Positions 1 through 64,000 of a DNA stretch of 64,000 bases are shown here, one piece after another (within the stretch, counting starts at the first letter, position 1; each line of letters opens with the position of its first letter). The notes below the pieces were generated by a model. The model was not told where the DNA came from. It did not search any database and was given only the letters and a program-made list of their open reading frames with translations. The position numbers were made by a program, and so were the translations under genes. This DNA comes from Nitrospirales bacterium (GTDB lineage Bacteria > Nitrospirota > Nitrospiria > Nitrospirales > UBA8639): positions 1 to 64,000 of the forward strand of contig JAJDVY010000003.1 of NCBI GenBank assembly GCA_022825885.1. Reading direction: 5' to 3'.

Positions 1-338
1 GCTCGAACGTTGGAGACAGGACTACAACACCGCTCGGCCGCCCTCGGCGCTCGGCAATTTGACGCCGAGGGCCTTCGCGCGCCAAGCTCACGAGGCCAGA
101 AAAATCGCATAGAAACTGGACCAACTTCGGGGGCAGGACCAATAAGACAGCGGTTTCTCACTCGGCTTGGACTGGCATTGCGGGGCAGCGCCTGCAATTC
201 CCGCTGCGCCTCCATCCGGTCTTCCAATGAAGACCCAGGATTTCGGATAACTTCCTTTAAATTGGCTCGTTGGCGGGCGTGCCGCTTCACCACCTCTTTT
301 CGTTTTTCATTTTTAATGATGCAACTTTTTTTGGCCAT
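1..338 (-). pseudogene. rpsN: Ribosomal protein S14-like gene, 3' part disrupted, runs off left edge
   Basis: The ATG at 338 follows a strong AAGGAAGG ribosome-binding site. The first 60 or so residues read like zinc-independent long-form S14 (start MAKKS, basic helix, then [14 protein letters not shown]). The usual continuation TGRPRG...LSR...LREL...GVTKASW is not found in frame. Scraps of it (RPRS-like, then [10 protein letters not shown]) appear in the other two frames, which suggests one or more frameshifts. The original frame stays open past base 1, so the 3' end is not visible. It is either a decaying paralogue, with the working S14 in the ribosomal operon, or an assembly error at the contig edge. 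The identity of the N-terminal half is fairly secure; the broken state is inference. Confidence 0.55.
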
Positions 339-635
339 AGGACCTTCCTTGCCTCAAGGTGTGAAGTTTTCTCCATGTCCTCTTTTTGGATGAATCATCG
401 CCTTGGGGCATTCATCCACCAACAGTGAAAGATGAGTTGAAAATGATTTGAAACGCCAACTGATGGCTAGCATGCCAGCGATTACTTCTGCTGCCTCGGC
501 TTATACCAAGACACTTCGCTTTCATGAATAACTTTTCAATGAACGTCAGAAACCATTAAATGAAACTGTGTTTTTCCGGGGACGAGTGTGTGACGAAGAG
601 GAAAGGTCGAACAAAGAAATGTGGGAGTATGGGCG
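339..635. other. Intergenic stretch without recognised gene
   Basis: It holds the S14-like gene's ribosome-binding site at its left end. I see no convincing coding frame, RNA gene or repeat in the rest. Confidence 0.4.
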
Positions 636-845
636 TTACCAAGGAAGCAGCTGACGACGGAGCGCGCGGGGTTGGCTGTGACTGACGCGTATCTCTTGGG
701 TATTGGTTAAGGTAACAAGACACCAACCGTCAGGCATTTGGGCGAGCTTACAGATCGCATCCACGTCTCGATAGCGTCGTGCGATGCGAAAGGCTCTCGT
801 GATCTGGTGAAGGGTGCGCTCAGCAGCAGGCGCAACCCCCACCAT
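636..845 (-). pseudogene. Remnant of a LytTR DNA-binding domain
   Basis: The last 45 or so residues (from about FRIARR to the stop) align with the C-terminal end of the LytTR response regulator encoded at 28565-29371. Both share the block LVTLTNTQ-IRVS and then a Q-RxLRxxLL tail. The upstream part, including the start, overlaps the FmdB-like gene and shows no receiver domain. The piece therefore looks like the 3' stump of a LytTR regulator that lost its front. A free-standing mini-LytTR protein is less likely because the domain itself is incomplete. It ends just after a good match to the domain end, so the stop may be the ancestral one. Confidence 0.45.
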
Positions 846-1047
846 TCGACGTGCAGCCTCTCGTCCCAGTGAGCATCACATTGCCGCTTCCGAAAAGACG
901 ACGGACGGGCGTTTCTGGTGGTGTGTCACCAGGTTTTTGGTTTGCCAGCGCACACAGTTCTCCCCAAGTAGCCAGCGTTTCTTTGATGCTGTGACGAACG
1001 GTAAGCGTCGTTTCATTGGCGTCGCAATGATAGTCGTATGTAATCAT
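820..1047 (-). CDS. FmdB-like small protein with degenerate zinc ribbon
   Basis: A 75-residue protein starting MITYDYHC, the usual opening of the FmdB family of small zinc-ribbon putative regulators. A VRRLFGSGNVMLTG segment then matches the family's C-terminal half. The start at 1047 has a GAGAGG ribosome-binding site at good spacing. The two CXXC knuckles expected in the family are mostly missing: only scattered cysteines remain and the tail is GGGCACC. Metal binding, if any, would have to use that tail. The family role is poorly known (putative transcription or amidase regulation). It stands alone on the minus strand. Confidence 0.6.
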   Translation of the reverse strand: MITYDYHCDANETTLTVRHSIKETLATWGELCALANQKPGDTPPETPVRRLFGSGNVMLTGTRGCTSNGGGCACC

Positions 1048-1299
1048 ATGTGAACCTCTCTAGTCTGAATTTTAGTAGGTTACCGCATACTCAAAAAGGT
1101 CTTTTACAATTCTTACTCCCAGGCTCAGGCCTACAGTGCGGCATTATAATACCACGTCAGAAAGCCGACAAGAGGACTCTCCTCTCAGATCAATCGAATC
1201 GCTGGAACCACTCGACGATTCGCGACTGTTGTGGCTCGCCGTATAGGGCCACTCCCCCTCCCCGCGCTCGCGGCCAGCGGTAGCAGGTTAAAAAAAGAC

Positions 1300-1331
1300 T
1301 TGACTCTGTACCAAGGTACGGAGTGTATACT
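1300..1331 (+). promoter_or_regulatory. MerR-type promoter with palindromic operator
   Basis: TTGACT (1300-1305) and TATACT (1326-1331) are separated by 20 bases, the stretched spacing typical of promoters activated by MerR proteins through DNA untwisting. The spacer carries ACTCTGTACC-AA-GGTACGGAGT, an inverted repeat with 9 of 10 arm positions paired. The layout resembles both mer operators (GTAC-N4-GTAC) and the CadR/PbrR/ZntR class (ACTCT...GAGTGTA). Transcription would start at or next to the merR ATG at 1338, so the message is probably leaderless or starts translation at 1362. Confidence 0.85.
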
Positions 1332-1337
1332 CCGGAT

Positions 1338-1772
1338 ATGAAAAAGATCGATAAAGAACTGATGACGATTGGAACCTTAGCCAACGCAGCCGGGGTTGGG
1401 GTAGAGACGGTCCGCTTTTATCACAGGAGGGGTCTTCTGGAAAAGCCATCTCGAACGTCAGGTTTTCGAAAGTACTCGGAATCTGATGTGCGGACAATCA
1501 AGTTTGTCAAGAGAGTTCAGGCGCTTGGATTCTCTCTCAAGGACGTTCAGGATCTCCTGGACCTTGCTCTTTGTTCCCGAGAAACACGACCCTTTATTGC
1601 AAAAACTTGTAACGAGAAGATCGGGCAAATTGAACAGAAGATAGCCGACCTGAAAAGGATGGTGGAAATGCTCCGCGAGTTTTCCCTGATCTGTGGAAGT
1701 GAAGCGTCGAATGATTCTGAATGCAGGCTCCTGGATTGCTTTGAAAACAATTGGGAGTGCTGCGAAAAATGA
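1338..1772 (+). CDS. merR: MerR-family thiophilic metal sensor
   Basis: A 144-residue transcription factor with an N-terminal winged helix (TIGTLANAAGVGVETVRFYH), a recognition wing ending FRKYSESD, a long dimerisation helix and a cysteine-rich tail. Cys79, Cys119 and Cys129 sit close to where Hg(II)-MerR, CadR and PbrR carry their three metal-binding cysteines, with a five-residue insertion after the first. Three more cysteines lie at the very end. It would repress and, when metal-loaded, activate the promoter overlapping its own start. The downstream metallothionein-like gene begins 13 bases after the stop, so they form one unit. No mercuric reductase or efflux gene follows. Hg, Cd, Pb or Zn are all possible ligands. 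ATG 1338 is chosen because a longer frame would run into the -10 box; 1362 is an alternative. Confidence 0.85.
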   Translation: MKKIDKELMTIGTLANAAGVGVETVRFYHRRGLLEKPSRTSGFRKYSESDVRTIKFVKRVQALGFSLKDVQDLLDLALCSRETRPFIAKTCNEKIGQIEQKIADLKRMVEMLREFSLICGSEASNDSECRLLDCFENNWECCEK

Positions 1773-1785
1773 GGAGGAGAACGCC

Positions 1786-1941
1786 ATGAACGATTCCTGT
1801 GGATGCTGCAAAAATGGCAAGTGTGCTTGTAAGACAACGGCATGTGGCTGCTGTTGTGGAACTGAAGTTTGTCGCTGCGATGCGTCATGCGCATGCGGTG
1901 ATTGCTGTAGCGGGTGCTGCAAGACCTCGGGCCGTCTTTAA
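1786..1941 (+). CDS. Metallothionein-like cysteine-rich protein
   Basis: A 51-residue protein with 17 cysteines arranged as CGCC, CAC, CGCCC, CRC, CACGDCC and SGCC clusters, no aromatic residues and no signal peptide. This composition is that of a metallothionein, a cytoplasmic buffer that binds soft metals in thiolate clusters. The sequence does not match the SmtA zinc-finger-like fold, which has histidines and aromatics, so it is a distinct type. GAGGAGGA at 1770 provides a strong ribosome-binding site for ATG 1786; a longer frame beginning at 1693 would overlap merR and is rejected. Being the only cargo of a metal-sensing MerR operon supports a detoxification role. Confidence 0.75.
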   Translation: MNDSCGCCKNGKCACKTTACGCCCGTEVCRCDASCACGDCCSGCCKTSGRL

Positions 1942-2074
1942 CTGCAACCGAGTCTCAATCTGACGTGGAGGCCATTACTTTGCGAGCATGGCAAGCCTTG
2001 AAGCGGCCCCATATCCTGCTTTGGCAATTGCATGGAATCTGACGTGTCGCGTTTTCATCCGCACATCGGAAACC

Positions 2075-2389
2075 TCAGTGCTTGCGAGGTAAAGGCTCTC
2101 CATGCGACCGGCAATCATGCCCACAGCCTTGTATGCCCAACCCGCCACCGTAAATGTTTTTGAGCGTGGGAGGAGGAGCGGCCGAGCCCGGTGGAGGATC
2201 CGATGACGCCCGGCTTTGGGCCAGAACATCAGCCCCTGCCGAAAACACCGACGGGATCTTCTCCAACGGTGCCCCACATTCGCGACAGGCCGTCACCTCG
2301 GCATCATGCATGTTTTGCCAAAAGGCAAACCGCTTGGGACAAAACAGCGATTTCAAACAATATTCGGCTTGATATTCATAGATGGGCAT
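2075..2389 (-). CDS. FmdB-family zinc-ribbon protein
   Basis: 104 residues opening with MPIYEYQAEYC, the FmdB-type start. The second zinc knuckle is intact (CRECGAPLEKIPSVFS). The first is altered, with cysteines five residues apart (CLKSLFC) instead of CXXC. The C-terminal half is rich in proline and glycine and looks disordered. GGAGAAAGGG lies just ahead of the start at 2389. It could belong to the minus-strand run that begins upstream at 7760, 83 bases after the dihydroorotase stop. The function of the family is unsettled. Confidence 0.65.
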   Translation of the reverse strand: MPIYEYQAEYCLKSLFCPKRFAFWQNMHDAEVTACRECGAPLEKIPSVFSAGADVLAQSRASSDPPPGSAAPPPTLKNIYGGGLGIQGCGHDCRSHGEPLPRKH

Positions 2390-2472
2390 ACCCTTCCCTT
2401 TCTCCTTGCCCGATCAACACCAAGGCATGATCCGGTTCTTCCCGGTGGCACCCCCCTGCGGCATTGCTCACC

Positions 2473-3774
2473 TTATTCGTCTTTCGTTCTTTGAAACACC
2501 GTCACCCCGCCGACCAAGGTCCGGACAACCACACCGCGCAGTCGCCACCCAGCGAACGGGCTGTTCCGCCCCTTCGACCGAAATCGTTCCGGATCAACCG
2601 TCCATTCCATCCCGGGATCGATCACCACCATATCGGCCTGCACGCCGGCGGCCAACGTCCCGCACGATAGGCCAAGCAAACGGGCCGGGGCCGACGTCAG
2701 TTTTTCTATCATGGATTCCAGGGGCAACAGGCCCTCTTCTACCAGCCGAAGAGAAAGCCCTAAGGCCGTTTCAAGCCCGACGATGCCAAATGGAGCCTTG
2801 GACAATCCCCACTGCTTCTCATAGGCGGCATGCGGAGCATGATCGGTGGCTATGGCATCAATGGTACCATCCTGCAGCCCGTCGCGGACCGCCTGGACAT
2901 CCGCATTTCGACGGAGGGGAGGATTCATTTTCGCCAACGTGCCCTGCTCCCGCACCGCCTCTTCGGTCAACATGAAATGATGGGGGCAAGCTTCCGCAGT
3001 CACCCGAATTCCAGCGGCCTTGGCCATCCGGACGGCCTCGACGGCATTCGCCGTACTGATATGCGCAATATGCAGATGGCATTCCGTTGCCTTGGACAAC
3101 GCGATATCCCGTTCCACCATCTTGGATTCCGCTTCAGCAGGGATGCCCCGGACTCCCAAGAGACGAGAAAGAGGCCCCTCGGCCATACATCCGCACCCGG
3201 CCAATGAGAGATCTTCGCAATGATCGATCACCCGCAGATCCAAGGCCCGAGCCTCTACCATCGCCTGTCGCATAACGGCGTGCTCCATCACGGGACGACC
3301 GTCATCCGAAACAGCCACACATCCGGCCTCACGTAAGCCCCGAAGGTCTGCCGGCTCTTTCCCTTGTAATCCCTTGGTGATGGCCCCGATTGGACGTACG
3401 CGAACCAGCCCGGCAGCACGCACACGGTCGTGGATGGTCTCGGTCACAGCAGGGGAATCATTAACGGGATTGGTATTGGGCATGCAACAGACAGTCGTAA
3501 ACCCACCGGCAGCGGCTGCAGCAGTTCCAGTCGCGATGGTTTCTTTGTACTCATAACCCGGTTCCCGTAGATGGACGTGCAAGTCCACCAAACCTGGCGC
3601 CACAATCAACCCGTCGGCCTTGAAGTGGTCGGCATGTGAGGGAAGAGCCGTCTGTGGAGGCGTCACCTCAGTGATACGCCCTTGGCTGATCCAAACATCT
3701 CCCGCACCATTCCACCGTCCGGGGTCGATGACCCAACCGCCTGAGATGATGAATAAGTCGGCAGGATGGTTCAG
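2473..3774 (-). CDS. pyrC: Dihydroorotase
   Basis: Catalyses ring closure of carbamoyl-aspartate to dihydroorotate in pyrimidine synthesis. The amidohydrolase signature DLHVHLREPG supplies two metal-binding histidines. HCED, HIAHIST and the catalytic-aspartate block ATDHAPH follow, as in class I bacterial dihydroorotases, and the total of about 433 residues is normal. The metal-bridging lysine position is not obvious to me. The start is uncertain: the open frame extends into the ZIP gene, but homology begins near LNHPADLFII. I chose the CTG at 3774 behind GGGGGA; an upstream TTG overlapping the ZIP gene is possible. It follows the ZIP gene with 8 bases between, so it is co-transcribed with metal-handling genes. 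Confidence 0.85.
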   Translation of the reverse strand: MNHPADLFIISGGWVIDPGRWNGAGDVWISQGRITEVTPPQTALPSHADHFKADGLIVAPGLVDLHVHLREPGYEYKETIATGTAAAAAGGFTTVCCMPNTNPVNDSPAVTETIHDRVRAAGLVRVRPIGAITKGLQGKEPADLRGLREAGCVAVSDDGRPVMEHAVMRQAMVEARALDLRVIDHCEDLSLAGCGCMAEGPLSRLLGVRGIPAEAESKMVERDIALSKATECHLHIAHISTANAVEAVRMAKAAGIRVTAEACPHHFMLTEEAVREQGTLAKMNPPLRRNADVQAVRDGLQDGTIDAIATDHAPHAAYEKQWGLSKAPFGIVGLETALGLSLRLVEEGLLPLESMIEKLTSAPARLLGLSCGTLAAGVQADMVVIDPGMEWTVDPERFRSKGRNSPFAGWRLRGVVVRTLVGGVTVFQRTKDE

Positions 3775-3782
3775 GGATCCCC

Positions 3783-4577
3783 CTAGTGCGGGAGCATGGT
3801 CAGCATGCCGATGGTCGCCATGCCGGCTAACATCATGGCAAACGGCCAAGCCCCACTGGCCGCTCCATGTCGGCCATGTAAGTCGGGAACCAGATCGGCA
3901 AGACCGATGTACAAAAAACTGGCGGCGGCCAACATCAGGGCATAGGGCACGATCGGCTCCGCATAGGCCAAGCCCCCAAACGCCAACATCGCCCCTGCGA
4001 GGGTCGCCATGCCAGACAGGGTATTGGCCCAAAACGCCTGCCACTGAGAAAATCCGCTCGACAGCAGAATAGTGAAGTCACTCAACTCCTGAGGAATTTC
4101 ATGACCCAGAACCGCCAACGTCGTGACCAGACCCAGAGCAGGGGATACGACACAAGCCACGCCGATGGCAATGCCGTCGGCAAAGTTATGAACGGCATCG
4201 CCGACCAGGATCAATGTTCCGGCTTCCCGGCGAACCGTCGAGTCCTTCGCATGCCCGTGAGGCTCGAGATCAGCAGCCTCCCCGTGCGCATGACGCCAGA
4301 TCACCATCCATTCCAGAATAAAGAACAGGACCAGCCCCGCCAACAAAGCGATGCCCGCCTCATAAATCGAAATGCCTTCGAGTGCCTCGGGAAGCAGTCC
4401 GATGGTCGCGGTCGCCAGCATCGTGCCGGTCGCAAACCCCAAAAGATTCGGCATCATCCATTGCCGCCACCCATCCGGAATAAACAGAACCAGACCCGCA
4501 GGTAATAAAGCGCCCAGGCTGCCCAGTAATCCCATCAAGATGACAAACATCCATGTGGATTCTTGGGGCAGGCTCAC
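3783..4577 (-). CDS. ZIP-family metal transporter
   Basis: 264 residues with about eight hydrophobic segments, the ZIP signatures HNFADGIAIG in helix 4 and HEIPQELSD in helix 5, and a histidine-containing loop (HAHGEAADLEPHGH) between helices 3 and 4. ZIP carriers bring Zn(II) or other divalent metals into the cytoplasm; this one is of the ZupT/GufA type. The start is a GTG at 4577 with a weak ribosome-binding site. It lies between MoaB and dihydroorotase on the same strand, 63 and 8 bases away. Substrate specificity cannot be read from the sequence; zinc is the natural guess with a COG0523 GTPase in the same run. Confidence 0.85.
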   Translation of the reverse strand: MSLPQESTWMFVILMGLLGSLGALLPAGLVLFIPDGWRQWMMPNLLGFATGTMLATATIGLLPEALEGISIYEAGIALLAGLVLFFILEWMVIWRHAHGEAADLEPHGHAKDSTVRREAGTLILVGDAVHNFADGIAIGVACVVSPALGLVTTLAVLGHEIPQELSDFTILLSSGFSQWQAFWANTLSGMATLAGAMLAFGGLAYAEPIVPYALMLAAASFLYIGLADLVPDLHGRHGAASGAWPFAMMLAGMATIGMLTMLPH

Positions 4578-4640
4578 ACGTTTGGCCCGATCCGGTCAGG
4601 GCCACAGACCTGACCTTGATACAGCACCCTCTTCTCGGTA

Positions 4641-5219
4641 CTAGCCATGTCCATGGACCGGTGGCCGTTCATGTTTGACACGTGGCAATAATTCGGTGAG
4701 GTTGCAAGGGCGATGATCGATGTCGAGTTGGGGAAGGATGATCTGTTCCATGCCCAAACGGCAGGCTCCTGTCGACCCCGGCAGCAGAAACACAATGGTG
4801 TCGCCGCACACCCCGGCATCCGCCCGGGATTGAATGGTCGAGGTCCGGATTTCACGGTAACTCAGCCAGCGAAATAATTCACCGAAGCCTGGAATCGGCT
4901 TGGAAAACAGCGAACGGACGGCTTCCGGCGTCACATCCCGTTGGGTCACGCCGGTCCCGCCCGTCACGATTACGAATTCCACCGACGGGTCCGCCACCCA
5001 GGCGGCGATCGTTTCCCGAATGGTCTCATATTCATCCGGACACAGTTTGCGGTCGGCCACGCGATGCCCCGCCCGCATCAATCGATCAACAATGGTGGAT
5101 CCACTCGTATCCGTTTCGATCGTTCTGGAATCTGAGACCGTCAAGACCGCCACCGCCACACTGAGGCCGGCTCTTTTAAGGTCCGGCGTTTCCCCGGTTC
5201 CACCGTCTGCCTGATTCAT
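4641..5219 (-). CDS. moaB: MoaB/Mog-like molybdopterin adenylyltransferase family protein
   Basis: A 192-residue MoaB/MogA-fold protein. Visible motifs are VLTVSDSRT near the N-terminus, [11 protein letters not shown] (the molybdopterin-binding TGGTG loop), [10 protein letters not shown] and [14 protein letters not shown]. The family activates molybdopterin by adenylylation before molybdenum insertion. GAGGTGATGGA ahead of ATG 5219 is a good ribosome-binding site. The small gene at 5229 ends 9 bases upstream. A second member, about equally close to the family, is at 33993-34532, so the two may have split roles. Its place among zinc-type metal genes is unusual. Confidence 0.85.
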
Positions 5220-5228
5220 TCCATCACC

Positions 5229-5426
5229 TCATGGTTCGATAATATAATCATCCGTGTGCTGACTCCGCCGTTCTCTCCGAATGACACGCGCCGGACGGCC
5301 GGAATCCAGATACCCGCCAAACTCTTTGGGCCACCTGTACATCCGGGCATGGGCTTCCCGAACCAGCCGTCGCGCCTCGGGGTCGTCGGTCAGCTTCGGG
5401 CCGTTTGCTGTTGTTGCATCAGGCAC
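5229..5426 (-). CDS. Small protein, possibly truncated DUF3386-like
   Basis: 65 residues beginning at GTG 5426 with an AGGAG 13 bases ahead. The stretch DPEARRLVREAHARMYRWPKEF looks like the N-terminal helix of DUF3386 proteins of cyanobacteria and Nitrospira, which are normally about 200 residues. After GGYLDSG the resemblance ends and the tail is strongly basic. It could be a 5' stub of such a gene or an independent small protein. Tight packing (17 bases after the previous gene, 9 before moaB) argues it is still translated. No function can be given. Confidence 0.45.
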   Translation of the reverse strand: MPDATTANGPKLTDDPEARRLVREAHARMYRWPKEFGGYLDSGRPARVIRRERRSQHTDDYIIEP

Positions 5427-5443
5427 GCCGTTTCCCGCTTCTC

Positions 5444-5737
5444 CTATACATCGTGTTTTCTATCATGATGATGTTCCCCATCCAGCGCCATGATTTGCAC
5501 ATCCTGTTGCGTCACCTCATCCGCCGTTTTATGAATCTTGAACTGGGTCGTCTTTCCCGGCCCTTCCAAAAGCGCAATGACCGTTTCAATGGGCGGACAA
5601 CCCGGCTCCCGGCACTCCAATTCGGTCACCATGACCGTGGTCTCTTCCGGCAAAGACCAAGCCGAACGAGCCCAGGATTTGATGCGATCCACCTGATCCG
5701 GATCAATGCGTCGGCGCGCCCCAAATAAATTCATCAT
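5444..5737 (-). CDS. Conserved small protein of unknown function
   Basis: 97 residues, soluble. The core TVMVTELECREPGCPPIETV followed by ALLEGPGKTTQFKIHK looks like a compact alpha-beta domain with a CX4C pair. I recall similar proteins next to COG0523 GTPases in other bacteria, but cannot name the family. The tail HHHDRKHD is histidine-rich and could bind metal. Its ATGATG start overlaps the WD40 stop codon and carries GGAGGAG, so translation is coupled to the gene before it. The role is probably linked to the metal-handling run. Confidence 0.6.
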   Translation of the reverse strand: MMNLFGARRRIDPDQVDRIKSWARSAWSLPEETTVMVTELECREPGCPPIETVIALLEGPGKTTQFKIHKTADEVTQQDVQIMALDGEHHHDRKHDV

Positions 5738-6801
5738 CGCTCCTCCACACCTTCCACGGTAAAGAGCACCACCGTTCCGTCATCGGCTCCCGCCGCCAGA
5801 CAGACATCGGTCGGACTCCAGGCCACACAGGACAACCCTCCCGACACACGTAGTTCCTGACTCACCCTCGGCTTCGCCTTCCCGGGCTCCCACAAGCAGA
5901 GCAACCCGTCCTCTCCTACCGTAGCCACCACCCGCTGACGAGGGTGACAGGCAATTGCTTGAATCCACCCCAGATGGCCGTTCAAAAGCCGACCACTGGA
6001 TCCTTCGAATTTTTGGGCTGACCACGTCACCAAATCAGGACCGGCTGCTGTCCACAAAGATTCTCCATAGGGATCGAAGACCACGTGCCCGACCTTGCAG
6101 GGATAACCGGCCATATGCCAGTTCTGCTCGGTTGAGAGACTCCATAAATGGACCGACCCGTCCAAATTTCCCGCGGCCAGATACTGCCCGTTCGAACTGA
6201 TTGATAACGACAGAAGTGCCCCATCATAGGGAAACGTATTCACAGGAGAATCCATCCCAACCTGCCACAGCGTCGCTCCTCCAAAACAGGAGGAAAAAAT
6301 TTGGCCCGGATACCCCTTTCGCCAACAAAGATCGGACACGGAACTCTTATGGGCAGAGGTCTCCCATTCCACAGAACACCCTCCCGACTCCGGCCACTTC
6401 AGGATCTGCAGGGTTTTTCCCGCGGTCATCGCCAACCGTTCGCCGCCGGACTCCCACGCCAGATGTTCCACCCAGCCCCTTCCATCTCCAACCGGAACCA
6501 CGGCACGCTCTTCTCCGGAACCGACGTCCCACACGCGCACCATTCCGTCTTCTCCGGCAGTTGCGAGAATTTTTCCTCCGGGATGCCATCCCTCCGCCAA
6601 TACCGCGCCTTGATGGTTCGGGTTGCGGAAGACACACCGCTGGGATCCCACATGCCACACCGCAACCTGGCCGCTCGCATCCGCAGCCGCCAATCGGCTG
6701 CCGTCCGGCGAAAACATGACGGCATGGATGTAGTCATCCAATGAAAACGTCCCGATCGGCCGCAGTCGAACTCCCGCCCGAGGCCGCACTAAACGAGGCA
6801 C
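5734..6801 (-). CDS. WD40-repeat protein
   Basis: 355 residues made of about seven WD40 blades, for example [49 protein letters not shown] and [14 protein letters not shown]. It should fold as a single seven-bladed propeller, a protein-docking platform without catalysis. There is no signal peptide, so it is cytoplasmic. GTG 6801 lies inside the end of the GTPase gene (13-base overlap) with AAGGG ahead, so the two are translated together. A partner of the COG0523 metallochaperone is the likeliest role, by inference from the coupling. Confidence 0.8.
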
Positions 6802-7760
6802 AATCGAAACCCTTCGACGAGCCGGTCACGATCGAGGTTGCGGCCGATGAACACCAATTGGTTCCCCCTCGGCTCCGTGGCCCGCCATGGCCTATCAGGG
6901 CGGCCGTCGAACAACATGTGCACGCCTTGAAAGACAAAACGTTCATCCCGTCCCTTCACATCCAGGATACCCTTCATGCGAAAAATGTCGGTACCCATGC
7001 CCGACAGCACGTCCCGAAGCCAATCATTCATCCGAGCCTCATCCACCTGCCCTGGTTCGGCAATCGACACGGAGTAGACCGACGGATCATGCTCGTGGGC
7101 TTCCTCGCCTAAAAAGTTCGGGTCGATTTCCAGTTTCCGGCCCAGATCAAACGCCCCCACATTCAACAGGTGTTCGATTTCCAACCGGGCATCACGGGTC
7201 CGGTAGATTTTGGTCATGGGATTGATGGCCCGCACGCGGGCCTCCAGCCGCTCCACTTCCCCTTCGTCAACCAGATCGATTTTATTCAGGAGAATCACGT
7301 CCGCAAATGCGATCTGCTCTTTGGCTTCGGGACTGGTGTCCAGATGCTCCCAGATATGCTTGGCATCCACCACCGTCACAATGGCATCCAGCATCAACCG
7401 GCGCTTCATGTCATCGTCCACAAAAAAGGTTTGTGCAACGGGTGCCGGATCGGCCAGCCCCGTGGTCTCGATGACCATATAGTCGAATCGCTCTTTCCGC
7501 TTGAGCAAATTGGAAATTATCCGGATCAGGTCTCCGCGAACGGTACAGCAGATGCACCCATTGTTCATTTCAAAGATTTCTTCGTCCGCCCCCACCACGA
7601 GTTGATTATCAATGCCGACTTCACCGAATTCATTCACAATCACCGCCACCCGTTTCCCGTGTTCGGTGGTCAGAATACGATTCAACAAGGTTGTCTTGCC
7701 CGCACCAAGGAATCCCGTCAACACGGTGACCGGGACTTGAGCCCGCTCTTCGACTGTCAT
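6789..7760 (-). CDS. COG0523 (CobW/ZNG1-type) metallochaperone GTPase
   Basis: 323 residues. Walker [10 protein letters not shown], the metal-binding CXCC motif in [12 protein letters not shown], an ETTGLADP switch motif, the base-specificity motif LNKIDLV and a C-terminal CobW_C domain with RMKGILD are all present. COG0523 proteins insert zinc, cobalt or other metals into client enzymes using GTP. ATG 7760 with AAAGGGG is preferred to the 24-base longer start. It is first in a seven-gene minus-strand run that also has a ZIP importer and dihydroorotase, a zinc enzyme known in other genomes as a COG0523 neighbour. I found no Zur-type operator upstream, so zinc control is only a guess. Confidence 0.88.
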
Positions 7761-7996
7761 ACTTGCCCCTTTCTGTTCGAACATTTTCCCAGCGTGACCG
7801 ATCCTGCTTCTCCCTGCCTCCGGAATGGTCGGTCCGTGCGATTCCTAAAACTTTTACTACCCATGACATGAATCGCTTCGGAACTGAAACAAACTGGCTG
7901 GTCAAACTTAGCCGAATACACGAAAACGGCAACGAAATTTCCATGAATGGTCGAATTCTTCCCTCGATCTTCCTCAATACGGCTATGAAGCAGTCC

Positions 7997-8140
7997 AAGA
8001 ACCTCCGATTTATTGCCCTATCGGGCGCATGGCTGCGTTGTGTCCTCGCTCAACCCTCACCTATCTCTATGATAAGCCTCGGGTTTCGCTCCGGGACGCC
8101 TTGCCCTGCATCCCGCTAGGGCAATAAATCAGAGGTTCCT
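7997..8140. repeat. MITE-like element with 24-base terminal inverted repeats
   Basis: Left arm 7997-8020 and right arm 8117-8140 pair at 22 of 24 positions (core TAGGGCAATAAATC). The 96-base interior is GC-rich, itself partly symmetric (GGCGCATGGCTGCG ... GGGACGCCTTGCCC), and has no coding frame. This fits a non-autonomous mobile element or a large hairpin between the GTPase promoter region and the 3' end of the sigma-54 activator. No target duplication is obvious. Confidence 0.6.
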
Positions 8141-8229
8141 TTATTCTGTGTTTTCTTATTCTGGCTGCAAACAGGGGAACGTGTGAGCCCAAGAGAATGA
8201 ATGAGACAGGAGAAGATATCTATTGCAAG

Positions 8230-9462
8230 TCAGGGTTCTTCGATAAGCTGGTATTTGGCGATCCGATACGCGACTTGACGCGGCGTCATGCCCAAGAGTC
8301 TGGCCGCCTTCGTCTTGACCCATCCTGTTTTCCTGAGGGCTTCTCGAAGACGGTCCCGTTCGATTGCATCCAGGCACGCGGAGAGTGTTGGCTGGGATAC
8401 AGGGCCGTTCGACCCGGTGGAAGGCCGGGAGTGAACGGTTCGCATGTGGTCGAAATACGGCGTGAGCGATTCCGGAACGGACTCCAAATCAACAAGCGAG
8501 GTCTCCGCGAGGACGACCAGCCGTTCAATGCAATTTTGTAATTCACGAATGTTTCCGGGCCAATGGTAGACACTCATCATTTGAACCACGTCCTGCCCCA
8601 ATCGGATGTGCCGGTCATTGGTACGGTTAAACTTGTCGAGGAAATGCACGATGAGCAACGGCACGTCGTCCCGACGGGCACGTAAGGGAGGAAGCGTGAG
8701 CGGCACGACGTTCAGCCGGTAATACAGGTCTTCCCGAAACTCGCCGGCACGAACCATGGCTTCGAGATGACGATGTGTGGCGGCAATCACCCGGACGTTC
8801 ACCGAGAATGTCACCTCACCTCCGACTCGCTCGAAAGTTTTGTCCTGAAGAACGCGGAGAAGCTTTACCTGTGTTGACAGGGGGATATCCCCAACCTCAT
8901 CGAGAAACAACGTTCCGCCGCCGGCCTGTTCCAGTCGTCCTTTTCTGGCCTGATTTGCACCCGTGAAGGCACCACGTTCATGTCCAAACAGGGTTGATTC
9001 AATCAGGGTCTCCGGAATTGCCGCGCAATGCACCACCACAAAGGGTTGTTCGGCACGCTCACTCAAGCAATGAATCCTTTGCGCCACCAATTCCTTGCCC
9101 GTCCCACTTTCGCCGCGAAGCAAGACCGTGGCCGCGGTGTTCGAGATCCGACGGACGGCAACGTCCACCGCTTGCATCGCCGCGCTGGTTCCAATGAGGA
9201 CCGGTGCCTGCTTCTTTTTCCTGGCGGCAGGGACGACACGCAGGTCGTTCCCTACAGGGACCGGCGCATCACCGGCTTGCTTGAGGCGTGGGGATGACTC
9301 GGGAATCCCGTACAAACGGCCTGGAGCCTTACCCGTTTCAGACTCTTGATTCAACAAGTCCAGTGCCTGGCCAATCCGGGTTTCGGGAGCCTCCTGTCGA
9401 TCCAAAATAGCATACAGTCGGGTTATGAGTTTGTCGGCGTCCTTAGAAAGTTCTCGTTTCAT
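8230..9462 (-). CDS. Sigma-54-dependent transcriptional activator (NifA/NtrC class)
   Basis: About 410 residues. The central AAA+ domain has Walker A GESGTGKE, the sigma-54 contact loop GAFTGA, a Walker B block TLFLDEVGDI and an arginine-finger region. The C-terminal Fis-type helix-turn-helix (TKAARLLGMTPRQVAYRI) is very NifA-like. The roughly 110-residue N-terminal part shows no receiver or clear GAF domain, so the input signal is unknown. ATG 9462 was chosen because the open frame further upstream runs through two stem-loops. The gene reads away from the cyanate operon. The array GACA-N4-TGTC at 10015-10065 and the -24/-12 element at 10135 are its probable targets (inference from proximity). 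Confidence 0.88.
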   Translation of the reverse strand: MKRELSKDADKLITRLYAILDRQEAPETRIGQALDLLNQESETGKAPGRLYGIPESSPRLKQAGDAPVPVGNDLRVVPAARKKKQAPVLIGTSAAMQAVDVAVRRISNTAATVLLRGESGTGKELVAQRIHCLSERAEQPFVVVHCAAIPETLIESTLFGHERGAFTGANQARKGRLEQAGGGTLFLDEVGDIPLSTQVKLLRVLQDKTFERVGGEVTFSVNVRVIAATHRHLEAMVRAGEFREDLYYRLNVVPLTLPPLRARRDDVPLLIVHFLDKFNRTNDRHIRLGQDVVQMMSVYHWPGNIRELQNCIERLVVLAETSLVDLESVPESLTPYFDHMRTVHSRPSTGSNGPVSQPTLSACLDAIERDRLREALRKTGWVKTKAARLLGMTPRQVAYRIAKYQLIEEP

Positions 9463-9484
9463 CGTGCCGCTCACGTCTGCATAA

Positions 9485-9540
9485 AACAAAAGGCCCCGGT
9501 AGGTCCACGTCGTTGCTCCGTGGTTTCCCGGCGCCTTTGC
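9485..9540 (-). promoter_or_regulatory. Stem-loop in the leader of the sigma-54 activator gene
   Basis: On the minus strand AAAGGCGCCGG pairs with CCGGGGCCTTTT around an inner hairpin CCACG...CGTGG and purine-rich internal loops (GGGAAACC, ACCTA). A TTTTGTTTTAT run follows, ending about 20 bases before the ATG. It could be an intrinsic terminator, an attenuator or a structured RNA element. I could not match it to a known riboswitch class. Confidence 0.5.
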
Positions 9541-9616
9541 CTTGGTGCATGATCGACTGACCGAATAAGAAAGTTTCCCATACTCGACTGACGTACGGCC
9601 AATGTTCTCTTCGGCC

Positions 9617-9659
9617 AAAAAAAAACGCCCTTTCCCCACCTTCGTTAGGGAAGGACGTT
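9617..9659 (-). terminator. Rho-independent terminator ahead of the activator gene
   Basis: Reading the minus strand, AACGTCCTTCCC, an 11-base loop, GGGAAAGGGCGTT, then nine T. No minus-strand gene lies upstream for several hundred bases, so it would end a short transcript of about 100 bases or act as an attenuator for the activator gene. Confidence 0.75.
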
Positions 9660-9719
9660 CATTGTCCTCGCGCAACGTGTCTCAGTCAGCGTAATGACGA
9701 CTTTGTCATTGTGGGTTGC

Positions 9720-9748
9720 AGTTAAACGTACTTTTCTCTTTTTGTCAA
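9720..9748 (-). promoter_or_regulatory. Possible sigma-70 promoter on the minus strand
   Basis: A perfect TTGACA (minus strand, 9748-9743), a 17-base spacer and a weak TTAACT -10 box. Transcription would begin near 9713 and meet the terminator at 9659-9617 after about 95 bases. Confidence 0.35.
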
Positions 9749-10014
9749 TGGGGCGCATTGGTTGCAGTCAGTCGGGTCGCGCTCGCGGTTCATGCGGGGG
9801 CGGCACCCCGCCCCCACTTTCTTCCTTCTGTCATTCCCGCAGGAGCCTGCCCTTGCCCCCGATCGCGGGCGGCAATGACCGAAGGAGACAAAAGGCTTGT
9901 GCTATGTTTGCTATGATTATGCTATGTTTTTGCTATGTTCCGCAAAGCAGGCGGACCTGGCCTTCCCTCTTCCAATCCACAATCCGAAATTCACAATCCA
10001 CAAGGTACAAACCG
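9749..10014. other. Intergenic DNA with a degraded palindromic repeat
   Basis: GGGGGCGGCACCCCGCCCCC at about 9796 is a small GC-rich hairpin. The stretch 9828-9880 (TGTCATTCCCGC ... GCGGGCGGCAATGACC) is a divergent copy of the dispersed palindromic repeat described elsewhere in this window. No gene is supported. Confidence 0.5.
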
Positions 10015-10065
10015 GACATAATTGTCGGGTTCGGACAAAGATGTCATAACCCTGACAAAGATGCG
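10015..10065 (+). promoter_or_regulatory. Tandem upstream activator sites, GACA-N4-TGTC
   Basis: GACATAATTGTC (10015-10026), GACAAAGATGTC (10034-10045) and the partial copy GACAAAGATGCG (10054-10065) begin 19 and 20 bases apart, about two helical turns. They lie 70 to 120 bases upstream of the -24/-12 element, the usual place for enhancer sites bound by a sigma-54 activator. The adjacent activator gene is the obvious candidate protein. Confidence 0.6.
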
Positions 10066-10134
10066 CGGCGCACGATCGGTTCACTTCGACTCCGAACTTC
10101 AATAATATTCAATACTTGGTTAGGAAAAAGAACG

Positions 10135-10150
10135 TGGCATCCTATTTGCT
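10135..10150 (+). promoter_or_regulatory. Sigma-54 (-24/-12) promoter of the cyanate operon
   Basis: TGGCATCCTATTTGCT matches the consensus TGGCACG-N4-TTGCW at 10 of 12 defined positions, with the essential GG and GC exactly 12 bases apart. It is followed by a leader of about 180 bases before the first gene. The leader contains a small hairpin CTGGC-AATGAC-GCCAG near 10221. Confidence 0.7.
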
Positions 10151-10340
10151 TACCTCTTTTGTAGAGACAGTACGGTGACGGCAGAAGCCCTGTAACCTGA
10201 CAGAGAAGTCAAAGTCGTTCTGGCAATGACGCCAGGCCTGAGAGTTTTACTGAATTCTTGGCTTGGCGTTTTTTTTGCGTTTTCGGGGTCGGTGGAAAAC
10301 AACGTCGGACATTCACATTTTTAAATTTCTGGGAGGAGCC

Positions 10341-11687
10341 ATGGCACATACCATTCACAATACTGAAAACTCTGGATCCCCGATTAAAAATGTCGGGGAT
10401 GACAGCAATCGAGAGGAACCCCTCACCTCTGAAGAGTGCTTGTCCAAGACGATTGAAACGGCCGTGACGAAAGCCGTGTTACAGGCGAGCGGTCCGACGC
10501 GACGGCAACTGCTCGCGGGCGTCGGAAGCGCGGCGTTAGTCGGCCTGATCAGCGAGTTTCTTCCCCTGTCGCAGTTGCAGGCACTGGCCGCGGACCCCGT
10601 GGGCAAACCGGAAAAAACGGATCTCGGGATCGGGTTTATTCCCATTACCTGCGCCACACCGATCATCATGGCCGAACCCATGGGGTTCTACAGCAAGCAC
10701 GGCTTGAACGCCAAAGTCAAACGGGCGGCGGGGTGGGCCATGGTACGGGATTGGGCGATCAACAAAGACGTGGACGCCGCGCATATGCTCTCACCCATGC
10801 CCCTGGCGATCACCCTGGGCGCGGGGTCGCCCCAAGTCCCGTTCTATATGCCGGCCGTGGAAAATATCAACGGGCAAGCCATAACCCTGCACAACAAACA
10901 CAAAGACGTAAAAACGGCCGCCGATATGAAAGGGTTCCGCTTTTGCGTGCCGTTTGACTATTCCATGCACAATTACTTGTTGCGCTATTTCCTGGCCGAG
11001 GGCGGCGTGCATCCGGACAAGGACGTGCAGATCCGCGTGGTGCCGCCCCCGGAAATGGTCGCCAACCTGAAGGCGGGCAACGTGGACGGTTATCTGGCCC
11101 CCGATCCTTTTAACCAACGCGCGGTGTACGAGAACGTCGGCTTTATCTACAAGCTCTCGAAGGACATTTGGGACAAACATCCGTGCTGTGCGTTTGCGAT
11201 CTCGCAGGAATTCGCGACGACGTATCCCAATACGTTCCTCGCGTTGTTCAGGGCGATCGTTGATGCCACCCATTACGCGTCGAACCCGGCCAACCGGAAG
11301 GAAATCGCCAAGGCCATTTCTCCGGCAAATTATTTGAACCAGCCGAGAATCGTCCTGGAACAGGTACTGACCGGGACGTTTGCCGATGGATTGGGCGGGA
11401 TCAAAAAGGTCCCGAGTCGCATTGATTTCGATCCGTACCCCTGGCACTCCATGGCCATCTGGATCCTGACCCAGATGAAACGGTGGGGCCATTTGAAAGG
11501 GGACGTGAATTATCAGAAGGTCGCGGAGCAGGTCTATCTCGCGGCGGAGTGCGACAAAGTGTCCAAAGGTCTGGGCTATTCGACGCACACCAAGACCATG
11601 ATGCCGCACGTCATTATGGGCAAGACGTTTGATCCCTCGATGCCGGACGCCTACGTGAAGAATTTTCCGATTCATAGCATGGCGTAG
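10341..11687 (+). CDS. Cyanate/nitrate-type ABC transporter, substrate-binding protein
   Basis: 448 residues of the NrtA/CmpA/SsuA-like binding protein family. After a 50-residue cytoplasmic-looking extension comes a twin-arginine type signal, TRRQLLAGVGSAALVGL. The binding domain follows (GFIPITCATPIIMAEPMGFY, VPFDYSMHNYLLRY, GYLAPDPFNQRAV). ATG 10341 follows GGGAGGAG; the longer frame from 10263 has no such site. Codons 11-22 are made of a dispersed palindromic repeat (10371-10405), so part of the N-terminus is repeat-derived. The gene leads an operon with permease, ATPase and cyanase. The cyanase suggests cyanate as substrate, though nitrite or nitrate cannot be excluded. Confidence 0.85.
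   Translation: MAHTIHNTENSGSPIKNVGDDSNREEPLTSEECLSKTIETAVTKAVLQASGPTRRQLLAGVGSAALVGLISEFLPLSQLQALAADPVGKPEKTDLGIGFIPITCATPIIMAEPMGFYSKHGLNAKVKRAAGWAMVRDWAINKDVDAAHMLSPMPLAITLGAGSPQVPFYMPAVENINGQAITLHNKHKDVKTAADMKGFRFCVPFDYSMHNYLLRYFLAEGGVHPDKDVQIRVVPPPEMVANLKAGNVDGYLAPDPFNQRAVYENVGFIYKLSKDIWDKHPCCAFAISQEFATTYPNTFLALFRAIVDATHYASNPANRKEIAKAISPANYLNQPRIVLEQVLTGTFADGLGGIKKVPSRIDFDPYPWHSMAIWILTQMKRWGHLKGDVNYQKVAEQVYLAAECDKVSKGLGYSTHTKTMMPHVIMGKTFDPSMPDAYVKNFPIHSMA
10371..10405 (+). repeat. Half-copy of the dispersed palindromic repeat inside a coding region
   Basis: The stretch CTGGATCCCCGATTAAAAAT plus the complementary GTCGGGGATGACAG equals one arm-pair of the intergenic repeats at 14324, 42756 and 56055. 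It is read in frame as SGSPIKNVGDDS near the N-terminus of the binding protein. Confidence 0.8.
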
Positions 11688-11719
11688 GCGGAGAAGGAGG
11701 GGCTGAGCACATCAGAATT

Positions 11720-11826
11720 GTCATTCCGAGCTTGCCCTGAACGAAGTGAAGGGCCTAGCGAGGAATCTTGTAGTTTGGACAACCGAACGCTTGGAAAAGC
11801 AGATTCTTCGCTTCGCTCAGGATGAC
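11720..11826. repeat. Dispersed repeat between binding-protein and permease genes
   Basis: It begins GTCATTCCGAGC and ends TCAGGATGAC. Inner AGCGAGGAATCT and AGATTCTTCGCT pair, so the whole can fold as a long hairpin. It sits within the operon and might affect downstream expression. The rest of the 226-base gap holds only the permease start region. Confidence 0.6.
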
Positions 11827-11913
11827 CATTCGGTATTGTGTGCCTGATGATGGGCTCAGACTAATGCCTAATGAAATTTATCAACGAATGAGTGAACTCG
11901 GACGGGAATAACC

Positions 11914-12801
11914 ATGGGCAGCAAATCGACACAACATCCGTTCTTTGTTTCGGTGTTTTTCCTCGGAATTTTTCTGTTCGTGTGGCACGTCGCCACCATC
12001 AGTCCCCCGTTCGATCCCACGGGCAAGACGGACGAGGAATTGCTGGTCATGGAGTTCAACGGCGACATCGTGCAAACCGACGGCGGCGGATACGCGTGGA
12101 ACCCGGAAAAAGAAAAGGTGAAAGGGGTGCCGGGACCCATGACGGTGCTGGAGAAAGCCTGGGTCGAATTGAACGAAGCCTTTGTGATTAAAGGGACCAA
12201 CGATCACGGAATCGCCTTTTTGGTGGGTTATACGGTCTCACGGTTTTCCGTGGGGTTTCTGGTCGCCTCCGGGGTGGCCATTCTGGTGGGGATTATTTTG
12301 GGATTGAACCAGATGCTGTTTCGTGCGCTGAACCCGTTCATTCAGATCCTGAAACCCATCTCACCCTTAGCCTGGATGCCCTTGCTCCTGTACACGGTCA
12401 AGGACCCGAAATGGACGGCGATCCTGGTGGTGTTCATGGCTGCGATCTGGCCGACCCTGGCCACCACCGCCTTCGGCGTGAACTCCCTCCGGAAGGAGTA
12501 TTTGCAGGTGGCCGCCATCCTGCAGTTGTCGTGGTTCAAGCGGCTCTACAAGGTCATTCTTCCCGGAGCCGCGCCGACCATCGTGAACGGCCTCCGTATT
12601 TCGTTCGGAAGCGCGCTCGTCGCCGTGGTGCCGGCGGAGATGTTGCTGGGGGAACTGGGCGTGGGCTACCTGAGTTGGATTGAATGGAACAACCTGGATA
12701 TTGCCGGGGTCCTCTTCGCCATCCTGGTGGTGGGCACCGTCGGCGTGCTCTTGGACTCGGGATTTAACAAATTGGCCGGGTTGGTCACTTACCGGGAGTA
12801 G
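11914..12801 (+). CDS. Cyanate/nitrate-type ABC transporter, permease
   Basis: 295 residues. After one N-terminal membrane helix there is a soluble insert of about 70 residues (PPFDPTGKTDEELL to the start of the core). About five further helices carry the binding-protein-dependent permease motif near LRISFGSALVAVVPAEMLLGELG, where EAA-type contacts to the ATPase are made. It belongs to the NrtB/CmpB/SsuC group, and the insert is typical of NrtB-like proteins. The start at 11914 has a weak GGGA site. The ATPase ATG begins four bases after the stop. Confidence 0.88.
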   Translation: MGSKSTQHPFFVSVFFLGIFLFVWHVATISPPFDPTGKTDEELLVMEFNGDIVQTDGGGYAWNPEKEKVKGVPGPMTVLEKAWVELNEAFVIKGTNDHGIAFLVGYTVSRFSVGFLVASGVAILVGIILGLNQMLFRALNPFIQILKPISPLAWMPLLLYTVKDPKWTAILVVFMAAIWPTLATTAFGVNSLRKEYLQVAAILQLSWFKRLYKVILPGAAPTIVNGLRISFGSALVAVVPAEMLLGELGVGYLSWIEWNNLDIAGVLFAILVVGTVGVLLDSGFNKLAGLVTYRE

Positions 12802-12805
12802 CGTC

Positions 12806-13690
12806 ATGTCCTTTCTCTCTATCGATCACGTGAGCAAGTATTTCCCGAGTCATTCGGGGAACGGCACGGTCTGCATCTTCGAAAAGGTCACGGTCAAGAT
12901 CAACAAAGGGGAGTTCGTCACCGTAATCGGCCATTCCGGGTGCGGCAAAAGTACGCTGCTCAATATCATCGCCGGATTGGAAACACCGACCGAAGGCGGC
13001 GCCATCCTGAACGGCCAGGAAGTCTCGGGTCCGGGATTGGACCGGATGGTGGTCTTTCAAAATTTCGCATTGATGCCGTGGATGACGGTCTTCCAGAACG
13101 TCGCCATCGCCGTCCGCTCGGCCTATCCCACCTGGAGTTCGCAGGAGATCAAGGCTCACGTGCAGAAATACATCACACTCGTCGGCCTGCAAGGAGCCGA
13201 AACCAAAAAACCCACGGCCTTGTCCGGGGGGATGAAACAGCGGGTCGGACTGGCGCGCGCGTTTTCCATTGAACCGAAAGTTCTCCTGCTGGATGAACCG
13301 TTCGCGCAAATTGACGCGCTGACCAGGGGCGTGATCCAGGAGGAACTGGTGCAGATGTGGAATGCCACCCGCAACACGGTCTTCATGGTCACGCATGACG
13401 TGGACGAGGCCATCCTGCTCTCCGACCGCATCATGCTCATGACCAACGGCCCGTCGGCGCGGATTGCGGAGATTGTGGACGTGACCATTCCCCGGCCTCG
13501 ATCACGGGAAACGATTATTGACGACGAACACTATTACAAGATTCGAAACCACATCATTCATTTTCTCGTCCGGCATGCCTCGCATGGACAAACGGATGAA
13601 GGCGGGGATCACGCGGAACCGTCCGACCCCGTCGAAATCAACTTCAGCCGGCAGTCGACGAACAAGGATGAAACCGTCATGTCGCACTAG
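12806..13690 (+). CDS. Cyanate/nitrate-type ABC transporter, ATP-binding protein
   Basis: 294 residues. Walker A GHSGCGKST, Q-loop VVFQNFALMPW, signature LSGGMKQR, Walker B VLLLDEPF and switch histidine VTHDVDEA are all present, so it should hydrolyse ATP. It resembles NrtD/CmpD. A C-terminal extension of about 40 residues after FLVRHASHG is hydrophilic and unlike the NrtC regulatory domain. ATG 12806 is just past the permease stop. The longer frame from 12680 overlaps the permease and is rejected. Cyanase follows 15 bases later. Confidence 0.9.
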   Translation: MSFLSIDHVSKYFPSHSGNGTVCIFEKVTVKINKGEFVTVIGHSGCGKSTLLNIIAGLETPTEGGAILNGQEVSGPGLDRMVVFQNFALMPWMTVFQNVAIAVRSAYPTWSSQEIKAHVQKYITLVGLQGAETKKPTALSGGMKQRVGLARAFSIEPKVLLLDEPFAQIDALTRGVIQEELVQMWNATRNTVFMVTHDVDEAILLSDRIMLMTNGPSARIAEIVDVTIPRPRSRETIIDDEHYYKIRNHIIHFLVRHASHGQTDEGGDHAEPSDPVEINFSRQSTNKDETVMSH

Positions 13691-13705
13691 AAAGGAGCCA
13701 TCGTC

Positions 13706-14146
13706 ATGAAAGAAACTTGTCCTAAAACGACCATAAAGGCCAAACGTCTGAAGAAGAAAATAACGATTGCCAAGGTCGCGAAAGCCGTGAACAAAAGTCC
13801 GACCTTCGTGGCCGCTGCCTTGAACGGGAACCACCGGTTGACGCCGAAGGAAGCAGCAACCGTCGGAAAACTGTTGGACCTGGATCAGGAATCCACCGCC
13901 AGCTTAAGCCGGTTTCCGGTACGTGGAGACTTTCCCAACATGAGCGATCCGTTCAAGTACCGGCTGATCGAGGTGATCGGCGTCTATGGCGATGCCTTGC
14001 GGGACATGGCCAATGAAATGTTCGGGGACGGCATCATGAGCGCCATTGATTTTTCACTTGACATGGAAAAGGTCAAGGGAAGTCAGGGAGAAGATCGTTG
14101 CCAGATCACCCTGAACGGGAAGTGGCTTGAGTATAAAACCTTCTAG
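13706..14146 (+). CDS. cynS: Cyanase (cyanate hydratase)
   Basis: Converts cyanate and bicarbonate to ammonia and CO2 as a cytoplasmic decamer. Of 146 residues, the N-terminal helix bundle (AKVAKAVNKSPTFVAAALNG) is followed by the catalytic domain, where Arg86, Glu89 and Ser112 match Arg96, Glu99 and Ser122 of the E. coli enzyme with the same spacing (YRLIEV ... FGDGIMSAIDF). GAAAGGAGCC precedes ATG 13706. It is last in the operon and is followed by a strong terminator. With the transporter it would supply ammonium from external cyanate, as known for Nitrospira, some of which feed ammonia oxidisers this way. Confidence 0.95.
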   Translation: MKETCPKTTIKAKRLKKKITIAKVAKAVNKSPTFVAAALNGNHRLTPKEAATVGKLLDLDQESTASLSRFPVRGDFPNMSDPFKYRLIEVIGVYGDALRDMANEMFGDGIMSAIDFSLDMEKVKGSQGEDRCQITLNGKWLEYKTF

Positions 14147-14166
14147 ACAAGGTTCAGCCACACGAC

Positions 14167-14221
14167 AGGCAGGCGCCTCTTCAATTCCTCCTCCTTGTTA
14201 AGAGCGCGCCTGCCTTTTTTT
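14167..14221 (+). terminator. Rho-independent terminator after cynS
   Basis: AGGCAGGCGCC with CTCTT, a loop, AAGAG with GCGCGCCTGCCT, then a run of T ending at 14221. It ends the cyanate operon. Confidence 0.85.
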
Positions 14222-14323
14222 GTGATTGTAGCGTCGCGATCTCCGCTATAGGTCAGGGACCTGCCTCCTCCTGTCATCCTTGCCGCTTTTAGCCAGTATT
14301 CGAATCCGTTCTTTCCTTTTTGT

Positions 14324-14448
14324 CTGTCATCCCCGACCCCGATCGGGGATCCAGTGTCGTTATCCTGCAAACTAAGGAAAAAACAAAGACGCTGGATTCC
14401 CGATTAAAAATGTCGGGAATGACAGCAGGAAAAATGTCGGGAATGACG
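14324..14448. repeat. Dispersed palindromic repeat (paired arms)
   Basis: The left hairpin CTGTCATCCCCGA...TCGGGGATCCAGTGTC and right hairpin GACGCTGGATTCCCGATTAA plus its complementary end face each other across about 35 bases. A partial extra arm (ATGTCGGGAATGAC) follows. It fills most of the gap between cynS and the next gene. Confidence 0.8.
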
Positions 14449-14520
14449 AAAGAGAGTTGTTTTTCTTCGTTCCACAGAGCATGATGGGGTCTCTTGTTAC
14501 CTTCAAAGGAGTTGTACTCA

Positions 14521-15083
14521 TGATCAATCGCGTGAGAACGATCGCCTGGCTATCCTTCGTGGCCCTCAGCCTCTTAACCCTGCTGGCCATGGCCGCCCCG
14601 CTTCAGGCCGCCACGATCCAGGGCTTCGGCACCTTGAAATTCGGCATGACTCCCGCAGAAGTCGTCGCGCTCGAAGATTGCTCGAGCCACACCCAGTGCC
14701 TGTATGACCTCCTGGGGAAGAATCGCTACCTTACTTTGGCCTATGGCCCCGTGGGCGCAGGCACCCCGTCCGGGGACGGGGCCACACCAGCCACCCTGAG
14801 CCACATCGACATTGAAATGGGCACATATACGCAGGAATGGTTTCTCGAAGTCTTTGAGGTATTGGCCACCCAATACCCCGTCAATCACCAGCCTACCGAT
14901 CAGGAACAGGCGATCTTTCGAGATGGGACCTCCCAGGAATTGGTGTTCGGGTTCGTTGACAGTTCTGTCCTGTTGAAAATCGTGCGTCGCCCGTTCGGGA
15001 ATATGATCATTCACGTCATCTTTCAGGATGCCGCCCACGCCCAAGCCCAACGGGATGCCTGGAACCCTGCCGTCACTCCTTAG
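14521..15083 (+). CDS. Secreted protein of unknown function
   Basis: 187 residues. A clear signal peptide (INRVRTIAWLSFVALSLLTL, cleavage after PLQA) precedes a soluble domain that starts with FGTLKFGMTPAEV, a pattern common in small periplasmic proteins in which a helix compares with BamE-like folds. Two cysteines (DCSSHTQC) could form a disulphide. AAGGAG at 14506 selects ATG 14521 over an earlier ATG at 14481. The SDR gene begins 15 bases after the stop. I do not recognise the family. Confidence 0.7.
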
Positions 15084-15098
15084 CCGGATAGACAACCC

Positions 15099-15929
15099 AT
15101 GCCGAATCCCGATCATCCCGTCGTCGAACGCACGGACATAAACCCTTTTGCCGTTGTCACCGGAGCTTCACGAGGCATCGGGGCCGCCTATGCCCGCCTC
15201 CTTGCGAGCCGGGGCTACGACCTGTTGCTGGTCTCCCGTGACGAGACTCGGCTCACGCAACTCGCCCGTGAACTCCAGACAAACCACCACATTCAAGCCC
15301 ACGTATCCATCGCCGATCTGGCCAGGCCTGACGCCGCCCATCAATTATTCGTCGAAAGCCGGCAATACCGGCAGACCCCGGACATGCTGATCAATAACGC
15401 CGGATTCGGATTGTACGGAGAATTCGTCTCCCACCCGCTGCCGCGCATCCAGGAGATGCTGCACGTGCACGTGCGAAGCGTGGTGGAAAGCATCCGGTTA
15501 TTTCTGCCGGGGATGATCGAGCGCGGGTCCGGGACCATTATCAACGTGGCCTCCATCGCCGGCCTGCTCCCTATCCCGCATTTCGCGGAATATGCCGCGA
15601 CCAAAGCGTTCCTGGTGTCGTTTTCAGAAGCATTGGCCGAGGAAACGCGCGACACCGGCGTGGTGGTCCAAGCCTGTTGCCCGGGACAAACGGAGACCGA
15701 TTTTCATATCACGTCCGGCTTTTGTCCACCCAGCCTCCTACCCATGCAAACGGCCGGCGAGGTGGCCCACACGTCCCTGGCCGCGTTACCGAACAAGGGC
15801 CCGGTCGTCACCATCGGCTGGCAGGGCACGCTAACGGCTTTGGCGATGAAATGGTTGCCGCGGACGTTCCTCATCAGAACCGTGGGCCGAATCACCAGAC
15901 TGGCAACCCGGTCAGGCCCCGTTGCTTGA
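15099..15929 (+). CDS. Short-chain dehydrogenase/reductase
   Basis: 276 residues. Classical SDR motifs are present: TGASRGIGAAYA (Rossmann glycine loop), NNAGFG, the catalytic serine in IINVASIAG, the YAATKA catalytic Tyr-Lys pair and PGQTETDF after it. An arginine in VSRDE at the end of strand 2 suggests NADP(H). The C-terminal 60 residues have a hydrophobic stretch near LTALAMKWLPRTFLIRTVG. The substrate is unknown; DltE/SadH-like enzymes are the nearest I can recall. Its 3' end overlaps the convergent SRAP gene by 18 bases. Confidence 0.85.
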   Translation: MPNPDHPVVERTDINPFAVVTGASRGIGAAYARLLASRGYDLLLVSRDETRLTQLARELQTNHHIQAHVSIADLARPDAAHQLFVESRQYRQTPDMLINNAGFGLYGEFVSHPLPRIQEMLHVHVRSVVESIRLFLPGMIERGSGTIINVASIAGLLPIPHFAEYAATKAFLVSFSEALAEETRDTGVVVQACCPGQTETDFHITSGFCPPSLLPMQTAGEVAHTSLAALPNKGPVVTIGWQGTLTALAMKWLPRTFLIRTVGRITRLATRSGPVA

Positions 15930-16604
15930 CCGTTCGTCCAAAGCTTCGAGGCAACGCGCGTCGTCCACTCGTGGATCGTTGACCAGCCGGCTGACCGGCA
16001 CCGCAATCATGGCGTCTGCGGGATAGGGCGTCAGGAACGGGACCAGACGCGTCGCATCCCGCAACCCGGGGTCCAGCCACGGGTCATACGCCGCGGGCGG
16101 TAAGATAACCGGCATCCGGTCATGGATTGAGGCCAGACCTTCGTTGGGCGTCGTGGTGAGGATGGCGCACGATTCGATGGGTTTCCCATCGGCACCCGTC
16201 CACCGGTCCCACAGCCCGGCAAACGCAAACGGGCGTTCACTGCTCAACCGGATATGGTAGGGCTGTTTTCGCGTGCCTTCCCGTTTCCATTCATAGTAGC
16301 CGTCCGCCAACACCAGACAGCGACGTTCCCGAAACGGTCTTCGAAAGGACGGCTTTTCCGCCACGGTTTCCGCCCGGCCATTGATGAGCTTCATCCCCAT
16401 GGCGGAGTCCCTGGCCCACGAGGGAACCAGGCCCCACCGCAACGTGACCGTCTCGCGTTTCGGCGACCGGAGCCCTGCCCGCAGACAAGCGACTTCTTGG
16501 GAGGGTGCCACGTTATAGCGGGGTTGAAGATCCGGAATGGTTTCGAGTTGAAACGCTTCGGCGAGGACCTCAGGCGTGCAGGTCAGGGTATACCGTCCGC
16601 ACAT
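15912..16604 (-). CDS. SRAP domain protein (HMCES/YedK), abasic-site DNA-protein crosslinker
   Basis: 230 residues. Cys2 after the initiator Met (MCGRYTL) is the residue that forms a thiazolidine with abasic sites in single-stranded DNA. PRYNVAPSQ, the NGRAET loop, the ADGYYEWK glutamate block and the late histidine in IHDRMPVIL are all conserved. The family shields abasic sites at replication forks. Its start lies 22 bases inside the peptidase gene on the same strand, so it may be the tail of the restriction-modification operon. Confidence 0.9.
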   Translation of the reverse strand: MCGRYTLTCTPEVLAEAFQLETIPDLQPRYNVAPSQEVACLRAGLRSPKRETVTLRWGLVPSWARDSAMGMKLINGRAETVAEKPSFRRPFRERRCLVLADGYYEWKREGTRKQPYHIRLSSERPFAFAGLWDRWTGADGKPIESCAILTTTPNEGLASIHDRMPVILPPAAYDPWLDPGLRDATRLVPFLTPYPADAMIAVPVSRLVNDPRVDDARCLEALDERSSNGA

Positions 16605-16912
16605 CCTGCTTGCACCCGCAACTCTGCCTCCGCACGCTCATAATCCCCCAAATGCGCCCTCATCAAACTTTTCCACAACTTTCCATGATTCGGCACAGAA
16701 AAATGAAGGAGTTCATGCACAATGACGTAATCCCATAAGCTCTGCTTGAGGTCTAACAGTTCGGCATTGAAATTAAGATACCCGTTCGTTGAGCAAGAGG
16801 CCCACTTATTTCGCATCGGGCGCACGCCCAGCCAAACGACGTCCACGTCCAATTTTGCGGCCCATGCCCTCACGCGCTCCTTAAAAACCTTCTTTTGCTC
16901 CGTTTCACTCAT
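16583..16912 (-). CDS. YgjP-like (DUF45/M48-type) metallopeptidase
   Basis: 109 residues. Zinc motif HELLH followed by NHGKLWKSLM, and the family feature MRNKWASCSTNGYLNFN. It is about half the usual 230-residue YgjP length and lacks the N-terminal part; the short form is typical of those next to type I restriction genes. It starts three bases after the hsdR stop. The role in restriction loci is unknown; control of HsdR turnover has been speculated for other proteases. Confidence 0.8.
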   Translation of the reverse strand: MSETEQKKVFKERVRAWAAKLDVDVVWLGVRPMRNKWASCSTNGYLNFNAELLDLKQSLWDYVIVHELLHFSVPNHGKLWKSLMRAHLGDYERAEAELRVQAGCADGIP

Positions 16913-16915
16913 GCT

Positions 16916-19813
16916 CTAGATTCGATCGGCTTTGTCCAAAAGCGTAAACAGATCATCCACTATCGTTGTCACCTTATCCGGGTCGTCAAACTCGGCAAAA
17001 ATGGCGAAAGTCACTTTCTGGCGCAGATCCCGTAACGCAGCTTCGCTTTTCTTCCAATCAGGATATTCCGCAAACGCCGCTTTTATCTTGCTGCTGACAT
17101 TCTCAGCTTCCCCGACCCCCACGTCCAGTAAGGTGCGATACACGAAAAACGTAAAGCCATCGAATCCCTTCGCTTGTTGTTCTTTCTTTCGCTCTTCATT
17201 CTTCTCAATTTCCCGCAAGAGTTCCTCCAGCACCTCGCTTGCCGTATGCTGGCGTCGTTCAAACTGCTGTTGTACAGCCCGAGCACGTTCAGCCATGGCC
17301 AACAGGAACGGATCATCACTGTTTTCTTCCGCAATCTTTTCTATGCTTTTTACAAGATTGATGACCTTTATGGTTTCTCCACCTTTTGTAGCTTTGATGA
17401 CCTCTACCGTCTCGGCATCAATCCTCAATAACTCAATCGGCGGCGTTACTCCGTAAATGCGAATATTCTCCCGCACCAGTTCGTTTGTTTTGCGCTGAAA
17501 CTCTTTATCCACAATGACGTACCTGGTGTAAATCTTACGCACCGTGGCATAGATCTCTGAAAGTGTACGATAATCATCAATAAACGGCCGTAAAAACGCA
17601 TCGGGCGAAATAATCTCGTACAGCATTTCAATTTCTTTATATTCCTTGAAAAAGACTTTACGGCGTTCAGGGTCACGAAAATGCTCGATGAGTGCGTCAA
17701 CGTCCTTATCATCAAAATGCCGTGTGATCAGGCCAAGATAGGCCGGGGCTCGTTGTTCCATCTTGTCCTGAAACAACACCTTCAACAGCTTGAGATCTTT
17801 GACGATTGCATTGATCTCATCACTATCAAAGGCCAGCGCCTTTTCCAAATTATCAAAAACACCCACGAAATCGAGCACAAACCCATGCGGTTTCACCATG
17901 CCACGGTCTTCATTTTCATAGGGCCGATTCACCCTGGCAATCGCTTGCAACAAGGTGTGGTCGCGCATAGGCTTGTCGAGATACATCGCGTAAAGCACAG
18001 AGGCGTCGAAACCGGTTAACAGCTTCTCGGTGACGATCAGAATCCTGGGTTGCTGCTCCAGTTTTCCAAACGCCTTTCGGACTTGCCGCTCTTCCTGTTT
18101 ATCCAGGTGGAACGCCTTGAGCAACCTGGAATCATTATTGTTTCCCGTGTAAACGACCCTGGAATACTCCGGCGGCAGGTGCTCATCAAGCGCATGCTTG
18201 TAATGGGCACAGGCTTCGCGGTCCACACCGACCAGAAACGCCTTGTACCCCAAAGGTTCGACGTTTTCCTTGTAATGCATGGCGACATATTCGGCTACCT
18301 GCTTGATGCGTTCATTGCCCTTGAGGAAATTCTTCAGGTTCACCGCCCGCTCAAGGATCTTGTTCAGTTCATCGATGTCGGCCACACCCTCGGCTTCGGC
18401 GAGAGAGAGAAACTCCTTGTCCAGCGTCTCGTGCGGGACGAGCATTTCGTTGGGGGCGAGCTGGTAGTAGAGCGGCAGCGTGGTGCCGTCCTCAATGCTG
18501 TCGGCGATGGAATACTTATGCAGGTAGCCCCGGTCATCCTCGCAGCCAAAGGTCTTGAAGGTGCCTTTACCATACACCGTCTTGTCCACCGGGGTGCCGG
18601 TGAAGCCAAGGTAGGTGGCATTCGGCAAACCGGCCATGAGAAAGTTGCCCAGGTCGCCGCCGGTGGTGCGATGGGCTTCGTCGATGAGGACGTAAATATT
18701 CGAGCGCATGTTGAGATTCGCCGGCATGTCGCGGAATTTGTGGATCATCGTCACGATGATGCCCCGGTAGTCGTCCCTCAGCAACCGGTTGAGCCGGGCG
18801 ATGCTGCCGGCGTGCTCCAGGTTGCCCAGGCCGAGCGCGGCAAGGTTTTTGAGCATCTGGTCTTCCAGTTCGTTGCGGTCGATCATCAGGAGGACGGTCG
18901 GCTTGTCCGCCTTGGGTGCGCGGAACAGCAATTCCGCGGCCTTGATCATGGTGAAGGTTTTTCCGCTGCCCTGGGTGTGCCACACAAGGCCACGGGAGCG
19001 GTCAGATGCGAGGGCGCGCTCAACGCTCGCTTCCACCGCGCCGGTCTGGTGCTGGCGCAGGATGTATTTGTTCAACTCCTCGTCCTTCTCGGCAAAGACG
19101 ATGTAGTCCTTCAAGAAGGCGAGCACCTGCGGGATGGCGCAGAAACTCTTCACCTTGGCCTCCAGCTTGCCAACCTCCTCATGTTTCCAGTTGAAAATGT
19201 TCCGGCGCACCGTGTTCCAACTCACCCCGTAGGAGAAGCCGATGGCATCGGTGGCGGTGAAAAGCTGTTCGGGCACGAACAACTCCGGCGTCTCGCGGTG
19301 ATAACGGCGAATCTGGTCCACTCCGAGGGCAATCGCCTCATCCTTGCTGGCGTTCTTGCACTCGATCACCAGCACGGGAATGCCGTTGATGAGAAAGACA
19401 ATATCCTGCCGCGTACCGTAGTGGCCGTTGTGAAAGGCCCATTCCTCGGTAACTTCGTACACGTTGCGCGTCGGGTCTTCGTAATCGATCAGGATGAGGT
19501 CGCGCTCGCGGCTCTCATCAACATCGAAGAACTTGCCCCGGTTGCGCAGGTGTTCGACGAATTCCCGGTTACCGTAAATGTCGGCGTGGAGATGGCGGAA
19601 CTGGCCGAGCAAAAGCCCTTTGGCCTCGGCATAGCGCGGATTGAATTCCCGCACCTTGGCGTCAAGCAGGTCGTCGAAGAAGAGGGACAAAGGAGCGGGA
19701 GTGCCCCCTCTCCTTTGCTCGGCTTCCTCACGGGACACAAACGTCCAACCAATGGCCTCGGCGTAGGCGAGAATACGGGCCTGGACGGTTTTGTGCTCAC
19801 CTGGCTTAGGCAT
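16916..19813 (-). CDS. hsdR: Type I restriction enzyme, R subunit
   Basis: 965 residues. The N-terminal nuclease has GIPVLVIECKNASKDEA (the PD-(D/E)XK ECK motif). The motor has HTQGSGKTFTM (Walker A), LIDEAHRT (DEAH box), GFTGTPVDKT and QAIARVNRPY (helicase motif VI). It translocates DNA and cuts it far from the HsdS site. The full length suggests activity. Base composition shifts: the 5' two-fifths are GC-rich, while the 3' part (16916-18300) is AT-richer, hinting at a mosaic. A fragment of a second hsdR start lies at 21017-21085, on the far side of the DUF1016 gene. Confidence 0.93.
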   Translation of the reverse strand: MPKPGEHKTVQARILAYAEAIGWTFVSREEAEQRRGGTPAPLSLFFDDLLDAKVREFNPRYAEAKGLLLGQFRHLHADIYGNREFVEHLRNRGKFFDVDESRERDLILIDYEDPTRNVYEVTEEWAFHNGHYGTRQDIVFLINGIPVLVIECKNASKDEAIALGVDQIRRYHRETPELFVPEQLFTATDAIGFSYGVSWNTVRRNIFNWKHEEVGKLEAKVKSFCAIPQVLAFLKDYIVFAEKDEELNKYILRQHQTGAVEASVERALASDRSRGLVWHTQGSGKTFTMIKAAELLFRAPKADKPTVLLMIDRNELEDQMLKNLAALGLGNLEHAGSIARLNRLLRDDYRGIIVTMIHKFRDMPANLNMRSNIYVLIDEAHRTTGGDLGNFLMAGLPNATYLGFTGTPVDKTVYGKGTFKTFGCEDDRGYLHKYSIADSIEDGTTLPLYYQLAPNEMLVPHETLDKEFLSLAEAEGVADIDELNKILERAVNLKNFLKGNERIKQVAEYVAMHYKENVEPLGYKAFLVGVDREACAHYKHALDEHLPPEYSRVVYTGNNNDSRLLKAFHLDKQEERQVRKAFGKLEQQPRILIVTEKLLTGFDASVLYAMYLDKPMRDHTLLQAIARVNRPYENEDRGMVKPHGFVLDFVGVFDNLEKALAFDSDEINAIVKDLKLLKVLFQDKMEQRAPAYLGLITRHFDDKDVDALIEHFRDPERRKVFFKEYKEIEMLYEIISPDAFLRPFIDDYRTLSEIYATVRKIYTRYVIVDKEFQRKTNELVRENIRIYGVTPPIELLRIDAETVEVIKATKGGETIKVINLVKSIEKIAEENSDDPFLLAMAERARAVQQQFERRQHTASEVLEELLREIEKNEERKKEQQAKGFDGFTFFVYRTLLDVGVGEAENVSSKIKAAFAEYPDWKKSEAALRDLRQKVTFAIFAEFDDPDKVTTIVDDLFTLLDKADRI

Positions 19814-19816
19814 GGA

Positions 19817-20995
19817 CTACCCTCTGTGCGTCTTTGCGGGTAAGCGCAGGGCCGCGCTCAATTGTTTAGGCGTTGGGAGTTTGCCTCTGAGCTCCTTCGG
19901 CAACGTAGCTTGTCGTTGATATTTTGCCACGCCGATAGGATTGGTTTTGCTCTTCAGTGCGAACTCTACTTCCAGGTTGTCTTTCTCCGCACACAGGATG
20001 ATGCCGATAGAAGGGTTGTCGTCTTTGGCTCGCTCTTTTTCATTGAGCACGTTGAGATAGAAATCCATCTTGCCGGCATATTCCGGCTTGAATGGCCCCG
20101 CTTTCAGTTCAAAGGCAACCAACGACTTGAGAAAGCGGTGATAGAACAGCAGATCGATGAAATACTCCTTGTCGCCCAACGTCAGACGATGTTGCCGTCC
20201 CACGAAACAGAAGCCATAGCCCAGTTCCAGGATGAAATCCTGCAATTGCTCAATCAGCCGACTCTCAAGCTCTCGTTCTTTTACCTCGTGCGAAATCCCT
20301 AAAAATTCGAGATTGTACGAACTCTTGAGGGCTTCTTCCGCCTGTTCGGCGAGATGTTCGGGCAACGCGGCAGGAAAATTGTGCAACTTGCCTTCGGCCA
20401 GACTATGCTCATAAGCCTCTGCTTTAATCTGGTTCAGCAGAACATTGCGCGTCCAGCCAAATTGTGCCGTGGCACGCAGATAGTAGAGGCGTTCGACAGG
20501 TTTGGTCACCTTCTTCATGATCTCGACATGATGTCCCCATGGCACCAACGACACCAAATCTCGCACAACCTGTGCGAGATTTTCTGGAACAGCGTGTTCC
20601 AGAACTTCTCCTGCAATTCGATCTCGCAATTCCGGAACGGTCTGTTCCAGAAATTCAGCGATCTTAAGGTGCTTCAATCCTTTGCTGGCCTGTGAGAGAA
20701 ATTCGTGGCTGGAATATCCACTGTAGAACTGACGCATCCGCCAAAGGTTGTCAGATGAAAAGCCAGTCATCTGCGGAAATTCTATCTTCAAATCCCGTGA
20801 CAGGGTTTCCACAACAGCTTTACCCCAACCCAGATCCTCCTGTTTCTCCACAATCCCGCGCCCGATATCCCAATACAGCAGGATCAACTCGCGGTTCACC
20901 GCGCGCGCCGCCGAGATCCGCGCCGATTGAATGCGCAATTTTACCTCGCCTAGCCAGGCGGCGTAGTCAGGAGAAGGGATTAGTTTGTCAGGCAT
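19817..20995 (-). CDS. DUF1016 (YhcG-like) PD-(D/E)XK nuclease
   Basis: 392 residues. The N-terminal helical DUF1016_N region (INRELILLYWDIGR-type block, here NRELILLYWDIGRGI) is followed by the C-terminal nuclease with YFIDLLFYHR, FELKAGPF and the family hallmark GIILCAEKDNLEVEFAL. Such proteins often accompany type I restriction or toxin modules, and their role is unclear. It ends three bases before hsdR begins. A duplicated hsdR start on its other side suggests that it was inserted between hsdS/RT and hsdR. Confidence 0.88.
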   Translation of the reverse strand: MPDKLIPSPDYAAWLGEVKLRIQSARISAARAVNRELILLYWDIGRGIVEKQEDLGWGKAVVETLSRDLKIEFPQMTGFSSDNLWRMRQFYSGYSSHEFLSQASKGLKHLKIAEFLEQTVPELRDRIAGEVLEHAVPENLAQVVRDLVSLVPWGHHVEIMKKVTKPVERLYYLRATAQFGWTRNVLLNQIKAEAYEHSLAEGKLHNFPAALPEHLAEQAEEALKSSYNLEFLGISHEVKERELESRLIEQLQDFILELGYGFCFVGRQHRLTLGDKEYFIDLLFYHRFLKSLVAFELKAGPFKPEYAGKMDFYLNVLNEKERAKDDNPSIGIILCAEKDNLEVEFALKSKTNPIGVAKYQRQATLPKELRGKLPTPKQLSAALRLPAKTHRG

Positions 20996-21016
20996 AGTTC
21001 ATTCGCTGGAATCAAG

Positions 21017-21085
21017 CTACGCCGATAGCCTCGGCGTATGTAAGAATGCGGGCCTGGACGGTTTGTGTTCCGAGGGAGTGGGCAT
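21017..21085 (-). pseudogene. Remnant of an hsdR 5' end
   Basis: From ATG 21085 the sequence parallels the start of hsdR (19813 downwards): both read ATGCC, then GAxCACAAA, CCGTCCAGGCCCG, ATTCT, and TACGCCGAGGC. A single missing A after the eighth codon shifts the frame, and a TAG ends it after 22 codons. It is therefore a scar of a former hsdR start directly behind the reverse transcriptase gene. Confidence 0.8.
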
Positions 21086-21102
21086 GTTTAATTTTCTAGT
21101 AA

Positions 21103-24100
21103 CTAAATAAGCTTGCCGGAATTATCCCAATCAGCAGGAGGTTCTTTCCATTTACCACGAGGAAGAAGACCAGGACTTGGGATGCGAACTGTATTATCAG
21201 CGAGAGATTGCTTAGGACGCTCAACAAGCTTTCGTGGATCAACTTCAGCAAATGCGATCGCAGCTTGGGGTTGGCCATGCAGATGGAAAATCTGGCGCTC
21301 GTTGGCATTATGATATGGCAGGAAAAAACTGCTACCGCCAAACTGTCCGTTGTTTACAAGAATCACGCCTTGAAACATATGGTAGTGGAGAGCCTCAGTC
21401 ATTCGATCAAAAGTCCCCACATCCTTGTTTAAAGCACACACAATGTAGAGATCGCTTCGTGATCTTAGGTCTGCCGCGAGTGCGATATCGGTAGCGTCGT
21501 AGCAAATTGATGCCGTCAACCGTAATGGGCGATTTGCGTCTGTGTCGGTGTGCCATTGGTAATCAATCAACCATTGGACTGGACGAAATTCGACTGGTGC
21601 AGGAGAAAAACTCTTTTCATGTGGCGTCAGATGACGCTTTCCTTGCTCGATCCTTTTGATCTGAAGTCCGTGGGCCGGAGTCCACTCTGGAATCAACCAA
21701 AGAGCGCTGTTAATCAATGGCGAGCCTGCCGCGTTATCTTTGGGATGATAGACTTGTCCAATCAATACGATGCATCTGTGCTGCCTGACAAACGGTAGAA
21801 TCAGCGAATTGATGTCATCTGGATGGACCGCCAACTCTGGAAATATTAAAAGATCAAGGCTTCCATGATCAGGGCTTGGAGAGTCGATGTGTGTCGTCCG
21901 AATCTGCAACATTTGTGTGATCCCTCGTATAACTGATGCGAGATGAGTCATTTGTCGTTTTCGATTCGAACGTCCGTTAAGCTGAAGATTCGAACGATTA
22001 TTATCGTAGTCTTCGGAATTTGGGATCACTGATTGCACAATTCCCACTCGTAGCAGTCGTGAGTCCACTCCCTCTGGAGGCTTGGATGACCATGGGGCGG
22101 ATTGCTCAAGGAAAGTAGAAGATGTGAACTGGCCGCGCTTTTTTCTGATCACGTGCAGCCGATCCTGAATGCTGGTAAGAAGTTGAGAGATTGGCTTGAT
22201 TTCGGTCATGACACCAGACCCCGGCCATCTCAGTAGCTCAAAAAGCAAATTCTCCGTAAACGACGAAATCGGCATCCAGGCCGGACCAAAACCATCCCGT
22301 CCCTGATATCCTGAATACCTCTGTTGCTCCCAATGCGCAGTCGGTTTGGTATAACACGGTTTTCGATATGGCATTTTCGACAGTTGTCTACTTAAGAAGT
22401 CAGTCTTGCCGCAAAGCGCATAACGGAGTAACAGCCCCACATTGAATCGTTGACGATCTTCATCGCCTTCGCACCACTCGGGTGCTTCAAAGAGGTCCGT
22501 GGCAAAATCTCCAGCTGCCTCAATACCAAACGACTGGGATGAAACCTTACCGAATTCATAACCAGATGGAGTTGGATTTTCCTTGCTACAGCGAATCCTC
22601 GAAGGGGAAATCGCCTCTCTAAATTTTGTCGGTTCTTGGCTGAGTAAGAACTCTGCCAATTGAAGAAGGTTTTCCTCTTCATAGAAGGGGTTGACCTCTC
22701 CGGCTGCAATGTGCGCCAAAGTGCGCTTAAAGGAGATCGAAGTTGGTGCCTCAATACCGATCCGCACTGCAATTTGTTTCGCTCTGTCGCCAGATTTTAT
22801 GCCGAACACAGCCCAGAGTTCCTTTGCCAGCGAGGGTGAAATTGAATTCACTCGGGTCAAAAACGCAGGTGCGATTCGGTTTATTGCAGAAAGATATGTG
22901 AACCCAGAGATCCCTAAAGCAGTGTGTGCTTCGACTAACATGATTGATCGTTCATCAAGTTTTTTGAGTGTGTCTCCACGAAGAAACTTTAAGAGGACCC
23001 AGTAGGGGCGCATCAGCGGCCCCCCGCGTGCATTCGTTTCCAATACGGCATCCGGAACTTTATTTCTTGCAGCCAGATACAGAAATACCTGTTGCATCAA
23101 ATACCAGGGGAACCGCGACGATGAAGCCTTTCCCGCTAAGTATGCATCAAATACCTCTCGGGCTTCTTGAATAAGCCTGTCGTGGTAATCGTTAATTGAA
23201 ACATCGGATGGCAAACACTCCGATTCATCCAAAGGGACAATCCCTGTTTCGGTTGCTCCAGCACGGAAAAGCTCGGCGAGACAGTAAAGTCTAACTTCTC
23301 GTTTTACCTTTCTGTATTTTGGGGATTCCCAGCCTAGGCGCAGTAGTTTGAGAACTTCCTCCAAGAAATTTTGATCCGGATAAATATCGAGGGCAATGCG
23401 GAGCAACCGAATGTTGCCAGGGTTTTTGATCCATTCCTCGATCAGCCCGGCGCAAAACAATTTCCCCCGTTCATCAAGCTGCGATTTTGAGAGAACGAGC
23501 CTTACATGTGGGATTGGGGCTTCAATACCGTCATCGTCTTCTGAGGGTGTTGGTCTGGATTCAATTTCATCGGCAAGTAGCGGTCGAAGAGAACGGAATG
23601 TCCGCCTGAACTTTCCGGCACTAAAACGGGCGGCGGTGTCGTCAGCCATATCGGGAACTCCTACAAGAAGGCTATCTGTTTCCGCGTCAACTGAAGTGGA
23701 ATAGTGCTGTTGCGTGTGGAAGAATCCTTCGATTGCTTTGATAAGCTCAGTGCCATGAAGCATATCAAACGTGCCAGAGACTTCCGTTTGAATTCTTGCG
23801 GCTTCCAGTGATTGCCTTATAAGGAATCGTTTGTCTCTTCCTTCAATGATGACCTTAGTCTTCTCATCCAAGACTCTCATTCCATCCGCTGTTGAATCGA
23901 GCGTGTTCTGTAACATTTTTCTCACTTGCGTCCGCACGTCAATGTGACGACATCCCCGCGAGACCGTCAAAACCATCCGAAAATCGTCTACATAGTAACA
24001 GACATCGCGAAGAACCAGATTCAGATGCCGATCAATAACCGTGCCAATCTGTTCTCTCAGAGCTGTCTCGAAATCCAGGAGAGCAATATTCGCGAAAAAG

Positions 24101-24945
24101 CCACTGGCCACTAATCCTTGAGGCAAGGCAACCTTTTCAAAACTTGGAATATCGTGTTCCTTGGAGTAACCATGGGCACGAGCGGCGTCAGTCCACCGCC
24201 AGTCAAATAAGCGCTCTGCTAATTGGAAAAAAGAATCTTCGTCCTCTTCGGTCTGAAGCATCCACAGCTTGGAATGCAGCAGCGAAGGACGGACCCGGTC
24301 ATAGAAGTTCGCCAAATCGCTTTGGATAATAGCGATCTCAGTATCATTACTGGCTTCTTCGCTGTTTGCATCTAGTTCCATAGCGACAATTTTGGGACGT
24401 TCCAAGAATGTCTGATAATCTTGAAAGTAGCTTCGATACAGCTTTGAGCTACCCCAGCGGTGTCGTAGGGAATCGCCATCTTCATCACAAAAGAGTCGAT
24501 GGCCGTATGCAAGGGTTTTCTTGCGATTCCTTTCAGTTGCTACAGACAATCGCGGGTCTCCGAGACGAGTCTCAACTCTGTCCGCGAGGCAGAGCATCAT
24601 TGCAGTCGCTATAACCTGATCTTGCAGGTCTACGTGTGCTAGCGGACGAAGTTTCTTTTGAATGTTCTTTTCCTTCGGAGACCATTTGTCCTTGACGTAG
24701 GCCCAACGTTGATTCTTTGGCGCTGGAACCATGTGCAAGGGCCTTGCTGCCAATTCCTCGGGAGCCTTAAGGCGAGCCTGTATTTCACGGATAAATTGGG
24801 GTATCCGCAGTGCTTCAATATCTAATCCGAGTGTGTCGGCATACCAACTGTGATAACGAAGATACGTTGAGGTCTTTTTCCACGCCTGCATCAACACGCA
24901 TTCCAGCGACAAATCCTCAAGGGTCGGGCGTATAAATCGTTTCAT
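21103..24945 (-). CDS. Reverse transcriptase-nitrilase fusion, DRT class 1 (UG1-like) defence protein
   Basis: 1280 residues. Residues about 60-420 form a reverse transcriptase: motif A IIQSDLANFYD (Asp210), motif B-like LPQGLVASGFFANI and the catalytic YVDD at 319-322. A long helical middle region follows. The last 250 residues are a carbon-nitrogen hydrolase with Glu1037 (FPELAV), Lys1111 (HEKSF) and Cys1148 (SICYDATD), the complete nitrilase triad. This architecture is that of defence-associated reverse transcriptase type 1, known to protect against phage. Its ATG overlaps the hsdS stop by four bases, so it is produced with the restriction system. All active-site residues are present, so it is probably active. 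The composition is AT-richer than hsdM. Confidence 0.9.
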   Translation of the reverse strand: MKRFIRPTLEDLSLECVLMQAWKKTSTYLRYHSWYADTLGLDIEALRIPQFIREIQARLKAPEELAARPLHMVPAPKNQRWAYVKDKWSPKEKNIQKKLRPLAHVDLQDQVIATAMMLCLADRVETRLGDPRLSVATERNRKKTLAYGHRLFCDEDGDSLRHRWGSSKLYRSYFQDYQTFLERPKIVAMELDANSEEASNDTEIAIIQSDLANFYDRVRPSLLHSKLWMLQTEEDEDSFFQLAERLFDWRWTDAARAHGYSKEHDIPSFEKVALPQGLVASGFFANIALLDFETALREQIGTVIDRHLNLVLRDVCYYVDDFRMVLTVSRGCRHIDVRTQVRKMLQNTLDSTADGMRVLDEKTKVIIEGRDKRFLIRQSLEAARIQTEVSGTFDMLHGTELIKAIEGFFHTQQHYSTSVDAETDSLLVGVPDMADDTAARFSAGKFRRTFRSLRPLLADEIESRPTPSEDDDGIEAPIPHVRLVLSKSQLDERGKLFCAGLIEEWIKNPGNIRLLRIALDIYPDQNFLEEVLKLLRLGWESPKYRKVKREVRLYCLAELFRAGATETGIVPLDESECLPSDVSINDYHDRLIQEAREVFDAYLAGKASSSRFPWYLMQQVFLYLAARNKVPDAVLETNARGGPLMRPYWVLLKFLRGDTLKKLDERSIMLVEAHTALGISGFTYLSAINRIAPAFLTRVNSISPSLAKELWAVFGIKSGDRAKQIAVRIGIEAPTSISFKRTLAHIAAGEVNPFYEEENLLQLAEFLLSQEPTKFREAISPSRIRCSKENPTPSGYEFGKVSSQSFGIEAAGDFATDLFEAPEWCEGDEDRQRFNVGLLLRYALCGKTDFLSRQLSKMPYRKPCYTKPTAHWEQQRYSGYQGRDGFGPAWMPISSFTENLLFELLRWPGSGVMTEIKPISQLLTSIQDRLHVIRKKRGQFTSSTFLEQSAPWSSKPPEGVDSRLLRVGIVQSVIPNSEDYDNNRSNLQLNGRSNRKRQMTHLASVIRGITQMLQIRTTHIDSPSPDHGSLDLLIFPELAVHPDDINSLILPFVRQHRCIVLIGQVYHPKDNAAGSPLINSALWLIPEWTPAHGLQIKRIEQGKRHLTPHEKSFSPAPVEFRPVQWLIDYQWHTDTDANRPLRLTASICYDATDIALAADLRSRSDLYIVCALNKDVGTFDRMTEALHYHMFQGVILVNNGQFGGSSFFLPYHNANERQIFHLHGQPQAAIAFAEVDPRKLVERPKQSLADNTVRIPSPGLLPRGKWKEPPADWDNSGKLI

Positions 24946-26129
24946 CTGCCAGCAGTTTCAACAGGGGGGAAATCTGATACGTGAACGCGGATTTTCGCGG
25001 TCATCAGGTCGTGAAGGAGGGTACGGAAGAGGGCCTGAAGTTCGTCCCGCTTAGCAGTGGCAAAGCTGATCTTTTGATCCGTCGCACTGAAGGCTTCCGC
25101 GATACCTTTCTGCTCCTCTACGGTCGGTAGCGGAACCGGCCACGGTTTGAGAAACTGGATGTTGATGTTTTTCTGAGTCCCTTTTGGTGCGAGCCGATCC
25201 ATTTGCGGTTGCTGGGTCATCAGGTAATAGTTCAGAAACACTGTCTCAATACATTTCAATGGGGAGACTCCGATGAGGCTGTCGGGACAGGCAGAATCAA
25301 ATTGTAAAATTCCAGTAAACCCGATGTTCGCTGCAATGGTGATGAGGATTGTTCCGGCTGGAAACATCTTGCTTATGGCTAGACCTTCCTCGTTTAGCGT
25401 CTGCGTGTATGAACGAACGTAGCCGTCGCAATTGGAAACATCGCCAGTTTGAACGAAAGGATATGCCCCTCCGTAAAAGCGGGATTCGTTTCGAGGTCGA
25501 TATGAAAATTTTCCCCGCTCAATTCTGGCTATTTCACCCAACTGTTTGACATCCCAACTCTCGGGTATAAGCCCGATTTCAGTTTGTTTTTGGGGTTCGT
25601 TGCGGAGGCCTTCGGTGAAGAGCTTGTGCATGAGGGTCTTTTTCAACTCGGTGGTGGTCTGAATGATTCGCTCCTGCACTTCGATTGCCCGTTGCACCGT
25701 CGAAAGGACGTGCGCGATTTTCTTCTGCTCGGGGAGTGGGGGGCGGGGAAGGCTCCGTTCTTTTAGCACTTTGAAGTGCCGATTGTAGCCTCGGCTCGGA
25801 ATTTCAAGGGCCACCAAAGCAAAATAATAGAACTTCGGGTCATAGATGTCTTTGTTCGGAACCAGAACCTTAGTGCCGTCAGCCCCCAGCACGAATGGGA
25901 AGTCGACATATTTGAAACAGCGCGTGTGATCTCCAAAGATGACGAGTGGTGCATCGAAATCGATCAGTTTCTCCTGATCATCACAATATCCCGCAATCAA
26001 CTCCTGACCTTGATCGACAACTGGGAACTCACCAGTTGTGGCAATGTCTCTCGAGGGAATCTGATGCTTCCGACCGACCTTAATTCTTATGAAGGAATCC
26101 CGCACTACACATGTTGCCCAAGCACTCAT
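24942..26129 (-). CDS. hsdS: Type I restriction-modification specificity subunit
   Basis: 395 residues with two target-recognition domains, each followed by a conserved helix. The first half ends with LPRPPLPEQKKIAHVLSTVQRAI and the second with VPLPTVEEQKGIAEAFSATDQK, the repeated spacer helices that set the gap in the bipartite target. The recognised sequence cannot be predicted. Start and end each overlap neighbours by four bases (hsdM before, RT after). In-frame domain order and length are normal. Confidence 0.92.
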   Translation of the reverse strand: MSAWATCVVRDSFIRIKVGRKHQIPSRDIATTGEFPVVDQGQELIAGYCDDQEKLIDFDAPLVIFGDHTRCFKYVDFPFVLGADGTKVLVPNKDIYDPKFYYFALVALEIPSRGYNRHFKVLKERSLPRPPLPEQKKIAHVLSTVQRAIEVQERIIQTTTELKKTLMHKLFTEGLRNEPQKQTEIGLIPESWDVKQLGEIARIERGKFSYRPRNESRFYGGAYPFVQTGDVSNCDGYVRSYTQTLNEEGLAISKMFPAGTILITIAANIGFTGILQFDSACPDSLIGVSPLKCIETVFLNYYLMTQQPQMDRLAPKGTQKNINIQFLKPWPVPLPTVEEQKGIAEAFSATDQKISFATAKRDELQALFRTLLHDLMTAKIRVHVSDFPPVETAGR

Positions 26130-27751
26130 ACCCCAATCTTCTCCAGAATTTTCCGCAAGGCCTTGTCCGCTTCCTTGGCTTCAGCTTCAATCACATCCAG
26201 TTCCTCTACGATCTCCTCAAGCGGTCGATAGGTCTCTGCTTCGCCGGTGTGGATGTAGCGGCTGGGGGAGATATTGTAGTCGTTTTTCTTCAACTCGGCG
26301 CGATCCACGATGCGGCTGAGTTTTTCTTCTTCCTTCCACTTGATCAGGGTGTCGGCGATGCAGGCGATGCCCTCGGGCGGGATGAAGTTTTTGGGGTCGC
26401 CCTTTTCAAAAATCCGGCTGGCATTGACGAGGAAGATCTTGCCTTGCCGGGCTTTGGGCTTCGCCTTGTTGAGGAAGAGGACGATACCCGGAGCCGTGGT
26501 GTTGTAGAAGAGATTTTCGGGCAGGTAGAGGACGCTCTCGATCAGGTCCCGGTCAACGAACCACTGGCGGACGGTTTTTTCCTTGTTGGTGCCGGCGTTG
26601 CCCGAACCTCGGGAGGCGGCGCCGGTGTCGAGGACGACGGCGGCGCGACCGGTGGCATTGAGGCTGGCGTGCATATGCTGGACCCAGCCCCAGTCGGCGG
26701 AAGATTTGCCGGGGAAACCGGCCCCGGTGGGGAAGCGGTCGAGTTCGTCATTGTCGTAGTCGGCCTCCGTGTACCAGTCCTGATTCCACATGGGATTGGC
26801 GATGACGCGGTCGAAGGTGCGGAGTTTGCCGCTTTTTTCGGCGCGGAACCTGGGGTTCTTGAAGGCGTCACCGATCTCGATCTGGCCTTCCATGTCGTGG
26901 ATGATCATATTCATGTTGGCCATGGCCCAAGTCTCGGGGACGTATTCCTGGCCGAACAGTTTGAGGGGCAGGGGTGCGTCTTTCGTCTTTTGGGCGTCTT
27001 TCGTCTTTTGGGCGGCTTTCATTTTTGCCTGCATGGCGAGTTCACACTTGATGAGCAGGCCACCGGAGCCGCAGGTAGGGTCGTAGATTTCCATGCCCGG
27101 ACCGGGGGCAAGGACGCGGGCCATGATCTCGCCGACTTCGCCTGGGGTGTAAAACTCGCCGGCGCTCTGGCCGCTGCCCTCGGCGAACTTGCGGATAAGG
27201 TATTCGTAACTCTTGCCGATGATGTCGGGCTCGACGTCCTCAAGCCCAAGCCGCTTGGTGCTGATGGCCTCAATGAGGTTGGAGAGGCGGTCGTCGTCGA
27301 GGTCGCGCTGGCCGTGGGTGGTGGCGTTGAAATCGACGCGGTTGATGATGCCTTTCAGAAGCGGATTTTCCCGAGCGATCTCGCGCATATAAGTGGTGAC
27401 GCCTTCGCCGATCTTATCGGAGAGTTTACGGATGACCGACCACACGGGCTGCTCTGTATCTTTTGGCATCAGCGGCAGGTAGAAACGAACCATTGCCTTT
27501 TTCTTATCCGCAACTCTCCGCCAATCAGCTACAACCAGTTGGAAGGCTTTCTCTCGCGAGCCCACCTCAGTAGCGATACGATTCAGTTCATCATCAAACA
27601 CATCGCAGAGACGTTTAGCGAAAATAAGCGGCAAGATGTAATCTTTATACTTTGGCGCGTCTTTTGCCCCACGAATGGAACACGCGGCATCCCATATCCA
27701 GGACTCCAGCGATTTATCGTTCGCTTCTGTATTTTTCTTGTTCTTCGACAT
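26126..27751 (-). CDS. hsdM: Type I restriction-modification DNA methyltransferase
   Basis: 541 residues. The N-terminal helical HsdM_N domain (WDAACSIRGAKDAPKYKDYILPL) precedes an adenine-N6 methyltransferase with the SAM loop DPTCGSGG and catalytic motif NPMW in VIANPMWNQDWY (usual form NPPF). GEFYTPGEV is also conserved. With HsdS it methylates the target and directs HsdR. It is first in the operon, with AAGAAGA ahead of ATG 27751. The 288-base gap upstream should contain the promoter; I cannot pick one with confidence. Confidence 0.93.
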   Translation of the reverse strand: MSKNKKNTEANDKSLESWIWDAACSIRGAKDAPKYKDYILPLIFAKRLCDVFDDELNRIATEVGSREKAFQLVVADWRRVADKKKAMVRFYLPLMPKDTEQPVWSVIRKLSDKIGEGVTTYMREIARENPLLKGIINRVDFNATTHGQRDLDDDRLSNLIEAISTKRLGLEDVEPDIIGKSYEYLIRKFAEGSGQSAGEFYTPGEVGEIMARVLAPGPGMEIYDPTCGSGGLLIKCELAMQAKMKAAQKTKDAQKTKDAPLPLKLFGQEYVPETWAMANMNMIIHDMEGQIEIGDAFKNPRFRAEKSGKLRTFDRVIANPMWNQDWYTEADYDNDELDRFPTGAGFPGKSSADWGWVQHMHASLNATGRAAVVLDTGAASRGSGNAGTNKEKTVRQWFVDRDLIESVLYLPENLFYNTTAPGIVLFLNKAKPKARQGKIFLVNASRIFEKGDPKNFIPPEGIACIADTLIKWKEEEKLSRIVDRAELKKNDYNISPSRYIHTGEAETYRPLEEIVEELDVIEAEAKEADKALRKILEKIGV

Positions 27752-28039
27752 CGCTGTCTTCTTGTAAAAAACCTAATGCATCCAAACTTAAAAATTCATG
27801 ACGATTCGCTTAAGAGAGGATGTCATAGGTCATTGAAAAGATAGAGTTGGGCATTCGGACGTGCCGCATCAAACCCTGATGAATCTATACTTATGCGGCT
27901 GTGTCGTACAACCTGGAAGAATTGCTATCAAATGGCTGAGAAATTTTTGACGTGCGGTCTGATCGGACGCTCTGACGGGTGCCGTTTGGCGAGATACAGA
28001 TAGTGCGGATTCTTTCGGTTTCTTCAAAACGGCCTGTCG

Positions 28040-28504
28040 TTACCACCCCTGCGTTTTGAAGTGAAGTCTGACCGTCAATTCTCCGCTAACGGGATCATCC
28101 CCGTTCATCTGAGGATTGAACGTCCATTGTTTAAGCGCTTGGACGCCGGCTAAGTTGATAAGGCGATTTTTCGCGGGGACCAGAACCACGAGTGTGGTCT
28201 CCGCCGTCCTGCTGACCAGAATGCGGGCTTTCATCCAGTCATCGACTTCCTGGCCCTCCAACGCCGGCGGCATGGTAGGCCACGGGGTGTACGTGGGGAC
28301 CGGCCCGAGCTGTTGATCTTTGTTCAGCTTCAATCCATGCACGTGCACGGTTTCCAGGACCTCCACCCGTTCGTCCTCCAAATGATCCGATTCATGGGTG
28401 GGACCATCGACTTGACTCCAGACAGCCAGAGGGCTCATTACACAGAAGACCGTCATCGCCACGAGAAACATCCTGGAGTCGTTCATCTTGCACACCTTCT
28501 TCAT
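28040..28504 (-). CDS. TonB C-terminal-like periplasmic protein
   Basis: About 154 residues with an N-terminal membrane or signal segment (MFLVAMTVFCVMSPLAVWS). A C-terminal domain ends QALKQWTFNPQMNGDDPVSG then ELTVRLHF, which is the TonB-type fold pattern of small energy-transducer-like proteins. There is no proline-rich spanning linker, so it is not a full TonB. I favour ATG 28504 behind AGGAAAG; GTG 28519 and ATG 28486 are alternatives. It follows the LytTR regulator by 60 bases on the same strand and may be part of that unit. Confidence 0.6.
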   Translation of the reverse strand: MKKVCKMNDSRMFLVAMTVFCVMSPLAVWSQVDGPTHESDHLEDERVEVLETVHVHGLKLNKDQQLGPVPTYTPWPTMPPALEGQEVDDWMKARILVSRTAETTLVVLVPAKNRLINLAGVQALKQWTFNPQMNGDDPVSGELTVRLHFKTQGW

Positions 28505-28564
28505 CTCTTCTTTCCTCACGGATTCAGCCTTCTCCTTCCAAGGGAGAGGATGGAAGAAAACCCC

Positions 28565-29371
28565 TTAGACCTGCAGGAGATGGTCGCGGAGTGTTCGAGA
28601 TTGCCCGCGGCTCACTCGTATTTGTTGGGTATTCGTCAACGTCACGAGATAGGAGCCTCCCGGCATGGGCGTAATTTTCCTGATCGTCTCGACGTTGACC
28701 AAGGCCCCGCGACTGACGCGAAGAAACCGCTTGGGATCGAGCTTGGCTTCCAATATTTTCAACCGATAATTCATCGTATATCGCTCCTTGTCAATCGTCG
28801 TCACGTGCATCAACTCCCCTTCCGAGACCACTGAAGCAATACGGCGAACGGGTAACAAATAAATATCATCCCGTTTCCGAATGGGAAGCCGATCGATGTA
28901 CTCCCCCACAATCGCCGGCAATCCACGATCAGCGGGGGCGGGCTGCCCGTTACGCCTGCCCTGCGCGACGTCGAAGGGTTCCGGTTCCGCCAATGAGGCC
29001 CGTTCGCGTCTTTCATGAGCGCGATCAATGGTTGTGCGAAGACGGCTTGGCTCAACGGGTTTGAGCAGATAATCCAACGCTTCAATTTCAAAGGCACTCA
29101 CGGCATGTTCCTCAAACGCCGTCACAAAGGCCACCAGCGGGATTCGCCCCTGGTGCAAGGAGCGGACAATGGACAGGCCATCCATTTCCGGCATTTGCAA
29201 ATCAAGGAAGGCCAGGTCGGGTTGCGTTTGCTCAATCAATCGAATGGCCTCTCTGCTGGTTTGGGCTTCCCCCACAACGTCGACGTCTTCAAATGCGGTC
29301 AGCATGGTCACCAGAAACTGCCTTGCCGGACGTTCATCATCAGCGACGATCACGCGTAACGTCATGGCCAT
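28565..29371 (-). CDS. LytR/AlgR-type response regulator
   Basis: 268 residues. The receiver domain has the acidic pocket VADDE, phosphorylated Asp in LAFLDLQMPEMDG and the switch Thr/Lys in VTAFEE and YLLKPVEP. The C-terminal LytTR domain ends MPGGSYLVTLTNTQQIRVSR. The linker contains EPFDVAQGRRNGQPAP, whose DNA looks like an inserted short dispersed repeat (CTGCGCGACGTCGAAGGGTT). The start overlaps the kinase stop, so the pair is translationally coupled. Target genes are unknown. Confidence 0.92.
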   Translation of the reverse strand: MAMTLRVIVADDERPARQFLVTMLTAFEDVDVVGEAQTSREAIRLIEQTQPDLAFLDLQMPEMDGLSIVRSLHQGRIPLVAFVTAFEEHAVSAFEIEALDYLLKPVEPSRLRTTIDRAHERRERASLAEPEPFDVAQGRRNGQPAPADRGLPAIVGEYIDRLPIRKRDDIYLLPVRRIASVVSEGELMHVTTIDKERYTMNYRLKILEAKLDPKRFLRVSRGALVNVETIRKITPMPGGSYLVTLTNTQQIRVSRGQSRTLRDHLLQV

Positions 29372-31419
29372 GTCACTCCGTATCCTTGTGGAAGTGGTGA
29401 GGTGTGCGCCACCTCATGACCGTCGAGTGGGATCAGGAGGTCTACCACCGTTCCATGCTTTACGCTGCTTTCGGCGTCTATTGCGGCGCCTCGGCGTCTA
29501 CGGGAGAAGCTTGTTCGCCCATGCTTCACACTGCTTTTGACGTCTATTGCGGCGCGCTCACCGTAGTGCAGCGACAACCGTTGTCTGATGGTGGACAGAC
29601 CAAGTCCCGTCCCCCGGCCATCCCCATTACGGATGGGCCCTGCTTCCCCCCCCGTGTTCCATACTTGCATGTGCAACATCGGCGGGAAGCTCTGTTCCCG
29701 GCCATCGCTCGTTTCTTCAATCCACGCCGCAATCCGGACTCGCCCCCCCGACGCCGAAGGCTGAATGCCGTGCTTGATGGCGTTTTCCACCAATGGTTGC
29801 ACGATCAACGCCGGGATCGGCACGTCACGTACCGATCCCGGAACGTCGATATGGACCGTCAGCCGATCTTCGAAACGCATCTGCTCAATTGCCAGGTAGG
29901 CCCGTATTAAATCCATTTCATGCCCGACGGTCGTCAATTCTTTATCCAACCGCTTCAACACGCTTCTCAGGAGACCGGTCAATCGCATGAGCGTGTCCAC
30001 GGCCTTCACCGGAGACGTCTGGATCAAATAGCCGATCGTGGTAAGGGCATTGAAGAGAAAATGGGGATTCAATTGCGCGCGCAAGGCCCGCAGTTCCGAC
30101 TCCGTCGCCAACTTTTGTGTTTCCTGCTCCCTGAAGGCCTGCACACAGCGTTCGTGTGTGACTCGTACCGTGGCAATACGACGGGAAACCAGATGCGCCA
30201 ACGATTCCAAGTGATACAGGTCATCGGACAACAGCCGCCGGCCATGAGGGAGCGGCCCGATTTTGATACAATAGTGGGGAAGATCGACCGTCGGAATATC
30301 CACGGTCACATGGAGAGCGTCACACGCCACGATCGGCTTTCTCGACGGGGAACCACCTTCGATTTCCCTTTCCTGCACAGGCATCCATTCGATTGTTTCC
30401 GCGGACAGCACGCTTTTCAACATCGCGCAACATTGGTCCAGGATGGCTTCTGCCGTGTCCCGCAGCATGATGGCCTGCGCCACGTCGTCCTGGAATTTTC
30501 CGTAATCCGGTCGACGCAAGACCACCGTATCGACGACCCACGACACCCCGCGAGAAACATAGGGATAGAGCAAGGCGGTCCCGACCCACAATCCGATGAA
30601 GACCGCGTCCATCAACGGACCTGGTGGCCCCGACCGCGAAGAAAATTGAGAAGCCTCCAAGCCCACGTACAACCCCATCGCAATACCGACCAAACCCACG
30701 AGGGAGAGCGCCCGCTTTAAGAAAAGATCTCCGAAGGCGAAGCGAAAGTCCTGATACAAAATGGCAACGGCCAACGGCAATGATGCATGGTGTCCGATCA
30801 ACTCCATCCACCATACGTATTCGCCCGATTGATGGTGACTGAAGGGTATCGCTGCCGCGGCGACCACGGCCAAGGACACCACACCGGCATGGTGATCCCA
30901 CCCCTGTTGCCTGATGGTATCGGCGAGTACGATTACCAGCAACAGGACAAAGCCCATGGCCAGCAGGCTGATCGCCTCGACCGCGATGACGGTCGTTCCC
31001 GGCATGACGGCCAGCACGTTGAGCACGGCTGCCCCGGCACTCAAGGCATAGGCTCCCGCGACCGGGACGTGCCGGCTCCAACGGACGCGGTGGCGTGCGG
31101 ATTGCAGAAAGGCATGCACCACGACGGCAGGGAGAAATCCCAGGGCGGACAGCGCAGTCACTTGCAGAACGTGTTTCAGCCACTCGGGCGCGACGGCCGG
31201 AAGGAGAAACGAAGACAAGCCTCCCACGTTCCACAACAAGCCCAGAACCGCGGTCCACAGGGACAATCGCCTCAGGGGCGTCACTCGCGCACCGTCCATG
31301 TTTCGTGAGACGGACTCCCGGGACGTCTGCAACACCAGGAACAGGATCATGGCGTAGAGGACCGCGCCGGTAATGAAACCAATGGGGTGTGCAAAGAGGC
31401 TCACGGCTGTATCCGTCAT
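29362..31419 (-). CDS. LytS-type sensor histidine kinase
   Basis: 685 residues. Eight or nine hydrophobic helices fill residues 1-310. A GAF-like region and a His_kinase domain follow, with the phospho-acceptor motif QLNPHFLFNAL and ATP-binding blocks LVENAIKHG and GTGLGLSTIRQRL. The ligand is unknown. Near the C-terminus a 22-residue segment is duplicated in tandem (AAIDVKSSVKHG and AAIDAESSVKHG), encoded by two 66-base units at 29453-29518 and 29519-29584. It pairs with the response regulator whose start it overlaps. Confidence 0.9.
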   Translation of the reverse strand: MTDTAVSLFAHPIGFITGAVLYAMILFLVLQTSRESVSRNMDGARVTPLRRLSLWTAVLGLLWNVGGLSSFLLPAVAPEWLKHVLQVTALSALGFLPAVVVHAFLQSARHRVRWSRHVPVAGAYALSAGAAVLNVLAVMPGTTVIAVEAISLLAMGFVLLLVIVLADTIRQQGWDHHAGVVSLAVVAAAAIPFSHHQSGEYVWWMELIGHHASLPLAVAILYQDFRFAFGDLFLKRALSLVGLVGIAMGLYVGLEASQFSSRSGPPGPLMDAVFIGLWVGTALLYPYVSRGVSWVVDTVVLRRPDYGKFQDDVAQAIMLRDTAEAILDQCCAMLKSVLSAETIEWMPVQEREIEGGSPSRKPIVACDALHVTVDIPTVDLPHYCIKIGPLPHGRRLLSDDLYHLESLAHLVSRRIATVRVTHERCVQAFREQETQKLATESELRALRAQLNPHFLFNALTTIGYLIQTSPVKAVDTLMRLTGLLRSVLKRLDKELTTVGHEMDLIRAYLAIEQMRFEDRLTVHIDVPGSVRDVPIPALIVQPLVENAIKHGIQPSASGGRVRIAAWIEETSDGREQSFPPMLHMQVWNTGGEAGPIRNGDGRGTGLGLSTIRQRLSLHYGERAAIDVKSSVKHGRTSFSRRRRGAAIDAESSVKHGTVVDLLIPLDGHEVAHTSPLPQGYGVTWP

Positions 31420-31610
31420 GTTTTTCGTCTTCCGGGAATAAGGTTACCAACAGTATAGGGGACGGGACACCGTGCGACAATGCATTCCATATGAACAGGC
31501 GTATTTTTCAGATAAACGGTCGGCTCGTGCCCATAAAAAGAGAGCCATCACAGAAGGACATGGAAAAGGGAAGCTGTCCTGATTCCGGGAGCGGATTCGT
31601 CAACAGGCGG

Positions 31611-32018
31611 TCAGGATTCCAGGCAGCCGGCAATTTTCTCGGCAAGCGAAGCCCCATCGTCGAAAGACTTGGTTTTCCACCCTATTCCCAAGCCTGAGCC
31701 ATCGCCTTCCTTCGGGATAATGTGGAAGTGGACGTGTCCAATGGCCTGGTGGGCCGGAGCGCCGTTGTTTTGCAGGACGTTGAAATCCACGGTCCCCGTG
31801 GCCTGGCGCACCGCACGGCACAGGCGCGGCAACACGCGACCGATGGCTGCGGCTGATTCGTCCGACAGTTGATCCAACGTTTCAGCCGGCTCTTTCGGGA
31901 TAACCAAGGTATGGCCGTAGGACAAAGGATAGATATCCAGGAAGGCCAGGACGTGTTCGTCTTCGTAAACCTTGTGACACGGAATCTCGCCGTCCAGAAT
32001 TTTTTGAAAGATCGTCAT
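31611..32018 (-). CDS. HIT-family nucleotide hydrolase
   Basis: 135 residues. The histidine triad is HVHFHIIP, preceded by NNGAPAHQAIG, and the start TIFQKILDGEIPCHKVYED is classic for Hint/HinT proteins. These cytoplasmic enzymes hydrolyse adenosine phosphoramidates such as aminoacyl-AMP. The length is normal. It is monocistronic, divergent from the YkgJ gene with 117 bases between. Confidence 0.92.
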   Translation of the reverse strand: MTIFQKILDGEIPCHKVYEDEHVLAFLDIYPLSYGHTLVIPKEPAETLDQLSDESAAAIGRVLPRLCRAVRQATGTVDFNVLQNNGAPAHQAIGHVHFHIIPKEGDGSGLGIGWKTKSFDDGASLAEKIAGCLES

Positions 32019-32135
32019 CGCGCGCAGAATAAGCCAAACCTCTCGACCGTGGCAAGCGGCCTTGTATCTGGCCGGAACAATCCGCTACGCTAGAGGTTCC
32101 TAAAGTCGGAAGCCGAATAACCCTGGTGGCATCCC

Positions 32136-32924
32136 ATGCCGAAACAACAGAGTTCGTCGAACCCTCTCGACACGTTTCGCCTTTCTCTCCCCACCCCTGC
32201 CGGAGACCTCCAGGCTGAGATTTCCGTCCCGACAAGTTTTATTCCGGTGTCGGACATTGTCCCGTTGATGCGTTCCTTGGGGGAAGAAGCCCTCAAGCTC
32301 GAAGAAACGAAGGTGCAACAAGCCGGGCAAGCGATTTCCTGTCAAAAAGGGTGTGGCGCCTGTTGCCGCGTGATGGTGCCGGTTTCTCCCCCGGAAGCCT
32401 TTACGCTCAAGAAGGGCGTCGAGCAATTGCCCGCACTGCATCGAGACCGGATTCATCGCCGGCTCTCCAAGGTCAAGGACGCCTTGAACGAGGCGGGACT
32501 CCTTGGCCGGCTCGTGCAATTATCCGAAACCCGCACACAGTTGTCGGACGCGGATATGGAGCCCATCAACCAAGCCTATTACGCCCAACGCCTCCCCTGT
32601 GTCTTTCTCGAAGATGAATCGTGCAGCATCTATGAATTCCGCCCCGCGGCATGCCGGGAATACCTTGTGACGTCCCCGGCCAAGTTCTGCCAGGACATGA
32701 CGGACCCCGCGGTCAAACCCGTCTCGGTGCCGTTTCGCATCGCCACGGTCTTGAGCCTGATGTGGGCGAAACTGACCGGAGGCCCGGCACGATTGATTCC
32801 CCTCCCCATTGCCCTGGAATGGGCGGACCGGCATGCCGAAGACAACAAGGCGCATGAAACCGGAGGAACCTTGCTTGAAATGGGGCTGGAAAAAATTTGG
32901 GGCTTTCTGCGTCAACGAACGTAG
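32136..32924 (+). CDS. YkgJ-family cysteine cluster protein
   Basis: 262 residues. The N-terminal Fe-S or zinc cluster motif is CQKGCGACCR, then CVFLEDESCSIYEFRPAACREY, the set of about eight cysteines that defines the YkgJ/FliB-like family (PF03692). No catalytic function is established for it. The part after residue 190 is helical and family-specific. There is no signal peptide. It stands alone on the plus strand. Confidence 0.82.
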   Translation: MPKQQSSSNPLDTFRLSLPTPAGDLQAEISVPTSFIPVSDIVPLMRSLGEEALKLEETKVQQAGQAISCQKGCGACCRVMVPVSPPEAFTLKKGVEQLPALHRDRIHRRLSKVKDALNEAGLLGRLVQLSETRTQLSDADMEPINQAYYAQRLPCVFLEDESCSIYEFRPAACREYLVTSPAKFCQDMTDPAVKPVSVPFRIATVLSLMWAKLTGGPARLIPLPIALEWADRHAEDNKAHETGGTLLEMGLEKIWGFLRQRT

Positions 32925-33077
32925 CCACTCGCCCGAAGGCATTCAGACTCGTGTCGATCCTGTGTGTTGTCTCGCCGTTGAACAAGCAGCCCAATCACGC
33001 ACAATCTTGACAAGCAAACGCGCCGGTATGATAGAAGAACATGTTTGTCATCATGACCAAAGAGAGGCTGATTACGT

Positions 33078-33524
33078 ATGCGAGTCTTTATTTACGCCGA
33101 AAATCTGAACCCGAGCCAGTTGAAAAGACGAGCCCCCGAACACCGGTTTTTATTCAAGGCCTACCTCCCGGACCACACCATTCATTTCCCGCGCTTTTCC
33201 TCACAATGGCGATGCGGCTTGGCCAGCATCACCCCATCGCCGGGCGAACGCGTGTGGGGGGCGGTCTTTGAACTCACCGACGAAGATTTGAAGATCCTGG
33301 ATAACTATGACGGAGAAGTCCCGGAAGGGGCATTCCGTCACCTGGAAGTGACCGTGATGACGGAAGACGAGCAGAAAGAACTGGTGACCACCCACGCAGC
33401 CAACCCTATCGGCAAATTTCGCGTCAAGGACGACTACCTGGATTTCGTCGGGAAAGGCGTCAAGCACTGGGACTTGCCGGAAGAATGTCTCGAGACGTGG
33501 GAACTGTTTCGCCCTCGGAAATAA
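33078..33524 (+). CDS. Gamma-glutamylcyclotransferase-like (AIG2/GGCT fold) protein
   Basis: 148 residues. The opening VFIYAENLNPSQLKRRAPE corresponds to the YGSNL-type loop of GGCT proteins. WGAVFELTDEDLKILDNYDG carries the acidic residue expected at the active site, and the rest matches the small beta-barrel. Substrate unknown; bacterial members may act on gamma-glutamyl amines. GAGAGG precedes the start by 11 bases. Confidence 0.8.
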   Translation: MRVFIYAENLNPSQLKRRAPEHRFLFKAYLPDHTIHFPRFSSQWRCGLASITPSPGERVWGAVFELTDEDLKILDNYDGEVPEGAFRHLEVTVMTEDEQKELVTTHAANPIGKFRVKDDYLDFVGKGVKHWDLPEECLETWELFRPRK

Positions 33525-33638
33525 CGCCGCAATGGCTGCATCCGGTTATCATGCAGCCAGCCCCTTCGCGTTGCTCAGGGCAAGTTCGGAATGACAGAAG
33601 AAAGCTGTTTTCGCATCAATAGACCGAAAGGAGTCGTC

Positions 33639-33965
33639 ATGCCCAAGCCTAAATATCATATCGTCGTCTGCACCAACACCAGGCCACCAGGGCACCCGAA
33701 ACCCTCCTGTGGCGGGGAAGGGTCTCAAAATATCCTGATGAATCTCAACATGGGTCTGATGGAACGGGGATTTCAACCCGGAGAAGTACTCGTGACCGGC
33801 AGCACCTGCCTCGGGCCCTGCGAAAATGGGCCCACCGTGGTCGTCTACCCGGACGGCACCTGGTACTCCAAAGTCAAAGAAGAGCACGTGCCCTTGATTC
33901 TGGATGAACATATCAAAAAGGGAACGCCGGTGGCTGAGTGTAATCCCGATTCCATCTGGACCTAG
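33639..33965 (+). CDS. Thioredoxin-like [2Fe-2S] ferredoxin
   Basis: 108 residues. Cysteines in VVCTNTRPPGHPKPSC and later TCLGPCENGP match the cluster ligands of Aquifex-type thioredoxin-like ferredoxins, which are related to NuoE. It would be a soluble one-electron carrier with unknown partner. GAAAGGAG ahead of ATG 33639 decides the start; the earlier ATG at 33591 lies in repeat-like DNA. The second MoaB gene follows 27 bases later. Confidence 0.88.
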   Translation: MPKPKYHIVVCTNTRPPGHPKPSCGGEGSQNILMNLNMGLMERGFQPGEVLVTGSTCLGPCENGPTVVVYPDGTWYSKVKEEHVPLILDEHIKKGTPVAECNPDSIWT

Positions 33966-33992
33966 GAAGACCCGAACCGTCCTCTTCTCATC

Positions 33993-34532
33993 ATGTCTGC
34001 GTATCACGACCCTCACGTGCACGGGCAGTCTCCTTGTGCCGAACACAAGGCTCGCAGCCCCGTGTCCATCGAGTGCGGGATCATTACGTGCAGCGATACG
34101 CGAACCCCGGAAACCGACAAAAGCGGGCAACTCATTCGAGAGTTGCTGACGCAGGCAGGACATCGCATCGGCGCGTACCACGTGGTGAAAGATGAGCCAA
34201 TCGAAGTCCGGGAACTGGTCCGGCAGTTGGGAGCGCAGCCCGGACTCGAGGCCCTGATCATCAATGGCGGCACCGGCATTTCCCGGCGCGACTCCACGTT
34301 CGAAGCCGTGGACGGCCTCTTGGACAAGCGATTGCCGGGCTTCGGTGAACTCTTTCGCTATTTGTCCTACAAGGAAATCGACTCGTCCGCGATGCTCAGC
34401 CGCGCCACCGCCGGCCTGTATCAGGAGATCGTGCTGTTCTCGGTTCCCGGATCGAGCGGTGCGGTGCGTCTGGCTATGGAAGCCCTGATCCTTCCCGAAC
34501 TCGCCCACATCGTCGGAGAAATACGGAAGTAA
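33993..34532 (+). CDS. Second MoaB/Mog-like molybdopterin protein
   Basis: 179 residues. IITCSDTRTPETDKSG, the INGGTGISRRD molybdopterin loop, GFGELFRYLSYKEIDSSAM and VPGSSGAVRLAMEALILPE match the MoaB family. It clearly shares ancestry with the MoaB at 4641-5219 but is not a recent duplicate. The N-terminal 25 residues are histidine- and proline-containing and poorly conserved. It follows the ferredoxin gene in the same direction. Confidence 0.85.
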   Translation: MSAYHDPHVHGQSPCAEHKARSPVSIECGIITCSDTRTPETDKSGQLIRELLTQAGHRIGAYHVVKDEPIEVRELVRQLGAQPGLEALIINGGTGISRRDSTFEAVDGLLDKRLPGFGELFRYLSYKEIDSSAMLSRATAGLYQEIVLFSVPGSSGAVRLAMEALILPELAHIVGEIRK

Positions 34533-34596
34533 CGTCCGCCATTCGTGTCGGATTACGCTTCGCTAATCCGAGTTACGTACTCTGTCTTACCTCTTG

Positions 34597-34725
34597 CTGT
34601 CATCCTCGATCCTCGATTAAAAATGTCAAGGACAGGCTATTTTTAATCGAGGATCCAGTGTCTTTTTCTAGGTCCGTGAAGACAAAAGACTCTGGATTCC
34701 CGCTAACGACATGCGGGAATGACAG
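34597..34725. repeat. Dispersed palindromic repeat (paired arms)
   Basis: Left arm CTGTCATCCTCGA...AATCGAGGATCCAGTGTC, with an internal duplicated piece (CGATTAAAAATGTCAAGGAC), and right arm GACTCTGGATTCCCG...CGGGAATGACAG. It occupies the gap between two convergent genes and could act as a bidirectional terminator. Confidence 0.8.
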
Positions 34726-34746
34726 TAAGTAGGCGGCGTTCTGATC

Positions 34747-35778
34747 TCAAGGCACGAGGATGATTTTTCCGAACATCTTGCGGGCGAGCATGTGCTCCTG
34801 GGCCTGACGGGCTTCGGATAAAGGGAAGACCGAGTCCACAACCGGACGGACGGTTCCGGCCTCGATGAACCGGCTGGCTTCCAGGAGTTCGGCACGGGTC
34901 CCCATATAGGATCCCCTGATCGTCAATTGCCGGGAATAGACGTATCGCATATCCAACGGACTCTCCGGTCCGGACGTGGCCCCGCACGTGATCAGCCGTC
35001 CTCCGCGCGCCAACGATCGCAAACACTGGTCCCATACCGCTTGGCCAATGTGCTCGATAACCACGTCCACCCCGCGGCCGTCAGTGAACGTGTGGACTCG
35101 TTGGATGACGTCCTCCTTGGCATGATTGATCACCAGGGCCGCCCCGATCGCTCGGGCTTTTTCGATTTTGTCGTCCGTGCCGACCGTGGTGATGACCCGC
35201 GCTTCAAGCTGGCGGGCAAGTTGGATCGCCATACTGCCGACGCCGCTCCCGGCTCCCATCACCAGCACGGTTTCCCCGGACCGAACGTCCGCCAGGGTTT
35301 TCACCATGTGCCAGGCCGTCACCGACACCAAGGGGTAGGCCGCGGCTTGTTCAAAGGTCAACCCGGGCGGCATGGCCAGAAGATTTCTCGCCGGGATCTT
35401 GACATATTCCGCATAGCCCCCGTGAACCCCGGCACCCATGAGATGGTACGTCGGGCAGAAATTATCCTTCCCGGCCAGGCATGCCTCGCACTGCCAACAA
35501 CTGATGCCCGGAGAAATGACCACGTGCTGTCCGACGGGATAGGCCGCGTCCGCGCCTTCCCCGGTCCGTTCGACCACGCCGCTTACGTCGCACCCTGAAA
35601 TATGCGGAAGCGGGATCGGGTAATTGGGTATGCCCTGGCGGACCCAAATGTCCAAGTGATTCAGCGCACAGGCTTTGACCCGGACCAGGGCTTCCCCGGC
35701 CTGGAGAACGGGGACCGGGACGTCTTCACACGTGAGACGTTCCGGACCGCCGTGTTGATGGAAAGTGACGGCTTTCAT
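34747..35778 (-). CDS. Zinc-containing MDR-family alcohol dehydrogenase / quinone oxidoreductase
   Basis: 343 residues. An N-terminal GroES-like fold has ALNHLDIWVRQG and GCDVSG. The structural zinc cysteines lie in CWQCEACLAGKDNFC, and the Rossmann NAD(P) loop is GAGSGVGSMAIQLAR. TTVGTDDK at the end of the second strand is ambiguous for NAD versus NADP. The substrate is unknown. PhzF lies 15 bases upstream on the same strand, so the two are probably co-transcribed. Confidence 0.88.
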   Translation of the reverse strand: MKAVTFHQHGGPERLTCEDVPVPVLQAGEALVRVKACALNHLDIWVRQGIPNYPIPLPHISGCDVSGVVERTGEGADAAYPVGQHVVISPGISCWQCEACLAGKDNFCPTYHLMGAGVHGGYAEYVKIPARNLLAMPPGLTFEQAAAYPLVSVTAWHMVKTLADVRSGETVLVMGAGSGVGSMAIQLARQLEARVITTVGTDDKIEKARAIGAALVINHAKEDVIQRVHTFTDGRGVDVVIEHIGQAVWDQCLRSLARGGRLITCGATSGPESPLDMRYVYSRQLTIRGSYMGTRAELLEASRFIEAGTVRPVVDSVFPLSEARQAQEHMLARKMFGKIILVP

Positions 35779-35793
35779 CGATAGAGTATCCGC

Positions 35794-36726
35794 TTAGAAC
35801 AGGAGTTTGCCTTCGGCCACCATCACGGCTTGTCCGCCCACCTTGATCTCCTGGATGGCATCGTCATCGGAGAACACCTGGACAGTAATCCGCGAGGGCC
35901 GGTCGATTTCATAGCCCTGTTCCATAAAGACTTCGGTGGTCGGGCCGACGTCCACGACTCCGTTTTTGACAAGATACGCACCGAGAGCACCGCTGGCGCT
36001 ACCCGTGGCCGGATCCTCCCAGATCCCGATGGGCGCCGCGAACATGCGCGTATGTGCGTCCGCCCATTCTTCCACGGTCACCGGCGTAAAGACCATGATG
36101 CCGTTGGCGCCGAGTTTATCGCACACTTCTTTTATGCCCGCAGGGTCGGCTTGAATCGATTTCACCGCGGTCAGGGTCCGGATGGGGACGATGGCGACCG
36201 GCAAGCCGGTCGAGACCACTTCGATGGGCAGGCGGGTTTCCGCAATCGCGGTCTTATTCACTCCCAAGGCCAGGCTGACCTCGTAGAGGTCCTGGATGCT
36301 TTCGGCCGTTCCCAAAAATTGCGGCTTCGGTTGGGTCATCATGACGCCGTCCACCCGTCCGTCCACCACGTGCAATTCCACGGGAAAGAGGCCGATATTG
36401 CATTCGAAGACGTACCGCGTTACGGGTTGCGTCAAGGGAAATTTCTGTAGGGAGCCGAGCACGAAAAAGGTGCCGATCACCGGATGACCGGCAAACGGAA
36501 TTTCCTGGGTGGGAGTAAAGATGCGGAGTTTGACGACCGCCGCCGGGTCCGTCGGCGGCACCACGAACACGGTTTCCGAGAGATTCATCTCACGAGCGAT
36601 CTGCTGAAATTCCCGCTCGGTCAAATCCGTGGCGTCGGGAATCACGGCCACGGGATTCCCGCCGAACGGCTCTTCCGCAAACACGTCCGCTTTGTAAAAT
36701 GAAAGCGACCGGGTGGGAGTCGTCAT
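35794..36726 (-). CDS. PhzF-family isomerase/epimerase-like protein
   Basis: 310 residues. The start [17 protein letters not shown], the catalytic glutamate in [16 protein letters not shown] and [16 protein letters not shown] are the PhzF hallmarks. PhzF itself isomerises dihydrohydroxyanthranilate; most relatives have unknown substrates. ATG 36726 is chosen because homology begins right there; an 11-residue longer start exists at 36759. The radical SAM gene ends 60 bases upstream, and the downstream MDR gene may form an operon with it. Confidence 0.88.
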
Positions 36727-36786
36727 ACGCAGGGAACCCCAAGCCATGTCCCCGCCCACACGATGGAGGCGAAGGGCGTCACCATG

Positions 36787-38025
36787 TTACGCACTGAACG
36801 GCAGGGCCTCATACTCCGCAGCCCAGGGATTCCGAACGTAGTCTTCCACGAAATTTTGCAGGGTCCCGTTCCGGTAGAGTCGTGAATTGGCGAATTTGGT
36901 ATCGATTTTATGGAGGATTTTGACCTTGACCCCGGTCTTCTTCGTGAATTCATCCAAGGTGACTCCCTTGATATCCATGTTCGCCCCCCGCCCTGATTCC
37001 ATCACGCATTTGGGGACATGCAGCCGTTTCTGACCATTCAACCGTTCGCGGATGTCCTCGAACGTGAGCAGCACGGTGCAATCGGAATCACCGCCCAGCG
37101 TCGTATTCGGCACAAACAGGAATCGCACCCGGTTCTTGCGATACATGTTCAGGATCTTGTGGACGCTCTTCGCCATCACAACCGTATCTTTTTTCTCCAG
37201 TTCCAGGGAATCGAACGCGCTCACAATACGCTTTCGATTGAGAAACGCGGTCACGTAGGCTTCGGTATGGATCGTGGTCAGATTCGGCAACCCGGCGTCA
37301 TATATCCGTTCGGCTTCCACGCCCAGCGCCTTCCGTCCTTGGCGCATGAGACCGGCCGTCTCATCCTTGATGCCCTTCACGGGCGTGAGACAGCCCATCC
37401 ACAAGACGCATTTCTGGTTGACTTTCGAGATCTCCTTCGCGTCCTTGGACATAGTGTGCTCGTCGAACGCGTAAAAATTGGCTGACGACACCGCGGGGCC
37501 GTCCAGCACTTTCATCAGGTGCCGCACGGAGGGAGCATGCGGCATCATCTGTTGCCGGTATTGGCTGAGGGTAATGACCGACAATTCAAAATTGATCCGT
37601 CCGGGATATTGTTCCGCCAGCTTATGAATCTTGGGTACGTGAACGAAGCCGACCGTGAAGAATTGGATATTTTTGTCGGTGTGTTTCAGGAAATCTTCGA
37701 CCCATTCCATGGCCTTGGGGTGGAGGAACAGGTCGGTCCATTCCATGTATTCATTGCCGCCCAAACACCAGAACTGCATGGGGTCCGTGGGCTTGGCATT
37801 GATGTAATTCAGGATGAATTCCCAATCGTCCTGCGTGGTTTTCGGCGGGTCCTGGGTCTCGCGGTAGGAATGGTCGAGTTCGTAGCAGAAGGTACATTCG
37901 ACCGGACACTGCTTCCCCAGGCTCAAAGGGATTTTGCCCGCGTCCATTTCGCGGATCAACACTTCCCGGTACCCTTTGTCCTGAAGCACCAGCGTCGGTT
38001 CCAGGACCGGCAGATCACTTCCCAT
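36787..38025 (-). CDS. Radical SAM protein of unknown function
   Basis: 412 residues. The canonical cluster motif is CPVECTFC (Cys40, Cys44, Cys47). CLGGNEYMEW follows as the GGE-like SAM motif. A DUF512-type end is suggested by CVMESGRGANMDIKGVTLDEF, which carries a further cysteine. It has no B12 domain, unlike the two radical SAM genes upstream on the same strand. The chemistry cannot be predicted. About 690 bases and the oppositely directed J-domain gene separate it from those two. Confidence 0.8.
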   Translation of the reverse strand: MGSDLPVLEPTLVLQDKGYREVLIREMDAGKIPLSLGKQCPVECTFCYELDHSYRETQDPPKTTQDDWEFILNYINAKPTDPMQFWCLGGNEYMEWTDLFLHPKAMEWVEDFLKHTDKNIQFFTVGFVHVPKIHKLAEQYPGRINFELSVITLSQYRQQMMPHAPSVRHLMKVLDGPAVSSANFYAFDEHTMSKDAKEISKVNQKCVLWMGCLTPVKGIKDETAGLMRQGRKALGVEAERIYDAGLPNLTTIHTEAYVTAFLNRKRIVSAFDSLELEKKDTVVMAKSVHKILNMYRKNRVRFLFVPNTTLGGDSDCTVLLTFEDIRERLNGQKRLHVPKCVMESGRGANMDIKGVTLDEFTKKTGVKVKILHKIDTKFANSRLYRNGTLQNFVEDYVRNPWAAEYEALPFSA

Positions 38026-38382
38026 TGCTAGAACCAGTCTCTTTTCTTGTGTTCAGACATTCGTTGACAATTCCTGTTTGATAACCCCCTCACCCCAGCC
38101 TTCTCCCGCGTGGGGAGAGGGAGAATGCAACTAGCTCGACTGACGAGTTCTTCTCCTTCTGTCATCCTCGACATCTTTAATCGAGGATCCAGCGTCTTTG
38201 CTGTTTTCTTCGTGAAGACAAACGACACTGGATTCAACTATGCACTGGATCCCCGATCAAGCCGGGGACAAGCGTCGGGAATGACAAAAGTGGCTATTTT
38301 CATACCAATGACATTGTGAGCTTATTGACACCATGACAACGCGTTTGCCACACTTCGATGCACGAGAGCCCTGTTTACCTTT
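38026..38382. repeat. Intergenic region with a dispersed palindromic repeat
   Basis: The repeat proper spans 38159-38286 (CTGTCATCCTCGAC...AATCGAGGATCCAGCGTC, then GACACTGGATT... and CCCCGATCAAGCCGGGGACA ... GGGAATGACA). The motif TGTTCAGACATTCGTTGACAA at 38050-38070 recurs at 42719-42739. No coding region is supported here. Confidence 0.7.
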
Positions 38383-38652
38383 ATGTCTTCACCGCCTGCA
38401 AACACGGAAGAGCCGGTGGCTCAAGCCCTCGAACTCTTCAATCTCACCCTGCCGTTGAACGCCACGACGCTGCATCAACGGTATCAGGAACTGTTGGTCA
38501 CCTGGCATCCGCACCGGTACGCCAACCTGACCAACAATCCCACCAAGTACATGCAGATGTACAAAAAGGCGGAGGCGATGACCAAGGACGTACAGACCGC
38601 GTACACGTTGCTGAAGGACTATCTGGAACACCACGGTCACGCGCCTTCCTGA
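38383..38652 (+). CDS. Small J-domain-like protein with altered HPD motif
   Basis: 89 residues. Helix 2 (ATTLHQRYQELLVTWHPHRY), the loop and helix 3 (YKKAEAMTKDVQTAYTLLKDYL) match a J domain. The usual HPD tripeptide, needed to stimulate DnaK ATPase, reads HPH. It may therefore not activate Hsp70 or may serve another docking role. It lies between, and opposite to, the radical SAM genes. The end of the gene abuts a CGGCTCCGCTCAGGGCAGG repeat-like stretch. Confidence 0.65.
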   Translation: MSSPPANTEEPVAQALELFNLTLPLNATTLHQRYQELLVTWHPHRYANLTNNPTKYMQMYKKAEAMTKDVQTAYTLLKDYLEHHGHAPS

Positions 38653-38709
38653 CCCTTCGGCTCCGCTCAGGGCAGGCAGGGCAGGCGGCGGGTTGAGCCG
38701 GCCACGACC

Positions 38710-40674
38710 CTACGTGGTCGAATGGCTGACCACCCGCGTCATTCCCGGTTCCCCCTCTTTGCCGCCTTCCGGGTCCACCTTGGCCACCGGCCACGTGATC
38801 AACCCCGCCACGGTATCGGGCGCGGCATCGGCAGGACTATGCCGGGTGGCATAAATTTGCGGTAACCGGTTCGTGCCGAACCGTGAAATGTAGAGGAAGA
38901 TCTGCTCGCGGGCGTTGATCCGCACGGCCCAGGGTTCGAAATCGTTCTGATAAAACTCCTCGCACAACTGCATGGCATCCAGGCAACTCAGGCTCCCCGG
39001 TTCATTCAGCGTGTAATAGTAATCCAGGGGCATATCGTATTCATCCTGCTTCTGAATCGTCATGCCGAATTTGTCGGGATTTCTGACCATGGGCGTATGC
39101 CGGTAGGCGACGAAGTAAAACAATTCGACCGAATGGATGTCGGTTTTATTCTCGATCAGGAACCGGCGCGTGTCCTCGGCTTCTTCCCTGGTCTCGCCCG
39201 GGAATCCGTAAAACGCCATGACGTGATTCCAGATCCCCGCCTTTGCGGCTTCCCGCAGATTGTTTTCGATCACGCTCTTCCGCGCGTGCTTATCCATGAG
39301 TTCCAGGACGCGCTCATTGGCCGACTCCATTCCGTAGTACAGGGTCTTGCAGCCGGACTCCGCGGCCAGTCGCCAGGTTTCAGGATCCTGAAGCGTCTCC
39401 TCAAAGCGGATCAACGTGGTCCACTTGATGTCCACCTGCTCGTCTACCAGGAGTTGAGACACCTTTTTAAAGAGCGCGGGCGGATAGGATTCGTCGGCAA
39501 AGAGGAAGTGATCGGCCTGATACGTCTCCTTGAGAGCTTTGACTTCCCGGACCACGTCCTGGGCCGGCTTGCCGCGATACTGGTCGAAGTAGCCTTGCCC
39601 GTGATCGCAAAACGTGCACCGCCCCCAGTAACAGCCCCGGGTCGCCAGGTACGGCAGGATACGCGTGGGGACGAAATAAGAATCCAGGGGAAACCCTTGA
39701 AAATCAGGCAAGGGGAGCGCCGTGGTCTTTTCCGTATATATCTCCGTGTTGATCCGCACGTGCCCGTCTTCCCGGTACATCAGGTTCGGGACCGACTGCC
39801 ACGCTCGGTCCCCCACCAGGGCCTCCAACAACCACACCAGGGCATGCTCGCCTTCATACATGACGGCCGAATCGAACACGGAGGAGAAAAACGGCTCCTG
39901 TTTCGCCAAATCTTCCTGAAGCCGCGTGATCACGTTTCCCCCGACCGTGACGTGGATATCCGGGAACGCCTCCTTGATCATTTTGCAGAAGGTGAAGCCC
40001 GCAATCATTTGCATCTTGGTGCCAATGGAGACGCCGACCACGTCCGGCCGCTCTTTGGCGACCGCGGACAGCACCAATTGCCGGCACACGTCCCGGTACA
40101 CGTTGACCTGCTCGTCGTCCAGACACGTGAGGACTTCCTTCGAGACGCCGGGCCGGTAGCCCAGATTGCTCTCCATGGGGTAATACACCAGCGAGGCGGG
40201 GAAATACGCCGCGGAGATGTACCGCATGACGTCGCGAAACACGTTCAACGCCCATTCGAGTTTATCGGCCTCGTAGAAATCATCGCTCCGGTTGATGCGT
40301 TTCGCTTCCTCGGCATTTGCGGCCAGGTCCATCACGTCGAAGGCCAAGGCTTCCTCCAAACAGGCCTTCTGGTCGATCTCCTTGTCACTCAACCCTTCAC
40401 GCGGTTCCTTCGCTTCAAGCGCCTTGAATTGTTGGACCATGCGCGCGTTGACCCAAATCAGGAACATGTCGCTGAAGAACAACTCGTACATTTCGATGTT
40501 GATGTCCCGCTGCACGACCTCATGCCCGTTTTCCCGGAGCACGGCCGTGAGACTCGGCAACGCCAGGTACGGAGCCGTGGGCACCCACTCCGGCGGGAAG
40601 AGCAGCATGGTCTTCAACTTCCGGCCGCTCTTGGTTTTCGACGCCGCGTTATCGATGTGGATGAGGGAAGACAT
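38710..40674 (-). CDS. B12-binding-domain radical SAM protein, copy 2
   Basis: 654 residues. An N-terminal cobalamin-binding-like Rossmann domain (MLLFPPEWVPTAPYLALPSL, GHEVVQRDIN; no DXHXXG motif) precedes a radical SAM domain with GCYWGRCTFCDHG. The cluster cysteines are spaced CX4CX2C rather than the usual CX3CX2C. FYGFPGETREEAEDTRRFL is typical of the family. It is about half identical by eye to the gene at 40674-42569 and starts exactly at that gene's stop codon. Such enzymes catalyse methylations, ring rearrangements or cyclisations. The substrate is unknown. Confidence 0.85.
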   Translation of the reverse strand: MSSLIHIDNAASKTKSGRKLKTMLLFPPEWVPTAPYLALPSLTAVLRENGHEVVQRDINIEMYELFFSDMFLIWVNARMVQQFKALEAKEPREGLSDKEIDQKACLEEALAFDVMDLAANAEEAKRINRSDDFYEADKLEWALNVFRDVMRYISAAYFPASLVYYPMESNLGYRPGVSKEVLTCLDDEQVNVYRDVCRQLVLSAVAKERPDVVGVSIGTKMQMIAGFTFCKMIKEAFPDIHVTVGGNVITRLQEDLAKQEPFFSSVFDSAVMYEGEHALVWLLEALVGDRAWQSVPNLMYREDGHVRINTEIYTEKTTALPLPDFQGFPLDSYFVPTRILPYLATRGCYWGRCTFCDHGQGYFDQYRGKPAQDVVREVKALKETYQADHFLFADESYPPALFKKVSQLLVDEQVDIKWTTLIRFEETLQDPETWRLAAESGCKTLYYGMESANERVLELMDKHARKSVIENNLREAAKAGIWNHVMAFYGFPGETREEAEDTRRFLIENKTDIHSVELFYFVAYRHTPMVRNPDKFGMTIQKQDEYDMPLDYYYTLNEPGSLSCLDAMQLCEEFYQNDFEPWAVRINAREQIFLYISRFGTNRLPQIYATRHSPADAAPDTVAGLITWPVAKVDPEGGKEGEPGMTRVVSHSTT

Positions 40675-42569
40675 CAGACGTTCGCCAATTCTTCGGAACT
40701 CTGTTCCGGCGCGATGCGGAATTGGAGGGCCGGCAGCTTGTTGGTGCCGAAATGCGCCACGTAGAGAAAAACGTATTCGCGGATGTAGATCTTCAAATCC
40801 CAGCCGGCGTAATGATTCTGCTCGAACTCTTCAAACACCCGTTCGGCGTCCTCGACGCCCAGCCCCTCCTTCACGGTGAAGTAATAATCCAGGGCCAGGT
40901 CCCATTCGGGATTTTTGTAGAACGTAATGCCCCACCGCTCCGGGTCCTTGGCCACCGGGGTATGCTTGCTGAGATCGAACGTGCCGAAGCCGATGGAATG
41001 CACGTGCTCCCTGTTGTCTTCCAGGAACTGCATGGAAAACTTGGCGTCTTCGTACCGCTCGCCCGGGAACCCGAAAAATCCCATGATGTGGTTCCACACC
41101 CCGTGTTTCGAGGACAGTTCCAGGCTCCGTTGGATGACGTCGGTGGTCGTCGCCTTATCCATAAGTTTCAGGACCCGCTCGCTCCCGGATTCGTAGCCCA
41201 TGTGGAGGAACTTGCATCCTGAATCCTCGGCATCCTGCCACACCTCGTCGTCCAACAGGCTCTTCTCGAAGCGGATGTGCGTGGTCCACGCAATGCCCAA
41301 TTGGTGTTCCTTGAGTTGACGGGTCAGTTTGCGGAAGAGTGCCGGGGGGTAGGATTCATCGGTAAAGTGAAAATGCCGCGTGTGATACTTGTCGCGGAGG
41401 AACCGGACTTCCTCGATGATTTCCTGAATTTTCTTGGTCCGGTAGCCGGCCGTATACCCTTCGCCGTGATCGCAAAACTCGCACCGGCCCCAGTAGCACC
41501 CGCGGGTCGCCAGATACGGCAGCACGGGTTCCGGCACAAAGTAGCGGTCCATCGGGAGCCCGTCGAAATCCGGCGGCGGCAGGTCCGCCATGTTCTCGGA
41601 GGACGTGACCGGCGAGGTATGAATGCCCGCATCGTCCCGCCACAGGAGATTCGGAATCTCGTTGAAGTCGCGGTCCGTCCCGACCGCTTCCACCAATTGA
41701 AGGAACGCCGTTTCGCCCTCGTACACCACCGCGGTGTCAAACAGCGCAAACAGCTTGGGCGTCGTGGGCAGCACGTCGCGCAAGCGGGTCACGGTATTGC
41801 CGCCGATGGTCACGTGGATCCCGGGGAATTGCTCCTTGATCATGGCGCAGAAGGTCATGGTGGAAAAGAGCTGCTGCCGCAACACGATGGAGATACCGAT
41901 GATCTCCGGCTTTTCTTCGAGAATAGCCGGTTTGACGACGTGCTCGAACACGTCGCGATAGACGTTGACTTGCGTATCCTCGACCGCGGCCAGGACCTCC
42001 GACGACATGAACAGTTTGTACGACAGGTCCGTTTCCATCGGCGGCATACAAATGCGGGCGGGCGCGTAGACCAGTGAAATGGTCGCCGTCACCTCCCGAA
42101 ACACGTTCATGGCCCATTCGAGTTTCGCCGCGTCGTAGAACTCCGGGGAACGGATGATCGCCTTGGCGCGCTCTGCCTGCTCGATCAGGTCAGCCATGCG
42201 AGACCGGGTGCATTCGCACAAGGCCATCTGTAACCCGGTTTCTTCCTCCGAGAGGCCCCGGTCACGGGCCAGACGTTTCAAGCGATCCAGTTGCTGGGGC
42301 ACGCGCTTCAATACGCGCTTGAGGAAGTCCGCGCTGAAATACCAATCGTACATCTCGAGGTTGACGTCTTTCTGCACCACGTCATGCCCGGCACGGCGCA
42401 AGAACGCGGTCAACGTCGGAAGACTCAGGTAGGGCTCGGAGGGATACCAGTCCGGCGGGAAGAGCAGCATGACCTTTTTCTTGGGCCCGCCGTTACCCTG
42501 GGATTCCGTGCGACGCTGCTTCAAAAGCTGCGGGCTGATCAGCCCGCCTTTATTGTAGTCGACCCGCAT
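40674..42569 (-). CDS. B12-binding-domain radical SAM protein, copy 1
   Basis: 631 residues. Same architecture as the following gene: MLLFPPDWYPSEPYLSLPTL, then GHDVVQKDVN, VTIGGNTVTRL, and the radical SAM block GCYWGRCEFCDHGEGY with CX4CX2C spacing. The ATG at 42569 has AAGGAT ahead, whereas the 24-residue longer start has none. The stop overlaps the start of copy 2 by one base, so both proteins are made together and may form a heterodimer or do sequential steps. No precursor peptide gene was recognised nearby. Confidence 0.85.
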   Translation of the reverse strand: MRVDYNKGGLISPQLLKQRRTESQGNGGPKKKVMLLFPPDWYPSEPYLSLPTLTAFLRRAGHDVVQKDVNLEMYDWYFSADFLKRVLKRVPQQLDRLKRLARDRGLSEEETGLQMALCECTRSRMADLIEQAERAKAIIRSPEFYDAAKLEWAMNVFREVTATISLVYAPARICMPPMETDLSYKLFMSSEVLAAVEDTQVNVYRDVFEHVVKPAILEEKPEIIGISIVLRQQLFSTMTFCAMIKEQFPGIHVTIGGNTVTRLRDVLPTTPKLFALFDTAVVYEGETAFLQLVEAVGTDRDFNEIPNLLWRDDAGIHTSPVTSSENMADLPPPDFDGLPMDRYFVPEPVLPYLATRGCYWGRCEFCDHGEGYTAGYRTKKIQEIIEEVRFLRDKYHTRHFHFTDESYPPALFRKLTRQLKEHQLGIAWTTHIRFEKSLLDDEVWQDAEDSGCKFLHMGYESGSERVLKLMDKATTTDVIQRSLELSSKHGVWNHIMGFFGFPGERYEDAKFSMQFLEDNREHVHSIGFGTFDLSKHTPVAKDPERWGITFYKNPEWDLALDYYFTVKEGLGVEDAERVFEEFEQNHYAGWDLKIYIREYVFLYVAHFGTNKLPALQFRIAPEQSSEELANV

Positions 42570-42755
42570 GATCCTTACTCCCCACAGTCGAATCCGGACA
42601 GAAGAAAAGCCGGTCCTCGACAAAGGCCTCCTTGATGCCATTCATTCTATGCCTCAGGAAAATAGCGGTCAAGGAAAACAACGACAGGGTCGTTCGGCCC
42701 GATCGTCATTCCTGTATGTGTTCAGTCATTCGTTGACAAGATTCGTTGTCTCTTT

Positions 42756-43003
42756 CTGTCATCCCCGACCCCGATCGGGGATCCAGGGTCGTTGCTTCAC
42801 GGACGAAGAAAAACCAAAGACACTGGATCCTCGATTAAAAATGTCGAGGATGACAGACAAAGGCAAAAAGCCAAGCCGTGGCTTCGTTTCAGATCAAGCC
42901 TGGGATTATGTCAACGAATTAGTGAATATTTACAATCCCCGATCCTCGATTAAGAATGTCAAGGACAGGCTCTGATCGGGGATCCAGTGCCTTTGTAACC
43001 GTG
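42756..43003. repeat. Dispersed palindromic repeats, one full and one partial copy
   Basis: The full copy lies at 42756-42856 (CTGTCATCCCCGA...TCGGGGATCCAGGGTC; GACACTGGATCCTCGATTAA ... GAGGATGACAG). A partial, rearranged copy at about 42938-43000 contains CGATTAAGAATGTCAAGGAC and CGGGGATCCAGTGCC. They mark the left border of the accessory island. Confidence 0.75.
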
Positions 43004-43052
43004 CGATCTATCGGGAATGGGCCAAATCTACAATGAAATGACAGCGTTGCAA

Positions 43053-43119
43053 AATGTACAAAATTCACGATTTTGTACATTTGTTACAAAATGTAACATT
43101 CGTAATATTTTGTACAAAA
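43053..43119. promoter_or_regulatory. Cluster of three TGTACA-type palindromes
   Basis: AATGTACAAAAT/ATTTTGTACATT (43053-43081, perfect 12-base arms, 5-base gap), TGTTACA-AAA-TGTAACA (43082-43098) and TTTTGTACAAAA (43108-43119, perfect). The AT-rich cluster lies at the left edge of the accessory island. It could be operator sites for a repressor or a recombination site. No gene for a matching regulator is evident. Confidence 0.6.
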
Positions 43120-43293
43120 CGTACAAATTGCACACAGATCGACAACGCGCCACGCAAAACACACCAAAAATCCGGGAACATGAAATGATTGACTATGATT
43201 TTGACAGGTGAAACGGTAAGATAGGCAAGCCCGCTTGACGCTGGTAACGGTCCGCGTCCATTCAGCGGTTTGACCTGAATTTGCAGCATCCCC

Positions 43294-43568
43294 ATGCCGA
43301 CCCTGGATTTCAGAGGCAAACCACTCGTTTACGCCCATCACCTGAGCGTCCCCGCACGAACACTTGAGCCGGAGGACAAAAAATCCCTCCCGCCGAAAGG
43401 CCGCAAACCGTCCCTTGACGACAACGTGAACAGTCCCATGATGCAGGAGTGGCCAAGAAAAAACAGAAAACCGCCGTCGTCTTCGCCACCCACAAATTCA
43501 TGAGCCAAAAAGAATTGACCCACATGGGCATCACGTTCTGCGGATCGCCGCATGGCGTATCTTTCTAA
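43294..43568 (+). pseudogene. Remnant of a site-specific (type III-like) DNA methyltransferase gene
   Basis: Residues 1-44 from ATG 43294 (TLDFRGKPLVYAHHLSVPAR, then KGRKPSLDDN) match the N-terminus of Mod-type adenine methyltransferases, where NLIIHGDN and the catalytic DPPY would follow. Here the match stops at SLDDN and the frame ends at 43503. A second frame from about 43449 to a TAA at 43568 (KKKQKTAVVFATHKFMSQKE, then THMGITF) may be the 3' end of the same or another gene. The middle, with all catalytic motifs, is gone. Confidence 0.5.
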
Positions 43569-43624
43569 AAATGCGATAAGATTAGTTACAGTTCGATCCA
43601 CTTACTCGCAAAGAGAGAATACAT

Positions 43625-43867
43625 ATGAAATCAATTGACAAGAATATAGTTATAGCCTCGGACGGCAAACTCCCGTCGGCCTTCCGCGAGGCATTTGGCC
43701 GAAAGGCCTGTGTGATTGTTCATCTGCAAGAAGACGCTCACAGGAAAACGCAGGGCATAAGCCACCCAATGGATCTCGCCGGCAAGATTCGGGCATTCCA
43801 AGACGTTGATGCCCCCGTCGCTTGGCAACGTGCCCTTCGAGATTCGTGGAAACGCGATGAGATTTAA
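43625..43867 (+). CDS. Small antitoxin-like protein
   Basis: 80 residues. The start IDKNIVIASDGKLPSAFREA recalls AbrB/MazE-type or other small antitoxin proteins. The C-terminal part (GKIRAFQDVDAPVAWQRALRD) resembles tails of antitoxins that mask a toxin. It overlaps the hicB gene by 11 bases. No complete toxin partner is recognisable, since hicA next door is cut short. The family is uncertain. Confidence 0.5.
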   Translation: MKSIDKNIVIASDGKLPSAFREAFGRKACVIVHLQEDAHRKTQGISHPMDLAGKIRAFQDVDAPVAWQRALRDSWKRDEI

Positions 43868-44063
43868 CGTAACGGTTGATCGAGATGAAGACGGGTTATG
43901 GATTGTTGAATGCCCTGCAATCCCAGGTTGTGTGAGTCAAGGCCAAACGAAAATTGAGGCACTCGACAACATCAAGGGTGCCATCGCGCTGTGCCTTGAA
44001 GTACGTGCGAAACAAGGGATGCCCTTGACCATCGAGACGCGGCAAATAGAGGTCGCGGTGTAA
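43857..44063 (+). CDS. hicB: HicB-family antitoxin
   Basis: 68 residues. RFNVTVDRDEDGLWIVECPA then IPGCVSQGQTKIEALDNIKGAI is the HicB partial RNase-H fold. It lacks a C-terminal DNA-binding helix, as in the short HicB group that binds HicA only. ATG 43857 lies inside the preceding gene. The TAATG junction at 44061-44065 couples it to the hicA start, which is broken after about ten codons, so this antitoxin is probably an orphan. Confidence 0.8.
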   Translation: MRFNVTVDRDEDGLWIVECPAIPGCVSQGQTKIEALDNIKGAIALCLEVRAKQGMPLTIETRQIEVAV

Positions 44064-44125
44064 TGCCCGTATTGCCTGCTTTAAGCGGGAAAGTCAGAAA
44101 TTCTAGAATTATATTGGCAATATGA
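44063..44125 (+). pseudogene. Truncated hicA toxin start
   Basis: ATG 44063 overlaps the hicB stop. PVLPALSGK is the normal beginning of HicA toxins of this group (next would be a helix, then a GSH motif). Unrelated codons follow and a TGA ends it at 44125. The missing rest is not found in the window. The break lies just before the DruA-like gene, marking the likely left junction of an insertion. Confidence 0.6.
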
Positions 44126-45273
44126 ATTGGGACGTCGCTATGCGCTCATCTCTTATACGAAAGATCAACTACACCCTACGAATGCAAGGATATGACATAT
44201 CCAAGGGTATGTTCTCACTCACCAGAGGAGATAGAGAAAATCTGCGACGAACACATGCTTTGGCGAAAAGGGAACGGATTGCCAGGAAAATTCCCTTTAT
44301 TCGCGATCATACAATATTTATTCAAGATCATATGATTGATGGCAAGGATTTACGTATTGAGAATATCTCGCCAAAACTGATCCCTGTCGTCAAAACGTCA
44401 CACTGGGAAACACTCTTTCGATGGTGGAATTATGTCTGGTGGAGCATGCCGTACGAGGCGGCTTATGGGCGGCAGATGCGATATATTGTTTGGGATCAAC
44501 ATCATCAAGCAGTTATCGGACTTATTGGCTTACACAGTCCGCTTTTGTCTTGGGCCCCTCGTGACCACTATTTAGGCCTCCCCCCGGCAAAACGTGATTA
44601 TTGGGTTAATCAGTCGATGAGTGCTCAACGAGTTGGGGCTGTGCCACCATATAATATCATCTTGGGTGGGAAGCTGGTCGCCATGCTCATGACAAGTGAC
44701 ACCTTACGTAAAGATTTTCACAGAAAATATTCGAAGCAAGCTACAGTGCTACAAAAACGAGAGTTGCCCGCCAACCTCTTATTTATCACCACAACAGGCG
44801 CATTCGGTAAAAGCAGCCTCTATACACGGTTAAAATTTGGCGATGAGCAGTTGGCTTCGTTTATCGGCTACTCTAACGGCTCAGGATCGTTTCACGTTCC
44901 AGATGCAATCTACGAACAACTGTTAACTGAGTTGGACAAAAGCGGCGTGAATGTCAAGCGAGGATACGGTCATGGCCCTTCGCGCAAGATGCGCCTGATT
45001 CGGGCAGGAATGGAAGCGCTGGGCTATCAGAACGGCGTCCTTCACGGCGTGAAGCGCGCCATTTATTTGTTCCGGTTTGCCAGGAATTTGGATAGGTTGA
45101 TTGCCGGCAAGGCCCAACGACCTCTCTGGCATCATCGTCAGGAAAGCGACCTTACCGACTTTTGGAAAAATCGTTGGATTTTACCCAGAATCGACGTACG
45201 CGGAGCATGCTTGCGACAATTTAACAAGAAGCAATTCATCGATGAACAACTTAAGGAGATCGACTGCTTATGA
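44122..45273 (+). CDS. DruA-like DUF4338 protein
   Basis: 383 residues. The core RYIVWDQHHQAVIGLIGLHS, APRDHYLGLPPAKRDYWVNQ and FIGYSNGSGSF match the DUF4338 (DruA) layout, including the APRD and G-rich end motifs. In Druantia type I, DruA appears with DruB-E; here no DruE helicase is present. The start is ATG 44122, or 44140 if the first lacks a binding site. Its last four bases are the start of the NurA-like gene. Codon and base use are AT-richer than neighbours outside the island. The molecular role of DruA is not known to me. Confidence 0.7.
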   Translation: MNWDVAMRSSLIRKINYTLRMQGYDISKGMFSLTRGDRENLRRTHALAKRERIARKIPFIRDHTIFIQDHMIDGKDLRIENISPKLIPVVKTSHWETLFRWWNYVWWSMPYEAAYGRQMRYIVWDQHHQAVIGLIGLHSPLLSWAPRDHYLGLPPAKRDYWVNQSMSAQRVGAVPPYNIILGGKLVAMLMTSDTLRKDFHRKYSKQATVLQKRELPANLLFITTTGAFGKSSLYTRLKFGDEQLASFIGYSNGSGSFHVPDAIYEQLLTELDKSGVNVKRGYGHGPSRKMRLIRAGMEALGYQNGVLHGVKRAIYLFRFARNLDRLIAGKAQRPLWHHRQESDLTDFWKNRWILPRIDVRGACLRQFNKKQFIDEQLKEIDCL

Positions 45274-46481
45274 GCACAGGCGGTCCGACTCCTTATGCCC
45301 ATTTACCCGAGGATTTGATTCAGAAAATGCTCGAAGCCGTTCCTTGCACGGTGGAAAAGATGGAAGCGATGCTCGGTTCACAGAATGAACCCATTGAAGC
45401 AGGAATAAGAGCACTTAGAGATCAGAACTTTATATACACATTGAACCCGCAAACACCTTCCATCAATTCACTCATGGCCTCTGATGGCGGTCAGGTTATA
45501 GAAAGAATGAGCGGCATGGATCTATTGCTTGCTGTTGCCGTCGGAGTCGAAGGATTGCACAATCAAGATGGCGATGGCTGGAAGGCTAACAGCAATCAAT
45601 ACGAGCAATGGCAGACGGTTATGCCGCACGACGAAGCGACGCCTCGTTTGTGCCAGGGCGCAATGTTTCTTATGGAAATCGGTGTACTTGCCGGCGCAAC
45701 GCATGAAATAAGAATAATGGATGGCGCACATTTTACGCCGTTGCTGAAAATCAACAGCATGCTGTCAGCCAAGGAAGAACATGCTGGCGAGGAGTATGTT
45801 ACCGCTTTACGTGGTTTTCTGCGTGAAACTTACAGAAAAATCATCCCCGATATTCCAGACATCATATCGAATGCGTTAAACGACCCCGGCATTATAGCAA
45901 TGGCAAAATACAGTTCGTCTCGTGACATTCTGGATTCTCATGTCAGGAGTGCGGACATTAACGGCATTACCCTGGATGACAAAACCTTTTTTGCGCTTGG
46001 TTTGGATTCGGACGAATACACGAAACCGATGTCCGTAGGTCAAAGCGAAGAAGAAAGAAGAAAAATATGGAACGAACTACACATACACTGCAATCTGGAA
46101 ATTGAAGAGAGAGAAGATCTCAACCAACATCTCGAACGGGCTATTCAGCCCATACGCACAAGAAACGGAAAGGAACGAAAAGAATCCGAACTGTTCTTTA
46201 CATATTACAAGCCTTATGCCAACGGCCCTGCATACAGAATTGAATGCAAGCGTTCTCTTGCCACAGACGTCAGGCGCTTTGAAGGTGTACTGGCTGGCAT
46301 CAAGCAGCAAATCATCTATCCTGACGTCCGGGAACCCTTTCCTCAATATTTGGCGGACTTGATGGCGAAGAGTGTCTCCGGGGGGCTGCACGCCCTACAG
46401 GATGCCGTACGTCTTTCGCTTGTCCGTGAGTCGAACAGCGCGGACCGTGTCGATTTATTGTTTTCCTACCGGAGTCGCTAA
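45270..46481 (+). CDS. NurA-like nuclease
   Basis: 403 residues. A first acidic motif ASDGGQV (Asp72), a second IMDGAHF (Asp151) and a late SGGLHALQDAV block parallel the NurA domain, an RNase-H-fold 5'-3' nuclease whose manganese ligands are such aspartates. In archaea NurA works with HerA to resect DNA ends. Here it sits exactly between the DruA-like and HerA-like genes, overlapping each by 4 and 1 bases. The level of similarity is low and the call rests partly on that context. Confidence 0.7.
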   Translation: MSTGGPTPYAHLPEDLIQKMLEAVPCTVEKMEAMLGSQNEPIEAGIRALRDQNFIYTLNPQTPSINSLMASDGGQVIERMSGMDLLLAVAVGVEGLHNQDGDGWKANSNQYEQWQTVMPHDEATPRLCQGAMFLMEIGVLAGATHEIRIMDGAHFTPLLKINSMLSAKEEHAGEEYVTALRGFLRETYRKIIPDIPDIISNALNDPGIIAMAKYSSSRDILDSHVRSADINGITLDDKTFFALGLDSDEYTKPMSVGQSEEERRKIWNELHIHCNLEIEEREDLNQHLERAIQPIRTRNGKERKESELFFTYYKPYANGPAYRIECKRSLATDVRRFEGVLAGIKQQIIYPDVREPFPQYLADLMAKSVSGGLHALQDAVRLSLVRESNSADRVDLLFSYRSR

Positions 46482-48274
46482 TGAGCCAAACCAACAAACC
46501 TCTATACGAAATGGTGAGTAAAATTAATGCTGTGCCACTGGGTGTCGTTAGTTCTCCAAGCACGACACTGGAAATTGCCTTGGATATTCGTAAGGCGAGT
46601 GAGAGCAGACGTGCGTTAGGGCAAATGGTTTTTGCACAATTGGAAGAGGATGGCCGGCGCATTTTGTCTCTCGGGCAGATCGTCGAAGTGGAAACCAAAA
46701 ATCGCTGGCACGAAGATCCCTCCTTTAAAGGTGTGATAAAGCATCATGGGAGCCTACCTCATTTAAGCGGTGTGGCGGACAATCGAATGGCAAAAATAAG
46801 TGTGCAATCAAGTTTTGATGTTACCAATCAAGAGCCGGAGATTTATTTGCTGGGAATGTCCCCTTCAACTGGAATCCCTGTGGAAATTGTGAACAACGAT
46901 CTAATGGATTTACTCGTTCAACATCACAAAAAAGCCATTACTTATCTCGGTAAAGTCTATGGAACAGATGTTGACTTGCCGATGTGGTTTAAACATTTTG
47001 GTCGAGACGAAGATATTCCAGCCTTGGGCGCAAAAGACGCCTACCATATAGGTGTGTTCGGTAAAACCGGTTCGGGGAAAAGCGTGACTTCCGCCCTGAT
47101 GTTGCTTGCCTACGCCAAAAACAAAAAACACATGAACATTCTGGTCTTAGATCCGCAGGGTCAATTTTACAAAGATCGTGATTTGTTACCTGGCGAAGAA
47201 GGGCATCTGCTGGAAGAGATACAAAGAACCGGCATGAACGTTCAAAAATTCAAACTAATTGAAGATGTGTCTCTTCCTGAGACACATATTGAGCTTTTCG
47301 CGGAATTGCTGGCAAACAATGGGTTTATTCAAGAAGCGTTCGGACCATTTTATACCGATGAAAAGGCTGAGCTCATGGGAGCGTCGATCGCCTCCTATAT
47401 AGATGGCCTAGCGAACAACCCGAGCTTTAAGCTGAATAGCGTAGATCCAATGGACCTGCTTTTGAAGATGACTGAACGTTTTGTAACGGTGAAAAGGGAG
47501 AAAGGCGAAAAAGACTTCTCAAAATATATAAAGGATGTCTATGGCACGCGGCCTACGCAAGAGAGACTACTTAGTGCAATTCAAAAAGTACACGATGCCT
47601 TGGAACGTAACCAATCACCACCTTATCTGGAAACATGGAAACAGGCATTGGCCATGTTTTCGAAAGATCGCAAAACGAATATTGCGAAGATTTGCGAAAT
47701 AATCACGGGAAAAAACCGAGGCAATTTTGTAGTGCTGGACTTGAGTCCTTCCGAAGGGGAAATCGAAAACGACAATTTGCAGGCGCTGTTTTTGCGCCTC
47801 ATTGAAAAAGGCATCGTTGAGTCCGGGGGAAATTTGTATGCCAAGGGTGACAGTGCCAACTGCCTGATCGTCATGGATGAGGCTCACCGCTTTATTTCAA
47901 GTCATTCGCCTGACTCTCGAATCAAGGATCTGACCCGTGAGATCGTCGACGCCTTTCGTACGACGCGCAAATACGGCATCGGCCATATGTTTATCACGCA
48001 ATCCCTGGAATCCTTGGATGACGAAATCATCAAACAGATGCGAATCTTTGCATTTGGCCATGGATTGACCATGGGTTCCGAATTGCGCAAGGTGAAAGAG
48101 ATTATCAACAATCAAGCATCAGTTAACCTTTATGCATCATTTATCGATCCTAGCAACAGCGGGAAATTTCCCTTCATGTTCTTTGGACCGGTATCGCCTT
48201 TTTCGGCAACCGGCTCTCCACTGTTCGTTGAGATTTACAGCAGCTACCAAGACTACTGTATCAAGAACCAATAG
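46481..48274 (+). CDS. HerA-like hexameric DNA-translocating ATPase
   Basis: 597 residues. After an N-terminal HAS-barrel-like domain (QMVFAQLEEDGRRILSLGQI) comes the motor: Walker A GKTGSGKS at 194-201, Walker B NCLIVMDEAHRFI and the sensor-like TTRKYGIGHMFITQ. HerA hexamers push double-stranded DNA to NurA. A GPVSPFSATGSPLFV tail is typical of HerA. TAATG links it to the NurA-like gene. Together with DruA it forms an operon of three, all with intact-looking motifs. Confidence 0.85.
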   Translation: MSQTNKPLYEMVSKINAVPLGVVSSPSTTLEIALDIRKASESRRALGQMVFAQLEEDGRRILSLGQIVEVETKNRWHEDPSFKGVIKHHGSLPHLSGVADNRMAKISVQSSFDVTNQEPEIYLLGMSPSTGIPVEIVNNDLMDLLVQHHKKAITYLGKVYGTDVDLPMWFKHFGRDEDIPALGAKDAYHIGVFGKTGSGKSVTSALMLLAYAKNKKHMNILVLDPQGQFYKDRDLLPGEEGHLLEEIQRTGMNVQKFKLIEDVSLPETHIELFAELLANNGFIQEAFGPFYTDEKAELMGASIASYIDGLANNPSFKLNSVDPMDLLLKMTERFVTVKREKGEKDFSKYIKDVYGTRPTQERLLSAIQKVHDALERNQSPPYLETWKQALAMFSKDRKTNIAKICEIITGKNRGNFVVLDLSPSEGEIENDNLQALFLRLIEKGIVESGGNLYAKGDSANCLIVMDEAHRFISSHSPDSRIKDLTREIVDAFRTTRKYGIGHMFITQSLESLDDEIIKQMRIFAFGHGLTMGSELRKVKEIINNQASVNLYASFIDPSNSGKFPFMFFGPVSPFSATGSPLFVEIYSSYQDYCIKNQ

Positions 48275-48339
48275 AGAAGCCCTCGATTGAGAGGAAGCAG
48301 CCAAGCAAAGAAGCAAAAAATATCAGGGAAACCTTAGGC

Positions 48340-49137
48340 TTGAAAGAAACACAGCAGCAGATTTGTTTCATTGTCATTTTGGGAACACTTTGTGGGCTTG
48401 CCCTGCTTGCTGTTCCCCTCCAGGCGGAAGCGCCGTCTGCGCTTCACGTGGGGGCTTTTTCCCGCGCACAGGCCGGGGGACCCTATCCTGATTCCTGGAA
48501 GCCGCTCACGTTCCACAAGATCGACCAGCATACCGAGTACTCGTTGGTGGAAGACGAGGGGACCGTGGTCGTCAAGGCCGTGAGCCGCGGCTCTTCCTCG
48601 GGGTTGATCCGGGAAGTGACTATCGACCCCAAGGAATATCCCATTATCGAATGGCGCTGGAAGATCGAGAACGTGTTGCAACAGAGTGACGTCACCACCA
48701 AGGAGGGAGATGATTACCCTGCCCGGTTGTATATCACGTTCGTCTATGACGAGAGCAAAATCGACTTTTTGGACCAGGCCCAATATGAACTGGCCAAACT
48801 GCTTCACGGGCAATATCCCCCGACCGGAGCCATCAATTACATCTGGGAGAGTCGAAGTCCGATCGGGACTATGATTCCCAATCCCTACACGGACCGCGCC
48901 GTCATGATCGTCGTCGAAAGCGGAGAGGCCAAAGCCGGGCAGTGGGTGACCGAATCGCGCAACTTGTACGAGGATTATCGAACAGCGTTCGGGGATGACC
49001 CGCCCCCGGTCTCCGGAGTGGCCGTGATGACGGATACCGACAACACGCAGGAATCCGCCGTGGCCTATTACGGCGACATCACGTTTAGGAAAGGCGGCGG
49101 ATACAATGCCTCTACCTCCCCTCGCCCCTCCTTATAA
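48340..49137 (+). CDS. DUF3047 secreted protein
   Basis: 265 residues. A signal peptide (ICFIVILGTLCGLALLAVPL, cut after QAEA) leads into the DUF3047 pattern: GLIREVTIDPKEYPIIEWRWK, DDYPARLYITFVYD and NPYTDRAVMIVVESG. It is probably a periplasmic beta-sandwich protein; no activity is known. The start is TTG 48340 with AGGGAA about ten bases ahead; no ATG in frame is near. The last codons (TSPRPSL) fall in a CCCCTCCTT palindrome, so the original C-terminus may have been extended by a repeat. Confidence 0.75.
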   Translation: MKETQQQICFIVILGTLCGLALLAVPLQAEAPSALHVGAFSRAQAGGPYPDSWKPLTFHKIDQHTEYSLVEDEGTVVVKAVSRGSSSGLIREVTIDPKEYPIIEWRWKIENVLQQSDVTTKEGDDYPARLYITFVYDESKIDFLDQAQYELAKLLHGQYPPTGAINYIWESRSPIGTMIPNPYTDRAVMIVVESGEAKAGQWVTESRNLYEDYRTAFGDDPPPVSGVAVMTDTDNTQESAVAYYGDITFRKGGGYNASTSPRPSL

Positions 49138-49145
49138 AGGAGGGG
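49125..49145. terminator. Perfect hairpin CCCCTCCTT-ATA-AAGGAGGGG
   Basis: Nine-base arms with a three-base loop across the DUF3047 stop codon and towards the convergent metH end. No T-run follows, so it may be a repeat rather than a true terminator. Confidence 0.5.
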
Positions 49146-49173
49146 AATAGGAGAAGGGGGGAGTGATGGAGGA

Positions 49174-52100
49174 TTACAGCAGATTCGGGGAGAGCCAGCG
49201 TTCGACGGCGGACACGTCCATACGCTTGCGCACGGCGTAGTCCTTGACTTGGTCATGGTCGATCTTTCCCACGGCGAAGTATTTGGCTTGGGGATGGGCG
49301 AAGTACAGGCCGCTGACTGATGCGGCCGGGACCATGGCATAGGTTTCGGTCAGGTGAATGCCGGTGCGCGTTTCGACCGCCAGCAAGTCGAACAGGATTC
49401 GTTTTTCGGTGTGGTCCGGGCACGCGGGATAGCCCGGAGCCGGACGGATTCCCCGATAGCGCTCCCGGATCAGGTCTTCGGTCGACAGGTGTTCTTCCGT
49501 GCCGTACCCCCAGGCTTTCCGGACTTCCCGGTGGAGCCATTCGGCAAATGCTTCCGCCAGCCTGTCGGCCAGGGCTTTGGCCATGATGGCGTTGTAATCG
49601 TCATGGTCTTTTTCGAATCGCCCACACAGCGCGTCGAGCCCGATTCCCGTAGTCACCGCAAACCCGCCCAGGTAATCCGGAAGCCCCGTTGATTTAGACG
49701 CGATAAAGTCGGCAAGGGCATAGTTGGCATCGCCTTTGGGTTTTTCAAATTGCTGGCGCAGGGTATGGAAGGTCGCAAGCACGTCCGACCGCGATTCATC
49801 TTTGTAGACTTCAATGTCATCGTCCACGCTATTGGCCGGGAACAATCCGTACACCGCCTTGGCCGTGAGCAACCGGCGGTCGAGCACGTCCTTGAGTAAC
49901 GTCCGGGCGTCATTGAACAATTCTTTCGCCTTGCTCCCGACAACCGGATCTTCGAAAATTTGGGGGTACCGCCCCTTCAATTCCCACGTATGGAAGAACG
50001 GCGACCAGTCGATGACCGGCACCAGGTCGCTCAACGGCTGCTCGTCGATCACCCGCGTGCCCAGGAAATTTGGCGTCGCTCGCTCCGACGTATGCCAATC
50101 AATCGGCATCCGCCGTTTCCGGGCCTCTTCCAGCGGCAACAATTTTTTCAGAGTCTTCTTGCCTTCATAGGCTTCCCGCGACTGTTCTTGTTGCTGCCGG
50201 ACCGTCTCTACGAACCCCGGCTTTTCGTCCTTGCTCAACAATTGCCGGACGACGTTCACGGCCAACGACGCATCCGTCACGTGTACGACCGGCTCGGGAT
50301 AGCCCGGAGCGATCTTGACGGCCGTATGGGCCTTGCTCGTGGTGGCGCCGCCGATGAGGAGCGGCACGTCGAAGCCCTGGCGGGCCATTTCTTTCGCGTT
50401 GTATGCCATCTCTTCCAACGACGGGGTGATCAAGCCGCTCAGGCCGATCATATCGACCTGCTCTTCCCTGGCCTTCGTCAAGATTTTGTCGCAAGGCACC
50501 ATGACGCCGAGATCGATCACCTCGTAGTTGTTACATCCCAACACCACCCCAACGATGTTTTTGCCGATGTCATGCACGTCGCCCTTGACCGTGGCGAGCA
50601 GCACCTTGCCCTGGGACGTACTCCCTGACGCCTCCTTTTCCTGCTCCATAAAGGGCAATAAATAGGCCACGGCTTTTTTCATGACCCGCGCGCTCTTGAC
50701 CACCTGCGGCAAGAACATTTTTCCGGCGCCGAAGAGTTCTCCTACGACGTTCATGCCGTCCATCAACGGACCTTCGATGATCCTGAGCGGTTTGTCGTAT
50801 TTTTGCCGGGCCTCTTCCACGTCTCCGTCGATGAATTCCACGATCCCTTTGATCAATGCATGCGAGAGCCGCGCTTCGACCGTGCCTGCCCGCCAGGCAT
50901 CGGCCTTGACGACTGATTTTCCTTCCTGTTTCACAGTTTCGGCGAAGTCGACCAGCCGCTCGGTCGCGTCGGACCGCCGATTCAACAGGACGTCCTCGAC
51001 CAGTTCCAGCAGGTCTTTGGGGATCTCCTCGTACACGCCCAACTGCCCGGCATTGACGATCGCCATGTCCAACCCGGCCTTGATCGCGTGATACAGAAAC
51101 GCCGCGTGCATGGCCTCACGCACGACGTTGTTTCCGCGGAACGAGAAGGAAATGTTGCTGACGCCGCCGCTGGTTTTACAATGCGGCAACGTGGCCTTGA
51201 TTTGCCGAACGGCCTCAATGAAATTGATCGCGTAGTCGTTGTGCTCTTCTATACCCGTGGCGACCGTCAGGATGTTCGGGTCGAAAATAATGTCCTGGGG
51301 CGGAAACGCGACGCCTTCCGTCAGGATCTTGTACGCCCTGGTGCAGATCTCAACCTTCCGGTCGATGGTATCGGCCTGCCCTGTTTCATCGAACGCCATC
51401 ACGACCACGGCTGCGCCGTACCGCTTGACCAGCCTGGCCTGTTCCTTGAACGTCTCCTCGCCTTCCTTAAGGCTGATGGAATTGACCACGCCCTTCCCCT
51501 GCACGCATTGCAGACCGGCCTCGATCACTGACCACTTCGAGCTGTCGATCATGATCGGGACGCGACAAATATCCGGCTCCGACGCGACGAGGTTCAGAAA
51601 CCGCGCCATGGCGTTTTCGGAATCAAGCAGGGCTTCGTCCATGTTGACGTCAATCAGTTGCGCGCCCCCTTCCACCTGCTGCCGGGCCACGGCCAAGGCC
51701 TCCTCGAATTGATCTTCGCGAATCAGCCGGGCGAATTTCGGTGAGCCCGTGACGTTCGTGCGTTCCCCGACGTTCACGAAGTTCAACTCGGGCCGGACCG
51801 TCAGCGGTTCCAACCCGCTCAACCGCGTGGCATGATCAGGTTCGACCACCGTATGCGGCGGCAGGTCACGCACCGCTTCGTCAATCGCGGCAATGTGCTC
51901 CGGCGTGCTGCCGCAGCACCCGCCCACGATGTTCAACCACCCGTTCCCGGCGAATTCCCGCAAGTCCGCGGCCATCAGTTCGGGGGTTTCGTCGAACCCG
52001 CCGAAGGCGTTCGGCAGCCCCGCATTGGGATGGCAACTGATGTACACCGGGGCCAATTTCGAGAGTTCTTCGATATAGGGACGCATCTGCTTGGCCCCCA

Positions 52101-52851
52101 GGGCGCAGTTGATCCCCACGCTGAAGGGGTCCGCGTCGGCAATCGAATGCCAAAACGCTTCGATCGTCTGCCCGGAAAGCGTTCGCCCGCTTTGATCGGT
52201 AATAGTCACGGACACCATGACCGGAATCGACAGCCCCTGTTCCTGGCGGTACTGGTCAATGGCAAAAAACGCAGCCTTCGCGTTGAGCGTATCGAAGATC
52301 GTCTCCACGAGCAGCAGGTCGCTTCCACCCTCCACGAGCCCTCGCACCTGTTCGACGTACGCTTGCCGCAATTGGTCAAACGTCACCGCGCGAAACGCCG
52401 GGTTGTTCACGTCCGGCGACATGGACGCCGTCCGGTTGGTGGGCCCCATCACCCCGGCCACGAATCGCGGTCGTGAGGGATCCTGCGTCATCACCGCGTC
52501 CGCCGCCTTCCGCGCCACCGTGGCCCCGGCCACGTTCAACTCATAGGCCAGGTGCTCCATTTGATAATCGGCCATTGAGATCGCCGTGGAGTTGAACGTA
52601 TTCGTTTCGATCATGTCCGCGCCGGCTTCCAGGTATTCCCGGTGGAGCGAGCCGATCAGGTCCGGTTGAGTCAGCACCAACAGATCGTTGTTGCCTTTGA
52701 GGTCACAAGGATGCGCGGCAAACCGCTCCCCGCGAAAGTCAGCTTCCGACAGGTTCTGTTTCTGGATCATCGTGCCCATGGCACCATCCAGCACGATGAT
52801 CCGCCGGCCAAGCCGGTCTTTCAGTTCTGCGATGCAGGCTCTCGGATTCAT
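49174..52851 (-). CDS. metH: Cobalamin-dependent methionine synthase
   Basis: 1225 residues, full length. Domains in order: homocysteine-binding barrel ([10 protein letters not shown]; zinc cysteines in [12 protein letters not shown]), pterin-binding barrel ([23 protein letters not shown]), cap and cobalamin domain with the DVHDIGKN motif providing the axial histidine, then the activation domain ([20 protein letters not shown]). It transfers methyl from methyl-tetrahydrofolate to homocysteine. ATG 52851 is preferred over a start 24 residues earlier. I see no cobalamin riboswitch upstream. Confidence 0.97.
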
Positions 52852-53080
52852 TATGCGATTCTCATCGTCAAATGATTGTCGGGCACGATGGCTTCGCCCT
52901 CTCACCCCAACGCTCCCTCGCACTAGGAGAGTCAGAACAAAGCGCTTCTGAGTAAAAGAGGTGACTATACTGAACCGCGTCTCGCCCGGTCAAAATCAAT
53001 ACTGGGATACTATGCGGTTTCCGCACGTTGCTTGACTCAACATCAGTCCGGGGTTACGATGAATTTCGTTGAGTCTGATC

Positions 53081-53138
53081 GAGTCAATTCATGCAATGCT
53101 TTTGTTCCCGAGTCAATTCATGCAATGCTTTTGTTCCC
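53081..53138 (+). repeat. Exact 29-base tandem duplication at a gene start
   Basis: GAGTCAATTCATGCAATGCT plus TTTGTTCCC occurs twice, at 53081-53109 and 53110-53138, without a mismatch. Each unit has an ATG; only the second is in frame with the downstream gene's signal peptide start. Confidence 0.95.
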
Positions 53139-53905
53139 AGCGAATTCCCCTGTTTTTGCTCTTGACCGGCGGCCTGTTGCTTGTTCCGCTGACGTCCTCC
53201 TTGCACGCCAAACCCTTTTTTGAAGACGGGTTTCTTGGGCTCACGCAACAGGAGGTTCATGCCAAACTCGGCACGCCTCACGCCATCAGGTCGAGAAAAT
53301 CCGCCCTTCGCGTGTTCAGCTATTATTCCCCCAAGGACTGGAAAAAATATTTCAGCAAACTCGTGTCTCCTCAGAACGGCGAGGACGTCTACACCTATTC
53401 GCGCGACGGGGTTCAGGTCCGCTATTCGTTCGTCTACAAACCGGACTTCCGCGAAGCCGTGGATTTCCCAACGCTCCACGTCAAACGGGTCGAAGTCGAA
53501 TTCACCCCCAGTATTCCCTTGAAGGCCGTTCCGTCGTTAGTCGACGAATTCAACCCGTCGGCCGGACCGGAGGATCCTGCGTTTCGTTCGAATCTGTGGG
53601 TCCTGCTGTTCAAGGGGCCTCCGTCGAAGGAGGCGACGCTCGTGGTCGAGCAATGGGACAAGGAGGACGGGGATTGGTCGCTGGCGTATCAATTGTTTTC
53701 CCTGAACGGTCTTCCCAACTATTTGACCGTGGACTCCGCTATCGACCGGTTGGAGTTTACGGTGCAGAGCCTGACGCGGGTTCATCAAATCGGCCGGCAT
53801 ACCCATGAACCCATGATGAACCCTTATTCCCTGGAATTTGCCCAACGCCCTCCCGAACCGCCCAAGCCCAAGAAAGCCATTCCGGTTCCGGTCTACGCCG
53901 AATAG
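53120..53905 (+). CDS. Secreted or membrane-anchored protein of unknown function
   Basis: About 261 residues. The signal segment IPLFLLLTGGLLLVPLTSSLHA precedes FEDGFLGLTQQEVHAKLGTP, a BamE/SmpA-like helix-strand start. A mixed beta region follows, and the protein ends in a proline-rich PPEPPKPKKAIPVPV tail. The start at 53120 lies in the second of two 29-base tandem copies. The duplication is not a multiple of three, so the first copy's ATG is out of frame. Role unknown; probably periplasmic. Confidence 0.65.
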   Translation: MQCFCSQRIPLFLLLTGGLLLVPLTSSLHAKPFFEDGFLGLTQQEVHAKLGTPHAIRSRKSALRVFSYYSPKDWKKYFSKLVSPQNGEDVYTYSRDGVQVRYSFVYKPDFREAVDFPTLHVKRVEVEFTPSIPLKAVPSLVDEFNPSAGPEDPAFRSNLWVLLFKGPPSKEATLVVEQWDKEDGDWSLAYQLFSLNGLPNYLTVDSAIDRLEFTVQSLTRVHQIGRHTHEPMMNPYSLEFAQRPPEPPKPKKAIPVPVYAE

Positions 53906-53922
53906 GCCTTCCCGAATCTTCG

Positions 53923-54288
53923 TTAGTTGCCTTCTTCCAATCGAAGATCGTGTGCGTCCGTCAGCAGCATATAGGCTTCACCCCATTGGTTGGGACTGGT
54001 CAAACTCCAGGCCTCCCGGATGCCCTCCTGTTTCAAGCGTAACCCCCACACGCCTCCAAACACCAGGTACGCCGCCCCGCGGCCTGATTCTTCCACGGGC
54101 TGCACCATGGCCTGACAGGCCGGCCGGTCTTCGTTGTCGGTCCACCCCACGACGTCGCACCATTCGCCCCGTGACGAACGCTCGTAACTCTTCACTTGCC
54201 GGAGACGTTGCGCCGGACCCAATTCCTTAAACCGGAGAAAGACGGACGCCTCACAGTTGGGGTTCTGTTCCACCTCGACAAACATCAC
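53923..54288 (-). CDS. Conserved protein of unknown function
   Basis: 121 residues, soluble, no signal peptide. Features are four cysteines (NCEASVF, EWCDVV, PACQAM), a tryptophan-rich core and AAYLVFGGVWGLRLKQ. It lies convergently with the secreted protein before it, 17 bases from that stop, and diverges from the next gene with 52 bases between. I do not recognise the family. Confidence 0.5.
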   Translation of the reverse strand: MMFVEVEQNPNCEASVFLRFKELGPAQRLRQVKSYERSSRGEWCDVVGWTDNEDRPACQAMVQPVEESGRGAAYLVFGGVWGLRLKQEGIREAWSLTSPNQWGEAYMLLTDAHDLRLEEGN

Positions 54289-54340
54289 CGCCCCCGTATT
54301 GACGGCCTTTATTCATGATTGCTAGAGTGACCTACAGCCC

Positions 54341-54757
54341 ATGCAACCTCCAGAATCCCTCCCCACTGCAGTTGCTCCGGATCCTCCTCACGATGCGGCC
54401 CTTCAGAACAACGACTCGGAAGAACCATCGGTTTCCTTCCCGCGCCGGCGCGCCATCCGGATCACCCTCTCTATTTTCCTCGGCGCCTTTGCCGTTTTCA
54501 TGCTTGCCTGGGGATTTTTGCCGGGGCTCCTGGACCCGACGTTCGAGCGCCATATCGAAAACAAGGACGTCATCGTGGGCATGACGCGGGAACAAGCCAT
54601 CGAAGCCTGGGGCTCCCCATACCAGATGAACGTCACGTATACCGACCGCGGCGTCCGCCGGGAAGAGTGGGTCTACGAAGACTGGATCGAGGCGGGATCA
54701 GTCAAGCACCGCTATCTGTATTTTGAGGAAGGCGTTCTGGTCGGAGGATGGAAATAA
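54341..54757 (+). CDS. Inner-membrane protein with BamE-like domain
   Basis: 138 residues. A cytoplasmic tail of about 37 residues, one membrane helix (IRITLSIFLGAFAVFMLAWG) and a periplasmic domain KDVIVGMTREQAIEAWGSPY to LYFEEGVLVGGW. That GMT...A...WG.P pattern is the two-layer fold of SmpA/BamE proteins. It is anchored by a helix rather than a lipid, so it is not BamE itself. No operon partners are obvious. Confidence 0.65.
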   Translation: MQPPESLPTAVAPDPPHDAALQNNDSEEPSVSFPRRRAIRITLSIFLGAFAVFMLAWGFLPGLLDPTFERHIENKDVIVGMTREQAIEAWGSPYQMNVTYTDRGVRREEWVYEDWIEAGSVKHRYLYFEEGVLVGGWK

Positions 54758-54805
54758 CCCCTTGCCCCGGGTCGCCCCTTAGCCCGGGCCGCCGGCGCTG
54801 ATGCC

Positions 54806-55096
54806 CTAAGGGGTTTCCGTAATCTGAACCCGCCTCTCCCGTTCGTCGCCCCCGCTGACCACGAGCACCCGTTTCCACTCTCGAATTTGATAGACGGCCC
54901 AGGCGTTGGGTTGTCCTTGGTAAAAGGCTTGCGAATCCTCCCCCTTGGCGCTCAAATAGGTCGGTTCCGTAAACCCCTCATCCAAGACGTAGTCCATCAG
55001 ATTTTCAGTTGTCATCCCTTTTCCCTGCAAGGACACGTGTGACAGGAAGGTCAGAATTTCATCGGGGTCCGCCAGTGAGACCGGATCAAAAGCCAT
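54806..55096 (-). CDS. Small conserved protein of unknown function
   Basis: 96 residues, acidic, without membrane segments. It contains MTTENLMDYVLDEGFTEPTY and WAVYQIREWKRVLVVSGG, suggesting an alpha helix followed by beta strands. GAAGGAAAAAAC lies just ahead of its start on the minus strand, a usable ribosome-binding site. I cannot place it in a family. Confidence 0.5.
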   Translation of the reverse strand: MAFDPVSLADPDEILTFLSHVSLQGKGMTTENLMDYVLDEGFTEPTYLSAKGEDSQAFYQGQPNAWAVYQIREWKRVLVVSGGDERERRVQITETP

Positions 55097-55250
55097 GTTG
55101 TTTTTTCCTTCGTTATGCTATGCTGGTCGAGACGGCATTGTAGGGTGACAAAAACGGGAAACGCAAATAGGAGCGTCTCGACAACCGTCGTTCTGCGTAT
55201 ATTCACATTCCACCTGCACTTCATCATCGATCAACCATCGATCCCCCTCC

Positions 55251-56000
55251 ATGATGTGGAAGCTTTCGGCTGAACAGTTCCGCGACCGCATTTTCGACGT
55301 TCTGGGCCGTAAGCAACACTGGTCAACGGCCCACTTCAACGGAAGCACCGTCACCAAAAAACAACTCAACGTTCATTTCCGTCAGGAATACGCCGTCTAT
55401 CTTCGAGATTTTGCCGTCCTGCTCGCGAGGATTGTCGGGAAAAATCCCCCGTGGCAAATCCGTCGTCACCTGGCAACAACGATTTATGAAGAAGAAACCG
55501 GCCGGCTTTCGCTGGGCAAACCGCACCAGGAACTCTTCCTTCAAATGATGATGGGCCTGGGGTACAAACGGGCTGAATTCCGCGACGTCGAATTGTTATC
55601 GAGAAGTTACGCGTATCGGGCATGGCTTGATGAAATCTGCGACCGCGAAGATTGGATTGTGGGCGCGGCGGTTCTCACCATTTTCGTGGAAGGTTCCGTC
55701 CACGACCGGGAAGAGGTGACGAACCAGAAAACCCCCAAACCCAAAGCGGACGTGGAAGACATCGTGAATAAACATCCACTCGTGGTCCACCACGGACTCT
55801 TCCCGGAACACCTTGACCTCGTCCGCGCAAGAGAGATGATCGAACCCTGCAACCGCTCCGTCGTCTATGACCTAATCGTCAAAGAAGCCGTGGAATCCGG
55901 CACCAAAAACCTGATCCTGGAAAAATTGGAAACGGGATTGAACGTGTGGCTCCAATACCGTGACGGCATTGCCCGGGCCTGCGGACTCAGGCAGCCGTAA
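55251..56000 (+). CDS. Haem-oxygenase-like diiron protein (PqqC/TenA/CADD fold)
   Basis: 249 residues, all helical. The block HLATTIYEEETGRLSLGKPH provides Glu and His ligands, and FVEGSVHDREE with LVVHHGLFPEHL supply the others expected of haem-oxygenase-like diiron oxidases (iron-containing redox enzyme family). Members catalyse oxidative N- or C-bond chemistry, and some make p-aminobenzoate or nitriles. The substrate here is unknown. ATG 55251 or the next ATG at 55254 is the start. The gene stands alone. Confidence 0.8.
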   Translation: MMWKLSAEQFRDRIFDVLGRKQHWSTAHFNGSTVTKKQLNVHFRQEYAVYLRDFAVLLARIVGKNPPWQIRRHLATTIYEEETGRLSLGKPHQELFLQMMMGLGYKRAEFRDVELLSRSYAYRAWLDEICDREDWIVGAAVLTIFVEGSVHDREEVTNQKTPKPKADVEDIVNKHPLVVHHGLFPEHLDLVRAREMIEPCNRSVVYDLIVKEAVESGTKNLILEKLETGLNVWLQYRDGIARACGLRQP

Positions 56001-56054
56001 GAACTTGGCACGACAATAGCCCAAATCTGTCATTTGTACGAAAAGAGCCTCTTT

Positions 56055-56159
56055 CTGTCATTCCCGACAGTAGTCATCGGGAATCCAGAGTCTTTATCCT
56101 TGCGAATAAAGGAAATGCAAAGACGCTGGATCCTCGATTAAGAATGTCGAGGATGACAG
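56055..56159. repeat. Dispersed palindromic repeat (paired arms)
   Basis: The left arm CTGTCATTCCCGAC...GTCATCGGGAATCCAGAGTC and right arm GACGCTGGATCCTCGATTAA ... TCGAGGATGACAG are separated by about 35 bases, as in the copies at 14324, 34597 and 42756. Confidence 0.8.
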
Positions 56160-56243
56160 GAAAGGAGGAGTCCGGGATGACAGGAGAACATTTCAACACT
56201 TTCAAATTTTTGATATGGTAGGATTCAATACTCCGGTGATCCC

Positions 56244-57200
56244 ATGAATATCTGCCCACGCATGTTGCCGATTGCCTTTCTATGTACGTTGTTCCTCAGT
56301 GGATGTGCAGGAACCAACCAAATCGAGACTTCCATATATGAGGGGGCGAACGGCTCCGTCATACTGCAAACCGTCCCGGAAGCTTCGTTCCAGCCTTCCC
56401 ATCCGGCCGACGTCTCGGTCGAAGCCTTTGAAAAGGTTTTGACCGGCATCCACTATCGACGGTCCCCGGTAAGATGGCTTCAACGACTCTTGGAGAGCGG
56501 GGCAAAATCATCGCCCCTGCTTTCCCCGGATCAAGTCGCCTTTTGGGCCCCTCACTTACGACGCGCCTTTCTGCAAGCAACGGCTGGGGAACACGTTTTC
56601 ATGCGTCTTCCCTTGCAGTCAACACCGGACCGTCAAGACCTGACCGGCATTCTTTACTTCGAACAGAACAACCTGCATATGGCCTTGAGTATATCCGCTT
56701 TCTCGGGCCGGCGCCCGCATTCCAAAACGAAAGCCAGGAACCTCGAGACACTGGGAGTCATACGGCCCACAATCGTGTTTTTACCCAAGAGCGCCGTCAA
56801 AACGTCACGGGATCAGGAAACGGACACGAACTTCACCATTGATATGGCTTCGCTCGCCTTGCCCGATGGGCCGGTCTCCGGGGGCAGCCCCACAGAGCCC
56901 TCACCGCCCGAGGCCGCGCCACGCCTCATTAGCCCGAAAGTCATTCCTCAAGCCGTTCCTCCTCAGCGGCCGGACTCTTCCCCTTCATCCGTTTCCAAGG
57001 ACAGCGCCAACGCACCCTCGAAGGCCGATGCCGCGCCACCCCGCGTTGCCCCGCCGGCCATTCCTCCGGACCGCCCCATTATCCGGTTGGAAACCCCTCC
57101 GTCCAAGGCTCTCATGAAGGAAATTCGCTCCTTGCGCCGCGAATTGTCCAGGCAAAAACAGGAAATCGAACGCTTGAAGAAACAACGGGAGTCCCCTTAA
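56244..57200 (+). CDS. Lipoprotein with proline-rich linker and coiled-coil tail
   Basis: 318 residues. The lipobox LFLSGC (Cys21) marks it for lipid anchoring. Residues about 35-200 form a globular domain of unknown type (ADVSVEAFEKVLTGIHYRRS). A linker of about 85 residues rich in Pro, Ala and Ser follows, then the coiled coil KALMKEIRSLRRELSRQKQE to the end. It may span the periplasm or bind peptidoglycan. Its last bases overlap the convergent exonuclease gene by four. Confidence 0.75.
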   Translation: MNICPRMLPIAFLCTLFLSGCAGTNQIETSIYEGANGSVILQTVPEASFQPSHPADVSVEAFEKVLTGIHYRRSPVRWLQRLLESGAKSSPLLSPDQVAFWAPHLRRAFLQATAGEHVFMRLPLQSTPDRQDLTGILYFEQNNLHMALSISAFSGRRPHSKTKARNLETLGVIRPTIVFLPKSAVKTSRDQETDTNFTIDMASLALPDGPVSGGSPTEPSPPEAAPRLISPKVIPQAVPPQRPDSSPSSVSKDSANAPSKADAAPPRVAPPAIPPDRPIIRLETPPSKALMKEIRSLRRELSRQKQEIERLKKQRESP

Positions 57201-57913
57201 CCGACCTCGATCAGTTGGGGATTTTTGAGGATCACGTCACTGCCGACCGGAGTGCGGAACGTCATCCGTTGATAGCAGGCGTAGGTGACATACGTGTCGC
57301 GCAGACAATACTCGGCGATCTCCCGTCTTTGCCCTTGAGCCCACATGTCAGCCACTTGTTTACCGCTTCCGGATTTGGTTTCGACCTGTAACGCCCGGGC
57401 CAACACGTCCAATTTAACCCAGCCACGGTTGTCCCAATTGCTCCACACGGCCATCACGTCATAGACCGGGTCCGTGCGAAATCTGGCCAAACTGATCTCC
57501 ATTGACGGTTTGACGCGGTGAATGATCGAACGCTTTTTCAGAAACGGGAGATCGAAACCCAGCCCATTGTACGTAATAAACAGCGAGGGCCGCAGTTCGC
57601 CCAGACGAGTCCAGAACAGCCAAAGGAGTTCCTGCTCCCGGGCGCCGTACCAACTCATCGCCCCGCGGAACTCCATGGACTCGGAGAACACCAGGAGCCC
57701 GATACACACGATCCGGCTGAACGTTCCGTCAAACGACGACTGCTCATATTTTTCATCTTCTTTTCGCCTTTGCTCCCGGGCCTCGGCCTGAGTGAATAAA
57801 TCACCCGCGTCATCGCCCTCGCAGGATTCGAGGGCAACCGAATCGATGCCGGCCAAACGCGCCCATTCTTCCCGTGGCGCTTGAATCGTTTCTATGTCCA
57901 GCACGACTTTCAT
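57197..57913 (-). CDS. Predicted 3'-5' exonuclease (PolB-like DEDDy family)
   Basis: 238 residues. Exo I VLDIETI, Exo II TYNGLGFDLPFL and Exo III YCLRDTYVTY carry the four acidic residues of DEDD exonucleases, with Tyr as in the DEDDy group (PF10108). It removes nucleotides from DNA 3' ends. There is no polymerase domain. The GNAT gene lies 29 bases upstream on the same strand. Confidence 0.87.
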   Translation of the reverse strand: MKVVLDIETIQAPREEWARLAGIDSVALESCEGDDAGDLFTQAEAREQRRKEDEKYEQSSFDGTFSRIVCIGLLVFSESMEFRGAMSWYGAREQELLWLFWTRLGELRPSLFITYNGLGFDLPFLKKRSIIHRVKPSMEISLARFRTDPVYDVMAVWSNWDNRGWVKLDVLARALQVETKSGSGKQVADMWAQGQRREIAEYCLRDTYVTYACYQRMTFRTPVGSDVILKNPQLIEVG

Positions 57914-57942
57914 GGATTGTGGCTCTTCATCAGAATCATGAC

Positions 57943-58479
57943 CTACGTGAGTGCTCGAAACATGATGATCGCGTCCTGAAACGTCCCATCATCATTTTGT
58001 ACGGCTTTGGGAACGGATCCTATCTCTACGAAACCCAATTTCTTCCATAGCCTCCGGCTGGCATGATTTTCCGCAAACACCAAGTTGAAGATCACACTAT
58101 GAAACCCCAGGTTTTTGGCATAATCCAACATCGTGGTCCCGAGTAAATGGCCCAATCCCCGATTACGCCATCCGGGGTCAACGATAAATCCTGCATTGGC
58201 GACTTTCCCGGCTCGTCCCGGAAAATTGGCTTTGAGATAAAAGACCCCAACCAAGTCACGTCTATCTCGGTCCGATACATATGCCCCTACAGGAAGCCTG
58301 TCCGAATACCAAAAATCCCACGTGTCCTGAGCATCAAGGGGTTCTTGGTGAGGATAAGAGGTTCCCTCTTCGATAATGACGCGGTGGAGATTCTGCACGG
58401 CCGAAAGATCGTCGGCACCGGCCGGAATCAACTCCACCGGCGTCCCATCCTTTAATGTTGCATGAATAGGGAAGCGCAT
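57943..58479 (-). CDS. GNAT-family N-acetyltransferase
   Basis: 178 residues. Acetyl-CoA-binding motif A is VDPGWRNRGLGHLLGTTML, with the RNRGLG pyrophosphate loop; NHASRRLWKKLGFVEIG is the family's motif B. It acetylates an unknown amine or amino acid. It starts about 50 bases after the NUDIX gene and is followed by the exonuclease, all on the minus strand. Confidence 0.87.
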   Translation of the reverse strand: MRFPIHATLKDGTPVELIPAGADDLSAVQNLHRVIIEEGTSYPHQEPLDAQDTWDFWYSDRLPVGAYVSDRDRRDLVGVFYLKANFPGRAGKVANAGFIVDPGWRNRGLGHLLGTTMLDYAKNLGFHSVIFNLVFAENHASRRLWKKLGFVEIGSVPKAVQNDDGTFQDAIIMFRALT

Positions 58480-58528
58480 GGCACGAAGAGAAGCCTGACG
58501 GCCGTCAAGGCATTCAATTGTTCCTTTT

Positions 58529-58942
58529 TCAAATGGATTCCTTTTCCGCTCCGTTCAGCAACCAAGCCACCACGGGTTGGTCTGCCGGGGGAAATGAATA
58601 GACCGTCAACTCATCAGGCCGGACCCACCGGAAGTCGGCACAACCAAGCCGCAACGGCTCGCCCCGGGACAGTGAACACGTGAAAAAATGCAATTCCACG
58701 CTCTTGTCCGGATAGTCGTAATGCGTCACCGTCAATGGTTTCGGCGCGGTGATTTCGATTCCGACTTCTTCGAACACTTCACGTCGGGCGCAGGCCTCGA
58801 ACGTTTCATCCTTTTCGCGCTTCCCGCCGGGAAATTCCCAATAGCCCGCCAAGTGCACTCCGGCTTCCCTGCACGTAATCAAATACCGGCCCCGGTGTTC
58901 AATCACGGCTGCGGCAACTTGGAGCGTTTCCCTTTCAGTCAT
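58529..58942 (-). CDS. mutT: MutT-like NUDIX hydrolase
   Basis: 137 residues. The NUDIX box GKREKDETFEACARREVFEE with VGIE is complete, and FRWVRPDEL matches MutT C-termini. It would remove 8-oxo-dGTP. ATG 58942 was chosen because upstream codons overlap mutY. It begins 11 bases after the mutY stop. That MutY lacks its own C-terminal NUDIX-like domain, so the pair may act together on 8-oxoguanine. Confidence 0.88.
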   Translation of the reverse strand: MTERETLQVAAAVIEHRGRYLITCREAGVHLAGYWEFPGGKREKDETFEACARREVFEEVGIEITAPKPLTVTHYDYPDKSVELHFFTCSLSRGEPLRLGCADFRWVRPDELTVYSFPPADQPVVAWLLNGAEKESI

Positions 58943-58953
58943 ACCCGGCACAA

Positions 58954-59664
58954 CTATTTCGTGTTGACGGGATACGCCTTGCAAAATTCCCGCATCGGAC
59001 AATACAGACAATACGGATTGCGCGCCGTACACACCACCGCGCCAAAATCCATGAGGGCCTGATTGAAGTCATAGCCCTTGCCTTTGGGGATCAGGGATTC
59101 GGACAGGGTCCAGAGTTTCGATTTTTGCGTTTTCGGATCACCCGTTCCCACAAAGATTCGATGCAGCACCCGCATCACGTTCGTATCGAGAATCGGAGCA
59201 TCTTCCTGAAAGGCAAAGGCCCGAACCGCGCCCGCGGTGTATCGGCCAATGCCTTTCATCGACTGTAATTGTTCGGCATCGCGTGGAATCGTTCCGCCAT
59301 AATGGGCCACCGCTTCACAGGCGATGCTGTGGAGGCGGTACGGACGCACGTTGTACCCGAGGGGGTACCACGTCTCCCGGACGTCGTCCGGTTCGGCCTC
59401 GGCCAGATCCCTGAGCGTTGGATATTTTTCCAGGAACTCGTGGTACTTGGGAATGACCCGGTCTACCTGCGTCTGCTGAAGCATGACTTCTGAGACGAGG
59501 ATTCTGTACGGGTCCGCAGTCCGCCGCCAAGGCAGGTCCCGTCCACATTGGTCGTACCATTTCAATAAACGAATCTGGAAACGGCGCTTGATACCCCGGT
59601 CAAGCTTGGCCGGTAGAGAGGGAGTCGGCTTGGATTTTTGGGGAGTCTTCGCTGGACGTCTCAT
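58954..59664 (-). CDS. mutY: A/G-specific adenine glycosylase, short form
   Basis: 236 residues. The helix-hairpin-helix motif SMKGIGRYTAGAV, catalytic Glu in SEVMLQQTQVDRV, catalytic Asp in APILDTNVMRVL and the 4Fe-4S ligands CTARNPYCLYCPMREFC (CX6CX2CX5C) identify MutY, which removes adenine opposite 8-oxoguanine. The protein ends soon after the Fe-S loop, without the roughly 110-residue C-terminal 8-oxoG-recognition domain of E. coli MutY. A separate NUDIX gene follows directly. The N-terminal 30 residues are basic. Confidence 0.88.
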   Translation of the reverse strand: MRRPAKTPQKSKPTPSLPAKLDRGIKRRFQIRLLKWYDQCGRDLPWRRTADPYRILVSEVMLQQTQVDRVIPKYHEFLEKYPTLRDLAEAEPDDVRETWYPLGYNVRPYRLHSIACEAVAHYGGTIPRDAEQLQSMKGIGRYTAGAVRAFAFQEDAPILDTNVMRVLHRIFVGTGDPKTQKSKLWTLSESLIPKGKGYDFNQALMDFGAVVCTARNPYCLYCPMREFCKAYPVNTK

Positions 59665-59727
59665 GGGCCGTGCCCGGATTGTAAGTAGAGAGTCAGGCCC
59701 ATTGCAAGCAGGAAGTCGGGGGGGTAA

Positions 59728-60489
59728 TTAAAGAGAGATGAGAAGACACAGACACGTCAGGCCCGCGTCAGCTTTGGCGAACTCGCCCACTTCGACGCAC
59801 GTAGCGGCAAATCCCTGCGACTCGATCGCATCGCGCGTCAATGGAGAGGACGCTTGAACCAGGACTCCGCCGGGCAAGCGCAAGACGTTCGCGCCGAACG
59901 GTTCTTCGGCCGGAACGTGTAACAACCGGAACCGCTCCAGCGCACGAGAATCGATCCAAGCCGGGTTCACCAACAAGGTCTCATCGTCGAGGGACGTACA
60001 CGCGGTCTTCAGATGGAGACACGCCTGTATGCCGACAGGCGTCACCGTATAGCCCAAGGGTTCCACAATGGCCTGAAGGGCTTCCACGCCCGCGCGATTC
60101 GTTCGCATCGATTCCCCAACGTACAGCGTATTACCCATGCACAAGACGTCCCCGCCTTCAATCGTTGCCGGCGGCGATATCGTCGCGAGGCGACGGTAGC
60201 GACCCAGCACGGGAAGGAGTAACTCGGGTTCATCCTGCCGCGACGGGGTCCCCATGGAAGTTACCACCGCCAGTTCATCCAGGATAATGGCGTTGTCCTC
60301 GACAAAGACGCTATCGGGAAATGCTTCTTCAGGCGGAAGGATTTCAACCGCCACACCCAACTGCCGCAGGGCTTGGCAATAGGCTTCATGTTGTTGAAGC
60401 GCCAGGGGAAGAGCGATGGCTTCGCGCGGCACGTGTCCGACTTCGCAATTCACGAGCGAACACGACGGCTGGCGGGTAAGGGCAATCAT
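59728..60489 (-). CDS. Dimethylarginine dimethylaminohydrolase family protein
   Basis: 253 residues of the pentein fold. VFVEDNAIIL, ATIEGGDVL, catalytic histidine in LHLKTACTSL and catalytic cysteine in GLTCLCLLI are all present. DDAH enzymes hydrolyse methylated arginine to citrulline; bacterial relatives may act on other guanidines. The length is normal. The 63 bases to the mutY start leave room for its own terminator; operon membership is unclear. Confidence 0.85.
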   Translation of the reverse strand: MIALTRQPSCSLVNCEVGHVPREAIALPLALQQHEAYCQALRQLGVAVEILPPEEAFPDSVFVEDNAIILDELAVVTSMGTPSRQDEPELLLPVLGRYRRLATISPPATIEGGDVLCMGNTLYVGESMRTNRAGVEALQAIVEPLGYTVTPVGIQACLHLKTACTSLDDETLLVNPAWIDSRALERFRLLHVPAEEPFGANVLRLPGGVLVQASSPLTRDAIESQGFAATCVEVGEFAKADAGLTCLCLLISL

Positions 60490-60593
60490 GGCTTCTCCCT
60501 GCTTGTGATTGGAAGCATTAAAGAACTCATGATATTGTACATTTCAAGTCGTCTCAAAACTATGACGCCATGGACGGCAGGGAATGAAAGCCC

Positions 60594-61952
60594 TTGATAC
60601 CAACGTCCTCATTTCCGACGCAATCACCGCTTCCCCACCGCTCGTCGCGGGCAGCTTGGTTTTTCGCGGCGGCGCTCCTGTTCAACGTCCCGACGGCGTA
60701 CTGCCAGGACGTGTTTGCCGAGCCTCCCGTTTCACCGCCGGTCACCCTTCATTTCGTCACGTGGAAGGCGGATCATCCCCAGGCCTGGAATGAGGCCATT
60801 CAACGATTTGAGGAAGCCCACCCGCGCATCCGCGTCAAACGGGAAATGGCGCCGCATTCTTCAACGGCCTATCACGATCTCTTGACGCAGAAGCTGCGGA
60901 ACCGCGAGAGTTCGCTCGACCTGTTCTTGATGGACGTGATCTGGCCCGCGGAGTTCGCCGTCGCGGGATGGGCGCTTCCGCTTGATACGTATTTCCACCA
61001 GAGCGAACGCGAAAAGTTTTTACCGGCTACGATTGCGTCAGGCCTCTATGGGGACCGGAGCTACGGGGTCCCTTCCCGTATTGACAGCGGCATGCTGTAT
61101 TACCGCAAAGACCTTTTGGAGCAATATGGATTTTCACCACCTTCGACGTGGAATGAACTGGCGCGCCAAGCACGGACGATTCTGGAAGGAGAACGAATCG
61201 CACAACCGCTCCTGAGAGGATACAGCGGCCAGTTCAAGCAATATGAAGGGCTGGTGTGCGACATGCTGGAGTTCGTGGGCAGTCACAACGGCTCGTTTCT
61301 GACGGAAGACGGCAGGCGCTCGAATTTGACGGCGCCCGAGTCCCTGCGAGCGGTACGATTCGTCAGAGAGCAGATTATTCAACGATTGGCGACCCCGGCT
61401 GCGTTGACCTATCAGGAGCCCGAGTCCCTTGCCGTATTCAGCCAGGGGAAAGCGGTGTTTCATCGCAATTGGCCCTATGCATGGGGTGTAGCGAACAACC
61501 CGCGGCATTCAAAGATCGCGGGGAAGGTCGGCGTGACCACCCTTCCACGTTTTTCCGAAGGCAGGAGCACGTCCGCCTTGGGCGGGTGGCTCTATGGCAT
61601 CAGCGCCTATTCCCGACATCCTGACAAGGCGTGGGCGTTCATCGAATTTATGACAAGTCCTGAAATCCAGAAACATTTTGCGATTCACGCTTCACTGGCT
61701 CCTTCGCGTCTTGCGCTGTACGCCGACCCGGAGGTACTCCGCGCCAACCCCCAGTACCGGGAACTGTTTCCGATTTTTCAAACCGCCCGGTCGCGACCCC
61801 GCACCCCCGTCTATCCGATTGTTTCGCATATTCTCCAGCGGTATTTCAGTCGCGTGCTGGCTTTTCCCGGGACGGATATTAGAGAAGAAGCAGAGGAAGC
61901 CGATGCGAAGATCAACCGGTTCCTGACCTTGACGAAAGAGGCAAGACCATGA
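60594..61952 (+). CDS. Carbohydrate-type ABC transporter, substrate-binding protein
   Basis: 452 residues. The signal segment SSRAAWFFAAALLFNVPTAY precedes the cluster B binding fold: VTLHFVTWKADHPQAWNEAI, DLFLMDVIWPAEFA, YGVPSRIDSGMLYYRKDLLE and GGWLYGISAYSRHPDKAW. Trehalose/maltose and glycerol-phosphate binding proteins look like this. The start is probably TTG 60594, needed to cover the signal peptide. The permease ATG overlaps the stop by four bases. Confidence 0.87.
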   Translation: MIPTSSFPTQSPLPHRSSRAAWFFAAALLFNVPTAYCQDVFAEPPVSPPVTLHFVTWKADHPQAWNEAIQRFEEAHPRIRVKREMAPHSSTAYHDLLTQKLRNRESSLDLFLMDVIWPAEFAVAGWALPLDTYFHQSEREKFLPATIASGLYGDRSYGVPSRIDSGMLYYRKDLLEQYGFSPPSTWNELARQARTILEGERIAQPLLRGYSGQFKQYEGLVCDMLEFVGSHNGSFLTEDGRRSNLTAPESLRAVRFVREQIIQRLATPAALTYQEPESLAVFSQGKAVFHRNWPYAWGVANNPRHSKIAGKVGVTTLPRFSEGRSTSALGGWLYGISAYSRHPDKAWAFIEFMTSPEIQKHFAIHASLAPSRLALYADPEVLRANPQYRELFPIFQTARSRPRTPVYPIVSHILQRYFSRVLAFPGTDIREEAEEADAKINRFLTLTKEARP

Positions 61953-62830
61953 GCCCTGCACGGGGAACCACCGGCTGGGGCATGGTCCTGCCGGCCCTGG
62001 CCTTCGTGGCCTTCTTTTCGCTCTATCCGGCAATCGATTCGTTTTTGCTGAGTCTGTACTCTGAATTCCCCGGACCGGAACCAGCCTTCATTGGATTCGG
62101 GAATTACGCGGAGTTGGTCCAGGATCCCGTCGCCCATCAGGCATTCATCGTCACGCTGGGCTTCGTCCTGCTCTCAACGACCCTGGAACTGGTCCTGGGG
62201 ACGGGCCTTGCGCTGGTCATTCACGAACGCTTCATGGGCCGCGGAGTGGTCCGGGCAGCCGTCCTGATTCCGTGGGCGATTCCCACGGTGGTGGCTTCCC
62301 AGATGTGGCGGTTTTTGCTGAACGATCAATACGGGGCCGTCAACGCGATCCTCTTCGGCGACCGGGTGGACGCCTACGTCCCGTGGCTGGCGGACCCGTG
62401 GATGGCCTTTGGGGCCATTGTCCTGGCCGACGTCTGGAAAACGTCGTCGTTTGCCGGACTTCTAATCCTGGCGGGGTTACAGGTCATTCCTGACGAAACC
62501 TACGACGCGGCGCGTATCGATGGGGCAACGGCATGGCAGCGGTTTTGGCACATCACCTTTCCCCTGCTGAAACCCGCTCTCCTGACCGCCCTGTTGTTTC
62601 GAACCATCGATGCGTTCCGGGTTTTCGATCTCGTCTTTGTCATGACGCAAGGCGGCCCGGGCGACGCCACGCAAGTGATTCAATTCTACGGCTATAAAAC
62701 GCTCTTCACCGAGGGCCGGGTGGGCTATGGGACCACGATCTCGGTCACGGTCTTCGTCGCAACGGCAATGCTCTCCCTCTTCTACATTCGAACCGCCGGC
62801 TCCAAACTCCTGCAACGGGAACCGGCATGA
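61949..62830 (+). CDS. Carbohydrate-type ABC transporter, permease 1 (MalF-like)
   Basis: 293 residues with six membrane helices. The EAA loop ETYDAARIDGATAWQRFWHI, then FPLLKPAL, docks to the ATPase. It starts with a helix from GMVLPALAFVAFFSLYPAID. Four-base overlaps to both neighbours show translational coupling. Confidence 0.9.
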   Translation: MSPARGTTGWGMVLPALAFVAFFSLYPAIDSFLLSLYSEFPGPEPAFIGFGNYAELVQDPVAHQAFIVTLGFVLLSTTLELVLGTGLALVIHERFMGRGVVRAAVLIPWAIPTVVASQMWRFLLNDQYGAVNAILFGDRVDAYVPWLADPWMAFGAIVLADVWKTSSFAGLLILAGLQVIPDETYDAARIDGATAWQRFWHITFPLLKPALLTALLFRTIDAFRVFDLVFVMTQGGPGDATQVIQFYGYKTLFTEGRVGYGTTISVTVFVATAMLSLFYIRTAGSKLLQREPA

Positions 62831-63642
62831 CAAACCGTCCGGCGTTGCTTGGAGGAATGCTCCTGGCCGTCCTGGGCAGCCTGTGCCCCTTTCTGTGGTT
62901 CGTCCTGACCTCGTTCAAATCACAAATCCAGGTCGAAGCGATTCCTCCAACGTGGTGGCCGGACGGCAGCCTTGCCTTCTACACATCGGCACTCGTCGAG
63001 CATCGATTGTTCCACTACGTTCGCAACAGCGTGGTCGTGGCCGGGGCCACCACGATCATTGTGTTGGCCGTCGCAACACCGGCCGCCTACGCCCTAGCAC
63101 GGCTGAGGCTGCCGGGGAAAGCCTGGATCCTGGGCGGACTGCTCTGTGTGGCCATGTTTCCACCCATTGTCATGGCAGGACCGGTCTGGCAAATCCTGGA
63201 ACGCCTCGGCGGACTGAATACCCATTGGGGGCTGGTCCTGCCCTACGTCTCGCTGAGCCTGCCTCTCGCAGTCTGGATCCTGACCGTATTTTTTCAAGAA
63301 TTGCCGTTCGAGTTGGAAGAAGCCGCACGGATCGACGGCTGCACAACGTGGCAAACGTTGTCCAAAGTCCTGCTTCCCCTCGCGACTCCCGGGCTGTTTA
63401 CCGCGGCCATTCTCACGTTTATCTATGCGTGGAACGAATTTTTCTTCGCGCTACTGATTCTGACCAATCCTGACCAACAAACCCTGCCGGTGGGTATTGC
63501 CCTGTTTCAAGGAGAGTTCACCATGCCTTGGGGAGAAATCGCAGCCGCCTCCGTGGTCGCCACGTTGCCGTTAATCATCGTCGTCCTCCTGTTTCAACGC
63601 GGAATCATCAACGGCCTGTCGGCCGGTGCGGTGAAGGGGTAA
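62827..63642 (+). CDS. Carbohydrate-type ABC transporter, permease 2 (MalG-like)
   Basis: 271 residues with six helices. The EAA loop is ELEEAARIDGCTTWQTLSKV, LLPLATPGL. The last helices contain NEFFFALLIL, typical of MalG relatives. It starts four bases inside the previous gene, and the ATPase begins four bases after its stop. Confidence 0.9.
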   Translation: MTNRPALLGGMLLAVLGSLCPFLWFVLTSFKSQIQVEAIPPTWWPDGSLAFYTSALVEHRLFHYVRNSVVVAGATTIIVLAVATPAAYALARLRLPGKAWILGGLLCVAMFPPIVMAGPVWQILERLGGLNTHWGLVLPYVSLSLPLAVWILTVFFQELPFELEEAARIDGCTTWQTLSKVLLPLATPGLFTAAILTFIYAWNEFFFALLILTNPDQQTLPVGIALFQGEFTMPWGEIAAASVVATLPLIIVVLLFQRGIINGLSAGAVKG

Positions 63643-63645
63643 GAC

Positions 63646-64000
63646 ATGACCGGACTTGCGCTGCGACACATCGGGAAAACGTTCGGCCAGACCCGGGTTC
63701 TGCATGACGTGTCACTCGAAGCCGGTGACGGTGAATTTGTCGTATTGCTGGGTCCATCGGGGTGCGGCAAATCCACGTTGCTGCGCATTATCGCCGGGCT
63801 GGAACGTCAAACCGGCGGGTCGGTGTCCATCGGAGGACGGTGCGTGGACGACGTGCCCCCTTCGGAACGCGACATCGCCATGGTCTTTCAACACTACGCC
63901 CTCTACCCGCACTTCACGGTCAGAGAAAACCTGGCTTTCGGGTTGAAAATTCGCCGGGAGCCCACACCCGTCATTGAGGAGCGTCTCGCTGAAACCGCCT
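63646..64000 (+). CDS. Carbohydrate-type ABC transporter, ATPase (partial, cut by window end)
   Basis: 118 residues visible. Walker [10 protein letters not shown] and the Q-loop [17 protein letters not shown] match MalK/UgpC-type ATPases (the P-H-x-T-V segment is typical). The signature, Walker B and regulatory TOBE domain lie beyond the right edge. Confidence 0.9.

Follow-up and report, generated by a model that had tools for sequence, protein, structure and literature searches.

The window analysed here is a stretch of 64,000 nucleotides on contig C48 of a 2.38-Mb genome from the order Nitrospirales. It carries the plus-strand operon nrtA-nrtB-nrtC-cynS (10341-14146), which codes for a transporter and for cyanase. 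On the opposite strand lies the gene for a sigma-54 activator, referred to as EBP below.

8230-9462, minus strand: NifA-like sigma-54 activator (EBP), 410 residues, AAA+ domain with GAFTGA, Fis-type HTH
10341-11687, plus strand: nrtA/cynA-like substrate-binding protein (NMT1_2)
11914-12801, plus strand: nrtB/cynB-like permease
12806-13690, plus strand: nrtC/cynD-like ATPase (TIGR01184, above cut-off)
13706-14146, plus strand: cynS, cyanase (TIGR00673, above cut-off, 130.4 vs. 113.3 bits)

The same gene cluster is known from Nitrospirales as cynABDS or nrtABD-cynS (PMC12342949). Unlike the present analysis, that 2025 survey nowhere mentions sigma factors and antitermination. It reports that lineage IVb is mostly sponge-associated and that an ABC transporter adjoins cynS in almost all cyanase-bearing IVb genomes. 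The genus of the window genome probably belongs to lineage IVb and would hence be termed sponge-associated; the bacterium is taken to be a nitrite oxidiser. Among the equivalog models, no specific one was matched by the nrtA binding protein. The transporter substrate is probably cyanate, since the cyanase gene adjoins the transporter genes.

A short palindromic repeat, GGATCCCCGATTAAAAATGTCGGGGATGACAG (10371-10412), is part of the nrtA coding region, close to the N-terminus. Near-identical copies are found at 14392-14427 and 42823-42856 of the window.

Operator array and -24/-12 promoter

The intergenic region contains the following elements upstream of the expected start of transcription.

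10015-10026, unstranded: operator dyad 1, GACATAATTGTC (from sequence and congener conservation)
10034-10045, unstranded: operator dyad 2, GACAAAGATGTC, 19 bp from dyad 1 (from sequence and congener conservation)
10054-10065, unstranded: degenerate operator dyad 3, GACAAAGATGCG, 20 bp from dyad 2
10099-10123, unstranded: A/T-rich block, CTTCAATAATATTCAATACTTGG..., between array and promoter (conservation 0.88 in the 11-genome alignment)
10135-10150, plus strand: -24/-12 (sigma-54) promoter, TGGCATCCTATTTGCT (11/11 congeners)

The initial annotation had reported a -24/-12 box with correct GG-GC spacing, preceded by two and a half copies of GACA-N4-TGTC, 19 and 20 bases apart. The three dyads were confirmed at 10015-10065. 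A comparison of the upstream regions of the same operon in relatives revealed array and box in each of the 11 genomes of the genus which have the operon. TGGCATCCTATTTGCT is the sole exact match to TGGCAYNNNNNTTGCW within the window. Its GG (10136-10137) and GC (10148-10149) are 12 bases apart within TGGCAY-N5-TTGCW, and from these positions transcription is expected to start near 10160. The rpoN gene is present as a single copy in the genome, on contig C23.

Exact copies of GACA-N4-TGTC number five in the window as compared to 0.89 expected, a count reached by none of 100 shuffles. When the region was shuffled 20,000 times, two exact dyads within 25 bp never arose, and the dyad pair occurs at one place only in the whole genome. 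The GACA half of dyad 3 is retained in 10 of the 11 congeners; the eleventh (G010) has an extra dyad upstream instead.

When the 11 upstream regions are aligned, the mean majority-base share is 0.92 for the array and 0.93 for the -24/-12 box, vs. 0.38 in the DNA preceding the array and 0.68 in that from array to promoter. The array, the A/T-rich block, the -24/-12 box and, farther downstream, the hairpins P1 and P2 and the terminator (see below) are conserved islands amid drifting DNA. The A/T-rich block may be a bend site. It could be argued that box and dyads are relics and that transcription of the operon starts at a sigma-70 promoter, as in Nitrospira proper; in Nitrospiraceae, the leaders of this operon indeed have an apparent sigma-70 promoter (TTGACG...TATACA-like) and tandem ANTAR units. 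However, a search of the plus strand in 9440-10345 revealed no plausible sigma-70 site, and array and box rank with the best-conserved blocks here. We consider it extremely improbable that they are relics and adhere to a sigma-54 promoter for this operon.

With respect to helical phasing, the distances from array to promoter show modest clustering (R 0.63-0.68) among rows which are related by descent, and because of this relatedness we do not claim a phasing of array to promoter. A MITE-like element of ~143 bp with ~27-bp inverted ends is found at 7996-8142 of the window and also at G009:C69:26275-26412. The latter copy is located between operator array and -24/-12 box, where the distance is 267 bp vs. 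about 120 bp. The element has 27 matches in the window genome, 10-70 in the six congeners searched, and none in G010 or G024.

EBP has the Walker A motif GESGTGKE and a GAFTGA motif. Its start at 9462 was chosen from conservation; a longer reading frame, extending to 9675, was rejected as it would cross the leader terminators described below. According to Pfam, the N-terminal stretch of about 85 residues has no known domain and no GAF domain, and EBP is regarded as devoid of a sensor domain on the basis of this Pfam result and of its short, variable N-terminus. The match to TIGR01817, the NifA equivalog, is below the cut-off (423.6 vs. 528.9 bits, residues 149-476 only). In the phylogenetic tree, the EBPs form one clade (99/98) next to NifA and apart from the seven other EBPs of the genome. 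The HTH region agrees to 76.5% with that of NifA, and KAARLLGMTPRQVAYRI is identical in Pantoea NifA.

This NifA-like DNA-binding domain fits an operator in the NifA register, that is, an ordinary NifA-type upstream activator sequence (TGT-N9/10-ACA) in which neighbouring half-sites are paired. In each of the 11 congeners, TGT-N9-ACA is present once and TGT-N10-ACA at least once, and in G011 the degraded half-site is the leftmost one, for which this register has no use. The NifA register was favoured initially and was demoted on the evidence of G016 and G022, where the dyads are 22 bp apart; this breaks TGT-N10-ACA while GACA-N4-TGTC persists. Across genera, the inner gap is always 4, whereas the dyad-to-dyad distance is 19, 20 or 22 and the gap between dyads is 7, 8 or 10. 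The fact that N4 is constant and the inter-dyad gap varies favours GACA-N4-TGTC, the unit originally proposed, over TGT-N10-ACA, and we consider an ordinary NifA-type operator rather doubtful.

The proposal that the operator is unlike that of NifA thus probably holds for the dyad geometry only, since EBP has the DNA-binding helix of NifA and the half-site letters TGT/ACA are the same. As at NifA upstream activator sequences (TGT-N10-ACA; PMC2820453), sigma-54 activation would occur from sites ~100 bp or more upstream, by a protein with a near-identical recognition helix. The window differs from the NifA system in having GACA-N4-TGTC dyads in arrays at 19-22 bp, in the lack of an N-terminal GAF domain in EBP, and in the targets, which would be cyanate and nitrite assimilation and not nif. 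Judged by sequence, the DNA-binding helix is of the NifA type and the site geometry probably is not. A NifA recognition helix in combination with a different site geometry is a natural test of how spacing is chosen by Fis-type domains.

Leaders of nrtA and of the EBP message

The control region had been called complete with the -24/-12 box. It proved to extend past 10150 as far as the terminator of the nrtA leader (about 10276), and the minus strand carries another regulatory region, with promoter and leader of EBP, at 9483-9748. The earlier claim included neither the ANTAR leader downstream of the promoter nor its counterpart on the EBP message.

10198-10211, plus strand: ANTAR hexaloop P1 of nrtA, TGAC-AGAGAA-GTCA (A1, G4)
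10220-10235, plus strand: ANTAR hexaloop P2 of nrtA, CTGGC-AATGAC-GCCAG (A1, G4), 3' arm common to the terminator
10228-10276, plus strand: intrinsic terminator of the nrtA leader, 19-pair stem (10228-10270) and U tract
9720-9748, minus strand: EBP promoter, sigma-70 like, TTGACA (9748-9743), 17-bp spacer, TTAACT (9725-9720), read from the sequence and the upstream regions of the genus
9693-9710, minus strand: hexaloop P1 of the EBP leader, AATGAC-AAAGTC-GTCATT, with compensatory changes across 14 genomes
9652-9668, minus strand: P2 of the EBP leader, AGGAC-AATGAAC-GTCCT, seven-base loop (A1, G4)
9617-9664, minus strand: terminator 1 of the EBP leader, U9, overlapping the 3' arm of P2
9483-9541, minus strand: second attenuator of the EBP leader, hairpin GGC-AAAGGC-GCC (9541-9530) overlapping a terminator which ends with TTTTGTTTT

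Targets of ANTAR proteins are defined by paired hexaloops with A1 and G4, the second hairpin of which overlaps a terminator (PMC3369931, PMC8934654). Sequence comparison identifies the nrtA leader as a putative dual-hexaloop antiterminator target of this kind. The 5' arm of its terminator takes in the 3' arm of P2, which makes P2 and terminator mutually exclusive. Upon folding, the terminator is assigned -27.0 kcal/mol vs. -12.0 for P1 and P2 together; it is bulged and is missed by a mechanical terminator scan. Both hexaloops are found in all 11 nrtA leaders of the genus, and most leaders of the order have them too, with differing stems. Within the genus, base 4 is always G (11/11), while base 1 is A in 9/11 for P1 (G in 2/11) and in 10/11 for P2. 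The P1 stem has only four pairs. Covariation was seen in leaders pooled across the order (36 double-changed cells vs. 13.2 in shuffles, 0/500), a figure which refers to the pool and not to P1/P2 of nrtA alone, the stems of which vary little within the genus. The most diverged congener, G010, has G1 in both nrtA hexaloops.

For P1 of the EBP leader, 15 double-changed cells were counted vs. 3.8 expected (0/500 shuffles), and RNAalifold recovers, unaided, this hairpin and the terminator. The six-base loop of ANTAR targets is present in P1 only, as the P2 loop has seven bases. The second attenuator, just before the EBP start, occurs in most congeners but is lacking in G004 and G006. A riboswitch had been suspected from the appearance of the EBP leader; this was dropped on account of the hexaloops and terminators. 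The seven-base P2 loop (AATGAAC or close) is kept in the window and 13 further genomes; ANTAR targets normally have six bases.

The window genome encodes one ANTAR protein, on contig C23, with the domain structure GAF-GAF-ANTAR; it has no NIT nitrate-sensor domain. Its gene adjoins nadE and a glnD-like gene, the latter assigned by reading of the sequence. A single ANTAR protein is also found in 43 of the 51 relatives examined. The seven-base loop 2 of the EBP leader and the G at position 1 of some loops would be compatible with another type of attenuator, such as a metabolite riboswitch or a protein-binding leader. Yet no Rfam family matched above threshold and the weak matches are due to chance; moreover, paired hexaloops with G4 and mostly A1, the second overlapping a terminator, correspond to the published ANTAR definition, one ANTAR protein is encoded, and the leaders are found at nitrogen genes. 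An attenuator of another type thus seems unlikely, and we infer that the ANTAR protein acts on both leaders.

Occurrence of EBP and array in related genomes

Within the genus (n=14 genomes), EBP is encoded in all 11 operon-bearing congeners and in none of the three without operon. The dyad pair follows the same pattern, being found once in each of the 11 and not in the other three; an array match in G014, inside a reading frame resembling peptidyl-prolyl isomerase, was discarded as a chance match. EBP and array thus occur together in 11/14 congeners and are absent together from 3/14. They also occur together in five further genera of the family (G016, G017, G019, G022, G024), with 2-3 dyads and a -24/-12 box coming after EBP. 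This supports the initial view that the adjacent EBP is the likely cognate activator. EBP is a divergent neighbour of the operon in six congeners and is encoded elsewhere in five, which indicates that the link between EBP and array is more than adjacency.

The genes after the array code for a nirC-type formate/nitrite transporter and assimilatory nitrite reductase (nirA) in G016, G017, G019, and G024. For G022, the nirA match is partial and located elsewhere in the genome. In congener G006, the array occurs at both nirC-nirA and nrtABC-cynS. Because the same EBP adjoins the same dyads at nirC-nirA in four genera, EBP appears to be a regulator of nitrogen assimilation and not of cyanate only. 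The initial idea of a regulator dedicated to cyanate could not be maintained. On contig C95 of G006, a decayed EBP remnant with readable C-terminal HTH precedes the array and nirC-nirA; the intact EBP is encoded elsewhere. EBP adjoins nirC-nirA in congener G004, and no array was found in the stretch read there.

The promoter might be driven by another, NtrC-like sigma-54 activator, with the neighbouring EBP being incidental. Seven further EBPs are encoded in the genome, and sigma-54 nitrogen operons are usually driven by NtrC elsewhere. We nevertheless consider this very unlikely, given that EBP and array are gained and lost together (11/11 vs. 0/3) even where they are unlinked, that other genera have the same EBP along with this array at nirC-nirA, and that the recognition helices of the seven paralogues differ from that of EBP. 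We infer that it is EBP which binds the array. The six EBPs which are adjacent to cyn genes form a 100/100 clade within the single EBP clade, which suggests that EBP moved once to the cyanate operon, together with its own promoter and leader.

EBP is encoded inside the nrt-cyn operon in Nitrospiraceae, and a scan of this EBP region revealed no dyads and no convincing -24/-12 box. Nitrospira proper has tandem ANTAR units at the nrt-cyn operon, and in several of its genomes the operon begins with EBP, which is preceded by an ANTAR leader of its own. Since tandem units and EBP leaders are present there, the predicted attenuation appears to occur across the order. Putative sigma-54 control of the cyanate operon is seen only in the genus of the window.

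Proposed control circuit and known precedents

We consider it quite likely that the operon for cyanate uptake and cyanase is under two-layer control by a sigma-54 EBP array and an ANTAR leader, forming a feed-forward AND gate. In the first layer, the adjacent EBP would bind the GACA-N4-TGTC array about 100-145 bp upstream of the start, reach sigma-54 polymerase at the -24/-12 box by looping, and open the promoter. In the second layer, the nascent nrtA leader would halt at the strong intrinsic terminator unless the ANTAR protein holds P1/P2. The EBP message, transcribed from a putative sigma-70-like promoter, would carry a hexaloop attenuator too, from which the ANTAR protein would release EBP. 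As EBP has no sensor domain, it would be regulated by its amount. Because both leaders carry hexaloop attenuators, the single ANTAR protein could set both the amount of the activator and the read-through of the activator's target. This would constitute a coherent feed-forward AND gate, by which the cyanate genes are made only while the signal persists, and which would answer nitrogen shortage or a nitrogen oxyanion. Nitrogen status and nitrite/nitrate are the obvious candidates for the ANTAR signal. Somewhat more cautiously, we favour the generalisation that a sensorless NifA-like activator, set by ANTAR antitermination, is a portable feed-forward nitrogen module which is family-wide in nitrite oxidisers, with its array before nirC-nirA in some genera and before cyanate genes in another.

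The closest precedent is the nasFEDCBA operon of Klebsiella, where Ntr/sigma-54 initiation is combined with antitermination by the ANTAR protein NasR (PMC5424462, PMC3369931). Both systems have a sigma-54 nitrogen promoter followed by an ANTAR-hexaloop leader with terminator, and thus double control. They differ in the activator, which is the global response regulator NtrC in Klebsiella and a small EBP without sensor domain in the window. NasR senses nitrate by a NIT domain, while the sensor part is GAF-GAF in the window genome. Further differences are the predicted ANTAR attenuation of the activator's own message and the target, nrtABC-cynS. The window also resembles the ANTAR regulons of EutV, NasR, and NasT (PMC3369931, PMC8934654) in the A1/G4 loops of P1/P2, the overlap of P2 with the terminator, and the association with nitrogen genes. 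Unlike these regulons, it has an ANTAR leader on the gene for a sigma-54 activator whose target is ANTAR-attenuated too, and the second loop of this EBP leader has seven bases.

For Klebsiella nas, joint control by sigma-54 and an ANTAR protein is already known (PMC5424462). New are the dedicated NifA-like activator, its operator, and the predicted ANTAR control of the activator's own message, as well as the occurrence of the module in nitrite oxidisers and its re-use at both nitrite and cyanate genes. A literature search, with most subscription journals outside its reach, did not reveal a paper describing the circuit of the window. If true, the wiring from ANTAR protein to activator to ANTAR-gated operon would extend the double control of nas, which has two parallel inputs, to a feed-forward loop. 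It is little understood how nitrite-oxidising Nitrospirales choose among cyanate, urea, and nitrite as nitrogen source, and the circuit offered here is a concrete proposal in which the sites, an activator, an antiterminator, and candidate target genes are named.

At least two further ANTAR-type leaders are present in the window genome, one before nadE and one before genes for a porin-like protein and a urea transporter. In the whole genome, RNA model R1 (short linker) gave a confident match to the nrtA leader only; the further leaders were detected by pattern and terminator, and their number is a lower bound. The leader at G000:C11 (about 23680-23785) consists of GGGAAAC-GAAGAT-GTTTCCC, AAGGAC-ATTGAC-GTCCTT, and a terminator, and precedes the porin-like gene, urtA, and other urea-transporter genes. 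The leader at G000:C23:26901-26950 has a single clear hexaloop, GGGAC-AAAGGC-GTCCT, with a terminator, and is located before nadE, directly downstream of the ANTAR gene.

What the first reader, a model, noticed from the sequence alone, without database searches (positions are those of the whole stretch)
21103..27751. DRT1-type reverse transcriptase-nitrilase built into a type I restriction operon
The RT-nitrilase gene starts inside the hsdS stop codon (4-base overlap), and hsdS likewise overlaps hsdM. A shared transcript and coupled translation tie a DRT to restriction subunits far more closely than mere neighbourhood. All catalytic residues are visible (YVDD; Glu, Lys, Cys of the nitrilase). 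The restriction and RT arms may act as layers, with RT output triggered if restriction fails.
Basis: partly seen in the sequence, partly recalled or inferred. Interest (0 to 1): 0.78.

Follow-up and report, generated by a model that had tools for sequence, protein, structure and literature searches.

The report
Phage-defence enzyme carried in restriction operon
A known suicide-type phage-defence enzyme (DRT1, a reverse transcriptase fused to a nitrilase) sits inside a restriction-enzyme operon, in a gap between two restriction genes that different bacteria fill with different defence genes, so it is most likely an interchangeable second layer of defence rather than a fixed part of the restriction machine.

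Summary
Confirmed: on the minus strand the order is hsdM, hsdS, DRT1, DUF1016, hsdR, YgjP, with ATGA overlaps at hsdM/hsdS and hsdS/DRT1. The 1280-aa protein is a full DRT1: it aligns nearly end to end with the solved DRT1 (9yfd, E=1e-120) and keeps the RT aspartates, priming serine, nitrilase Glu-Lys-Glu-Cys and lid residues.

It is not unique. Seven operons, counting the window, have DRT1 between hsdS and hsdR; three truncated loci fit. All lie in one supported DRT1 subclade, across six named phyla plus the window's.

The stronger reading (an intimate tie, RT output triggered when restriction fails) is not supported. The hsdS-hsdR gap is a cargo slot. DRT1 occupies it in at least three unrelated Hsd lineages. 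Close relatives of this operon (HsdR 65-72% identical) carry McrBC, OLD+UvrD, Mrr or SIR2+HerA there; others have it empty. In one empty operon hsdS overlaps hsdR by the same ATGA, so the overlap belongs to the slot. A decayed 5' end of hsdR after DRT1 marks a later DUF1016 insertion.

Best reading: a modular, co-expressed second layer. A PrrC-like guard remains possible and testable.

The parts
26126..27751 (-). hsdM, type I methyltransferase subunit (541 aa; motif IV NPMW)
   Evidence: Pfam N6_Mtase and HsdM_N; motif shared by relatives
24942..26129 (-). hsdS, specificity subunit (395 aa), ATGA overlap with hsdM
   Evidence: Pfam Methylase_S, two stretches; junction
21103..24945 (-). DRT1, reverse transcriptase-nitrilase (1280 aa), ATGA overlap with hsdS
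   Evidence: PADLOC Drt1a; 9yfd; residues; junction
21021..21085 (-). decayed copy of the 5' end of hsdR, starting 17 bp after the DRT1 stop codon
   Evidence: alignment to own hsdR score 58 against shuffle maximum 29; score 67 to the hsdR start of L037, which lies 18 bp after its DRT1 stop
19817..20995 (-). DUF1016/YhcG PDDEXK nuclease gene (392 aa), second slot cargo
   Evidence: Pfam YhcG_C and DUF1016_N; PADLOC PDC-S02
16916..19813 (-). hsdR, restriction and translocation subunit (965 aa)
   Evidence: Pfam HSDR_N, SWI2_SNF2, T1R_D3-like
16583..16912 (-). YgjP-like metallopeptidase gene, regular last gene of these operons
   Evidence: Pfam YgjP-like; present after hsdR in most relatives

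Best explanation
The locus is a type I restriction operon (hsdM-hsdS-[slot]-hsdR-ygjP) whose hsdS-hsdR slot carries two accessory defence genes: DRT1 first, then a DUF1016 nuclease. DRT1 is an exchangeable cargo, made from the same message as HsdMSR. It most likely acts on its own, as described for the DRT1 tested in E. coli: the RT domain adds untemplated DNA to Ser390; the DNA-tagged protein assembles into a quiescent filament; a phage replication factor (the Dda helicase in T4) releases the C-terminal nitrilase, which stops the infected cell. Restriction is the first layer and DRT1 the abortive second layer for phages that get past it. Shown here: gene order, overlaps, conserved residues, recurrence, slot exchange, lineage incongruence. 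Inferred: one transcript, priming and filament behaviour (by homology to 9yfd), and the order of the layers.
For: Every residue named as essential in PMC13275509 that could be mapped is conserved, including the priming serine, invariant in 79 of 79 rows. DRT1 sits in the same slot of at least three unrelated Hsd lineages (HsdR 30-35% identical). Within one Hsd lineage DRT1 has diverged out of step: L030 to L036 about 0.9 changes per site for DRT1 against about 0.2 for HsdR. Related operons carry other defence genes in the slot, or none. In congener G277 a decayed sibling operon at the same chromosomal site (hsdM 96%, DUF1016 90% nt identity) has no DRT1. The hsdR remnant records an insertion after DRT1. 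Most sampled DRT1s have no hsd or N6-methyltransferase neighbour: 40 of 61. No terminator-like site lies on the operon's strand.
Against: All hsd-embedded DRT1s found fall in one subclade, whereas pure cargo could come from any DRT1 lineage. DRT1 is nearly always the first slot gene, next to hsdS (exception L034). DRT1 also sits beside other modification-based systems (DISARM DrmMI, Ssp, IIG-type), perhaps more often than a random cargo would. No transcript or phenotype data exist for this operon.
Confidence: 0.75

Rival explanations
1. PrrC-like guard: DRT1 is held silent by, or senses, the Hsd complex, and is released when a phage blocks restriction.
For: PrrC, an anticodon nuclease gene embedded in a type IC operon, works this way (PMC3874165, PMC2610378, PMC12707154). 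DRT1 is normally the first slot gene, next to hsdS, in several phyla. The embedded proteins form one subclade.
Against: The subclade sits in unrelated Hsd lineages and also outside type I operons (L067 in an Ssp operon, L032 beside a PLD/SNF2 helicase and a IIG enzyme), so no conserved HsdMS contact is expected. PrrC is reported as invariably linked to type Ic systems; DRT1 is not. DRT1 has its own autoinhibition and phage trigger (PMC13275509).
Confidence: 0.15
2. Passive neighbours: an insertion in a tolerated place that is co-transcribed but brings no combined benefit; the recurrence reflects whole-operon transfer plus shared insertion tolerance of the slot.
For: Close Hsd chassis with and without DRT1, and empty-slot forms, exist side by side. 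In L030, L031, L036 and L094 closely related operons lie in different phyla, as transfer would give.
Against: The same slot was used in at least three Hsd lineages; slot contents in relatives are mostly defence genes; all catalytic residues are kept.
Confidence: 0.08
3. The DRT1 gene is a decayed or repurposed copy without DRT1 activity.
For: Some relatives are split or truncated (L029, L037, L090).
Against: The window gene is open over 1280 codons with every known essential residue.
Confidence: 0.02

Closest known systems
DRT1 (UG1 RT-nitrilase; PDB 9yfd, PMC13275509)
   Same: Near full-length homology (E=1.1e-120), same domain order, RT aspartates, priming serine, nitrilase tetrad and lid motif
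   Different: Lies in a type I operon instead of standing alone or next to drt1b; only 27-29% identical to the gammaproteobacterial plasmid DRT1s aligned here; most of its subclade has a Trp after the PPA(G/D/N) lid motif
EcoprrI-PrrC (type IC operon with an embedded anticodon nuclease)
   Same: An abortive-infection effector gene embedded in a type I operon (PMC3874165); its exact place between hsdS and hsdR is from own knowledge
   Different: Unrelated effector; PrrC is reported as invariably linked to type Ic systems and silenced by them (PMC2610378), whereas most sampled DRT1s have no hsd neighbour and no silencing by Hsd is known
Type I operons of the same NPMW-HsdM lineage with other slot genes (L124-L130, L132-L134)
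   Same: HsdM and HsdR homologous (HsdR 43-72% identical), same gene order, tight junction after hsdS in most
   Different: Slot holds McrBC, OLD+UvrD, Mrr, SIR2+HerA, AAA, AIPR or nothing, not DRT1
L037 (Chlorobiaceae MAG)
   Same: Nearest DRT1 (about 70% identical) and nearest HsdR (79%); DRT1 directly before hsdR
   Different: No DUF1016; hsdR starts 18 bp after the DRT1 stop; contig ends inside DRT1, which is split into two frames; HsdR interrupted in frame by a RAYT-like insert

Membership tests
DRT1 (UG1) | RT domain fused to a C-terminal nitrilase in one chain of about 1200 aa | tested here: met
   PADLOC Drt1a 1100 bits over residues 5-1245; 9yfd aligned over residues 6-1239
DRT1 (UG1) | RT catalytic aspartates | tested here: met
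   D210, D320, D321; the last two align with D324/D325 of 9yfd; invariant in 79 of 79 rows
DRT1 (UG1) | Single priming serine (S402 in the solved protein) | tested here: met
   S390 aligns with S402, invariant in 79 of 79 rows
DRT1 (UG1) | Nitrilase Glu-Lys-Glu-Cys tetrad | tested here: met
   E1037, K1103, E1110, C1148 (= C1116)
DRT1 (UG1) | C-terminal lid residues needed for defence (K1219, A1223) | tested here: met
   K1267 and A1271 by the conserved K..PA motif; the last residues of 9yfd were not in the printed alignment, so the match is by motif and spacing
[quoted passage not shown]
   needs biochemistry and phage assays
Type I restriction-modification | HsdM, HsdS and HsdR with their domains in one operon | tested here: met
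   Pfam and PADLOC matches
Type I restriction-modification | Methyltransferase motif IV (N/D)PP(Y/F/W) | tested here: inconclusive
   the window has NPMW; so do all nine checked relatives of this lineage, so it is a lineage trait and not decay; activity not testable
PrrC-like restriction guard | Effector gene embedded in a type I operon | tested here: met
   relatives
PrrC-like restriction guard | Invariable linkage to one type of R-M system | tested here: not met
   40 of 61 DRT1 loci with both flanks show no hsd/N6-MTase gene nearby; embedded ones sit in at least three Hsd lineages
PrrC-like restriction guard | Silenced by the Hsd complex, activated by an anti-restriction protein | not testable with these tools
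   needs co-expression and pull-down experiments

The most novel reading that the evidence does not exclude
The hsd-embedded DRT1 subclade is wired to the restriction complex: HsdMS, or its loss, gates the DNA-tagged DRT1 filament, giving a restriction-failure alarm with an RT-nitrilase as killer, a second and unrelated PrrC. More broadly, this DRT1 lineage may be a regular effector module of modification-based systems (type I, Ssp, DISARM-like, IIG-type).
Probability: 0.15. Interest if true: 0.75.

Novelty: new variant of a known kind. Interest (0 to 1): 0.5.

Why it matters
DRT1 was characterised in 2026 as a stand-alone abortive-infection protein, and the open-access papers found here do not mention hsd operons. 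Finding it repeatedly in the hsdS-hsdR slot gives a concrete, testable case of two defence layers on one message, and a set of natural slot variants (DRT1, McrBC, SIR2, OLD and others, or empty) on related Hsd chassis. It also shows that a start-stop overlap by itself is no evidence of functional coupling, because the overlap belongs to the slot.

Tried and rejected
(1) That the overlap is special to DRT1: rejected; L128, L132 and L175 (hsdR itself) show the same ATGA overlap. (2) That DRT1 and Hsd co-evolved as one system: rejected by the HsdR and HsdM trees and the distance ratios. (3) A viral source: no DRT1 relative in INPHARED phages, none confirmed in IMG/VR. (4) An associated known non-coding RNA: no Rfam match in 14000-30000. 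(5) Promoter and terminator pattern counts are at chance level overall and are only weak support. (6) Foldseek gave RT-fold matches only, because the structure copy predates 9yfd. (7) NPMW as a sign of a dead methyltransferase: rejected as a lineage trait. (8) Gao 2020 (10.1126/science.aba0372) and 10.1093/nar/gkac467 were not held, so a prior mention of the hsd association there could not be checked; this limits the novelty claim.

Full report
The observation. On the minus strand the window holds hsdM (27751-26126), hsdS (26129-24942), an RT-nitrilase (24945-21103), a DUF1016/YhcG nuclease gene (20995-19817), hsdR (19813-16916) and a YgjP-like gene (16912-16583). The RT-nitrilase is Drt1a by PADLOC with 1100 bits over almost its whole length, and its only solved sequence relative is DRT1, 9yfd, E=1.1e-120.

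What the protein is. On an alignment of 79 rows including 9yfd, the RT aspartates (D210, D320, D321), the priming serine (S390 = S402) and the first nitrilase Glu (E1037) are invariant. K1103, E1110 and C1148 (= C1116) are conserved in 76-78 rows, and the lid motif K..PA (K1267, A1271) in 71-72. PMC13275509 shows by mutation that the RT aspartates, the serine, the cysteine and lid residues are needed for defence. The window protein therefore passes every DRT1 feature that sequence can test. An AlphaFold2 model of residues 1-1200 has mean pLDDT 79 and pTM 0.82; a fold search returns RT-fold proteins only, because the structure copy is older than 9yfd.

Is the placement unique? No. A scan of one genome per species kept 78 loci. 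Six have DRT1 between hsdS and hsdR: L030, L031, L034, L036, L074, L094. Three more fit but are truncated or decayed: L037, L080, L090. With the window that makes ten, in Thermodesulfobacteriota, Gemmatimonadota, Latescibacterota, Verrucomicrobiota, Pseudomonadota, Chlorobiota, one unclassified bacterium and the window's own phylum. hsdS overlaps DRT1 by ATGA in L030, L031, L074 and the window; in L036 and L094 the DRT1 start lies about 25 bp after the hsdS stop; in L034 another gene lies between. All ten fall in one subclade of 18 rows with SH-aLRT 99. Of 61 DRT1 loci with at least 3.5 kb on both sides, 6 lie between hsdS and hsdR, 8 are adjacent to an N6-methyltransferase or hsd gene, 7 have one within the flank and 40 have none. 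The sample is biased towards the window's relatives, because the scan kept the best 80 of 243 matches.

The slot is general. Starting from HsdR instead of DRT1, the window's phylum gave eleven other loci of the same Hsd lineage. None has DRT1. Between hsdS and hsdR they carry McrBC (L124), an OLD-like ATPase plus UvrD (L125), an Mrr-domain protein (L126), SIR2 plus HerA (L128), an AAA ATPase (L132), AIPR (L133), SIR2 plus AIPR (L134, the second type I operon of the window's own genome) or nothing (L129). In the other main Hsd lineage, eight further operons found through HsdR also show no DRT1 in the parts seen, and in four hsdS is followed by hsdR with nothing between (L175, L177, L180; L179 with 175 bp). 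In L175, whose HsdR is 76% identical to that of L030, hsdS and hsdR overlap by the same ATGA that joins hsdS and DRT1 in L030. The overlap is therefore a property of the slot. Beside DRT1 the slot can hold more cargo: DUF1016 (window), AbiE plus a Schlafen/AlbA protein (L031), AbiE (L080), GmrSD (L036), Fic and a MazE-like/PIN pair (L090).

DRT1 moves between operons. In the HsdR tree the window and L037 are nested inside a lineage otherwise without DRT1. L030, L031, L036, L080 and L094 (with L074 and L090) form another, and L034 a third. Window HsdR is only 30-35% identical to these. Inside the second lineage L030 and L036 differ by about 0.2 changes per site in HsdR but about 0.9 in DRT1, whereas the pairs L036-L094, L030-L031 and window-L037 have DRT1/HsdR ratios of only 1.3-1.9. 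A uniformly faster DRT1 would not give both; exchange of DRT1 within the slot would.

A scar in the window. From 17 bp after the DRT1 stop codon (21085-21021) lies ATGCCCACTCCCTCGGAACA..., a frameshifted copy of the first about 65 bases of hsdR (alignment score 58, shuffle maximum 29). In L037, the nearest relative, an intact hsdR begins in that place, 18 bp after the DRT1 stop codon, with the same start (score 67). The ancestor was therefore hsdS-DRT1-hsdR, and the DUF1016 gene with the present hsdR start was brought in later, most likely by recombination in the 5' end of hsdR (inference).

Chromosomal history. Five congeners have the flanking TonB-like and SRAP genes next to each other with no operon between them. 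A sixth, G277, has at the same site a decayed sibling operon with 96% identical hsdM DNA and 90% identical DUF1016 DNA, no DRT1, an AAA ATPase fragment and a 454-aa gene of no Pfam family. Of 14 genomes of the genus only one other has DRT1, a frameshifted copy at another place and of another DRT1 clade.

How it most likely works. DRT1 does not depend on Hsd: most sampled DRT1s have no hsd neighbours, and the DRT1 tested in E. coli defends alone, by untemplated DNA synthesis on its serine, a quiescent filament and a nitrilase that acts in infected cells, with T4 Dda needed for activation (PMC13275509). In this operon it should be made together with HsdMSR; no terminator-like site lies on the operon's strand (weak evidence). 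Restriction would act on incoming unmodified DNA and DRT1 on phages that reach replication. That order of layers is inference. For DRT1 the exchange between unrelated Hsd lineages argues against a conserved contact, but does not exclude one.

Verdict. The locus is a new variant of a known arrangement: an abortive effector as cargo of a type I operon.

Noticed in passing
L045, L046, L049, L067, L093, L100: A RecD-like helicase gene (PADLOC PDC-S68 where tested, about 1250 aa) starts within -52 to +25 bp of the DRT1 end in two distant DRT1 clades. Since T4 Dda, a 5'-3' helicase, is needed to activate DRT1 (PMC13275509), a host RecD-like partner is a lead worth testing.
   Followed up: partly
L044, L083, L102 (also L081): DRT1 directly follows a DISARM-type methyltransferase (DrmMI): abutting or overlapping its end in L044, 6-33 bp after it in L083 and L102, 222 bp after a weaker match in L081.
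   Followed up: partly
L067:1-17441: DRT1 of the same subclade lies in an Ssp-type operon: SspF, a 520-aa gene, SspH, a class-V aminotransferase (cysteine desulfurase-like), DRT1, RecD-like helicase.
   Followed up: partly
L046, L049: A recurrent four-gene order: PLD/SNF2 helicase, IIG-type methyltransferase, DRT1, RecD-like helicase.
   Followed up: partly
window 26126-27751 and L124-L134: This HsdM lineage has NPMW instead of NPPY/F in methyltransferase motif IV, conserved across all nine checked relatives.
   Followed up: partly
L037:3698-7690: HsdR of the Chlorobiaceae relative carries in-frame repeat and RAYT-transposase-like insertions, giving 1331 aa.
   Followed up: no
L029:7795-11464: The DRT1 of congener G065 is split into two overlapping frames: a broken gene or an assembly error.
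   Followed up: no
L152:4811-8653: Decayed sibling hsd operon at the same chromosomal site in a congener, with an AAA fragment and a 454-aa gene of no Pfam family where DRT1 would be.
   Followed up: partly
window 16583-16912 and relatives: A YgjP-like metallopeptidase gene follows hsdR in nearly all operons of both main Hsd lineages, as if a regular fourth component.
   Followed up: partly

Follow-up and report, generated by a model that had tools for sequence, protein, structure and literature searches.

The Tdp system of Thermus works together with DNA phosphorothioation by TdpC and has a role in PT-linked defence. HerA and NurA act on DNA ends in archaea and in Deinococcus, resecting or degrading them, and the HerA–NurA of T. 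kodakarensis cuts both strands of dsDNA, for which its authors suggest an antiviral use (PMC12977600). A legend names both proteins among putative CRISPR auxiliary genes (PMC10910872), and in BRC systems with a HerA the GNAT has been predicted to be a modifier of self DNA (PMC12839542). In Druantia, the DruE helicase is the only part common to the subtypes (PMC13192584). The initial annotation of the present locus had regarded HerA–NurA as archaeal biology, which is too narrow, as the HerA–NurA of Deinococcus is bacterial (PMC12977600; structure 7f6d, among our fold matches).

Here we describe an operon at positions 44122–48274 of the window (the whole stretch of 64,000 nucleotides that was analysed), in which druA, nurA and herA are intact and lie on the + strand. 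As had been claimed, the three open reading frames (44122–45273, 45270–46481 and 46481–48274) overlap by 4 and then 1 bases. The features of the operon and its surroundings are the following.

43448..43567, + strand: type III R-M Mod gene, 3' remnant, context (by eye against the intact Mod of locus L002)
43806..44063, + strand: HicB-like antitoxin, upstream context, outside the operon (PF15919 E 9.9e-8)
44122..45273, + strand: DruA (PF14236/DUF4338), full-length form, 383 aa (Pfam E 7.4e-61; PADLOC DruA1 model E 7.6e-82; AF2 model pLDDT 82.7)
44353..45141, + strand: GNAT-fold part of DruA, residues 78–340, aligning with GNATs, phage Mu Mom among them
45270..46481, + strand: NurA-fold nuclease, 403 aa, overlapping druA by 4 bases
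45483..45485, + strand: codon of NurA Asp72, aspartate of DG motif I and invariant across all 13 aligned family members
45720..45722, + strand: codon of NurA Asp151, second invariant DG motif (family alignment)
46332..46370, + strand: NurA C-terminal motif EPFPQYLADLMAK, residues 355–367, with E355, D363 and K367 invariant
46481..48274, + strand: HerA/FtsK-type hexameric ATPase, 597 aa, overlapping nurA by 1 base
47060..47083, + strand: HerA P-loop GKTGSGKS, residues 194–201, the Walker A motif, invariant in 5 of 5
47864..47887, + strand: HerA LIVMDEAH, residues 462–469, the Walker B motif, with D466, E467 and A468 invariant in 5 of 5
48340..49137, + strand: DUF3047 gene bordering the hotspot, context (Pfam; site comparison among relatives)

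The DruA (DUF4338) and HerA assignments made at the outset are secure (Pfam DruA E 7.4e-61; DUF87/HerA E 4.6e-11); for HerA the PF01935 (DUF87) match reaches 43.7 bits against a cut-off of 23.2, with the P-loop and the DEAH-type motif intact. Compared with two relatives, druA, nurA and herA show dN/dS values of 0.08–0.13, indicating purifying selection. Because of these values and because the trio recurs in many loci, the operon is more than a chance arrangement.

The product of the middle gene matches Pfam PF09376 with E 0.022 and 14.7 bits, below the curated cut-off of 21, and PADLOC 2023 holds no model for it. Six relatives in its family (in genomes G079, G207, G380, G296, G196 and G293) exceed the cut-off. 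When its predicted structure, a weak model of pLDDT 57.8, was compared with solved folds, ranks 1–8 were all NurA structures (Z 11.7–7.4), a putative nuclease of RNase H-like type came at rank 9, and rank 10 dropped to Z 4.3. The DG motif of Asp72 aligns with that of the solved NurA structures 3tai and 2ygk, and this residue is probably equivalent to Asp49 of T. kodakarensis NurA, which is called essential (PMC12977600). Since relatives pass the cut-off, motif residues including acidic ones are invariant and the fold matches, albeit through a weak model, the proposal of a NurA-like protein is upheld despite the weak Pfam score. Pfam and PADLOC profile scans of this HerA partner gave no SIR2 or DUF4297 match, and it has the NurA fold in place of such an effector. 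The trio had been set apart from HerA defence pairs on these grounds, which is correct as regards the partner; a HerA and NurA-like pair with defence names, TdpA/TdpB (PDB 8wet), was, however, already in the PDB. TdpB is also the only PDB match, a weak one, for the NurAs of loci L066 (E 0.046) and L068 (E 0.043). In the NurAs of L066–L068 and L164–L166 the YP-type motif that corresponds to the C-terminal motif of the window NurA (residues 355–367) ends in an AH pair. Pfam gives no match for the NurA-type gene of L066/L067, its match to the A4 profile is not significant (E 0.21) and neither is hhalign of A4 against the Pfam-positive NurA of L068; from its motifs and the weak TdpB match, we call it a putative NurA.

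The 395 Nitrospirota genomes contain 54 DruA matches, distributed over 39 genomes, of which 13 are full-length at 200 bits or more. A HerA-profile gene lies within about 6 kb of all 13, whereas 18 of the 41 weaker matches, covered by 17 stretches, are without NurA or HerA. The window NurA family occurs in 11 of the 395 genomes and is DruA-linked in 10; in the eleventh the locus begins at a contig end. The trio loci come in two gene orders, sometimes with a defence-type gene inserted, and the NurA-type genes linked to DruA share only ~25% identity across families. Among 13 trio loci the distances correlate with r = 0.96 for NurA–HerA, 0.81 for DruA–NurA and 0.76 for DruA–HerA (0 of 5000 permutations each), values that include shared descent. 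Conserved co-occurrence of the three, which the initial annotation had proposed as a check, is thus found in many loci, in defence settings.

Outside Nitrospirota the trio was found in one Omnitrophota genome and on three viral contigs. Strong DruA matches (E up to 1e-40) are present in 2 of 285 Omnitrophota genomes, with NurA–HerA only in G395, and the NurA family in 2 of 193. Searching viral contigs by DruA gave 27 loci, only 2 of them with NurA and HerA; L089 has a weak HerA match, L093 is Druantia I and most are another phage form. The third viral trio, L117, was found through HerA. Phage records yielded no relative of the window NurA, and plasmid records three distant NurA–HerA pairs without DruA. 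In the trio's own clade, NurA–HerA pairs at L021, L022 and L086 have no DruA in reach, and at L021 and L022 no MTase lies beside the pair in the scanned sequence; DruA is therefore not obligatory. Three PF09376-positive loci in Nitrospirota lack DruA, and each of them has an N6/N4 DNA MTase.

The GC content is 0.46–0.48 over about 43–48 kb compared with mostly 0.55–0.60 on both sides, and the Mod remnant and the HicB-like antitoxin lie just upstream, in agreement with the earlier description of an AT-richer island beside a broken restriction gene. Four of 14 genomes of the window's genus contain the trio; among relatives within the genus some have the same site empty or nearly so, and others have type III R-M or NsnABC there, making it a defence hotspot in this genus. 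At other loci the trio neighbours type III R-M (L002, L027) or HsdR (L005), sacsin/NOV_C and pentapeptide proteins lie between DruA and NurA (L024, L025), and serine recombinases adjoin it (L025 and, by eye, L088). An N6-MTase follows HerA at L087, so that DruA and a methyltransferase occur together and DruA is not a plain substitute for an MTase.

DruA has a GNAT fold (AF2 model pLDDT 82.7; best Foldseek match GCN5, E 9.7e-3). Phage Mu Mom (8bv8) aligns over 177 residues with Z 10.2 and rmsd 3.8, and other GNATs follow at Z 9.5–8.5, so that Mom is tied with them as a structural match. The GK pair G183 and K184 is invariant and probably stands where GNATs bind CoA. The DNA-binding or sensing candidate of the initial annotation is thus a genuine DruA, better described, from the model comparison and the available part of PMC10853773, as a GNAT-fold protein. 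Membership of the Mom family was considered and rejected, as there is no significant sequence kinship and the key Mom residues are not conserved. When DruA alignments were compared by hhalign with Mu Mom alone and with a Mom alignment of ten rows, the probabilities were 0.2, 0.6 and 0.7%, and no Mom family was among the Pfam matches of 17 DruA members, scanned at E up to 10. By eye, the invariant His48, Tyr49 and Asp139 of Mom have no counterpart in DruA (Ser108, Thr224), and of the Mom residues only Tyr149 may match, at Tyr234. A short hhalign piece, DruA 121–140 on Mom 61–78, is in the same register as the structural alignment and was given no weight. The transposase-fused DUF4338 protein at L081 matches Mom with E 0.018, a lead only. 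Momylation is dealt with in PMC7824862.

We consider it probable that the trio is one anti-invader machine, a HerA–NurA motor-nuclease with a self/non-self step provided by DruA. HerA, a hexameric DNA translocase, would pump invading dsDNA into NurA, an RNase H-like nuclease, which would cut it, and the decision between self and non-self would be made by the GNAT-fold DruA. In the favoured form host DNA would receive an acyl-type mark from DruA, or DruA would read such a state, and HerA–NurA would destroy unmarked invading DNA. The operon presumably serves in antiphage defence and its three products probably form a complex; because of the solved HerA–NurA, we infer that the window pair may degrade dsDNA. 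The weakest step, modification of DNA by DruA, is tentative and somewhat doubtful: the MTases at the DruA-less PF09376 loci (3 of 3) and the prediction for the BRC GNAT (PMC12839542) count for it, and the hhalign probability below 1% to Mom, the tie of Mom with other GNATs and the absent Mom residues count against it. A complete non-methyl R-M system, with DruA writing the acyl-type mark and HerA–NurA restricting unmarked DNA, seems rather unlikely.

DruA might instead act as a sensor, a loader or a regulator without modifying DNA: it would detect an infection state, or acylate HerA, NurA or a phage protein, and thereby unleash the motor-nuclease, which may then damage host DNA as well, in an abortive response. 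The same subfamily partners DruE in Druantia I, in which we know of no DNA modification; the Mom residues are missing, and the signalling-type genes inserted between druA and nurA at L024 and L025 fit. The likely sensor role ascribed to DruH, the non-DruE partner in Druantia III (PMC13192584), points the same way. We hold this somewhat unlikely, as the best-covered fold is that of an acyltransferase, with invariant G183 and K184 at the putative CoA site, and a DNA MTase is the partner in the three DruA-less PF09376 loci of the phylum. Housekeeping DNA end resection by HerA–NurA, with DruA adjoining by accident, would be in line with the archaeal and Deinococcus complexes (PMC12977600), but is very improbable for a NurA family so patchy (in 11 of the 395 Nitrospirota genomes and in 4 of the 14 from the genus), at a mobile hotspot with R-M genes, whose linkage to DruA is kept between NurAs ~25% identical. 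It is also very unlikely that the trio belongs to a mobile element, for transposition, conjugation or packaging, and not to defence. Among the loci examined, the full-length trio has no transposase, relaxase or portal gene as a constant companion and defence genes are what recurs there, even though DUF4338 proteins of the short form are found with transposases or fused to them (L072, L077, L080, L081), HerA resembles conjugation and packaging ATPases, and trios are found on contigs called viral and beside serine recombinases (L025; L088 by eye).

The acyl-mark reading of DruA, if true, would give the protein its first activity, and would also explain Druantia I, with DruE standing in for the HerA–NurA motor-nuclease. 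DruA is a signature gene of Druantia I. As the same DruA subfamily is repeatedly tied to HerA–NurA, it can be seen as a portable specificity part, and DruE and HerA–NurA may be interchangeable executors. How DruA acts, and whether HerA–NurA serves as restriction machinery in bacteria, thus become testable questions. Annotation suffers meanwhile, as PADLOC and RefSeq-type labels name any DUF4338 protein DruA; most DUF4338 matches in the phylum are of a shorter form, which is with or in a transposase in 4 of 5 checked.

Comparison with known systems begins with Druantia, membership of which was rejected for want of DruE. The window's own genome (95.5% complete) has no match to PF09369 (MZB), which we take to be a domain of DruE, no large helicase adjoins the trio, and none of its open reading frames is a YprA-type helicase. 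Without this helicase-associated domain in the genome the trio is not Druantia, and the initial observation that DruE is missing from the locus is confirmed. The DruA is nevertheless of the same subfamily as that of Druantia type I (DruA-B-C-D-E): the window protein fits the PADLOC DruA1 model (E 7.6e-82) and qualifies as a type I DruA. In a midpoint-rooted tree with two long rows, the Druantia plasmid loci L167, L168 and L169 and viral L093 are nested among the HerA-linked DruAs, and the label HerA–NurA takes 6 changes, a value as low in 25 of 500 shuffles; L068 and the rows from phages are long branches that come together, with unsure placement. Because of this root and the two long rows, the tree does not set the direction of the partner swap. 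Unlike the trio, the B, C, D and E proteins of L167–L169 are missed by the NurA and HerA profiles.

The literature searched gave no pertinent paper with NurA, HerA and DruA together (the gut-bacteria review PMC11493637 contains the words, and is off-topic by its title). DruA does not occur in the available parts of PMC10853773, a paper that contains the term DUF4338, and of PMC12839542, nor NurA in that of PMC10853773; PMC11291478 has NurA–HerA only in its reference list, and PMC12458937, on the YprA family, has no whole-word occurrence of DruA, DUF4338, HerA or NurA. The earlier impression that no system of this composition is described therefore stands for PADLOC 2023 and this literature. 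HerA/FtsK capture and BRC systems likewise have a HerA motor with a nuclease (PMC10853773, PMC12839542), but carry PglZ, ORC/Cdc6, STAND, DUF4007 or Dnd, none of which is constant in the trio. The HerA–NurA end-resection complexes of archaea and Deinococcus share the NurA fold and the HerA motor, whereas the trio is patchy, DruA-linked and in defence hotspots. HerA-SIR2 and HerA-DUF4297 pairs also couple a HerA-type ATPase to an effector, and the solved HerAs 9c1m and 8xau, which we take to be theirs, are among the PDB matches of HerA; here the effector is a NurA-fold nuclease and druA is a linked third gene. TdpAB(-C) of Thermus has a HerA-like motor, TdpA (HerA profile E 9.9e-15), and NurA-like TdpB, and the trio has DruA where Tdp has TdpC. 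The nearest relatives of the trio are Druantia I, the HerA/FtsK capture systems, TdpAB and HerA-SIR2.

The three ORFs reported in the initial annotation were confirmed on the plus strand, and their coordinates agree, as do the overlaps of 4 and 1 bases between neighbours. The genes and the features upstream of them are as follows.

Features of the operon and its upstream flank
44122–45273, +, druA, 383 aa: full-length match to Pfam DruA (E 7.4e-61) and to the PADLOC DruA1 model (E 7.6e-82)
45270–46481, +, nurA, 403 aa: Pfam NurA at E 0.022, below the cut-off
46481–48274, +, herA, 597 aa: above the DUF87 cut-off (E 4.6e-11)
43625–44063, upstream: 80-aa ORF with no Pfam match, then a HicB-like antitoxin gene with no recognisable HicA toxin
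upstream: last part of a type III Mod gene, judged by eye

The island has a higher AT content than the flanking DNA of the window. At 43030–43140, inspection by eye showed short AT-rich repeats, both inverted and direct, with TTTTGTACA / TGTACAAAAT motifs at their centre.

The middle protein had been called NurA-like, and this is upheld by its fold, by conserved residues and by relatives above the Pfam cut-off, though not by its own Pfam score. It has no match in PADLOC 2023 or NCBIfam. Six members of its family pass the Pfam NurA cut-off, and in a family alignment of 13 rows (22–78% identity to the window protein) Asp72-Gly73, Glu136, Asp151-Gly152, Lys213, Glu249, Glu355, Asp363 and Lys367 are invariant. 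The profile from this alignment ranks solved NurAs first, weakly (3tai, E 0.014; 2ygk, E 0.051). The AF2 model rests on eight sequences and is of poor quality (pLDDT 57.8, pTM 0.57); with it, the top Foldseek match is NurA 2ygk (E 2.9e-4), and NurA structures occupy ranks 1–8 in VIA-align (Z 11.7–7.4). Rank 9 is a putative nuclease of RNase H-like type (Z 7.3), and rank 10 is an unrelated structure (Z 4.3). By predicted fold the middle gene is a NurA, with the caveat of the poor model.

Counting neighbourhoods showed that the three genes are kept together elsewhere. PF14236 gave 54 hits in 39 of 395 Nitrospirota genomes. The 13 hits of at least 200 bits are the full-length DruAs, and a gene matching the HerA profile lies no more than about 6 kb from each of them. 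The order druA-nurA-herA is direct in eight genomes (G000, G197, G340, G356, G196, G293, G296 and G380). One extra gene separates druA from nurA in two, encoding a sacsin/NOV_C protein in G079, where a 224-aa gene also lies between nurA and herA, and a pentapeptide-repeat protein with a P-loop read as NACHT-like in G207. A divergent NurA-like gene lies between druA and herA in G302 and G227, and the order is nurA-herA-druA in G335, whose NurA passes Pfam at E 7e-8. For 18 of the 41 weaker hits, within 17 fetched stretches, NurA and HerA are both absent within reach. Short-form DUF4338 genes adjoin an IS66 transposase at loci L072 and L077 and a DDE_Tnp_1 transposase at L080; at L081 the gene is fused with a DDE_5 domain, and at the fifth locus checked (L071) DruA stands alone; the label "Druantia DruA" on these genes is misleading.

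Approached from the nuclease, the profile A1 of the window NurA family found it in 11 of the 395 genomes, DruA-linked in 10; in the eleventh (G057) the contig end falls inside nurA, and NucS-like and BrxC/D-like genes precede herA. Pfam NurA is found in 10 of the 395, seven of them DruA-linked; the other three (G118, G213, G299) have herA-nurA beside an N6/N4 DNA methyltransferase gene and no DruA in a PF14236 search of the genomes. This kind of herA-nurA-N6/N4 DNA methyltransferase triad, distinct from the DruA trio, was recorded in three Nitrospirota genomes (loci L164, L165 and L166, the first adjoining a ResIII-type helicase gene), possibly a further HerA-NurA restriction-modification system.

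Outside the phylum, the trio adjoins hsdR in Omnitrophus magneticus, and another Omnitrophota contig reads nurA, a GmrSD gene and herA before its end. At loci L030 and L036 the genes lodged between nurA and herA, either a BrxC/D-like gene with a NucS-like one or a gene for GmrSD, are read as modular accessory effectors. Three viral contigs carry the trio, one with an N6-MTase gene after it, and plasmids of Natribaculum, Rhizobium and Euzebya carry NurA-HerA pairs without DruA. Many IMG/VR contigs (L097–L112, L115) share a conserved phage arrangement, in which a DruA-like protein of about 400 aa (phrog_19197 in a scan of L102) is followed by genes of about 445–515 aa and about 250 aa.

In the window the operon lies within 40674–49137, in the interval between a B12-type radical SAM gene cassette and DUF3047/metH. 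We compared this site in 14 genomes of the genus, using the DUF3047 gene as marker (present at the site in 13 of 14). The trio occupies it in G000, G197, G340 and G356; the interval is empty in G242, 0.2 kb in G386 and about 1 kb in G065, and holds small ORFs in G200. In G173 and G302, DUF3047 is immediately preceded by a type III restriction gene, and G302 also has NsnABC and a type III methyltransferase. G081 has a type III methyltransferase and, like G227, an ORF equal in length (843 aa) to the G173 restriction gene. The interval is a hotspot for defence genes in this genus, and these varied contents make the operon one exchangeable cargo among several.

Across 13 trio loci the pairwise distances of the proteins are strongly correlated, at 0.96 for NurA-HerA, 0.81 for DruA-NurA and 0.76 for DruA-HerA, values reached by none of 5000 permutations for any pair. 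The looser correlation of DruA agrees with its exchange, as at L087, a trio locus with an N6-MTase gene after herA, where NurA is 37% identical to that of the window and DruA only 27%. dN/dS of the trio genes is 0.08–0.11 against the related locus L004 and 0.09–0.13 against L003.

The AF2 model of DruA is good (pLDDT 82.7, pTM 0.80). Foldseek returns acetyltransferases, GCN5 first (E 9.7e-3; none at E < 0.001), in agreement with the published placement of DUF4338 among GNAT domains (PMC10853773). In VIA-align the phage Mu modification enzyme Mom is top (Z 10.2, 177 residues, rmsd 3.8), tied with other GNATs, which lie within one Z unit (9.5 and below). Sequence comparison detects no kinship of DruA with Mom, and Mom's invariant His48, Tyr49 and Asp139 have no counterpart in DruA as judged by eye.

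HerA-NurA complexes of known structure translocate dsDNA and cut it; that of T. kodakarensis cuts both strands, with an antiviral role proposed (PMC12977600). By analogy, the pair of the window would do the same. The operon probably acts in defence through HerA-NurA, partnered by DruA. More doubtful is a candidate step in which DruA would spare host DNA by modifying it. It is suggested by the methyltransferase in all three DruA-less Pfam-NurA loci of the phylum, and by the GNAT fold together with the self-DNA modification predicted for the GNAT of HerA-containing BRC systems (PMC12839542). The missing Mom residues argue against it, as does L087, which holds both DruA and a methyltransferase. 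We also know of no modification in Druantia I, which uses DruA, and this too weighs against such a step.

No described system of DruA-NurA-HerA composition was found, as initially annotated, in PADLOC 2023, the newest catalogue covered, or in the literature searched, which takes in few subscription papers. No PADLOC 2023 model covers the middle gene, and seven relatives of its protein gave one chance-level match (Cas12a, E 0.014). The parts and theme are already known; the combination was not found described.

DruE, a helicase-nuclease effector, is stated to be the sole part common to Druantia subtypes (PMC13192584). A search of the window's own genome with PF09369, a domain borne by DruE, gave no match, in line with its reported absence, so the trio is no Druantia. 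Full-length DruA occurs in three plasmid records (P. putida, Nitrosococcus watsonii and Meiothermus taiwanensis), each time adjoined by a large DEAD/DEAH helicase, and the Nitrosococcus genes have matches in the same order on the viral Druantia I contig L093. These four DruAs form one group within the HerA-linked diversity (joins 95/93 and 96/96) of a midpoint-rooted tree, a root that does not fix the direction of the partner swap. The trio may work like Druantia with another executor.
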